Assembly (NCBI GenBank): GCA_902785485.1
Contig: CACZZA010000009.1
Coordinates: 1 to 33,934 of the forward strand
Direction: 5' to 3'
Length of the DNA stretch: 33,934 nucleotides
From: an uncultured Ruminococcus sp.
GTDB taxonomy: Bacteria; Bacillota; Clostridia; Oscillospirales; CAG-272
Shown here piece by piece: positions 1-33,934 of the stretch. The translations under genes and the position numbers were made by a program. A model generated the notes under the pieces. That model made no database searches, was not told the origin of the DNA, and saw only the letters and a program-made list of their open reading frames with translations. Within the stretch, counting starts at the first letter, position 1. Every line of letters begins with the position of its first letter.

Positions 1-16
1 TTATTGTCATACAAAA

Positions 17-45
17 ATTATACCACAAAAAGAAGACTATGTCCT
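17..45 (-). promoter_or_regulatory. Probable promoter reading out of the window
   Basis: On the minus strand there is a consensus TATAAT at 17-22 with an extended -10 (TGG directly before it). AGGACA at 40-45 can serve as a -35 with a 17-base spacer. It would serve a minus-strand gene lying before base 1. The -35 falls inside the terminator hairpin of the dehydrogenase operon. The -10 is strong, but the target gene is not visible. Confidence 0.45.
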
Positions 46-70
46 CATTTTTTTGAACATAGTCTCTCTT
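34..70 (-). terminator. Rho-independent terminator after the dehydrogenase operon
   Basis: A 9-bp inverted repeat, AGACTATGT at 34-42 with ACATAGTCT at 57-65, has a 14-base loop. On the minus strand the stem is followed by TCTTTTTG. On the plus strand it is followed by a longer T run (69-78), so it can act in both directions. It sits 50 bases past the stop of the E1 gene. A second weak hairpin, GGGACT/AGCCCC, lies around 79-98. Confidence 0.7.
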
Positions 71-119
71 TTTTTTCGGGACTTTTTTTACAGCCCCTTT
101 TCTCACGTATTATATTAAA

Positions 120-2606
120 TTACACGCCCTTCTTGGATCTGTCGATCTTTTCAGCGTCGGTGACGTTGTAGGTCGGAGTGTAACCCGGGATGGGCTGGAT
201 CTTCTCGTGGATGGCGTCGATGATGGTCTTCGCCTGCGGGAAGAAGAATTTTTCAAGCTCATAAGCGGGAGTGATCCAGTTGCGGGATCCGAGCGCTACT
301 GCCGGCGCGTCGAGGTAGTCGAAGCAGAACTCGTTGATGTTCGCCGCCATATCCTTCATTACGGAGTTGCGTTCGCACGCGTCGCCGACGATGAGGATCT
401 TGCCGGTCTTCTTGACGGACTCGATGACCTTTTCGTAGTTGAACGGAACGATCGAACGGGAGTCGATGACTTCCGCTTCGATGCCGTACTTCTCGGACAG
501 CTCTTTAGCCGCGTCGAGCGCACGGTAGAGGACCGCGCCGATGGTTAGGATGGTGACGTCCTTACCCTGTCTCTTGACGTCGGGCTCGCCGAGCGGGATC
601 TCGTAAGACTCGGTCGGAACTCCGCCTTCGTGGAATCTCTCGCCGTAGTCGTAAACTCTCTGGCTCTCGAAGAAGACGACGGGGTCGGTGCCGTTGAGCG
701 CCGCAGTCATAAGACCTTTAGCGTCGTAAGGAGTGGACGGGAACACGACTTTGAGTCCCGGGATATGCGCGGTGAGCGCGGTCCAGTCCTGGCTGTGCTG
801 CGCGCCGTACTTCGAGCCGACGGAAACACGGATGATGATCGGCATTTTGAGGATGCCGGCGGACATCGACTGCCATTTAGCGACCTGGTTGAAGATCTCG
901 TCGCCCGCGCATCCGATGAAGTCCGCGTACATAAGCTCGACGATGACGCGTCCGCCGCTCATCGCGTAACCGACGGACGAACCGATGATCGCCGCCTCGG
1001 AAATGGGAGCGTTGAAGAATCTGTGATAAGGAATGACCTCGGTCAGACCGCGGTAAACGGCGTACGCGCCGCCCCAGTCACGGTTGTCCTCGCCGTAGGC
1101 GATGAGGGTCGGATCCTCGTAGAACTTGTCGATGATCGGCTCAAAGAGACCGTCTCTGACCTGGAACACTTTTGCTTTCGGAACTTCCTTGCCGTTTGCA
1201 TCCCACTGAGTGCGGACCTTGTTCTTGATCGCCTTGACTCTCGGGCTTTCTTCCTTCGGAGCGAGCACGTCGGGTTTGCGTGTGGTGTCCATAGACGGAA
1301 CGTGGAGGTTCGAGAACATGATGCCGGAAATAGCGGTGGGATCCTTCGCGAGGTCCATACGCGGAGATACGGAGTCGTCGGTCGCCAGCTTGCAGACCTT
1401 GGTCATGCGGCGGACGATGACTTCGTCGATGGCGTCGAACTCAGCCTCGGTAGCGATCTTGCCCTTGACGAGCTTGTTTCTGAACGCTTTGATCGGGCAG
1501 GCTTCCTTCCATGCGTCGATCTCTTCCTGGGTACGGTAGGTGGAGGAGTCGGAAGGAGAGTGTCCGGTGGTACGGTAGGTAACGACGTCGAGAAGCGCGG
1601 GACCGAAGCCCTTGGTGAGCAGGTCTTTCTTTCTCTTGACCGCGTCGATGACCGCGAGCGGATCGTAGCCGTTCACGCGTTCCACGTGCATTTCGTTGGG
1701 ACCGAAGCCTGCGCCGAGACGTGCGGGCATATCAAAGCCCATGGTCTCGCCTCTGGTCTGACCGCCCATGCCGTAGAAGTTGTCGAATATGTTGAACAGG
1801 ATCGGGAGTCCGCCGTCGCCGGGAACGCCGTCCTTGCCCCAGAGCTTCTTGATCTGGTCCATGGTGGACATATTGAACGCTTCGAGAACGGGGCCGCGTC
1901 CGCAGGCGCCGTCGCCGAAGTTGGCGACTACGATGCCTTTTTTCTTGTTGGATCTCTTGTAGATAGCCGCGCCGAGAGCGACCGGAGCCGCGCCGCCGAC
2001 GATGGCGTTGTTGGGCATGATACCGAACGGGATGAAGAACGCGTGCATCGATCCGCCGAGACCTTTGTTGAAGCCGGTGGTGCGGGCGAAGATCTCAGCC
2101 AGCGCGCCGTAGAGCAGAAAGTCGATGGCGAGGTCCTTGACGTTGCCTTTGATTTCTTCTTTTCCTTCGATGGCTCTGAGGGTGGCGCCGCCGAGGAATT
2201 CTTTCATTATATCGTACAGCTCTTCGTCGGTCAGCTTGTTGATGGACGAAAGACCTTTAGCGAGGATCTCGCCGTGGCTTCTGTGCGAGCCGAACGTGAA
2301 GTCGTTGATGTCAAGGCAGTAGGCTTCGCCGACGGCGGACGCTTCCTGACCGAGAGAAAGGTGCGCCGGACCGGGGTTGTTGTATTCAACGCCGTTGTAA
2401 ACGCTCTTCGTCTTGATCTCGTTGAGCATGGTCTCAAACTCGCGGATGGTACGCATATCGCGGTAGATGCGGAGCATATCGTCCTTGGTGTAGAGCTTCT
2501 TTTCTTCCGCCAGCGTCTTCTTGTACTGGTTTACCGGAATGTCTTCAAAATGGATGAATTCGGGTTTGAAGACTTTTTTGGGGTCAATAAATTGACTTTT
2601 AGGCAT
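120..2606 (-). CDS. 2-oxoacid (probably pyruvate) dehydrogenase E1, alpha and beta subunits fused
   Basis: This is the thiamine-diphosphate-dependent E1 enzyme of a 2-oxoacid dehydrogenase complex. It decarboxylates the oxoacid and passes the acyl group to the lipoyl arm of E2. The 828 residues hold an E1-alpha-like half (about 40-420; GDG of the cofactor motif at 231-233, followed later by NIFDNFYG) and an E1-beta-like half (about 480-815; YGEDNRDWGG, then the PISEAAI region). In most Firmicutes these are separate genes. The stretch between GDG and the second half of the cofactor motif is longer than usual because of a Gly/Lys-rich insert. AAGGAG precedes the ATG. It is the last gene of the DeoR-E2-E3-E1 operon, 39 bases after E3. 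Pyruvate is inferred from context; acetoin or branched-chain oxoacids are not excluded. Confidence 0.9.
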   Translation of the reverse strand: MPKSQFIDPKKVFKPEFIHFEDIPVNQYKKTLAEEKKLYTKDDMLRIYRDMRTIREFETMLNEIKTKSVYNGVEYNNPGPAHLSLGQEASAVGEAYCLDINDFTFGSHRSHGEILAKGLSSINKLTDEELYDIMKEFLGGATLRAIEGKEEIKGNVKDLAIDFLLYGALAEIFARTTGFNKGLGGSMHAFFIPFGIMPNNAIVGGAAPVALGAAIYKRSNKKKGIVVANFGDGACGRGPVLEAFNMSTMDQIKKLWGKDGVPGDGGLPILFNIFDNFYGMGGQTRGETMGFDMPARLGAGFGPNEMHVERVNGYDPLAVIDAVKRKKDLLTKGFGPALLDVVTYRTTGHSPSDSSTYRTQEEIDAWKEACPIKAFRNKLVKGKIATEAEFDAIDEVIVRRMTKVCKLATDDSVSPRMDLAKDPTAISGIMFSNLHVPSMDTTRKPDVLAPKEESPRVKAIKNKVRTQWDANGKEVPKAKVFQVRDGLFEPIIDKFYEDPTLIAYGEDNRDWGGAYAVYRGLTEVIPYHRFFNAPISEAAIIGSSVGYAMSGGRVIVELMYADFIGCAGDEIFNQVAKWQSMSAGILKMPIIIRVSVGSKYGAQHSQDWTALTAHIPGLKVVFPSTPYDAKGLMTAALNGTDPVVFFESQRVYDYGERFHEGGVPTESYEIPLGEPDVKRQGKDVTILTIGAVLYRALDAAKELSEKYGIEAEVIDSRSIVPFNYEKVIESVKKTGKILIVGDACERNSVMKDMAANINEFCFDYLDAPAVALGSRNWITPAYELEKFFFPQAKTIIDAIHEKIQPIPGYTPTYNVTDAEKIDRSKKGV

Positions 2607-2645
2607 AATAAAGTTCTCCTTATATTATAATTTGATTTTTGTTTT

Positions 2646-4007
2646 TCAGATCATGTGGAGCGCTTCGCGGATGACCTCGCTCACCGTCGGATGCGGGAAT
2701 ACGAGCTTGTGTACGTCCTCGACTCTCATTTCTTTCTCGACCATCATAGCCGCGCCGTAGATGATCTCAGACGCGTATGTGCCGAACATATGCACGCCGA
2801 GGATGGTGCGGTGCTTCTTGTCGATTATCAGCTTGACGATGCCGTCGCCGCCTTCGTTTTCGGCGATGTAGCGTCCGGAATAGTTCATCGTGAAGGATTC
2901 GACCTTCGCGTCAAGTCCTTTGGCCTTGACCGATTCCTGAGTCTCGCCGACCGACGCGACCTCGGGGTTGGTGTAAATTACGGACGGGATCGAGTTGTAG
3001 TTGACTCTGTCCTTCTTGCCGAGGATGTTGTTGATCGCAACTTCGCCCTCTCTGTACGCGGTGTGCGCGAGCATTATCTTGCCGTTGACGTCGCCTGCGG
3101 CGTAAACGCCGGGAACATTGGTCGCGCAGGTGTCGGAGGTGACGATGGCTCCGCGCTCGGTGATGACGCCGATGTTCTCAAGTCCGATGCCCGCGGAGTT
3201 TGCGCGGCGTCCGATGGAAACGAGAACGACGTCAGCCTTTGCGGACTGTTCCTTGCCGTCAAGCTCATAGTTCACGCAGTCCTTGCCGACCGACGTGACT
3301 TTCGCTTTGAGCAGGAATTCGATGCCTTTTTTCTTATAAGTTTTGAGAAGGAGAGCAGAGATCTCGCCGTCGGTGGGTCCGGCGATGTGGTCTAGCATTT
3401 CGATCACCCTGACGTGCGAGCCGATGGAGTTGAAATAGCTTGCCATTTCAAGTCCGATGACTCCGCCGCCGATGATGACGAGCTCCTTCGGCACTTCTTT
3501 CATATCGAGGATCTCGCGGTTGGTCTTCGCAAATCCCGCGGCGACCGCTTCGCGCAGACCGGGGATCGGAGGAACGGCGGCCTCGGAACCGGTGCATATA
3601 AGCAGGTTCTTAGCCTGATATTCTTTTCCGTCAGCCTCTACCGTGAAGCCATCGGCGGTCTTCTCTTTGATCACCGCCGCCGCCTTTACGACCTCGACGC
3701 CGTGCTTTTTCATTTTCGCTTCGACGCCCGAAACGAGCATCTTGACGACCTTGCCTTTGCGGTCGATGACCTTCGCGTGGTCGATCTTCGCGCCTTCAAA
3801 GGTCACACCGTAAGCGTCGGAGTGCTTCGCGTAGTCGTATATTTTTGCCGAATAGAGCAGAGTTTTGGTCGGGATGCAGCCTTCGTTGAGGCATACGCCG
3901 CCCATCGCTCTCTTTTCGATAACAAGCGTTTTGAGTCCGCTTTCGGAAGCTCTCTCCGCGGCGTTATAACCCGCGGGACCTCCGCCGATGATTATAAGAT
4001 CGTACAT
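2646..4007 (-). CDS. lpdA: Dihydrolipoyl dehydrogenase (E3)
   Basis: This FAD- and NAD-dependent disulfide oxidoreductase re-oxidises the dihydrolipoyl group of E2. The 453-residue length is normal for the family. Visible are the FAD-binding GGGPAG near residue 8, the redox disulfide CLNEGC (Cys39 and Cys44), a second nucleotide-binding motif IIGGGVIGLE, the second FAD site ending in AAGDV, and the C-terminal catalytic pair His439/Glu444 in HPTVSE. All key residues are present, so the enzyme should be active. It lies between E2 and E1 in the same operon. The start has an AAAGGAAG ribosome site. There is no extra N-terminal lipoyl domain, unlike some clostridial E3 proteins. Confidence 0.95.
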   Translation of the reverse strand: MYDLIIIGGGPAGYNAAERASESGLKTLVIEKRAMGGVCLNEGCIPTKTLLYSAKIYDYAKHSDAYGVTFEGAKIDHAKVIDRKGKVVKMLVSGVEAKMKKHGVEVVKAAAVIKEKTADGFTVEADGKEYQAKNLLICTGSEAAVPPIPGLREAVAAGFAKTNREILDMKEVPKELVIIGGGVIGLEMASYFNSIGSHVRVIEMLDHIAGPTDGEISALLLKTYKKKGIEFLLKAKVTSVGKDCVNYELDGKEQSAKADVVLVSIGRRANSAGIGLENIGVITERGAIVTSDTCATNVPGVYAAGDVNGKIMLAHTAYREGEVAINNILGKKDRVNYNSIPSVIYTNPEVASVGETQESVKAKGLDAKVESFTMNYSGRYIAENEGGDGIVKLIIDKKHRTILGVHMFGTYASEIIYGAAMMVEKEMRVEDVHKLVFPHPTVSEVIREALHMI

Positions 4008-4026
4008 TTATTACGCTTCCTTTCTC

Positions 4027-5352
4027 TTATTTCGCCATGAGAAGGTCGAAATTTTCGAGGTTTGCGCAGAGTTCTTTGAGGAACTTGGCTGCGGGCGCTC
4101 CGTCAAGCGCTCTGTGGTCGAACGTGAGGGACAGACCCATAGCGGAATAGAACACGTCCTGACCGTTGACCTGTTTTACGCGGCGGGTGATGGTGTCAAC
4201 GCCGAGGATGCAGGTCTGAGGCGGATTGATGACGGGAGTGAAGCTCTCGATGCCGAGCGAGCCGAGGTTGGTGACCGTGAAGGACGCGCCGGTGAGCAGG
4301 TCGGGATTGATCGAGCCCTTCTGAGCGTCCTTGATGATACCCTTAGCGGCGTTGGAAAGCTCGTTGAGACTCATCGTGTCGGCGTTGAACAGAGTGGGAA
4401 CGAGGAGTCCTCTCTCGGTGTCTACGGCGATACCGAGGTTAACGACGTTGAAGTATCTGATCTTGTCGCCGAGGAAGTGCGCGTTGCAGTCTCTGTGATT
4501 TTTAAGGGTCTTCGCGACCGCGAAGAGGACCATGTCGTTGAACGTGATGTTGCCGAGTCCGAGCGCTTCCGCGTTCGCTTTGAGCTTTGCTCTGTAAGCC
4601 ATGATCGCGGTGGCGTCGAAGGAGCTGTTGAGCGTGAGCTGAGCCATATTCGAGAGGCTCTCGTGCATCGACTTCGCGATGACCTTGCGTACGTTCGAGA
4701 TCTTGACGTCCTCGTACTGAGCGGCGGGCGCGGATGCGGGAGCTGCCGCCTGAGCCGGAGCGGTCTCCGCTTCTGCCGCGGGAGCCTTGCCGGTCTTGAT
4801 AAATTCGTCGAACTGTTCGGGAGTGAGGCGCTTGCCCGCGTCGAGCAGAGCGTTGACGTCGCGTTCGATTATTCTGCCGTTGGGTCCTGTCGGAGTAGCG
4901 GACGAGAGATCCGCGAAGGTCTTCTCTGCGAGGTGTTTCGCTCTCGGGGAGATCTTCATTTCGCCGGAGACGGTGCCGGTCGCTTCCGCCGCGGGAGCGG
5001 CTTCTTTCACTTCTTCTTTCTTTTCCTCCGCGGGAGCGGCTTCGGCTGCAGCGGGAGCCGCCGCGGGCGCTTCCTCCGCCTTCTTCTGAGGCATCAGAGC
5101 GGAAATATCCTCTCCGGGAGCGCCTATGATGCAGACGGGATCGAGGCAGGGGACGTCGTCTCCGTCCTCCGCGAATACTTCGAGAAGCGTGCCGGACACT
5201 GCCGCCATCTCTTCAAAGCTCGACTTGTCGGTCTCGTAGGAGAACAGTACGTCGCCCTCGGATACCGCGTCTCCTTTTTTCTTCTTCCATTCGGTAATGA
5301 CGCAGCTCTCGACGCTCTGGCCCTGCCGCGGCATTATTACTAACGTTGCCAT
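4027..5352 (-). CDS. Dihydrolipoamide acyltransferase (E2)
   Basis: This is the core acyltransferase of the 2-oxoacid dehydrogenase complex, moving the acyl group from lipoate to CoA. Domains in order: one lipoyl domain (1-78; the lipoylated lysine is Lys43 in ETDKSSFE), a long Ala/Glu/Pro-rich linker (about 88-130), a small E1/E3-binding domain (about 133-172, beginning ISPRAKHLAE), a second Ala-rich linker, and the catalytic domain to residue 441. The active-site HxxxDG is at His413-Asp417. CGGAGG lies just before the ATG. The gene starts 34 bases after the regulator gene and ends 19 bases before E3, so it belongs to the same transcript. The alanine-rich linkers are typical mobile arms, not a sign of damage. 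No lipoate ligase gene is in the window. Confidence 0.93.
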   Translation of the reverse strand: MATLVIMPRQGQSVESCVITEWKKKKGDAVSEGDVLFSYETDKSSFEEMAAVSGTLLEVFAEDGDDVPCLDPVCIIGAPGEDISALMPQKKAEEAPAAAPAAAEAAPAEEKKEEVKEAAPAAEATGTVSGEMKISPRAKHLAEKTFADLSSATPTGPNGRIIERDVNALLDAGKRLTPEQFDEFIKTGKAPAAEAETAPAQAAAPASAPAAQYEDVKISNVRKVIAKSMHESLSNMAQLTLNSSFDATAIMAYRAKLKANAEALGLGNITFNDMVLFAVAKTLKNHRDCNAHFLGDKIRYFNVVNLGIAVDTERGLLVPTLFNADTMSLNELSNAAKGIIKDAQKGSINPDLLTGASFTVTNLGSLGIESFTPVINPPQTCILGVDTITRRVKQVNGQDVFYSAMGLSLTFDHRALDGAPAAKFLKELCANLENFDLLMAK

Positions 5353-5386
5353 AAAATACCTCCGTATTTGTATATGATTTTTTTGC

Positions 5387-6151
5387 TTATGCGTGTATTA
5401 TCTTGACTCCGGCTTCCTTTGCCTGCTTTTCAAGCTCGGACGGAAGGATTGCCGAAGTGATGAGAATGTCGATGTCTTTGATCCCGCAGAACGAGTACGG
5501 AAGACTGCGGTCAAGTTTGTTTTCGTCGATAAGCGCGACTACGAGCCGCGATTTTTCAACGATGAGCTTTTTCGTTTCGCATTCCGAAAAGTTACCGCAG
5601 GACAGACCGGCGGAAGCCGAGACGCCCGAGGGAACGATGAACGCGGTATCGATGTTGATCGCGTTCAGGAACTTGAGCGCGAGAGTACCGGTGACCGAAA
5701 TATTGTCTCGCGTCACCATTCCTCCGATGATGTTGACGATGACGTTGCTCTTGTTGAGCAGTTCAAGCGCGATATTGGGTCCCGTTGTCGTTATCGTGAG
5801 ACGTTCGTCCGGGAGGAAAGACGCCATCGTGAGCATCGTGGTACCGGAATCCATAAATATCGAACGCCCGGGTTCGAGGTACTCGATCGCCTTTTTGACG
5901 AGCAGTTCCTTCGAACGGCGGTTCTTGAGCATACGGTTGGGGAATTTGTCTTCCATCGTCGTCGTGATGAATTTCATCGAGCGGGCGCCGCCGCGGACTT
6001 TGATGGCGTCGCCGTTCTTTTCAAAGAAATCTATATCTCGCCGGATGGTCATTCCTGATACGTCGGGGAAAAGCGCGAACAGTTCCTTGAGCGAAACAAA
6101 GGGCTTGTTCTCAAGCATTTCCTTGATCACTTTTCTTCTTTCGCTGTGCAT
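5387..6151 (-). CDS. DeoR/GlpR-family transcriptional regulator
   Basis: This 254-residue repressor-type protein has an N-terminal DeoR winged helix-turn-helix (1-58; VSGMTIRRDIDFFE is the recognition helix region) and a C-terminal DeoRC sugar-phosphate-isomerase-like sensor domain (about 75-230; DSGTTM and the IDTAFI segment). Family members usually bind a phosphorylated sugar or related metabolite that releases them from DNA. It is the first gene of the dehydrogenase operon and is followed after 34 bases by E2, so it probably controls its own operon. The promoter region holds a palindrome and repeated half-sites that fit such a protein. AGGAG is 8 bases before the ATG. The effector cannot be read from the sequence. 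Confidence 0.9.
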   Translation of the reverse strand: MHSERRKVIKEMLENKPFVSLKELFALFPDVSGMTIRRDIDFFEKNGDAIKVRGGARSMKFITTTMEDKFPNRMLKNRRSKELLVKKAIEYLEPGRSIFMDSGTTMLTMASFLPDERLTITTTGPNIALELLNKSNVIVNIIGGMVTRDNISVTGTLALKFLNAINIDTAFIVPSGVSASAGLSCGNFSECETKKLIVEKSRLVVALIDENKLDRSLPYSFCGIKDIDILITSAILPSELEKQAKEAGVKIIHA

Positions 6152-6178
6152 TTCGTTTCTCCTGTAATGTATTATTAC

Positions 6179-6196
6179 CGTGTTACTTTTAACACG
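6179..6196. promoter_or_regulatory. Palindromic operator at the start point of the deoR-dehydrogenase operon
   Basis: CGTGTTA-CTTT-TAACACG is a perfect 7-bp inverted repeat with a 4-base centre. It begins about ten bases downstream of the TATAAT at 6206-6211, so it covers roughly +4 to +21 of the transcript. A repressor bound here would block initiation or early elongation. The half-site recurs in the upstream array (see 6283-6374). The likely binder is the DeoR-type protein encoded next; that is inference. Confidence 0.65.
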
Positions 6197-6205
6197 ATCA
6201 GGTCT

Positions 6206-6234
6206 ATTATATATATTCTATTATGAATTGTCAA
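6206..6234 (-). promoter_or_regulatory. Consensus sigma-A promoter of the deoR-dehydrogenase operon
   Basis: On the minus strand TTGACA (6229-6234) and TATAAT (6206-6211) are separated by exactly 17 bases, a perfect vegetative promoter. It lies about 55 bases before the regulator's ATG. So strong a promoter implies that expression is limited by repression rather than by polymerase recruitment. Confidence 0.85.
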
Positions 6235-6282
6235 CGGTAAAAGTTAAAGTTTAATAAAAAACTCAAAAAAATTAACGCAAAG

Positions 6283-6374
6283 CGTGATAAAATTAACATA
6301 ATACGTGTTATTTTTACCAACTTTGCGTTATTTTCATGTGAAATTTGCGTCAACTTACCGCATCATACGTGAAA
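6283..6374. repeat. Array of five heptamer half-sites spaced 20-22 bp
   Basis: Reading the plus strand, CGTGATA starts at 6283, CGTGTTA at 6304, TGCGTTA at 6324, TGCGTCA at 6346 and CGTGAAA at 6368. The steps are 21, 20, 22 and 22 bases, close to two helical turns. In addition TAACGCAAAG (6273-6282) and CTTTGCGTTA (6321-6330) form a 10-bp inverted repeat. The array fills the space between the dehydrogenase-operon promoter and the end of the hydroxyacid dehydrogenase gene. The half-site matches the palindrome at 6179, so this is probably an operator array. Confidence 0.5.
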
Positions 6375-7457
6375 TCAGCCTTCGTAATACGGAAGCTGTT
6401 CCGCAAATCCTTTTTTGCCGTTGTTGAAATAGTAGACGACGTGCTTGAAGGTCTCCTTCGCCTTTTCGGAAGCGGCGACGTCGGAGTTGAAGCCCTGGTG
6501 AGGCTGGACGTAGATATTCCCTTTGCGGGAGATCGCGCGGTCAAGCAGTTCCTTTCCGGCTTTCAGATCGGGAGTATCAAAGTCGTTGTGTCCGCGCAGA
6601 GCGCCGGTGAAACGGTCTTCCGACGAAAAAACGTCGGTGCCGAAGCCGATGATCAGGCCCTTGTCGATCAGTTCGAGGATGACGCTTTCGGGAGCGATCT
6701 CGCCTCTGGTAACGTTGATGAACACAAAAGGTTTTTTGGCTTTTGAAAGCAGTTCTTTCGTGAAATAACCTTCGTTATAAAACCGGCTCGCGGGGTTTTT
6801 GGTAAGATTCATCGCGTTGATGATGAAGTCTGAGTTTTCCGCCGCCTCTTCTTTGGAAGTAAAGACCACCGAGTCGCCGTACAGCTCCTTCAGTTCGTTC
6901 TCGCGGATGTCGACCGCGCGCGCTTCGAGCCCGTTTGCAACGAGCAGATCATAGATCCTTTGACCGATCTTGCCTACTCCGAAAACCGTCGCGCGGCGCC
7001 CGGGACGAAGCTCGGTGAACGAGGTCGCCTTGTTGCGTTCAAAGGTCAGGGTGTTCATCTCGTACTGGTTGAGATAACCCGCCGTGGCGTAGAGAAATTT
7101 TATCGCGGTCTGGGCGACGGCGTTGACGCAGTATTCGCGCAAGGACGCGACGTTAGCGACATCGGAAAGATGCTCGAAATGATCATACCCCGCGCTGCGG
7201 GTGACGACGCTCTTTTTGTTTCCGCTGTTTATATAATCATCCGGCAGAACCGAGTGGGTCTTCGTCGTGATCATATCGGGCATCACCGTTTCGGGATGCG
7301 CCTCAAGCCATTCCTGCACGGTAAGAGGTGTGATGACGTACTCGAGTTTTTCGGGAAGAAGACCGGCTTTCTGAGCAGCCTCCTGCTGTTCGAGCAGGTG
7401 ATCCGACTCCTCTCCGAGCGCTTCAAAGTGCATAATGTCGTAATACTTTTTTTCCAT
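6375..7457 (-). CDS. D-2-hydroxyacid dehydrogenase (D-lactate-dehydrogenase-like)
   Basis: This 360-residue NAD-dependent dehydrogenase belongs to the D-isomer-specific 2-hydroxyacid family and probably interconverts a 2-oxoacid and a D-2-hydroxyacid. The nucleotide-binding GxGxxG is in VFGVGKIGQR (about 180-189). The substrate-binding arginine is in NVTRGEI. The catalytic histidine is in QPHQGFNSD near the C terminus, and the glutamate is probably in VFSSED. The substrate cannot be fixed; pyruvate/D-lactate is reasonable beside a pyruvate-dehydrogenase-type operon. AAGGAG lies 7 bases before the ATG. It has its own promoter at 7528-7556 and appears to be a single-gene unit, as the next operon has a separate promoter. 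Confidence 0.85.
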   Translation of the reverse strand: MEKKYYDIMHFEALGEESDHLLEQQEAAQKAGLLPEKLEYVITPLTVQEWLEAHPETVMPDMITTKTHSVLPDDYINSGNKKSVVTRSAGYDHFEHLSDVANVASLREYCVNAVAQTAIKFLYATAGYLNQYEMNTLTFERNKATSFTELRPGRRATVFGVGKIGQRIYDLLVANGLEARAVDIRENELKELYGDSVVFTSKEEAAENSDFIINAMNLTKNPASRFYNEGYFTKELLSKAKKPFVFINVTRGEIAPESVILELIDKGLIIGFGTDVFSSEDRFTGALRGHNDFDTPDLKAGKELLDRAISRKGNIYVQPHQGFNSDVAASEKAKETFKHVVYYFNNGKKGFAEQLPYYEG

Positions 7458-7527
7458 TTCTTACTCCTTCGGACAGGCGGAAAGTCCCTCCGCCGCCCCG
7501 GCGCGTTAATTATTATATTTCCGTAAT

Positions 7528-7556
7528 ACTATAACACATTCTTTATCAAAATGCAA
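7528..7556 (-). promoter_or_regulatory. Promoter of the hydroxyacid dehydrogenase gene
   Basis: On the minus strand TTGCAT (7551-7556) and TATAGT (7528-7533) are 17 bases apart, leaving a leader of about 65 bases before the ATG at 7457. The -35 box directly abuts the -35 box of the plus-strand promoter at 7557. Confidence 0.65.
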
Positions 7557-7585
7557 TTGACACAGGCAAAAAAATGTGATATTCT
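7557..7585 (+). promoter_or_regulatory. Promoter of the YgjV-VWA operon
   Basis: TTGACA (7557-7562) is followed after 17 bases by TATTCT (7580-7585), with a TG one base before the -10 (extended -10). It lies 45 bases before the TTG start at 7630. No other promoter is evident before the large VWA gene, so it probably drives 7630-14300. Confidence 0.7.
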
Positions 7586-7629
7586 TATCGGGATAAATAA
7601 AAAGGGATAAAAGAAACGAAGGTATCGGT

Positions 7630-8181
7630 TTGACAGCGGAAAAAGTTGAATTCATATTCGGCATCCTCGCCGGGGTAATAGTGGTTTTTGCGTATCTGTG
7701 CAAGAAAAAATGGCAGATGCTTTTTCTCTTTGCCTTTTCAAACCTTTCCGTCGCCGTAAGCCTGCTCGCCCTCGGAAAATACGACTCGACGACCCTGTAT
7801 TTTCTCGGCTTCGCGCAGACGTTCATAAACGGCATACTGGCGCTCAAAGGCAAGGAGCCTCCGGTCTGGTCGAGCGTGATATTCTTTATCTCTTTCACTT
7901 CTGTCAGCGCCGTGAAGCTGATCTCGGACTGGCAGTCGCCGGTCGATATACTCCCCCTGCTCGCCACGATGACCTTCGTAATATCCTTCGCGCAGAAGGA
8001 TCAGCAAAAAATACGGCTTATCAGTCTGTTCAACCTCATTTTCTGGGCGACGTACTTTTTTCTCGTCCATTCGACGGCGATCTGGACCGAGCTTATCGCG
8101 ATAGCGGCGGATATTTATTCCATGATCCGCGCAAGAAAAGCGGTATCATCCGAAGACACCTCGCGATCAAACGAGCCGTAA
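7630..8181 (+). CDS. YgjV-like integral membrane protein
   Basis: This small membrane protein of 183 residues has about five to six hydrophobic segments covering most of residues 8-165. The pattern resembles the bacterial inner-membrane protein family of E. coli YgjV, including a stretch with WSSVIFFISF and a late FNLIFWATYF helix. The family has no established biochemical role. The start is a TTG at 7630, chosen because GAAGG lies 7 bases before it and the first membrane helix follows at once. It shares the promoter at 7557 with the VWA gene, which begins 39 bases after its stop. Its link to the VWA proteins is by position only. Confidence 0.7.
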   Translation: MTAEKVEFIFGILAGVIVVFAYLCKKKWQMLFLFAFSNLSVAVSLLALGKYDSTTLYFLGFAQTFINGILALKGKEPPVWSSVIFFISFTSVSAVKLISDWQSPVDILPLLATMTFVISFAQKDQQKIRLISLFNLIFWATYFFLVHSTAIWTELIAIAADIYSMIRARKAVSSEDTSRSNEP

Positions 8182-8220
8182 AGTGAATAATAAAAAACAC
8201 AGATATAAGGAGAAATTGTT

Positions 8221-11200
8221 TTGGACATTCGTTTAACAGTCATCTTGGCATTTGCGGTGTTCTTCGCCGCGGCGACTTCGGCGGTATTTATAAGTAAAAA
8301 ATACCGTTCCGTTTTTATCATCACGGCACTTGCGCTCATTCCCGCCGCGTTCGTAGCCCAATTTGCGGCAACAAAAGCGCTCGAAGAACCGCAGACCGAA
8401 AAAGAGACCCAAACGCAAGCTCTCGGAAGGGACGAGCTGCTCGAGTACGTCAACGCGCTGATCTCAGGCGGAATGACGAATTCGGCTTCGGACGTACTCA
8501 AAGAATATTCGTCAACTTATCCGATAGACGAAGACTATCTCACCGCGGAATCGCGCATAAAAGCGCTTGAAGGAAATTACGGAGCGGCTGTCAGGCTTAT
8601 GCCGGAAAGAGCGGTGGGACTTGAAATATTCGGGATCGGAAGCAAGACTGAGACGGATGCGATAGAAAACGCGGAAAAAGGCGTCATCACCCACGAGGAG
8701 ATGTCCCGTGTAATTATGGACGCCGCCGGAAAACTCGGTGTTTCCCAAAAAATCAAAGAAATAGCGCAGATCTACGCCGAGTCCGATAACCTCTACGCAT
8801 TCGATCCGAACGCAAAAGAGGAAGCTTCTTCTCTCGCTGACCTTATGCGCGACAAACTTGAAAACGGGAAGGTCAGACTTCCGAAAGCGTTGGAACGCGG
8901 ATACCTCAAACTGCTCGTAGCGGCGGGGAAATACGAAGAAATAGCCGAACGCACGATCAACACGAGCGATCCCATGACTCTCATAGTTCTCGGCGAACTG
9001 ACGAGACTCGACAAAATAAAAAGCTCCGACGTGAACGGTATCAAGGAACTTAATGAAAAAAACGAGCAGAGCAAAACTGTTTCCGAATGGCTCAGGAAAG
9101 CAGCCGAGGAACTCGACTCCGGAGAACGCGAGCTTGTCATCGAAGCGGCGGAAGAGCTTGACGATTCGATCGTAAACGGAAAGAAAGCGTATAAGATCTG
9201 GGTACGCACGTCGCTCGTCGAGTCAGCCGAAGACGAAGGCAACACCGAAGCCGCGAAGACGTATCTTGAACTTGCGAAAATGGATCTTACGGACGGAAAT
9301 GAAGACTCCGCGTCCGAAAACATAAAAAAAGCCCTGCAAAAAGCTTCCGACAGCGAGGACAGACGTTTCGCCGGTCCCGCTGTCGAGATAAACGAGGTCA
9401 TCAAAGACAAGAGCGATACCGAGGGTCTCAAAAAGATCGACGACTACGTAGATAAGCTGATCGACAATATGGGCTCGAAGGAAATGAACTCCGGATACGG
9501 GCGCGACGGCGGAACGAGCGACCTCAAAGAAGCCGTGATAAATGAAATAACCGAAGAAAATCCCCCCGAAGATTTCAAACAGTACGTTTCTTCCGAGGTA
9601 AGTCAAAGCACCGCGTCGATCTCCGTCTCATCGGTTGATCCGTCCGAGTTTGAGAAAATCACCGCGGTCATAGCGGTCGACGAGTCGATAGCCACGACAC
9701 CGGAAGAATTCAAGAACAAGGTGGAACTCATAGACTGCGGAAACGTTATCAAAAACTTCACCGTCGAAAAGCTCGGAGACGCCAAAGTCAACATCGTACT
9801 CGTTTGCGATAACTCGGGAAGTATGGCGGGCGACAAAATAACCAACCTCAAGAGCGCGGTGTCGACGTTCGCCGATACTCTGACAGACGACGTTTCGCTC
9901 GGTATCGTTTCGTTCGATTCCGGCGTGTTAGGATCAGCGAGCGCGCCCATCGGATCGTCTGCGTCTGCTTTGAAAAGCGCTATAAACGCTATGGGAGCGT
10001 ACGGAGGCACCAATATCTATTCCGGCGTTTCGTCCGCCATCGGTCAGCTTAAAGCATCCGAAGATCTCAACGTCATAATCGTAATGTCAGACGGGCAGGA
10101 CGCGCGCCCGAGCGCCGATATTATGAACTCGATCAAAAGCGAGTGCAACGCCAGAAATACTGTCATCTACACCATGGGACTCGGTTACGACGTAGACTCA
10201 TCCGTACTCAGCGCCTACTCCTCGTCGGGAGGCGGCAGCTATACTTTCGTTTCCGACTCAGGCTCACTTCTTTCTTTCTATAACTATTTGTACCAGACGA
10301 GCCGCAACCGTTTCAGAGTAAAATACGAAGCTCTTGACACCATCAAAACAAGCAGATCTCTCAGAGCGTCGTACAAAGACGACCCCAAGGTCTACGGAAC
10401 GCGCGAATACTACGTTCCCGGTTATTCAGAGATAAGCGAAAACGATCTCGGAGAGGAATACGACGTCGTGATAGACGGTGTTTCTCTGAACGGTCTTGAT
10501 ACAAGACTGCTGTTCCGTTCGTCCGTACCTCAAACCATAAGATTGCTCGGAGACAAGCTTGATAAGTCGCTTGACGTCAGCGTTACGATAACGTCGGGCG
10601 TGTCTTACGAACTCGCGTGCGCCTACGAAAGCGAGACGTCCCGTATCCTCACCGTTCCCGCAAACGCCGCTTGCGGCGAATATGACGTTATAGTCAATAT
10701 AGGCGATAAACGCGCAGTGTTCGACTCGGGACTCGTGATAGCGAGCAAGGATCTTGAAACGATACGCTTCGGACAATACGTATTCGAGTCGTCTCAGATC
10801 AGCGATCTCGGAGACGAAGTCGTAATGAACGGATACACCCGCATGAACGGCTGGCTCGAGTTCTCCGGACCCGTCAAACTGAGCGGAGACAGAAACACCT
10901 CCAACTCACTGCGTATGAACTCCGGTCAAGCGACGGTAAGCTTCGACCGCAACGATCCGGACGTCAAAGGAGTCGCCTCCACAATGGCTGAACACGGACG
11001 TATGATCGGGATCAACGGGATCTACGATCTCAACATATACCGCAACGAAGGGATCCCCTCCTCAGCCGATACGTTCAGAGCAGATCCTTCCGTTCTCTAC
11101 GCGGGGCTCGTTGTACAAAATCTGTTCGAACTAAACACACCGGGTCTTTCACTTTACCCCGACCGTATGGAAATAGGGTTCAACGACTTCACAACGGCGT

Positions 11201-12198
11201 TTCCGTTCCAGGACAAACTGCTTAAATCCGGCGGACTCGACAAGATATTCGCATTCAAATCAACTCATCAGGAAACTATAATAGTATCTCAAAAAGCGGT
11301 CGACTGCAAATTCGAGCTGGGAGTCGAGTCAAGCGACAAAGACGCGTACAGAGAGGCTAAATTCGGCAATATGCGTCTGCTCGTCAACCTCGAAGAATTC
11401 AAGCTCAGTATCGACACGAAGGAGGACAACTACTCCGTAAAGACGGCGGTCAATATTGCCATGCTGGGCAAAGGGATCGGATTGGAGCTTGCCTGGAAAG
11501 CAGGCGGACTCGACAAAGCGAAGATCTACGCCGATTTTGACGTAGACACAGTGATCTGCGGAGTCCCTACGACTTTCTCCGACTTTTCTCTCGGAGCGTC
11601 CGGGATCGCCGGAGACGGGCTAAAGTCGCTGACGCTCGAAGGAGGATGCAAGATCTCGTTCGTAAAAGTATCGGACAAATGGCCCGGACTTGAAAAATAC
11701 CTCGGCGACGTTTCCGTGCTTTCTCTTGACGACGTCGAACTCAAATTCAGATTCTATACTCCTTACATAAGTCTTTCGGCAAAGCTCAAGTTCATCGAAA
11801 AGGTCGAGATAGGCCACGCTTCGATAATGCTCGGGTCCGACCTGCCGTATACAAACGATCTTATCGGTATAACCGGCGGCGGAGTCAACGGGATCGTCGG
11901 TGAAGTGGGGACCGGAATAAAATACCAGTCTCCGGGAGAAAACGTAGACATAGACATCGGTGCAAGCGGCGAGCTGGCGTTGACAAACGTCGTTTGCGGA
12001 TTCACGGTCAAAGGCAATATCAAGGTCATTGTCAAGTGGTGGCTGCTTGAAGCCATTCACGTGGACGCCTCGGGACGGGCGTTCTTCGGCTTCTTCGTCA
12101 AAAACAACGGTCACGGAACGTTTGCTTTGTACTATCAGTTGAACGGCAACAAGATAGAAAAGCCGCTCGATTGGGATACCGGGAGGGTAATAGCGTGA
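8221..12198 (+). CDS. Large membrane-anchored von Willebrand factor A domain protein
   Basis: I do not recognise this 1325-residue protein as a named family. Residues 4-45 form two hydrophobic segments, which likely anchor it in the membrane. Residues about 60-460 are charged and helical, TPR-like in feel but without clear repeats. A VWA domain follows (about 520-690) with a complete metal-ion-dependent adhesion site: Asp530-x-Ser532-x-Ser534, Thr597 in GGTNIYSG, and Asp624 in SDGQD. The remaining 600 residues are rich in beta strands, with alternating polar and hydrophobic residues and many Gly/Asp turns, and carry no catalytic motif I can see. It starts at TTG 8221 with AAGGAG 8 bases upstream. 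Its stop overlaps the start of the next gene, so the two proteins are probably made in step and may bind each other. Confidence 0.8.
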   Translation: MDIRLTVILAFAVFFAAATSAVFISKKYRSVFIITALALIPAAFVAQFAATKALEEPQTEKETQTQALGRDELLEYVNALISGGMTNSASDVLKEYSSTYPIDEDYLTAESRIKALEGNYGAAVRLMPERAVGLEIFGIGSKTETDAIENAEKGVITHEEMSRVIMDAAGKLGVSQKIKEIAQIYAESDNLYAFDPNAKEEASSLADLMRDKLENGKVRLPKALERGYLKLLVAAGKYEEIAERTINTSDPMTLIVLGELTRLDKIKSSDVNGIKELNEKNEQSKTVSEWLRKAAEELDSGERELVIEAAEELDDSIVNGKKAYKIWVRTSLVESAEDEGNTEAAKTYLELAKMDLTDGNEDSASENIKKALQKASDSEDRRFAGPAVEINEVIKDKSDTEGLKKIDDYVDKLIDNMGSKEMNSGYGRDGGTSDLKEAVINEITEENPPEDFKQYVSSEVSQSTASISVSSVDPSEFEKITAVIAVDESIATTPEEFKNKVELIDCGNVIKNFTVEKLGDAKVNIVLVCDNSGSMAGDKITNLKSAVSTFADTLTDDVSLGIVSFDSGVLGSASAPIGSSASALKSAINAMGAYGGTNIYSGVSSAIGQLKASEDLNVIIVMSDGQDARPSADIMNSIKSECNARNTVIYTMGLGYDVDSSVLSAYSSSGGGSYTFVSDSGSLLSFYNYLYQTSRNRFRVKYEALDTIKTSRSLRASYKDDPKVYGTREYYVPGYSEISENDLGEEYDVVIDGVSLNGLDTRLLFRSSVPQTIRLLGDKLDKSLDVSVTITSGVSYELACAYESETSRILTVPANAACGEYDVIVNIGDKRAVFDSGLVIASKDLETIRFGQYVFESSQISDLGDEVVMNGYTRMNGWLEFSGPVKLSGDRNTSNSLRMNSGQATVSFDRNDPDVKGVASTMAEHGRMIGINGIYDLNIYRNEGIPSSADTFRADPSVLYAGLVVQNLFELNTPGLSLYPDRMEIGFNDFTTAFPFQDKLLKSGGLDKIFAFKSTHQETIIVSQKAVDCKFELGVESSDKDAYREAKFGNMRLLVNLEEFKLSIDTKEDNYSVKTAVNIAMLGKGIGLELAWKAGGLDKAKIYADFDVDTVICGVPTTFSDFSLGASGIAGDGLKSLTLEGGCKISFVKVSDKWPGLEKYLGDVSVLSLDDVELKFRFYTPYISLSAKLKFIEKVEIGHASIMLGSDLPYTNDLIGITGGGVNGIVGEVGTGIKYQSPGENVDIDIGASGELALTNVVCGFTVKGNIKVIVKWWLLEAIHVDASGRAFFGFFVKNNGHGTFALYYQLNGNKIEKPLDWDTGRVIA

Positions 12199-14300
12199 AA
12201 AACAGACTATTGAAAATGATCGCGTCGCTTTCGGCCGTTATACTGATCGCCGTATTTGCGGCGACCGGCGTATCTGCCGAAAAGAGCAAGACCTTCACAC
12301 TCGAAAAAGACGCGGACATCGAGATCTCCGTCGTATATAAGGACACGGCTCCGAGCGTAAAAGTTACGGGACCGGACAAAACGTATTCCGAGGACGGAGA
12401 CTTCGACATCGTTTCGCACGGAGACGGGGCGGAGAACTTCGTTATCAAAAACGCAAAAAGCGGTAATTGGTCGGTCGAACTGTCTTCCGAAGGCGAGATA
12501 ACGGTCCTTTACTATACGGGAAACGTCAACGTCGACTATTTTACGGTCGAACCCGAGTCGGATACGCGCGCAAACGTAAAAATGAAAGTCGACTACGAAA
12601 AGGAGGCCTCGTATGACGTTTCGGTCTTCGCAGTGTCAGACGGAAACAACACCGGTTTGCCCGAGACCCGCGTTTTGCGCGAGACATACGGATACACCAA
12701 CCGTGATGAGTCGTTTTCGGTAGGTTTGTCGGACCTTCCGGACGGAAAATGGACGTTTTACGCGGAGATAGAACTGAAGCTTCTTGACGGAGTTTCCACG
12801 TCTCTGACCGCGTACTCAGATACCGAATACACCGCGACAGGACGCACCGAAAAAGGCGACGAAAGCAAGATCGTCTATTCGGTCGATCTTACAAACGAAA
12901 CTCTGAACGTCGATTGGTCGGGCATCGACGACAGATCGAACAATATCCTCGTTACGGTCGTCGACGGTAACGGAGAGATGCTTTGCTACGACAAATACGG
13001 TCACGGCGTCACTTCAGCGCAGATCGTCACCGACCCGTCGTCAAGCGACACGCTCGAAGTCAGAGTGATCCCGCTCGACTACCGTGAAAACTACACCAAA
13101 TTTTACAGGAAAACCGTTCCGCTCACACCTTCCGAAAGCGTTTCGGTAGATACTCCCGAATCGACTTCTTCGGGGATGGCGCAGATCAGCTACAAATTCG
13201 GGAACGAATACACGCCGGTCAGGATCGAAATAAACGGAAAAAGCTCGACCTATCAGTTTAAGGGCGAAAACGTGATGTCGGTCCGTCTTAACGAAAACGA
13301 CAACAACGACATCAGGATCACATACAGATCCGCGGACGGCGTCGAATACTCCGTTTCAAAGACCGTATCCGTACACTCGTTCCCGCCTGCTCTGAACCTT
13401 TTCGGGATCGAGGACGGAAGCGTAACGTATTCCGAAAGTATTACGGTAAACGGATTGACAGACGGAGCTTATGTTGAACTCAACGGTCAAAAGATCGACG
13501 TTTCCGACGACGGGACCTTCAAAACCGAAGTAAAGCTCGAAATAGGAGAAAACGTTCTTGAATTCGTATCCGACAACGGATACGGAGCAAAAACCGTCCG
13601 CACCCTGAAAATCATACGCAGAAGCGAAAACGGAGAGACGGCCGCCACAAAGGAAACAAAATCCGGGATAGAACGTTTCATTCCTCTGATCGCGGGGGCG
13701 GGATCGGCTCTGTTGGCAACAGCAGCCCTTGCGGTAACGCTGATCTTCGCAAAAAAGAAAAAAGCGGGAGTCGGAACGACGATCCTGCTCGTACTTACCG
13801 TACTTTCACTCTTTTCCGCGCTGATCCTCGGCGCGGGAAGCGGATATTCTTTCTACCGTTCCGCAAAAGAAAAAGCCTCCATTTCCGGAAACGAACTTGT
13901 CGGAGCGGTCGGCAAGGGTGATTTCAAAGGCATTTACGGCACCATTTCGCTGAAAAACGAGTGGAGCGACAGAGGTCTGCTCCTCGCTCTCATCGGCGGC
14001 GGATGTCTGCTTCTCGGAGCGCTCCTCATCGTCATCACGATCATTATACGCCGTCATCGCAAAAACAAAAAGAGCGGAGGTATTTCCGCTCCGGCATATA
14101 ACGGTCCCGCAGATCAATTCCCGGGACAGCAGCAGAACCCGCAATATCCCACGCAGCAGAACCCGCAATATCCCACGCAACAGAGCCCGCAATATCCCAT
14201 GCAGCAAGGTCAGCAATATCCCGCACAGCAAAGTCAGCAATATTCCAACCCGCAGCCGCATCAGGGACGGGATCCTGCAGACCCGAGACAAAACAGCTGA
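12195..14300 (+). CDS. Secreted/membrane partner protein with Gln-Pro-Tyr repeat tail
   Basis: The chosen start is the GTG at 12195. GGGAGG lies 8 bases before it, a clean signal peptide follows (about 1-29, ending GVSAEKS), and GTGA overlaps the stop of the VWA gene. A longer reading from TTG 12171 would put eight residues before the signal and lacks a ribosome site. The 701 residues hold a signal peptide, a beta-rich extracellular part with several Ig-like units (the last, about 395-485, resembles the glucodextranase-B-type fold with VELNGQ and DGTFKTEV), three hydrophobic helices between about 495 and 620, and a C-terminal tail of eight-residue Gln/Pro/Tyr repeats. No enzyme motif is visible. 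Function unknown; the coupling suggests a complex with the VWA protein. Confidence 0.75.
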   Translation: MKNRLLKMIASLSAVILIAVFAATGVSAEKSKTFTLEKDADIEISVVYKDTAPSVKVTGPDKTYSEDGDFDIVSHGDGAENFVIKNAKSGNWSVELSSEGEITVLYYTGNVNVDYFTVEPESDTRANVKMKVDYEKEASYDVSVFAVSDGNNTGLPETRVLRETYGYTNRDESFSVGLSDLPDGKWTFYAEIELKLLDGVSTSLTAYSDTEYTATGRTEKGDESKIVYSVDLTNETLNVDWSGIDDRSNNILVTVVDGNGEMLCYDKYGHGVTSAQIVTDPSSSDTLEVRVIPLDYRENYTKFYRKTVPLTPSESVSVDTPESTSSGMAQISYKFGNEYTPVRIEINGKSSTYQFKGENVMSVRLNENDNNDIRITYRSADGVEYSVSKTVSVHSFPPALNLFGIEDGSVTYSESITVNGLTDGAYVELNGQKIDVSDDGTFKTEVKLEIGENVLEFVSDNGYGAKTVRTLKIIRRSENGETAATKETKSGIERFIPLIAGAGSALLATAALAVTLIFAKKKKAGVGTTILLVLTVLSLFSALILGAGSGYSFYRSAKEKASISGNELVGAVGKGDFKGIYGTISLKNEWSDRGLLLALIGGGCLLLGALLIVITIIIRRHRKNKKSGGISAPAYNGPADQFPGQQQNPQYPTQQNPQYPTQQSPQYPMQQGQQYPAQQSQQYSNPQPHQGRDPADPRQNS
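14130..14249 (+). repeat. Five tandem 24-bp coding repeats
   Basis: Units begin at 14130, 14154, 14178, 14202 and 14226, each encoding a version of QQNPQYPT. The first two are identical at the DNA level and the last two have drifted (QQGQQYPA and QQSQQYSN). They form the disordered cytoplasmic or cell-wall tail of the partner protein. Copy number may vary between strains. Confidence 0.85.
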
Positions 14301-14312
14301 ATGAATAATCAA

Positions 14313-14352
14313 ACACCACGCCGCTTTTCTTAAAAACGCGTGGTGTTTTTTT
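14313..14352 (+). terminator. Terminator between converging operons
   Basis: ACACCACGC (14313-14321) pairs with GCGTGGTGT (14338-14346), and a T run follows at once. It ends the YgjV-VWA operon. The minus-strand carboxypeptidase gene ends at 14351, and the same hairpin with a weaker T stretch (TTTGATT) may stop that transcript too. Confidence 0.85.
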
Positions 14353-15652
14353 ATCTTCTTCTCGGTCTCAGTTTTTTATATACCGAGATGATCGCCCAGA
14401 GCGCAAGTATCGCGACTGCGACTATTATCACGAGCCGGAAGTTTTCCGAGTGAGTCCAGGTCTTTATCCGCGCGAGCAGGTACAGAAAGCCGTTTCGGTC
14501 GACTGACGCCTTTGCCACGAGCGGGGTCGATCCGATCTCCTTGCCCTGATATTTCACGACCATATATCCGAGCTGTTGTCCCGCCTCTATCGGGGCGTCG
14601 AACTCCTCCGATTCGAGCGTTATCTCGCGCGTGATCGCCTTTTCGATATTCGTATCTGCCGGGAGATAGTACTCTATCGACCTTTCGGGAGATATGATGA
14701 CGTAATCTGTGTTTGAAGAAAGATTGACCCTGACTTCGCGGATCATCTCGCTCTTGTCGACGATCCTCCTGTAACCGAAGCTATCGTCCGCCCATTTTAT
14801 CAGCGCGTTCGCCGTCCTGTAAGCGTAGAGGTTATCGTCGTCGTATTCTCCGCCGAGCAGGACGTAAACGTTATTGACCCCGTTCTGCGACGTCGTGGTA
14901 ACGAGGACCGTTCCCTGTTCCTCCGTCGAACCGGCGTTCATCCCGTTCGCCTTGGCGTTGCGGTACTGCTTTTCCACGTTTCCCGAAATAAGATAATTAC
15001 TGTTAAAAACGTACCTCTCCTTGTTCATATTGGTCTCCGGGATGTTGTAAGAAACCGCGGAACAAACGGTCATAAAAGTATCGTTCTTTTTGCACACGAG
15101 CGCGAGCTTGAGTACGTCCTGCGCTGTCGTGTACATACCGGGATCCGCGAAACCGTATGCGTTAGTATAGTGAGTATTTTCCATCCCGAAGCCTGCCGCT
15201 CGGTCGTTCATCAACTCGATAAAGTCGTCGTGATTTTCCGAAACGAGCGCCGCGAGCACGTTTGCAGCGTCGTTTGCTCCACCGCACACCGTGGCGTATA
15301 TAAGGTCGCGCACGGTGACGACCTCTCCGTTTTTGAGTCCGATCTTGCGCCCCTTGAAGCCGCCGAGCAATTCGTCGGTAATAACGACTGTCCTGTCGTA
15401 ATCGCCTTTGAAATGTTCGACCGCGATAAGACCCGTCATCATCTTTACGGTAGACGCGGGATAAACGCGGGCGTCCGACGCCTTTTCGTACAATACGACG
15501 TCCGTGTCCGCGTTATATACGTAAACGCTCCTCACCTTGCCCGTATCGGGAAGCTCCGACGCGGATACGCGCACCGGCGCAAACGTGAGAAAAAGCGAGA
15601 ACAGCTGTATCAACAGCAAAAAAACTGCGCACTTTTTCACTTTTCCGATCAT
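14351..15652 (-). CDS. D-alanyl-D-alanine carboxypeptidase homologue with altered active site
   Basis: This membrane-anchored PBP5/DacF-type protein of 433 residues is made of a signal sequence (1-32), a penicillin-binding peptidase S11 domain (about 38-270), a beta-rich C-terminal domain, and an extra C-terminal membrane helix (about 403-425) followed by Arg/Lys. The nucleophile motif is intact: Ser67-Thr-Val-Lys70 in YPASTVKMM. The other two motifs are not canonical. The SxN position reads Gly125-Ala-Asn127 (GGANDAAN), and the KTG position reads Asn239-Ala-Gly241 (GMNAGSTEEQG). Active family members normally have SGN/SAN and KTG, so activity may be changed or lost. It overlaps the ribF stop by 4 bases (ATGA) and is probably translated by coupling. 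A GTG four codons later is a possible alternative start. Confidence 0.88.
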   Translation of the reverse strand: MIGKVKKCAVFLLLIQLFSLFLTFAPVRVSASELPDTGKVRSVYVYNADTDVVLYEKASDARVYPASTVKMMTGLIAVEHFKGDYDRTVVITDELLGGFKGRKIGLKNGEVVTVRDLIYATVCGGANDAANVLAALVSENHDDFIELMNDRAAGFGMENTHYTNAYGFADPGMYTTAQDVLKLALVCKKNDTFMTVCSAVSYNIPETNMNKERYVFNSNYLISGNVEKQYRNAKANGMNAGSTEEQGTVLVTTTSQNGVNNVYVLLGGEYDDDNLYAYRTANALIKWADDSFGYRRIVDKSEMIREVRVNLSSNTDYVIISPERSIEYYLPADTNIEKAITREITLESEEFDAPIEAGQQLGYMVVKYQGKEIGSTPLVAKASVDRNGFLYLLARIKTWTHSENFRLVIIVAVAILALWAIISVYKKLRPRRR

Positions 15653-16608
15653 TCCTTCGTTTTTTCTTTTTCACTTTCCGACTCAAAGAAGGCGAGCGCC
15701 TTTTTCTCGTCGAGTTCTATCGCTTCTTTGAGTTCGTCAAGGTCTGCGAACTTTTTTTCGTCCCGGAGTTTTTTGAAAAACGAGATCCTGACGTCGTTTC
15801 CGTAAAGCCATCCGTCGTAGCCTATGATATGAGTTTCACAGTTGACGTCCGAAGGATCCGGGTTGACGGTCGGACGGCTGCCCACGTTGGTCACTCCGCG
15901 GTATTCTTTCCCGTCAAAACAAACGGACGTCGCGTAAATACCGTTTCCCGGTCTGACGTAAAGTCCGTCAAACGTCTGGTTCACGGTAGGCAACCCGAGA
16001 GTCCTGCCGAGTTTTTTCCCTTCTTTTACGGGAAGCGTAACGGAATAAGGGCGTCCGAGCAACACCCTCGCCTCGTCGACTCTGCCCTCTTCGATAAGAG
16101 AGCGCGCGCTGCTTGACGAAACGACCTCTCCGTTTCTTTTTACCGGAGGTACGATGACCGCTCCGCCGCCGTATCCTTCCATCAGTTTTTTCAGCAGCTC
16201 GGGACCTCCCGCGCCGCCCCTGCCGAACGTGAAGTTGAAGCCGCACACGGCAAGCGCGCATCCTAGAGAGCCGACGAGCACGTCCCTGACGAATTCGTCC
16301 GGAGACATATCCCTGACTCTTGTGAAATCCTCGTACACGGCGTGATCCGCTCCGCACGAAGCGAAAACGTATTCCTTATCCGACCTGTTCAACAGCCTGC
16401 CCGCCGAGCCGGACCCGAAACGGGAGAGCGAGTCCGGATCGAACGTCCACACTGCCGGGGTGAGTCCCTTTTCTTTTGCAGCGTCCGCGGCGAGTTTTAT
16501 GAGTTTAGCGTGTCCGACGTGTACTCCGTCAAAATTTCCGAGCGCGAGGACACACTTTCCCGGAAGAGACTCCACCGTCTTTCCGGTTTTCAAATCCACG
16601 ATCTTCAT
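15649..16608 (-). CDS. ribF: Bifunctional riboflavin kinase / FMN adenylyltransferase
   Basis: This enzyme makes FMN from riboflavin and FAD from FMN. The 319 residues are normal for RibF. The N-terminal adenylyltransferase domain (about 15-190) shows LGNFDGVHVGH with the nucleotide-binding histidines, FNFTFGRGG, and SSSARSLIEEG. The C-terminal kinase domain (about 195-305) shows GRTLGLPTVN and NGIYAT. The protein ends at 15649 inside the start of the carboxypeptidase gene. The ATG at 16608 follows an A-rich stretch with only GGGAAAAAAG as a ribosome site. Products are used by the E3 dehydrogenase and the mutase-like flavoprotein in this window, though that is general metabolism rather than a specific link. 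Confidence 0.93.
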   Translation of the reverse strand: MKIVDLKTGKTVESLPGKCVLALGNFDGVHVGHAKLIKLAADAAKEKGLTPAVWTFDPDSLSRFGSGSAGRLLNRSDKEYVFASCGADHAVYEDFTRVRDMSPDEFVRDVLVGSLGCALAVCGFNFTFGRGGAGGPELLKKLMEGYGGGAVIVPPVKRNGEVVSSSSARSLIEEGRVDEARVLLGRPYSVTLPVKEGKKLGRTLGLPTVNQTFDGLYVRPGNGIYATSVCFDGKEYRGVTNVGSRPTVNPDPSDVNCETHIIGYDGWLYGNDVRISFFKKLRDEKKFADLDELKEAIELDEKKALAFFESESEKEKTKE

Positions 16609-16696
16609 CTTTTTTCCCGGTCAAAAAAACAAGCCGTAAACGACGGGAGAGACGCATACAACTTGTCCTTTCGGTTATTATTATTGCAAGACTTTC

Positions 16697-16728
16697 GGGT
16701 CTGTTCCGCCTCGTGAGGCTCAAGACCC
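16697..16728 (-). ncRNA. Two-part hairpin in the ireB-ribF gap, function unknown
   Basis: Between the stop of ireB and the start of ribF (16609-16755) the minus-strand RNA can form GGGTCT/AGACCC enclosing GCCTC/GAGGC with a two-base apex. There is no T run after it, so it is not a simple terminator, and it matches no riboswitch family I know. It may be an RNA-processing or stability element. The rest of the gap shows no gene. Confidence 0.3.
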
Positions 16729-16755
16729 CTTATCAAAAAGACGTTCCGAAGTGTC

Positions 16756-17010
16756 TCATTCCACTCCGAGATATTCTTTTACGAGCATATTAAGCAGCTC
16801 GTCCCTGTCGACCTTGCGAATAAGGCTCCTCGCGTTCTTATGGTTTGTGATATACGTCGGGTCTTCGGACAGAAGGTATCCGACGATCTGGTTGATCGGA
16901 TCGTACCCTTTCTCGCTGAGAGCGGCGTACACCGTCAAAAGCACGGACTTAGTCTCGTTCTTCTTGTCGTTGATTGAAAAAGTCAAGGTCTTTTCTTTTT
17001 CGTCTTTCAT
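16756..17010 (-). CDS. ireB: IreB/ReoM-family regulatory phosphoprotein
   Basis: This 84-residue protein is of the UPF0297/IreB family, the substrate of the PASTA kinase IreK in Enterococcus and the homologue of Listeria ReoM, which controls MurA turnover. The family core is clear: [19 protein letters not shown], then [12 protein letters not shown]. The N terminus carries Thr8 and Thr10 in KTLTF, matching the position of the phosphorylated threonines in Enterococcus. The cognate phosphatase and kinase are at 20136 and 20928, so the complete switch is in this window, though on opposite strands and in different transcripts. A ribosome site of the AAGGGGCGG type precedes the ATG. It has its own promoter at 17044-17072. 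Confidence 0.93.
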
Positions 17011-17043
17011 TTCATTCCGCCCCTTTTATCATCTTACTGATTT

Positions 17044-17072
17044 ATTTTACACTATATTTTCAACAATATCAA
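17044..17072 (-). promoter_or_regulatory. Promoter of ireB
   Basis: On the minus strand TTGATA (17067-17072) and TAAAAT (17044-17049) are 17 bases apart, 34 bases before the ATG. It probably also drives ribF and the carboxypeptidase gene downstream. Confidence 0.6.
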
Positions 17073-17178
17073 TAGTTATTTTGTAAAAATATCGTTTCCG
17101 TTACAAAAAATTAACGTTACACCGGCGTAATAAGACATATTTCGACGCAATTACGCGTTATAATTGCATTGTAAACCG

Positions 17179-17206
17179 TTTTCTCCCGCTTTCGCGCGGG
17201 AGAAAA
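17179..17206. other. Strong hairpin after the S1-domain gene
   Basis: TTTTCTCCCGC (17179-17189) pairs perfectly with GCGGGAGAAAA (17196-17206) across a six-base loop, 11 bp in all. It lies just past the stop at 17214 of the minus-strand S1 gene and is the likely 3' end structure of that transcript. No run of T follows on either strand, so it may work as an RNA-stabilising end or a weak terminator. Confidence 0.55.
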
Positions 17207-17213
17207 CGCGGAG

Positions 17214-18161
17214 CTAATCGAAAAACGTTTCTATGACTCTTCCGCAGGCGGCGGGACTGTATCTCCAGTATCCTATGTGATCGCCCGGCCGGAACACGCG
17301 TCCCGCAAGCGTAGGAGACGGCACTCTTTCGCCCGGGTAAGAATCTATCAGCGCGAGCTTGACCTTCATCCGCTCGGGAATGAGGCTTTTAACGTAGACG
17401 GCGCAGACCTGACCGACGGAAACGTCGGGACGGTACTCGGCAAGACCGGCGAGGTTCGGGGTCAGCTCTACGAAAACTCCGTAATCCTCGACGCTCCGCA
17501 CCGTCCCCGCGACCGTGTCGCCCGGAGAAAACAGCGCGGCGTTCTCCTCCCAGCTCCCGAGCAGTTCTTTGCGCGATACGTATATCCTTCCGCTCTCTCC
17601 GTCGACGCTCTTGACCACGACGTCAACGTATTCACCGGTCCTGAACCTGTCGCGGGGATGGGAGATACGCGATACCGAGATGCAATCGATCCCGAGCAGT
17701 GAAACGATCCCGCATCCTATATCCACGAAAGCCCCGAAATGTTCGAGATGGGTCACCTTGCTTTCGATAACATCTCCGGGACGCAGAAACGACAGGCGGC
17801 ATTCATAACATTCCTTTTGCGCCTCGCGCCTGGAAACGGTGATGACCGGCTCTCCCGATGGCGGTACGACGACCGACATGACCTTGAAGCACACCGCCTT
17901 TCCGACGCGCGATATGAGCGCGATGTCGCGGATCCCCGCGCCGCTGACGTCCCACGCCACCTCACCTCGCGGCATCGTCGCGCGCAGTCCGTTCCCGAGG
18001 CTTACGTTCAGACAGCTCTTGTCCGTGCAGGATACCGCCATTCCTTCGAGGATCGTCCCTTCGTTCATCGCACATTCGAGCAAACGCAGGTCCGACGTTC
18101 TCCGTTCGTTTTCTTTCGTTCCGATAAGTCTGCCCTCCGGCAGATACGTCGCGTTCTTCAT
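17214..18161 (-). CDS. Protein with three S1 RNA-binding repeats
   Basis: This 315-residue putative RNA-binding protein is related to ribosomal protein S1. Three OB-fold S1 repeats can be placed: a divergent one at about 36-113, a good one at 128-200 (GDVIESKVTHLEHFGAFVDI) and another at 213-274 (GDTVAGTVRSVEDYGVFVEL). A C-terminal tail (285-315) with GRVFRPGDHIGYWRYSP lies outside the repeats. Proteins of this sort bind single-stranded mRNA, but true S1 has four to six repeats, so I would not call this RpsA. AAAGGAA precedes the ATG. It is transcribed alone and has a long leader with a terminator-like hairpin (18248-18275), suggesting regulated or self-limiting expression. Confidence 0.82.
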   Translation of the reverse strand: MKNATYLPEGRLIGTKENERRTSDLRLLECAMNEGTILEGMAVSCTDKSCLNVSLGNGLRATMPRGEVAWDVSGAGIRDIALISRVGKAVCFKVMSVVVPPSGEPVITVSRREAQKECYECRLSFLRPGDVIESKVTHLEHFGAFVDIGCGIVSLLGIDCISVSRISHPRDRFRTGEYVDVVVKSVDGESGRIYVSRKELLGSWEENAALFSPGDTVAGTVRSVEDYGVFVELTPNLAGLAEYRPDVSVGQVCAVYVKSLIPERMKVKLALIDSYPGERVPSPTLAGRVFRPGDHIGYWRYSPAACGRVIETFFD

Positions 18162-18247
18162 GTTTCTTTTTTTCCTTTCTCGGTTCTCGTTTTTTTACCT
18201 TCGCTTAATCCTATTCACCGACCCGCCGCACTATCACTTTCCGAAAG

Positions 18248-18346
18248 AAAAAAACTCCCGGCTCCCATTGCCGGGTTTACCTGCGAAGTCCGGTCCCCCG
18301 CAGAGCCGGGGAAAAACGCCCGTGAGATCGCTTCTCCGTATTTCCC
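18248..18346 (-). promoter_or_regulatory. Attenuator-like leader of the S1-domain gene
   Basis: This part of the 306-base gap (18162-18467) is structured on the minus strand. From 5' to 3' in the RNA: GGGAAATAC/GTTTTTCCC (18338-18346 with 18309-18317, one mismatch), CTGCG/CGCAG (18299-18303 with 18281-18285), then a terminator with CCCGGC/GCCGGG (18270-18275 with 18257-18262), a 7-base loop and seven U (18248-18254). The segment CCCGGCUC at 18303-18310 can pair instead with GAGCCGGG at 18257-18264, eight bases, opening the terminator. That is the logic of attenuation or a riboswitch. The matching ligand or protein is unknown. Confidence 0.5.
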
Positions 18347-18352
18347 GCCCTC

Positions 18353-18381
18353 TTGACATATCCGCGTTATAATGCTATAAT
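18353..18381 (+). promoter_or_regulatory. Consensus promoter of the yfbR-rlmN-prpC-prkC operon
   Basis: TTGACA (18353-18358), a 17-base spacer, and TATAAT (18376-18381) with TGC before the -10 make a perfect extended sigma-A promoter, 87 bases before the first ATG. The AT-rich stretch around it probably also holds the minus-strand promoter for the S1 gene, but I cannot pick one clear site there. Confidence 0.85.
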
Positions 18382-18467
18382 ATTTATATTTAGAATGGAA
18401 AATTATTATCCAAAAGAAGAAACACGGCGTGTCAAAGCGTCCGGAAATGCGAAAAAAGGGGAACGAA

Positions 18468-19058
18468 ATGGAAAAAACAAACGCTAACGGCTTTTTCGCG
18501 ATGTTTTTCAGACAAAAATACATAAACCGCTGGGGACTCATGCGTAACATGGTAGACGAAAACCTTTCGACCCACGCGTCGGAGGTCGCCTGCATCGCCC
18601 ACGCGCTCGCGGTCATCGGAAATACCGTCTACGGCAAAAACTACGACGAAAACAGAGTCGCGGTGCTGTCCCTCTACCACGACACGCTCGAGGTCTATAC
18701 CGGCGATATGCCGACTCCCGTAAAATACGCCACCCCCGAGCTTCGCTCTTGCTATTCCGCCCTCGAGAAAAAAGCGGTCGACCATCTTGTCGAACAGCTT
18801 CCCGAGGAATTACGCGGCACGTATCAGGCGATTCTCGAGCCGAAGTACGGCGACGAAAAACTGTATAAACTCGTGAAAGCGGCTGATAAGCTCTGCGCTT
18901 ACATAAAATGTATCGACGAGGAAAGGTGCGGAAACACCGATTTTGCGAACGCGAAGGCGGCGACTCAGAAAGCAGTCGACGCGATAGAACTTGAAGAGCT
19001 CGACTATTTCAAAAAGCACTTCCTGCCCTCGTTCTCGCTCACTCTTGACGAACTATGA
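18468..19058 (+). CDS. YfbR-like HD-domain 5'-deoxynucleotidase
   Basis: This metal-dependent HD-superfamily phosphohydrolase removes phosphate from deoxynucleoside monophosphates. The 196 residues match YfbR (about 200). The motif residues are clear: Arg22-Trp23, His36 in STHASEVA, His71-Asp72 in LYHDTLEVYTGDMPTPVKY, and a late Asp in KAADKLCAY. The start at ATG 18468 is preferred over GTG 18429 because AAGGGG lies 7 bases before it and the extra 13 residues are not conserved-looking. It is first in an operon with rlmN, whose ATG overlaps its TGA by 4 bases. Its presence beside the kinase operon is likely just operon packing. Confidence 0.88.
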   Translation: MEKTNANGFFAMFFRQKYINRWGLMRNMVDENLSTHASEVACIAHALAVIGNTVYGKNYDENRVAVLSLYHDTLEVYTGDMPTPVKYATPELRSCYSALEKKAVDHLVEQLPEELRGTYQAILEPKYGDEKLYKLVKAADKLCAYIKCIDEERCGNTDFANAKAATQKAVDAIELEELDYFKKHFLPSFSLTLDEL

Positions 19059-20101
19059 TAAACGGAAAAGAAGACATTCTCTCGCTCGACGAAGCCTCTC
19101 TTGCGAACTTTTTGGAAAACGAGCCGTCATACAGAGTAAAGCAGGTGTATTCGTGGCTCCATAAGGGATGCGCTTTCGAGGAGATGACGAACGTCCCGAA
19201 GGCTCTGCGCGAAAGACTCGAAAAGGAAGCCGTCATCGCCTCACCGTCGATAGAAAAGAAACTCGTATCGAAGATCGACGGCACCGTCAAATATCTTTAC
19301 AAGCTTTACGACGGTCAATGCGTGGAGTCCGTCATAATGAAGTACGAACACGGCTACACGATCTGCGTGTCGTCGCAGGCGGGGTGCAAAATGGGCTGCG
19401 CGTTCTGCGCCTCGACTAAAGACGGATACGCGCGCGATCTGCTCCCGTCCGAGATCGAGGGACAGATACTCGTGTCACAGCGCGACCTCTGGATCAGGAT
19501 CTCCAACGTCGTTATGATGGGAATAGGAGAGCCGCTCGACAATTACGACAACGTGATCGGGTTTTTGAAAAACATAAATTCGGAGGACGGACTCAACATA
19601 GGCCTGCGGCACGTATCCCTCTCCACCTGCGGACTCGCGGACAGGATACGGGACCTCGCGAACGAAGGACTGCCCGTCACTCTCTCCGTCTCGCTCCACC
19701 ACTCGAACGACTCGGACCGTTCCGCGCTCATGCCGGTCAACAGACGGTGGAACATCGACGCGCTCCTTTCGGCGTGCAACTACTATTTTGAAAAAACGGG
19801 AAGGCGCATAAGCTTTGAATACGCGGTTATCGGAGGGGTCAACGCGACGGAAGAAAAAGCGAAAGCGCTCGCAAAGCTGCTCCACGCAAAGCTCGACCGG
19901 GATATGCCCTTCCACGTCAATCTGATCCCGGTAAATCCGGTACGCGAGACCGGCTTCAAATCGACCCGGAAGGAAGTCGACGAGTTTCGCGCCACACTTG
20001 AAAAATGCGGAGTCAACGCAACCGTAAGGCGGAGGCTCGGCAGTGATATAAACGCCTCTTGCGGCCAGCTCCGCAGGCAGGCGCTCGGAGAAAGCATCTG
20101 A
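19055..20101 (+). CDS. rlmN: 23S rRNA (adenine-2503-C2)-methyltransferase
   Basis: This radical-SAM enzyme methylates carbon 2 of A2503 in 23S rRNA and A37 of some tRNAs. The 348-residue length is normal. The iron-sulfur cysteines are Cys111, Cys115 and Cys118 in GCKMGCAFCAS, and the second catalytic cysteine near the end is Cys336 in SCGQLR. MMGIGEPLDNYD and the FEYAVIGGVN region are typical. It starts by ATGA overlap with the preceding gene and is followed after 34 bases by the phosphatase. The order rlmN - PP2C phosphatase - PASTA kinase is the classic Firmicutes arrangement. Cfr would be the main alternative, but the context favours RlmN. Confidence 0.95.
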   Translation: MINGKEDILSLDEASLANFLENEPSYRVKQVYSWLHKGCAFEEMTNVPKALRERLEKEAVIASPSIEKKLVSKIDGTVKYLYKLYDGQCVESVIMKYEHGYTICVSSQAGCKMGCAFCASTKDGYARDLLPSEIEGQILVSQRDLWIRISNVVMMGIGEPLDNYDNVIGFLKNINSEDGLNIGLRHVSLSTCGLADRIRDLANEGLPVTLSVSLHHSNDSDRSALMPVNRRWNIDALLSACNYYFEKTGRRISFEYAVIGGVNATEEKAKALAKLLHAKLDRDMPFHVNLIPVNPVRETGFKSTRKEVDEFRATLEKCGVNATVRRRLGSDINASCGQLRRQALGESI

Positions 20102-20135
20102 AAAACAGACGCAAACACAAAGTCGGAGGTATTGA

Positions 20136-20894
20136 ATGGACTTCTACGCAAAAAGCGATAAGGGCCTGCGCAGAGAGGAAAACCAGGACGTTTTCATCAC
20201 CTGCGAGCCTATCGAAGGAATGCTCCTGCTGATCGTATGCGACGGTATGGGCGGAGCGAACGGAGGTAAAGTCGCGAGCGAGCTGTGCGGCGAGTCGTTC
20301 GCAAAAACGATCGACGAGCGGATCAACGGTTCGGAAAATGAAAGACAGATACGCTTCGGTTTCGACAAAAGCGCGATCCCCGAGATATTGCGCGAGGGAG
20401 TGAACGCCGCCAACACCGCCGTTCACAAAAAAGCCACGCGGAGCAAAAAGCTCGCCGGTATGGGGACGACGCTCGTTTCCGCGCTCATTTACGGCAACAC
20501 TTTGTACGGTGTCAACGTGGGAGATTCGCGGCTATATTCGGTCAAAGACGGACGTCTGCTGCAGCTCTCGCACGACCATTCGTACGTTCAGACGCTCGTC
20601 GACCTCGGGACTCTGACTCCCGAGCAGGCGAGAAAGAACCCGCACAAAAATATCATAACCAAAGCCATAGGCATAGGTAAGGAAGTCGAGCCGGACATCT
20701 TTTCAAAAGAGCTGAACGGCGAAGAATACCTGCTCCTTTGCTCCGACGGTCTTTCCGGCTACGTTGAGGAGGACCGCATCCTCGACGTCATCCTGGAAAA
20801 GAAAGAGCCGAGCGAGATCTGCTCGTCTCTCATCGACGAAGCGAACGCCAACGGCGGGGGCGACAACATCACTCTCTGCGTCATAAGGCTTTAA
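20136..20894 (+). CDS. prpC: PP2C-family Ser/Thr phosphatase (PrpC/IreP/Stp)
   Basis: This cytoplasmic, manganese-dependent phosphatase reverses the PASTA kinase. The 252 residues carry the standard motifs: REENQDVF (15-20), the metal-binding Asp36-Gly37 in CDGMGGANGG, GVNVGDSRLY, LLLCSDGLSGYV, and GGDNITL near the end. CGGAGG precedes the ATG. It sits between rlmN and the kinase, 33 bases before the latter, so kinase and phosphatase are made from one transcript. Its expected substrates here are the kinase itself and IreB at 16756. Confidence 0.95.
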   Translation: MDFYAKSDKGLRREENQDVFITCEPIEGMLLLIVCDGMGGANGGKVASELCGESFAKTIDERINGSENERQIRFGFDKSAIPEILREGVNAANTAVHKKATRSKKLAGMGTTLVSALIYGNTLYGVNVGDSRLYSVKDGRLLQLSHDHSYVQTLVDLGTLTPEQARKNPHKNIITKAIGIGKEVEPDIFSKELNGEEYLLLCSDGLSGYVEEDRILDVILEKKEPSEICSSLIDEANANGGGDNITLCVIRL

Positions 20895-20927
20895 CGAATA
20901 TTTTGTGTTTACGAGGAAAGAATAACA

Positions 20928-22970
20928 ATGGATCTGTTTGAAAGATACGTCGGAAAAGTCATCGACGAAAGATATAAGATCACAAGAATAATAGGATCGG
21001 GCGGAATGGCGGTAGTGTTCGAGGCGTACGACCTCGTCAACAACCGTCCCGTGGCGCTCAAATTACTGAAAGACGACATCGCCAAGGACCAGCGCGCCGT
21101 CAAACGGTTCATCAACGAGTCTAAGGCGATCTCCATGCTCAGCCATCCGAATATCGTCAAGATCTACGCCGTCTCGGTCAAAGAAAACCTTAAATATCTC
21201 GTGATGGAACTCGTTCCCGGCATCACGCTCAAAAACTATATAAACAAAAAAGGCGCCCTTCCGTACAGGGAGGCGCTGCTCTATACGCGACAGATACTCA
21301 AAGCGCTCGAGCACGCTCACTCCAAGGGCATAGTCCACCGCGATATAAAGCCTCATAACATAATGCTGCTCAAAAACGGGCTTATCAAGGTCACCGATTT
21401 CGGTATCGCAAAGCTCCCCGACGCGGAGACCCTCTCGTCTCCGGATACGGCGATCGGTACCGTTTACTACATCAGTCCCGAGCAGGCGGAAGGCAAGGAG
21501 ATAGACAGACGGAGCGACATTTATTCGCTCGGTATAGTAATGTACGAGATGATGACGGGAGTTCTCCCGTTCCGCTCGAACAACCTCGCCGACATCGCTC
21601 TCAAACAAATAAACGCCTCTCCGCGCCCGCCGCGCGAATTCACTCCGTCGATCCCCGTCGGAGCCGAACAGATCATTCTCACGGCTATGGAAAAACGTCC
21701 CGAAAGACGTTTTCAGAGCGCAAAACAAATGTTGGATTGCGTATCCAAGCTGCTTGAAGATCCGAATACCGTATTCAACCAGCGGAAGATCTCGGATCAC
21801 GACAAGACCGAAAGAGGAGCTTACGCAGAAAGCGACGCTATGAAGAAGAAAAAGAAAAAACGTTCCGGCGACTCGGGAAACGGCTCGATGCTCCCCGTCA
21901 TAATCGGGATCGCGGCGGCGGTACTGGTCATCGCCGTCATAGCGATATTTTTCATCATCAAAAACGTGTTCTCCGACGATCCCGATATAAGGCACGAGAT
22001 CGTAGTCGAGAACTACGTCTCGCAGATGTTTACGGACGAATTGCGCGACAAACTCGAGAATGAAGGATATTCCGTCGAAATAGAGGAGATATATTCTGAC
22101 GAATACCCCGTCAATACCATCGTAGACCAAAACCCCAAGGAAGGGCAGAAACGTATAGTCATCGACGGGCAGCAAAGGGTCTCGCTCAAGCTGAAAATAA
22201 GTTCAGGGAAACAGTCCTATACCATGCCCGATCTCACGTCTCAGAATATCAGGAACGCCGAACTCAAGCTGAAGAATTTCTCGGTAAACGTGGAGATCGT
22301 TTACGAAGCGTCGGAGACCGTTGAAGAAAACTTCGTCATCAGCACGGAACCCGCTCCCGGCGACAGCATAACGGCGGATCAGACGGTCTATCTTCACGTC
22401 AGCACCGGCCCCACGGTCAAAATGACGACCGTACCGAACTTCATGGGCAAGACGCTGAATGAAGCCACGGCGATGATAAAAGAATACTCCCTCCTGCTCG
22501 GCGAAGTCAAATACGATCCCTCCGACACCGAAAAAGACAAAATAATCAAACAAAGCCTCAAAGTGGGAGAAAAAGTCCCTGCAAGCACAAAGGTCGACCT
22601 CGTTATCAGCACGGGACCGAAGGAATCCGAGACCGAACAAGCTACGACTGTTCCGCTTGAAAACTACGCCGGCAAGAACTACGGCGAAGTCATTTCATCT
22701 CTCGATAAGCTCGGGATAAAATACAGGTCTGAATACGCGGATAACGCAAACATTCCTCAGGGACACGTCATCCGCACCGAGCCGGCGGCGGGAACTTCCG
22801 TCAAGATCGGAGACGAGATAGTACTGATAGTCAGCAACGGCCCCTCCGCGCCTGAAACGGACGCCCCCGTGACCAGACCCCCGGAGCCTCCGGCGACCGA
22901 ACCTCCGGCTACCGAGCCTCCCGCTACCGAGCCTCCGGCGACCGAACCTCCTGCTACGGCCGCTCCGTAA
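20928..22970 (+). CDS. prkC: PASTA-domain Ser/Thr protein kinase (PrkC/IreK/Stk1)
   Basis: This transmembrane kinase senses peptidoglycan fragments or lipid II and controls wall synthesis. Of 680 residues, 1-285 form the kinase domain (glycine loop GSGGMA at 23-28, Lys45, HRDIKPHN with Asp139, DFG 157-159, activation loop with IGTVYYISPEQ). A basic juxtamembrane stretch KKKKKK precedes one membrane helix (about 322-347). Four PASTA repeats follow outside (about 355-428, 429-498, 499-563, 568-638). The tail is a low-complexity run of PPATE units, possibly a wall-spanning spacer or glycosylation site. GAGGAAAG lies before the ATG. It is last in the operon and is followed by a terminator. Confidence 0.96.
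   Translation: MDLFERYVGKVIDERYKITRIIGSGGMAVVFEAYDLVNNRPVALKLLKDDIAKDQRAVKRFINESKAISMLSHPNIVKIYAVSVKENLKYLVMELVPGITLKNYINKKGALPYREALLYTRQILKALEHAHSKGIVHRDIKPHNIMLLKNGLIKVTDFGIAKLPDAETLSSPDTAIGTVYYISPEQAEGKEIDRRSDIYSLGIVMYEMMTGVLPFRSNNLADIALKQINASPRPPREFTPSIPVGAEQIILTAMEKRPERRFQSAKQMLDCVSKLLEDPNTVFNQRKISDHDKTERGAYAESDAMKKKKKKRSGDSGNGSMLPVIIGIAAAVLVIAVIAIFFIIKNVFSDDPDIRHEIVVENYVSQMFTDELRDKLENEGYSVEIEEIYSDEYPVNTIVDQNPKEGQKRIVIDGQQRVSLKLKISSGKQSYTMPDLTSQNIRNAELKLKNFSVNVEIVYEASETVEENFVISTEPAPGDSITADQTVYLHVSTGPTVKMTTVPNFMGKTLNEATAMIKEYSLLLGEVKYDPSDTEKDKIIKQSLKVGEKVPASTKVDLVISTGPKESETEQATTVPLENYAGKNYGEVISSLDKLGIKYRSEYADNANIPQGHVIRTEPAAGTSVKIGDEIVLIVSNGPSAPETDAPVTRPPEPPATEPPATEPPATEPPATEPPATAAP
22887..22958 (+). 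repeat. Tandem 15-bp repeats coding PPATE
   Basis: About five units of a CCTCCGGCGACCGAA-like sequence encode Pro-Pro-Ala-Thr-Glu at the C terminus of the kinase. The third positions alternate among units, so the repeat has aged. It is coding and not a mobile element. Confidence 0.8.
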
Positions 22971-23016
22971 AACCGCAATAACGAGAAAAGATCTATAACG
23001 CCGAAATAATATCAAC

Positions 23017-23049
23017 GCCCGCCGTCAAAGCACGGCGGGCTGTGTTTTT
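23017..23049 (+). terminator. Terminator of the kinase operon
   Basis: GCCCGCCGT (23017-23025) pairs with ACGGCGGGC (23032-23040) across a six-base loop; TGTG and TTTTT follow. Confidence 0.88.
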
Positions 23050-23051
23050 AT

Positions 23052-23103
23052 AAAAAGCGCGCCGTCCGGTCCGCGTGGGGTAAAACACGGAAAAGACGGC
23101 GCG
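23052..23103 (-). terminator. Terminator of the glmM-glmS operon
   Basis: On the minus strand CGCGCCGTC (23095-23103) pairs with GACGGCGCG (23058-23066), followed by C and a run of five T (23052-23056). The 28-base interior can add CCGTG-type pairs. It faces the kinase-operon terminator, so the two converging transcripts each have their own stop. Confidence 0.7.
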
Positions 23104-23128
23104 AAAAAAGGGGAAAAACTGTCGCCGT

Positions 23129-24955
23129 TTATTCAACGGTAACGGATTTCGCAAGATTTTTGGGTTTGTCGATGTCACATCCGCGGTAAAGAGCGGTATA
23201 GTAACCCAACATCTGCATCGGGATAACGGTAAGGCTCGGAGCAAAGATCTCGTCCGTTTCGGGGATGATGATAAGTTCGGACGCATCTTTACAAATATCG
23301 GCGTATTTTTCAAACGTGATAACGACGTCGTACGCGCCGCGCGCTTTCGTTTCGCTCACGTTGGAAAGGGTCTTGGCGGCGACTCCGCTCTGCGTTATCG
23401 AGGCGATGACCGGCGTTCCCTCTTCGATCAGCGAAAGAGTCCCGTGCTTCAGTTCTCCGGCGGCGTAGCACTGGCTGTTGATATAGCTGACCTCTTTGAG
23501 TTTCAGCGAGCCTTCCGCGGCGGACGCTCCGTCGAGCAGACGTCCGATATAGAACGCGGACTGCTCGTCTTTGATCCGTTTTGCGAGAGATACGATCTTG
23601 TTTCTCGTCATATTTATCGTCAAGGCGATCTTTTCCGGAAGCTCGAGCAACGCGTCGCATTTTGCCGCGTATTCTTCCGGTGAAAGTCCTTTGCGCAGAT
23701 ACGCGAATTTCAACGCGAGCGCGTAGAACGCCGCGAGCTGCGCCGAATACGCTTTTGTCGTCGCGACGGCGATCTCCCGCCCCGCGCGCGTCAGTATCGA
23801 GCTTTCGCTTTCTATCCAGAGCGACGACCCTTTGACGTTGACTATCGACAGGGTTTTTGCGTCCGTTTCTTTGACAAGGCGCAAGGCGGCAAGTGTGTCC
23901 GCCGTTTCGCCGGACTGGCTCACGAATATAACGAGCGTGTTTTTGTCGAGGATCGGAGACGCGTATCGGAACTCCGACGCAAGGACGACCGACGTGCGAA
24001 CGCGGCTGTATTTTTCAAACAGAAGCTGAGCGACGAGCCCGGTGTGGTACGCCGAGCCGCACGCCACGATATATATCTGATCCATTTTGTCGGAAATGAA
24101 AGTGTCGCCGACAACGCTTTCGACGTGGACCTCGCCTCCGTAAACAAGCTCGCGGAGAGTATTTCCGACAGCCTCCGGCTGCTGCATTATCTCGCTGAGC
24201 ATATAATGCTCGTAGCTGCCTTTTCCGACGTCTTTTTCGGAATCGCCGACTTCCGAGGGGCGCTTTTCAAGCCTGTTTCCGCTCACGTCGTAAAAATCAA
24301 CGCTTTTTCCGGAAAGGACTCCTATCTCGCCCTTGCCGGGGCGGTAGATCTCCTTCGCCCGGTCGGGAAGCGCAAGCACGTCGGACGCAAGATAAGACCC
24401 GTCCTCCGTTTGAGCGATCACAAGCGGACTGTGTAAAGACGACGCGTATATCTCGCCAGGACGGTCTGAAAACATCACGCCTATCGCGTACGAGCCTTCG
24501 AGGCGCGACGTCGCCTCGGCTACCGCCCTGACGGGGTCGTTTTCATAATAGAATGAGATCAGATGCGCTATCACCTCGGTATCGGTGTCCGACGCGAAAG
24601 TCTCGCCTTCCGGAAGTATTTTTTCTTTTATAAAAGCCGCGTTTTCGATGATCCCGTTGTGTACGACGGCGACGCGCCCGTCGGAGGAAAACAGCGGATG
24701 AGCGTTGCGCTCCTCGACTCCTCCGTGGGTCGCCCAACGGGTATGCGCGATGCCGCAGGTGTACTTTTCGTATCCCTTTTCGAGCGCCTTTTCGAGATTT
24801 GCGATCTTTCCCACGCGGCGGACCCTTTCAAGTCCGTTTTCGTCTGAAAACGCCGCTCCCGCGGAGTCATATCCGCGATATTCAAGTTTTTTAAGATATT
24901 TTATCAGGTCACCCGCGACGCTTGTGTCGCGGGTGATGCCGACTATTCCGCACAT
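23129..24955 (-). CDS. glmS: Glutamine-fructose-6-phosphate aminotransferase (isomerizing)
   Basis: This enzyme makes glucosamine-6-phosphate from fructose-6-phosphate and glutamine, the first committed step to UDP-GlcNAc and peptidoglycan. The 608 residues are normal. The N-terminal glutaminase domain starts MCGIVG with the nucleophile Cys2 and shows HTRWATHG and HNGIIEN. Two SIS sugar-isomerase domains follow (about 285-425 and 455-595; FVSQSGETADT is the sugar-phosphate loop, and the C terminus ends NLAKSVTVE as expected). GGAGG lies 8 bases before the ATG. It follows the glmM-like gene after 17 bases, so no room exists for a glmS ribozyme and the two are one transcript. Confidence 0.97.
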   Translation of the reverse strand: MCGIVGITRDTSVAGDLIKYLKKLEYRGYDSAGAAFSDENGLERVRRVGKIANLEKALEKGYEKYTCGIAHTRWATHGGVEERNAHPLFSSDGRVAVVHNGIIENAAFIKEKILPEGETFASDTDTEVIAHLISFYYENDPVRAVAEATSRLEGSYAIGVMFSDRPGEIYASSLHSPLVIAQTEDGSYLASDVLALPDRAKEIYRPGKGEIGVLSGKSVDFYDVSGNRLEKRPSEVGDSEKDVGKGSYEHYMLSEIMQQPEAVGNTLRELVYGGEVHVESVVGDTFISDKMDQIYIVACGSAYHTGLVAQLLFEKYSRVRTSVVLASEFRYASPILDKNTLVIFVSQSGETADTLAALRLVKETDAKTLSIVNVKGSSLWIESESSILTRAGREIAVATTKAYSAQLAAFYALALKFAYLRKGLSPEEYAAKCDALLELPEKIALTINMTRNKIVSLAKRIKDEQSAFYIGRLLDGASAAEGSLKLKEVSYINSQCYAAGELKHGTLSLIEEGTPVIASITQSGVAAKTLSNVSETKARGAYDVVITFEKYADICKDASELIIIPETDEIFAPSLTVIPMQMLGYYTALYRGCDIDKPKNLAKSVTVE

Positions 24956-24972
24956 TCTGATTTCCTCCGACC

Positions 24973-26613
24973 TTATTTTTTTGAATAACCGAGTTCTTCG
25001 ATCTTATTTACGATCCTCGACGCTATGACGTCGCACCCCTTTTGAGTCTGAGCCTCGACCATCACGCGTACTACCGGCTCTGTGCCGCTCTCGCGCAGGA
25101 TGACACGTCCGTTTTTACCCAGAGCGGCGCGCTCTTTTTCGAGCAGAGATGTGACCTCCGGGTCGTTTGCCGCCGCGCTCTTGTTTTTTACAGTGACGTT
25201 CTTTACCGTCTGCGGGAACATTTTTACGGGCGAGGCAAGCTCGCTGAGCGGACGTTTCGAGCCGACCATACACTCGGTCAGCATGATGGCGGTCAGTATC
25301 CCGTCTCCGGTCGTCGCGTACTTGCGTATTATGGTATGACCCGTCTGCTCTCCGCCTATACTGCAATCGTTTTCGATCATCGCGTCGTGGACGAAGCGGT
25401 CTCCGACCGTCGTCTGTATGCATTTTATCCCCGCTTCATCGAGCGCCTTGAAGTACCCGAGATTGGACATGACCGTCGCAACGACGGTGTCGTTTTTGAG
25501 CAGTCCCTGTTTGCGAAGCATCTGCGCGATGACGTAGACCGTATGGTCGCCGTTCAGCTCGTTTCCGTTCTCGTCGACGGCGATACATCTGTCGGCGTCC
25601 CCGTCGAACGCGTATCCTGCGTTGCAGTGGTGTTCGCGGACGTATTTTTTGAGTCCGCTGATATGAGTCGAACCCGCTTTGTTGTTGATGTTGAGTCCGT
25701 CCGGCTCGTCGTTGATGACGTGTACGCGGGCGCCGAGCGCTCCGAATACCGATTTTGCTATCGCCCAGGACGCGCCGTTCGCGCAGTCGAGCGCGATATC
25801 GAGGTCCTTATACGAGTTCGCCGCGACGGAAATGAGAAATCCGACGTAGCGGTTGCGTCCCGCCGACCAGTCGATTATTTTTCCGATACGCTCGCGAAGA
25901 GCGAGAGGAAGATCGTCCTCGACTCCGAATTCCGACAGATCGCCGTCGATGTATTTTTCAACGAGCGAAAGAGTATAGTCGTCCATTTTTTCGCCCATAC
26001 CGTTGACAAGCTTGATCCCGTTGTCGGAATACGGGTTGTGCGACGCGGAGATCATGACTCCGCAGTCCATCGAATCCTGTCTCACAACGTACGATACGGA
26101 CGGGGTCGTCGTAACGTGGAGCATATACGCGTCCGCCCCCGAGGACGTAAGTCCCGCGGCGAGCGCGTACTCGAACATATAGCTCGAAAGACGTGTGTCC
26201 TTGCCGACCGCGACGCGCGTCTTGTGTCCCTCGTTGCGCCCGCAGAGCGCGGATGAATAGTACCATCCGAGAAATCTGCCTATCTTGAAAGCGTGGAGAG
26301 CGGTCAGAACTTCGTTCGCCTCTCCGCGAAAACCGTCAGTTCCGAAATATTTCAACCTTTCGTTGCAGGACTCCTTCGGGCGGAACAGCGGTTCTATCCC
26401 CGTTTGCGCGAGCGGAAGCTCGTCGCGAAGCAGTTCGTCGGTCGTGATCCCGAACAGATCCGCGAGCTTGAGTAATATCGCAAGATCGGGCGCGTTTTTG
26501 CCCGATTCCCATTTTGAAACGGACTGGCGCGAAACGTCGAGCCTTTCCGCCAGATTTTCCTGCGACATTTTTTGCAGACTGCGCAGGACCGCGATCTTTT
26601 CGCCTATCGTCAT
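24973..26613 (-). CDS. glmM: Phosphoglucosamine mutase with N-terminal XRE helix-turn-helix domain
   Basis: It converts glucosamine-6-phosphate to glucosamine-1-phosphate. From the ATG at 26613 it has 546 residues, about 90 more than a usual GlmM. Residues 1-64 are an XRE-type HTH (IGEKIAVLRSLQK, then LDVSRQSVSKWESGK and LLKLADLFGIT). A linker follows, and the mutase begins at about 88 with FGTDGFRG. The catalytic phosphoserine loop is intact (Ser191 in ISASHNP), as is the metal loop DGDADR, and the C-terminal phosphate loop RESGTEPVVRVM is present, so it should be active. The reading frame is open up to 26748, but that longer start lies upstream of the promoter at 26716-26744, so 26613 is preferred despite a weak ribosome site. 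It is co-transcribed with glmS. Confidence 0.93.
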   Translation of the reverse strand: MTIGEKIAVLRSLQKMSQENLAERLDVSRQSVSKWESGKNAPDLAILLKLADLFGITTDELLRDELPLAQTGIEPLFRPKESCNERLKYFGTDGFRGEANEVLTALHAFKIGRFLGWYYSSALCGRNEGHKTRVAVGKDTRLSSYMFEYALAAGLTSSGADAYMLHVTTTPSVSYVVRQDSMDCGVMISASHNPYSDNGIKLVNGMGEKMDDYTLSLVEKYIDGDLSEFGVEDDLPLALRERIGKIIDWSAGRNRYVGFLISVAANSYKDLDIALDCANGASWAIAKSVFGALGARVHVINDEPDGLNINNKAGSTHISGLKKYVREHHCNAGYAFDGDADRCIAVDENGNELNGDHTVYVIAQMLRKQGLLKNDTVVATVMSNLGYFKALDEAGIKCIQTTVGDRFVHDAMIENDCSIGGEQTGHTIIRKYATTGDGILTAIMLTECMVGSKRPLSELASPVKMFPQTVKNVTVKNKSAAANDPEVTSLLEKERAALGKNGRVILRESGTEPVVRVMVEAQTQKGCDVIASRIVNKIEELGYSKK

Positions 26614-26715
26614 TTCTATCTCACTTTCCGAAGCGGAGATCCGCTCCTTTGGCTTATTGCGTTCTTGATCGGAACGGCGTTTCGGTCTCAACGCTATTTT
26701 GCCGCTCCACTGATT

Positions 26716-26744
26716 ATTGTATTCGCGCTTGTACGTTACGTCAA
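26716..26744 (-). promoter_or_regulatory. Promoter of the glmM-glmS operon
   Basis: On the minus strand TTGACG (26739-26744) and TACAAT (26716-26721) are 17 bases apart, giving a leader of about 95 bases before the ATG at 26613. The -35 lies in CTTG...CAAG, a short inverted repeat. Confidence 0.7.
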
Positions 26745-26768
26745 GCAATTTTTGTTTGCAAATCGTGT

Positions 26769-26781
26769 CAACCTCAGGTTG
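26769..26781. promoter_or_regulatory. Palindrome upstream of the glmM promoter
   Basis: CAACCTCAGGTTG is a perfect 6-bp inverted repeat around a single base, 25 bases upstream of the -35 box. Size and symmetry suit an XRE-type dimer. Binding by the HTH domain of GlmM itself is a guess. Confidence 0.4.
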
Positions 26782-26811
26782 CGATATAAAATAATATCCC
26801 CCAAAAACGAC

Positions 26812-26845
26812 AAAAAAATCCCCCGGGAACGCTTACGTTTCCGGG
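26812..26845 (-). terminator. Terminator of the polysaccharide operon
   Basis: On the minus strand the 10-bp stem formed by 26836-26845 and 26822-26831 (one G-T pair, four-base loop) is followed by a run of seven T at 26812-26818. It separates the polysaccharide operon from glmM. Confidence 0.85.
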
Positions 26846-26852
26846 AGATCTT

Positions 26853-28127
26853 TTATTTTTCGTTTTGTTCCATCAGCGATATGATGGCGTCAGCTTTGCC
26901 GTCCCACGAGTTTTCTTTCGCCTCTTTTTCGAGCAGAGCGGAATATTCGTCTGTCATTTGCCCCGCGTTTTCAAGCAGGGAGACGTATCCGTCATAGTCT
27001 TTGGCTATGCGAACGGACGCATATTTTCGACATTCCGGCATATCGGACGTGATTATCTCTTTGCCGAGCGCCATATACTCGAATACTTTTATCGGGTTGG
27101 TCGCGAGAGTGATCTCGTTGATGACGAACGGGATCCACGCGACGTCGAAATAGTCTGCGTAGTCGGGGAGCTTTTTGTAATCGACCGGACCGAGGTATTT
27201 GACGTTAGGCAGGTCCGTAAGTCCGGATTCGTCGAGCGAGGTATCGTAGCGTATCCCGATAAGGACGAATGCGTAAGAGGGAAAGCGGACCGCGAGTTTT
27301 TTAACCGTTTCGTAGTCGAACCAAGCGGCGAGCGCCCCGTAATAGCCGACGACCTTTTTGTACTCCGACGATATTTTTTCCATTTCGCCGACCTTTTCTT
27401 TTTCACGCGTGAAGTGCGCAAGATCCACGCCGTTCGACGCGAAAACCACGTTCTCATTCCCTCCGCGCTTGTTGACGATGTCGTCATAGAGCCTGTCCGC
27501 GCTGACCGCGACGAGCGCGTCCTTGTGCGAACACACGTACGAATGTATGTCGCGCACGTTCTGCGGCAGATCCTCCGTTCCCGCGAGCGCCGGATTCAGG
27601 TCGTCGATATACTCGTACAGGAGACGGAACCCGTTTTCGACGTAGAGGTCGACTTCGTCCTTACGTACGTCCCAGCAGGTAGAATAAATCTGCAGATATT
27701 TCGGCTTTTCGACCTTTTTCAGCAGTTCAAAAACGGCGTTCTCGAACTTTTTGACCTCGTAATCGACAAGGTACAGATCGTCGCTTTCTTTTTTGATAAA
27801 GTCGATCCTGTCCGTCATGCGGGTCACCTCGTAGAGTATGAGGCACCGCTTGCCCGCGAGACATTTGGCGATCTGCTGAGGACGCTGGAACAGAGGTACG
27901 TTCCACCCGAAGCTGCTACGCCAGACGATAAGGCGGTCATAATTGCCGTTGAGTATCGTTTCAAGCTCGGAAAGCAGCCGTTCCTTCTGCGAGGAGTAGC
28001 GTATCCGCTTTCTGAAATTGAACTTGGCGGCGTAGTTCGCCATTATATACTTCCACGCTTTTTTGACGGTGCTGAAAAACCCGTCGCGCCGCATAACGCT
28101 GATGAATTTTGAGATTTTGTCTTTCAT
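26853..28127 (-). CDS. Glycosyltransferase, GT4-like
   Basis: This putative sugar transferase acts in surface polysaccharide assembly. The protein has about 424 residues from ATG 28127; a start seven codons earlier (28148) is open, but its GGGA sits too close to the ATG. Two Rossmann-like halves are likely. The first has RSSFGWNVPLFQRPQQIAK, common in glycosyltransferases that begin with a protein-specific N terminus. The second has VVGYYGALAAWFDYE and the sugar-nucleotide region NPIKVFEYMALGKEIITSD, with the family's Glu in KVFEYMA. The N-terminal basic segment may touch the membrane. It is last in the operon and ends 8 bases before the terminator. Donor and acceptor are unknown. Confidence 0.8.
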   Translation of the reverse strand: MKDKISKFISVMRRDGFFSTVKKAWKYIMANYAAKFNFRKRIRYSSQKERLLSELETILNGNYDRLIVWRSSFGWNVPLFQRPQQIAKCLAGKRCLILYEVTRMTDRIDFIKKESDDLYLVDYEVKKFENAVFELLKKVEKPKYLQIYSTCWDVRKDEVDLYVENGFRLLYEYIDDLNPALAGTEDLPQNVRDIHSYVCSHKDALVAVSADRLYDDIVNKRGGNENVVFASNGVDLAHFTREKEKVGEMEKISSEYKKVVGYYGALAAWFDYETVKKLAVRFPSYAFVLIGIRYDTSLDESGLTDLPNVKYLGPVDYKKLPDYADYFDVAWIPFVINEITLATNPIKVFEYMALGKEIITSDMPECRKYASVRIAKDYDGYVSLLENAGQMTDEYSALLEKEAKENSWDGKADAIISLMEQNEK

Positions 28128-28232
28128 TTTTGTTTTTCCCGGGATCATTCCCTTTCACAAGTGATAAGATCCGTGAACAAACTCAGCTTCTTCTCGCCTC
28201 GTTAAATCTCTCGGAATTGTCACAAAAGTTAC

Positions 28233-29522
28233 TCAGCTTTTTATCATAGCCGCCCCTGTTTTTATTGCTTCAGCCAGTTTTTTTGCGGCAATCATACAGT
28301 CTTCCATCGAGCAGTACGTCCAAGCGCCATACCTGCCTATAGAGTATATTTCTTCTTCCGCAGCACGAGCAAAAAAGGCTTTGATCAGCGCATCGGTATC
28401 TTTTGTTATATGGACGTACGCCGGGTCCATCACGATAGAAGCGTATGCCTCGAGCCTGTTATTCCCGTCGATTATGCCGAGCTTTTTCAAATTATCCAAC
28501 GTCAAAGCGAGTTGTTTTTCCGTTTCCTTATCATCGATAACGTCGTTTTTGCCGTAACCGATCTCGATATACATACTCAGCTTGTCCTGTCCAAGGATAT
28601 TGTCGTAAAATCCCGCACGGTAGAAGTTGCAAGCCTTATCAGGTATATAGAGCCAATGCTCGTCTGTGAAAGACGACTTTTTTGAGAAGCCGAGGTTGAA
28701 TACAAGCACCTTGTTGTACGAGAGCTTTTCACACAGGCTGTTTTCGCCTATCATCGGCAGAAAAACGTTGAGCGGTATCGTGTTTATAAGGTGGCGATAT
28801 TCGATCTCGCGCCCTTTTGAAGTCACAGCGAGTCTGTTTTTACAGTCAATCGATACGACGGATTCGCCCGTGTGGACTCTGTTTTTATCGAGTTCGGCCG
28901 ACAGTATGTCAATGAACGAGCCGGCTCCCGCCTTAGGATAGAGAAAACTGTTGTTATACGACGAGTTTTTGCTCTCTTTCATATTCCGTATGATCGCTTC
29001 CTTATCGGCGTAAGGAAAAAATCTGCCCATCGCGTCGACGTCGAGCGTTGAAAGATCGGTCGCGTACAATTTTTCGTTATAAGGCTTGAGAAATTTCTCT
29101 ACAATGCTTTTCCCGAACTTGCCGTAAAGCATATCGAGAAAGCTGTCGTACGACTCTTTCTCCGTTTTGGTAAAAAGGTCGTAAAGGCAGTCGATGAATT
29201 CATCCTTCGGAAGTTGATGGATGTTCGTCTGGAACGGATAATCGATCTTAGCTCCCTTGTATAGGATCTTGGTGCATTTGTCGCGATAAATTATATCGTC
29301 TTTCGGAACTTCATCAACAAACAGGCGCTTGAACTCTTCGGTCTTAAAATGGAAGAAATGTCCGGCGTAGTCCCAGATAAACGGTCCTTTTCTTATCGTG
29401 CGGCAATATCCGCCAAGCTCGTCCTCTTTTTCAAAAAGCTGAAAATCGTCCGAGTAACGCGCAAATGCGAGTCCGGAGATGCCACCGCCTATAATAAGAT
29501 GCTCAGCTTTCAGACAACTCAT
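28233..29522 (-). CDS. FAD-dependent oxidoreductase, UDP-galactopyranose-mutase-like
   Basis: This 429-residue flavoprotein has the FAD-binding LIIGGGISGLAFARY at about 8-23 and LGGYCRTI soon after. The overall layout is that of the amine-oxidase / UDP-galactopyranose mutase / protoporphyrinogen oxidase group. The C terminus keeps the FAD motif SIGRYGAWTYCSMEDCMIAA. In glycan clusters such genes usually act on nucleotide sugars (for example galactofuranose formation), but the mutase's arginine signature was not identified, so the reaction is uncertain. It begins 3 bases after the stop of the upstream glycosyltransferase, showing tight coupling. Its base composition is more AT-rich than the housekeeping genes around the cluster. 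Confidence 0.75.
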   Translation of the reverse strand: MSCLKAEHLIIGGGISGLAFARYSDDFQLFEKEDELGGYCRTIRKGPFIWDYAGHFFHFKTEEFKRLFVDEVPKDDIIYRDKCTKILYKGAKIDYPFQTNIHQLPKDEFIDCLYDLFTKTEKESYDSFLDMLYGKFGKSIVEKFLKPYNEKLYATDLSTLDVDAMGRFFPYADKEAIIRNMKESKNSSYNNSFLYPKAGAGSFIDILSAELDKNRVHTGESVVSIDCKNRLAVTSKGREIEYRHLINTIPLNVFLPMIGENSLCEKLSYNKVLVFNLGFSKKSSFTDEHWLYIPDKACNFYRAGFYDNILGQDKLSMYIEIGYGKNDVIDDKETEKQLALTLDNLKKLGIIDGNNRLEAYASIVMDPAYVHITKDTDALIKAFFARAAEEEIYSIGRYGAWTYCSMEDCMIAAKKLAEAIKTGAAMIKS

Positions 29523-29524
29523 CG

Positions 29525-30790
29525 TCAGTCTTCCTTTCCGGTCAGAGAGCGGACGACTCCATCAAATTTGTCGGCTACCGCCTTATTGCTGAATTCGAAT
29601 CTGTACTCCTCGTTCGTTGTTACCGTGTAGCCTTTATAAATGATAAGCCAAAGGTAATTTTTGATCTCGCTCTTACTGTACGATACGCAAACCGATCCGA
29701 GCCTGTTCATTATATCGGCGCTGACTCCGTTCTGCATAGTTATGCCGAATATCGGATTTTTCGCCCCGATATAGTCCGCAAGCTTTGCAGCGAAAAATAT
29801 ATTCTTTGGAGTGATTTGCGTGATATTGCCATCGACGTGGAGCAACCAGTCGCTGTTTTTCATTATTTTAAGGCTGTCGAGATATGACACCGGTTTTCTG
29901 ACCGAAACAATGTCGCAAAGCTCATTGTTCATAATGAATAGCTTGTCATAATCGCTCAAATCTCCGTAAAAATCAAGGTGGAACTTTGATGCAAGCTCTT
30001 TATCTTCTTCCGCGAGCTCGGAAAGAGCCTCAAGCAACAATTTGGGAGTCCTGATGTTGTCAAGATGCCCGACATAGCTCATGGTTTTGACCTTGTTCGG
30101 CTTTTTCTTTTCAGGAAATAGCAAAGGGTCGAAGCTGTGGTTAAGCACGAACGCTTTTCCGTTACAATCTCCATTGAATGAATTGAACATATATTCTTTC
30201 TGGTTGTCGCTGTTGAAAATAATGCGGTCACATACCGCAAAGATCGAATTCTGAAGGTCCTCTTCTTTTTTGAGAGTTTTCTTTGTGGAAGCGAGCGTCT
30301 TCAAATGGAACAATATGTTTCTTATGATGCGCTTTGGCGAAAAAACGCCCAAAATATTCCGGCAATTCTTGCGGCTGTGCGGAGATTCAAAAGAAACAAA
30401 CATAAGAGTATAAGGGTTGTTTGCAATAGGATCTCCGAAAGAGGCAAGCCACTTTATCTCCGGTTTGATCTTTTTGATTTCCAAACCGATCTTATGGGAT
30501 TCCGGAGGCATTGAACGCGTCATTATGACGTCGTACTTGTCCGCGTTTTTCTTAAAATATTCAACGCCCTCTTTCCACCACTCGTCTATCGTTTCCGCCT
30601 TTGCATAAATGGAATTCACGTTATCAGGCGCGGGAAGATAGTCTTCCTTTCCGTAAGACCATAAATCGTTGTTTTTCTGTGTAAAAACATCGTATGAATA
30701 TCCAGACGCTTTGATCAGTTTATACGTCACAAGTCCTTCTGAAGAATTCACCGGAGGATAAAACCAACTGAAAACAAGTATCCTGTTCAT
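29525..30790 (-). CDS. Glycosyltransferase, GT4-like (second)
   Basis: This 421-residue putative glycosyltransferase begins RILVFSWFYPPVNSSEG, the N-terminal motif common in GT4 enzymes of the WbuB type. The middle has FNSDNQKEYMF and FVLNHSFDPLLF, where GT4 proteins place the donor domain start (VKTMSYVGHLD). The C terminus has KLADYIGAKNPIFGIT in the place of the usual E-x7-E region, with no clear paired glutamates, so the mechanism is not certain. It lies 1 base after the GT2 gene and just before the flavoprotein. Codon use is AT-rich (many AAA, ATA, TTT). Confidence 0.78.
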   Translation of the reverse strand: MNRILVFSWFYPPVNSSEGLVTYKLIKASGYSYDVFTQKNNDLWSYGKEDYLPAPDNVNSIYAKAETIDEWWKEGVEYFKKNADKYDVIMTRSMPPESHKIGLEIKKIKPEIKWLASFGDPIANNPYTLMFVSFESPHSRKNCRNILGVFSPKRIIRNILFHLKTLASTKKTLKKEEDLQNSIFAVCDRIIFNSDNQKEYMFNSFNGDCNGKAFVLNHSFDPLLFPEKKKPNKVKTMSYVGHLDNIRTPKLLLEALSELAEEDKELASKFHLDFYGDLSDYDKLFIMNNELCDIVSVRKPVSYLDSLKIMKNSDWLLHVDGNITQITPKNIFFAAKLADYIGAKNPIFGITMQNGVSADIMNRLGSVCVSYSKSEIKNYLWLIIYKGYTVTTNEEYRFEFSNKAVADKFDGVVRSLTGKED

Positions 30791-30791
30791 A

Positions 30792-31814
30792 TTATTTCAG
30801 ACCTTTCTTCTTTAGCGCCGTTCCTACCTTCTGAACAAGTCGGCTGAAAAACCGCGGGCTTATCTTTACAAAGATAAATTTTAACTTGCGGTTATATCTT
30901 ATCTGGCCGATGCTGTTCATCATTTTGTACAGTTGAAGATCCTTATTTTTAAGGAATACGTCAAAAGCTTTGATCTCTTTATACATCTCCTTCGACCCTT
31001 TTTTCGGATAATAACAGTAAATATAATAATGGGTAATCAGAGTGTAAAAAAGTATCAGCCGGATATAAAATTCTTTCTCGAGACCCGTATAGAACTCTAT
31101 GATAAACTTAACGACCTTTTCGTGGTTTGTACGGTTCCTGATAAAATTATCAAGATTCATACTTTGGTCAGGTCGACCGATGAAATATCTGTAGATGTCA
31201 AGGTCGTAGTATCTGAACGTTCTGACGCGGGTGATCGGTACTACGTTGAACTGCATATCCACATAGAACGTTTTTTCCATCAGACGAAGTCCCGATTGCT
31301 TCAATACATCTGTTTTATAAACCGAATTTGCCATCACGAAATACTCTTTGTCAAGCAGTTCGAGATTTATTTCATCAAAAATATACTCTTTTCCGTCTTC
31401 GAGGTTTTTCCACTCGTTCTTTTCAGTGCGACCATCGTATACAAACTCCTTTGAATAATTCGTAATCACGAGGTCGGCAACTTCTTCTCTAAGCTTTTTT
31501 ACCAGTCTGACAAAGTCTTCTGACGAGACCCAATCATCGCTGTCGAGTACTCTAAAATACTTGCCGGAGGCCTTGTCGAGAGCGGCATTTACCGCCGATC
31601 CGTGTCCTCCGTTTTCCTTGTCGACCACGACAACCGTTTCCGGGTATTTGTCACCGTATTCTTTCAGCAGCGCGAGGGATCCGTCCTTGCTGCCGTCGTT
31701 TACCGTCACTATCTCGATGTCATTGAGTACCTCGTCTATAAGAAGCGAATCAAAACATCTTTTCAGATACTTTTCCGTGTTATAAACCGGTACTGCTACG
31801 GTCAAAACTTTCAT
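30792..31814 (-). CDS. Glycosyltransferase family 2
   Basis: This 340-residue inverting GT-A enzyme probably transfers a sugar from a nucleotide donor to the growing glycan. Clear GT2 features are VAVPVYNTEKYLKRCFDSL at the start, VNDGSKDGS (38-46) and the metal-binding DSDDW (91-95). After residue 230 the chain is basic and partly hydrophobic (FYIRLILFYTLITHYYIYCYY), which suggests membrane association but not a clean transmembrane domain. It follows the ABC transporter ATPase gene after 30 bases, with AAAAGGGAGAATC as ribosome site. It is the first of the AT-rich block. Confidence 0.9.
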   Translation of the reverse strand: MKVLTVAVPVYNTEKYLKRCFDSLLIDEVLNDIEIVTVNDGSKDGSLALLKEYGDKYPETVVVVDKENGGHGSAVNAALDKASGKYFRVLDSDDWVSSEDFVRLVKKLREEVADLVITNYSKEFVYDGRTEKNEWKNLEDGKEYIFDEINLELLDKEYFVMANSVYKTDVLKQSGLRLMEKTFYVDMQFNVVPITRVRTFRYYDLDIYRYFIGRPDQSMNLDNFIRNRTNHEKVVKFIIEFYTGLEKEFYIRLILFYTLITHYYIYCYYPKKGSKEMYKEIKAFDVFLKNKDLQLYKMMNSIGQIRYNRKLKFIFVKISPRFFSRLVQKVGTALKKKGLK

Positions 31815-31844
31815 TTATGATTCTCCCTTTTGTTTCTTACTATT

Positions 31845-32627
31845 TCATAAATTCATATAAGTCAGATAATCGTCGCAGACTTCTTTTCCGCCGCTTTTCC
31901 TGACCTCTCCGCGCTCGATCCAGACTATCTTGTCACACAGTTTTTTTATCTGCCCAAGAGAATGAGAAACAAATAGCACAGTCGTACCGCCGTTTATCAT
32001 TTCCATCATTTTTTTCTCGCTTTTGCTCTGGAAGGCGATGTCTCCGACGGACAGGATCTCGTCGACTATCAGTATTTCCGGGTCGACTACCGTCGCGACC
32101 GAAAACGCGAGGCGCGCCGTCATACCTGACGAAAAATTCTGCACCGGCACCTCGAGAAAATCGCGAAGCTCCGAAAATTCGACTATCTCGTCGAACTTAC
32201 TGTCTATGAATTCTTCGGTATATCCCATTATAGCGCCGTTGAGATATATATTCTCTCTCGCGGTCAGCTGGGGATCGAAGCCCGCGCCAAGCTCGATCAT
32301 CGGACAAATGTTCCCGTAAGTACGGACCTTGCCCTCCGTAGGCTTCATAACGCCCGCGACTATCTTGAGCATAGTCGATTTTCCCGCGCCGTTCGCGCCT
32401 ATGAACCCGACTACCTCGCCCTTTTTGACCGAAAAACTGACGTGCTTGAGCGCCCAGAATTTATTTTTTTCTCTGTCTTCTTTCTTCTGACGTCTTTTTT
32501 TAGCGCTGAACAGATCGACAAACCCCTGTTTCAGAGAAAAGCCTTTGTCTATACCGAGATTGAACATCATCGAGACGTCCTCGACCTCGATCATATTTCC
32601 GGGAGATGCATTGTTTACTTCTGACAT
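31845..32627 (-). CDS. ABC transporter ATPase for polysaccharide export
   Basis: This is the ATP-binding subunit of a Wzt/TagH-type exporter. It is 260 residues from ATG 32627. A longer open frame to 32984 overlaps the permease and is rejected because AGGAG lies 7 bases before 32627. Walker A GANGAGKST is at 77-85, the signature FSSGM at 165-169, Walker B ILIVDE at 185-190, and the histidine switch is in VSHS. An insertion rich in Lys/Arg (42-56) lies ahead of the core, as in teichoic-acid exporters. There is no C-terminal carbohydrate-binding domain, so chain-length recognition must occur elsewhere. It pairs with the permease 20 bases upstream. Confidence 0.93.
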   Translation of the reverse strand: MSEVNNASPGNMIEVEDVSMMFNLGIDKGFSLKQGFVDLFSAKKRRQKKEDREKNKFWALKHVSFSVKKGEVVGFIGANGAGKSTMLKIVAGVMKPTEGKVRTYGNICPMIELGAGFDPQLTARENIYLNGAIMGYTEEFIDSKFDEIVEFSELRDFLEVPVQNFSSGMTARLAFSVATVVDPEILIVDEILSVGDIAFQSKSEKKMMEMINGGTTVLFVSHSLGQIKKLCDKIVWIERGEVRKSGGKEVCDDYLTYMNL

Positions 32628-32647
32628 ATCTTTCTCCTGACTGAATA

Positions 32648-33430
32648 TCAAACGTAATAGATGAATTTGTCCTGCGTTTTCTTGAACACGAGCGTTCCGA
32701 GCGCCAGCACCGCGAGAGCGGATACGGCGCATCCGGCAAACTGCCCTGCCGTCGGACAGTTGTGGTAAAGGATGATCGTCCTCGCGAAGTTCACGTACTG
32801 ATACATCGGGTTGAACTTCATCACGAACGCAAGCCGCGGACTTATCATATTTATATCGTACATAAGAGGAGTAAGATAGGTCCAGATCGTGATGATGATG
32901 CCGTAGATATAAAACATATCGCGCAGAAAGACCGCCACCGACGACAGCAAAAATCCCATACCGAGCGTAAACAGGAACAGGCAAACGTAGCTGTAAGGCA
33001 GCAGCAAATGATAAATATTAAGTCCCGTCCCGGTGAATATTATCACGAGGTACAGAGGTATGAGCGAAAGCAGAAAGTTTATGCCGACGAACAACGCCTT
33101 TGACAGCGGGAAAATATATTTCGGCATATATACCTTGTTTATCAGACCGAAATTCGCCACGACGCTCGACATCGCGAGGTTCGACGCCTCCGAAAAATAA
33201 TTGAACAGCGTAAGACCGGAAATAAGATACGCGAGATAACTGACCCCCGGAGTCGAGAACTTGAACACGTTCGAGAACACGACCGCCATGACCGCCGTCA
33301 TCAGCAGAGGGTAGAGCAGGCTCCAAAGCACGCCGAGAAACGAACGTTTGTATTTGACCTTGAAATCCCGCATCACAAGCTGTTTGAGCAGAAAACTGTA
33401 TTTTTTCAGATTTATTATGAGATTTTTCAA
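32648..33430 (-). CDS. ABC-2 type permease for polysaccharide export
   Basis: This membrane subunit of a Wzm/TagG-type exporter has 260 residues with six hydrophobic helices. The N-terminal cytoplasmic segment has the family motif LVMRDFKVKYKRSFLGVLWSL, then MTAVMAVVFSNVF and further helices up to residue 250. Such permeases flip lipid-linked glycan or teichoic acid across the membrane. It is the first gene of the cluster, about 45 bases after the -10 at 33476. ATPase and permease together indicate an ABC-dependent polysaccharide pathway rather than a Wzy pathway. Confidence 0.93.
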   Translation of the reverse strand: MKNLIINLKKYSFLLKQLVMRDFKVKYKRSFLGVLWSLLYPLLMTAVMAVVFSNVFKFSTPGVSYLAYLISGLTLFNYFSEASNLAMSSVVANFGLINKVYMPKYIFPLSKALFVGINFLLSLIPLYLVIIFTGTGLNIYHLLLPYSYVCLFLFTLGMGFLLSSVAVFLRDMFYIYGIIITIWTYLTPLMYDINMISPRLAFVMKFNPMYQYVNFARTIILYHNCPTAGQFAGCAVSALAVLALGTLVFKKTQDKFIYYV

Positions 33431-33473
33431 GTATTCGTTTTCCTTTCCTGCCGCCCGCGCGACATAAGTAAAG

Positions 33474-33504
33474 ATATTATACCATATAATATAGGAAAAG
33501 TCTA
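33474..33504 (-). promoter_or_regulatory. Promoter of the polysaccharide operon, inside a palindrome
   Basis: On the minus strand TATAAT (33476-33481) with TGG before it (extended -10) follows TAGACT (33499-33504) after 17 bases. The -10 lies in a perfect inverted repeat, ATATTATA-CCA-TATAATAT (33474-33492), so a second TATAAT reads the other way toward 33625; that one lacks a good -35. Apart from this the gap 33431-33624 holds only the hairpin at 33597. Confidence 0.65.
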
Positions 33505-33596
33505 CAACTTTTGCCTAATATTCCCCGAAAAAAAATTACACATTTTTTCTACCATGGGGAGAAAAACGTTTTTCACGGGCGTAAAATAGAGGCGCA

Positions 33597-33618
33597 GGGC
33601 GAAAGAACGCCCGGGAGG
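33597..33618 (+). promoter_or_regulatory. Hairpin touching the ribosome binding site of the polymerase gene
   Basis: GGGCG (33597-33601) pairs with CGCCC (33608-33612) over an AAAGAA loop. The Shine-Dalgarno GGGAGG follows directly at 33613-33618, 6 bases before the ATG. The structure leaves the ribosome site free at its foot and could tune translation. Confidence 0.4.
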
Positions 33619-33624
33619 CACGTT

Positions 33625-33934
33625 ATGGAATATTATCTTTGCATCGATATAAAATCTTTTTTCGCGTCGGTGGAGTGCGTCGAACGCGGACTCGATCCGA
33701 TGAAGACGCGGCTCGTCGTCGCCGACCCGGAACGCGGCGACGGGACGATCTGCCTTGCCGTGTCGCCGGCCATGAAGGCGCTCGGCGTGCGCAACCGCTG
33801 CCGCGTCTTCGAGATTCCCCAGACCATCGACTACCTCATGGTGCCGCCGAGAATGGCCCTCTACATGGAGCGCTCATGTGACGTTTACTCCGTCTACCTG
33901 CGCTGGATTGCATCGGAGGACATCCACGTCTACT
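33625..33934 (+). CDS. Y-family DNA polymerase, N-terminal part (cut by window edge)
   Basis: The open frame runs from ATG 33625 through the end of the window, 103 codons so far. The start LCIDIKSFFASVECVERGLDP is the palm motif of ImpB/UmuC/DinB-type translesion polymerases with the first metal-binding Asp8. LAVSPAMKALGVRN follows as in UvrX/YqjW-type proteins. The catalytic Asp-Glu pair lies beyond the edge. These enzymes copy past DNA damage and are often SOS-controlled, but no LexA box was found upstream. Codon use is more GC-rich than the polysaccharide block behind it. Relatives often travel on mobile elements; whether this one does cannot be judged here. Confidence 0.85.
   Translation, partial: MEYYLCIDIKSFFASVECVERGLDPMKTRLVVADPERGDGTICLAVSPAMKALGVRNRCRVFEIPQTIDYLMVPPRMALYMERSCDVYSVYLRWIASEDIHVY

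Follow-up and report, generated by a model that had tools for sequence, protein, structure and literature searches.

The window analysed here, a stretch of 33,934 nucleotides from an uncultured Ruminococcus sp., carries a gene that joins an XRE-type helix-turn-helix (HTH) domain to the phosphoglucosamine mutase GlmM (Table 1). The initial annotation had described an intact GlmM and a full XRE HTH within one open reading frame, and this description holds. The frame is continuous; Pfam HTH_3 matches residues 11-61 (58.1 bits, 8.7e-16, cut-off 23), all four PGM_PMM domains are matched in the remainder of the protein, and the NCBIfam glmM equivalog TIGR01455 covers residues 90-539 with 502.3 bits against a cut-off of 447.6. 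The catalytic elements named in that annotation, i.e., the Ser191 loop, DGDADR and the C-terminal phosphate loop, are likewise present: S191 is the serine of ISASHNP, DGDADR occupies residues 337-342 and RESGTEP residues 507-513, and S191, D337/D339/D341/R342 and S509/G510/T511 are invariant or nearly so in 73 fused homologues. With its equivalog match, an intact catalytic serine and intact metal (DGDxDR) and phosphate loops, the protein is by sequence a GlmM, and conversion of GlcN-6-P to GlcN-1-P is its predicted activity. It is also the sole GlmM of its genome, the next full-length match being just 26% identical.

Table 1. Features of the HTH-GlmM locus, in window coordinates
Feature	Position	Strand	Basis or remark
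HTH-GlmM fusion gene (P0001)	24973..26613	-	single uninterrupted ORF, 546 aa
XRE/HTH_3 DNA-binding domain, residues 1-65	26419..26613	-	Pfam HTH_3 8.7e-16; predicted five-helix domain
Recognition helix region VSRQSVSKWE, residues 27-36	26506..26535	-	conservation across 73 fused homologues
Flexible variable linker, residues 66-86	26356..26418	-	entropy; pLDDT <50 at 68-85
GlmM catalytic part, residues 87-546	24976..26355	-	TIGR01455 502 bits; conserved catalytic residues
O1, main putative operator GCAACCTGAGGTTGA	26768..26782	-	consensus GCAACYNNNRGTTGC, one mismatch; centre about -66
O2, degenerate second putative operator CAAACAAAAATTGCTTG (CAA-N7-TTG-STTG)	26742..26758	-	overlaps -35; profile of 54 fused promoters
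Sigma-70-type promoter TTGACG-17-TACAAT	26716..26744	-	10/12 consensus positions; geometry shared with relatives
glmS	23129..24955	-	17 nt downstream of fusion gene; MCGIVG start

The relatives in the PDB reflect the same composition: the mutase part is matched by GlmM of B. subtilis and B. anthracis, the N-terminus by small XRE repressors. An AlphaFold model was built from nine fused sequences (pTM 0.59, with unreliable relative placing of the domains). It predicts an HTH with helices at residues 3-13, 18-25, 29-36, 44-54 and 58-62, at a pLDDT of about 78-93 up to residue 60, then a disordered linker, and finally a GlmM fold that, among PDB entries, is most similar to 7ojr, 3pdk and 6gyz.

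As for the surroundings, a hairpin followed by a T run separates the fusion gene from a glycosyltransferase gene upstream. On the other side lies glmS, with which the gene had been said to be co-transcribed. Within the window this is plausible, since glmS starts only 17 nt downstream, but it does not extend to the fused homologues in general, most of which are not followed by glmS. The two genes adjoin in five genomes (G000, G063, G120, G163 and G307), i.e., in 5 of the 16 fused genomes with a GlmS match, and glmS linkage is thus ruled out as a defining context. Genes for a PP2C phosphatase and a PASTA-domain Ser/Thr kinase lie near the fusion on the opposite strand (20136-22970, +), and a kinase of this type is reported to phosphorylate GlmM in Streptococcus suis (cited in PMC12463286), so that phosphorylation of HTH-GlmM is conceivable. 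Farther away (8221-14300, +), a 1325-aa ORF with a VWA domain is followed by a second large ORF (12171-14300) with a glucodextranase B-type domain; both look like surface proteins.

How widespread is this architecture? The homologue search covered relatives, 395 genomes of the same family and 291 genomes of the class, with single-sequence or profile queries. It returned about 60 fused homologues within the family, and other families of the class contributed ten further ones, so that HTH-GlmM is present in more than 70 genomes of several Clostridia families. Because the fusion recurs in so many independent genomes, an assembly or frame artefact is ruled out. One fused GlmM (L042, RUG696) comes from a metagenome-assembled genome labelled Erysipelotrichaceae, which denotes either a transfer or a mislabelled bin. 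Over the 73 fused sequences the mean entropy is 1.21 bits in the HTH, 0.97 in the GlmM part and 2.83 in the linker; the conservation of the HTH thus comes close to that of the mutase, and only the linker varies freely. The initial annotation had pointed to the DNA-contacting residues as a check, and these are retained: R29, Q30, S33, W35 and E36 are 100% conserved and K34 99%, in a 73-sequence set that was picked partly by the recognition-helix pattern and leaves just three fused homologues outside (L152, L172 and L177).

A maximum-likelihood tree of 159 GlmM cores, computed with the HTH left out in a quick, unrooted search, places all fused proteins in one group of 71 (SH-aLRT 96). Seven members of this group had first been labelled plain. 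Two of them, L152 and L177, turned out to carry the fusion with a changed recognition helix (VSRKAVYSWE and LSLPVETIWDWE, respectively), and the other five (L181, L182, L188, L305 and L321) are members of the fused clade that have no HTH. L188 and L305 retain a short MT.EEK. start that resembles the first residues of the HTH. The simplest history, and a probable one, would be one fusion followed by a few losses.

The upstream regions of the fused genes have in common an inverted repeat, O1, with the consensus GCAACYNNNRGTTGC, i.e., GCAACY-NNN-RGTTGC. It was counted when found with at most two mismatches within 250 nt upstream of the gene. By this count O1 precedes 61 of the 63 fused genes with an intact recognition helix, 43 of them with a perfect copy; L130 and L153 are the two intact fused genes with no recognisable operator in that interval, and the match of L042, one of the 61, overlaps the Shine-Dalgarno (SD) sequence, at an unusual position only 26 nt from the ATG, and may be a chance hit. 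For ten held-out fused genes from other families, fetched once the motif had already been fixed, O1 was found in all ten, without mismatches, 98-123 nt before the ATG. Conversely, it precedes none of 148 plain glmM genes (0 of 142 plain, 0 of 5 plain inside the fused clade and 0 of 1 held-out plain). When the fused upstream regions were shuffled, a stricter form of the motif reached this level in 9 of 1260 cases. The half-site columns carry about 1.5-2 bits (the Y/R positions about 1), against 0.04-0.18 for the spacer. In the window O1 is the sole match with at most one mismatch; one such match per 34 kb arises in 15 of 100 shuffles, and the weight of the window site rests on its position and conservation, not on the match alone.

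Next to O1 lies a more degenerate element, O2. Counted from the start of O1, its TTG begins at 33-35 nt in most fused promoters, and the -10 is usually found at 60-63 nt; O2 overlaps the -35. The O1/O2 operator is new evidence, one that the initial annotation had not identified. That annotation had mentioned an upstream palindrome, and a conserved one does exist at 26782-26768 (-), namely, GCAACCTGAGGTTGA; the hairpin AGCGGAGATCCGCT near the ATG (26645-26632), in contrast, is not seen in the upstream sequences of relatives and was set aside as an operator. The proposed search for HTH_3-GlmM proteins, with a tree and their upstream palindromes, has thus yielded more than 70 genomes, one clade and a conserved O1.

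The distribution of the motif over whole genomes points in the same direction. Its exact form occurs at 63 places in 51 fused genomes, and 38 of these sites precede HTH-glmM. At least one exact site is present in 39 fused genomes; 38 of them have one in front of HTH-glmM, and in 21 this is the only exact site of the genome (all hand counts). The reversed pattern, taken as a control, gives 11 matches in the 51 genomes. Matches within coding sequences or terminator-like hairpins were regarded as background (e.g., L224-L226, L228, L231, L237, L238, L241, L242 and L245-L247). In genomes with no fusion, the compound O1+O2 pattern precedes stand-alone XRE genes with the recognition helix VSRQSVSKWE; the motif therefore appears to be the site of this HTH subtype. 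This also suggests that the fusion captured the start of an autoregulated XRE gene together with its promoter.

Does the operator follow the HTH when the latter is lost? Among the lost- or altered-HTH genes of the fused clade, 7 of 8 have no operator, and only L152 retains one, with one mismatch. Genome G315 holds two HTH-GlmM copies: the intact one (L132) retains its operator, and in the copy with a damaged recognition helix (L172, VPRQSLSEWE) the operator is lost or eroded. On the tree these comparisons reduce to 4-5 independent pairs. On average, HTH and operator change together in 3.6 of 4 of these (p = 0.125 by a sign test), and because the independent contrasts are so few, the co-loss is suggestive but not significant.

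Collectively, these data make it very probable that HTH-GlmM binds an O1/O2-type operator, and other accounts of the HTH and of the operator have to be weighed against this. The HTH could be an inert N-terminal appendage, or translation could begin after it, so that GlmM would be made unfused. The window does offer a TTG codon at 26358-26356, just before KYFGTDG, yet no SD stands at normal spacing from this codon, nor is the codon conserved. Only 6 of the 73 fused genes have a candidate internal start, one of these with an SD, and none is conserved. The start codon ahead of the HTH, on the other hand, is ATG in 72 of 73 fused genes, with an SD-like sequence in 70 of 73; GlmM is therefore made as a fusion, a start after the HTH is ruled out, and the start-site question raised by the initial annotation is answered in favour of the long protein. 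Taken together with the conserved DNA-contact residues, this leaves the idea of an inert or absent HTH with hardly any probability. A somewhat better, though still improbable, account is that a stand-alone XRE paralogue acts through the operator on the HTH-glmM promoter, and that the fused HTH was captured along with this promoter and is now idle or merely competes. The same operator does lie before stand-alone XREs, one of which is in the genome of the window: L193 (G000:C133, about 3627-3891), whose recognition helix is similar (VTRQAVSRWE) and whose start is preceded, at a distance of 73 nt, by an O1 with one mismatch. Cross-talk between L193 and the HTH-GlmM operator is possible. Against this account stand the 21 fused genomes whose only exact site is that before HTH-glmM, the conservation of the fused recognition helix at wide divergence, and the fact that the operator is likewise missing from most genes with a lost or degraded HTH.

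A further alternative accepts binding to O1/O2 and changes its sign: HTH-GlmM would activate its own promoter or act on it dually. The geometry gives this reading some ground, as the O1 centre lies at a median of -66 and O2 near -40, positions that class I and class II activators use, and a TTG-type -35 is seen, by the scoring used, in just about half of the fused promoters. However, most of these promoters have a -10 close to consensus, the -35 lies under O2, and a stand-alone XRE that occupies its own promoter is, as a rule, an autorepressor. Activation or dual action is accordingly unlikely, though less so than a paralogue operator, and, given binding, net repression is the likely outcome.

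The explanation preferred here, with a probability of roughly two in three, is that HTH-GlmM is a trigger enzyme, i.e., a working mutase that is also a DNA-binding autoregulator of its own promoter. Two features of such proteins can be read from the sequence: the enzyme and the DNA-binding domain are in one polypeptide, and comparative genomics places a putative operator at the gene's own promoter. A bifunctional enzyme-regulator of this kind had been proposed from the window alone, and the proposal is now strongly suggested by the operator linked to the HTH, by its absence from most genes whose HTH is lost or degraded and by the operators of stand-alone XREs. In mechanistic terms, the GlmM part would dimerise as GlmM does in B. 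subtilis and S. aureus, and so unite two flexibly tethered HTHs. These would occupy both half-sites of O1 and also O2, perhaps in a cooperative manner. Occupancy of O2 would cover the -35 and repress transcription of glmM, and in the window that of glmS too, so that the enzyme level would feed back on its own synthesis. The simplest outcome would be an autorepression that holds the enzyme level constant, possibly tuned by ligands of the mutase; the sequence speaks neither for nor against a ligand switch, and, given binding, the chances of such tuning appear even. In the initial annotation, a response to substrate or phosphorylation state would also set the rate of UDP-GlcNAc supply. The linker is variable and disordered, which argues against a rigid allosteric lever and would favour control via the dimer state, via domain opening or by concentration alone.

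Are there other targets? For most fused genomes HTH-glmM is the sole clear one. In fused genomes, 16 unlinked glmS genes have a readable start; three of these (in G268, G134 and G378) have the operator with promoter-like spacing, and 13 have none. In plain genomes the operator precedes 0 of 14. Two genomes of a single genus have an O1+O2 promoter before a gene for PPi-dependent phosphofructokinase (L227 in G162 and L233 in G333, about 2560-2710), and G060 has a comparable site close to the end of a contig (L232). In G268 a perfect O1, with no O2, precedes nagA (L230). The putative extra targets glmS and PPi-phosphofructokinase cluster around the fructose-6-phosphate/glucosamine-6-phosphate branch point. 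A separate case is a 542-aa fusion of HTH_3 with an ADP-ribosylglycohydrolase (L235 in G238, 2525-4249), with a perfect O1 and an O2 in front of it; this is possibly a second autoregulated HTH-enzyme, and G238 contains HTH-GlmM as well.

With regard to the supply of GlcN-6-P, the glmS ribozyme (RF00234) gave no match in the window or in fused genomes G000, G001, G019 and G051. This absence is uninformative as a mark of fused genomes, as most relatives have no ribozyme either (13 of 59 have RF00234). GlmS itself is detectable in 23 of 56 fused genomes versus 16 of 24 plain ones, although GlmM is kept, and the difference is suggestive but confounded by kinship; it suggests that fused genomes with no GlmS depend on amino-sugar salvage or on another source of GlcN-6-P. 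A broader and more tentative proposal, which we hold to be rather less probable than its opposite, is that HTH-GlmM acts as a transcription factor that senses hexosamine phosphates. How firmly it grips a species-variable GCAACYNNNRGTTGC regulon around the same branch point (glmM, glmS, PPi-phosphofructokinase and perhaps nagA) would then depend on the mutase state (substrate, 1,6-bisphosphate or phospho-serine), and in these Clostridia this control would replace the glmS ribozyme.

If the preferred reading is true, a broad range of uncultured gut Clostridia contain an enzyme of cell-wall precursor synthesis that serves as its own transcription factor, and GlmM joins the short list of trigger enzymes. 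Control of amino-sugar supply for the cell wall is known for a few models, and the known controls of GlcN-6-P supply are the glmS ribozyme, GlmR/YvcK and RapZ/GlmYZ. These act on the same part of the pathway as HTH-GlmM, but they are RNA-based or involve other proteins. The new system also offers a precise DNA site together with natural controls in which the HTH has been lost. In the open full-text literature, a scope outside which most subscription papers fall, neither a description of HTH-GlmM nor an XRE operator of the O1 form, or containing GGTTGC, was found.

Each half of the fusion has known counterparts. The stand-alone Clostridia XREs (L265, L266, L268, L283 and L287) share the HTH subtype VSRQSVSKWE and the O1+O2 promoter, but their C-terminal part is non-enzymatic, and membrane-like in several, where HTH-GlmM has a mutase. 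As for the enzyme, we know of no DNA-binding role for GlmM of B. subtilis and S. aureus. These proteins (PDB 7ojr and 6gyz; TIGR01455) are of the same family, with the same catalytic motifs and 43-44% identity, but they start directly at KYFGTDG, with no HTH. GlmM is a homodimer in B. subtilis (PMC8573169) and in S. aureus (PMC6368335), and it already moonlights there as an inhibitor of the c-di-AMP cyclase CdaA/DacA (PMC8573169, PMC6368335). The closest kind to HTH-GlmM are the trigger enzymes with an acquired DNA-binding domain, PutA, BirA and NadR (Commichau and Stulke 2008, as described in PMC8249747). Like them, HTH-GlmM combines in one chain a metabolic enzyme and a DNA-binding domain, with a site at the promoter of the gene itself or of its pathway. 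Ligand switching is for HTH-GlmM a proposal, and the enzyme differs: GlmM is not among the trigger enzymes named in PMC8249747, and here it would be the mutase of the cell-wall precursor route that takes on this second role.
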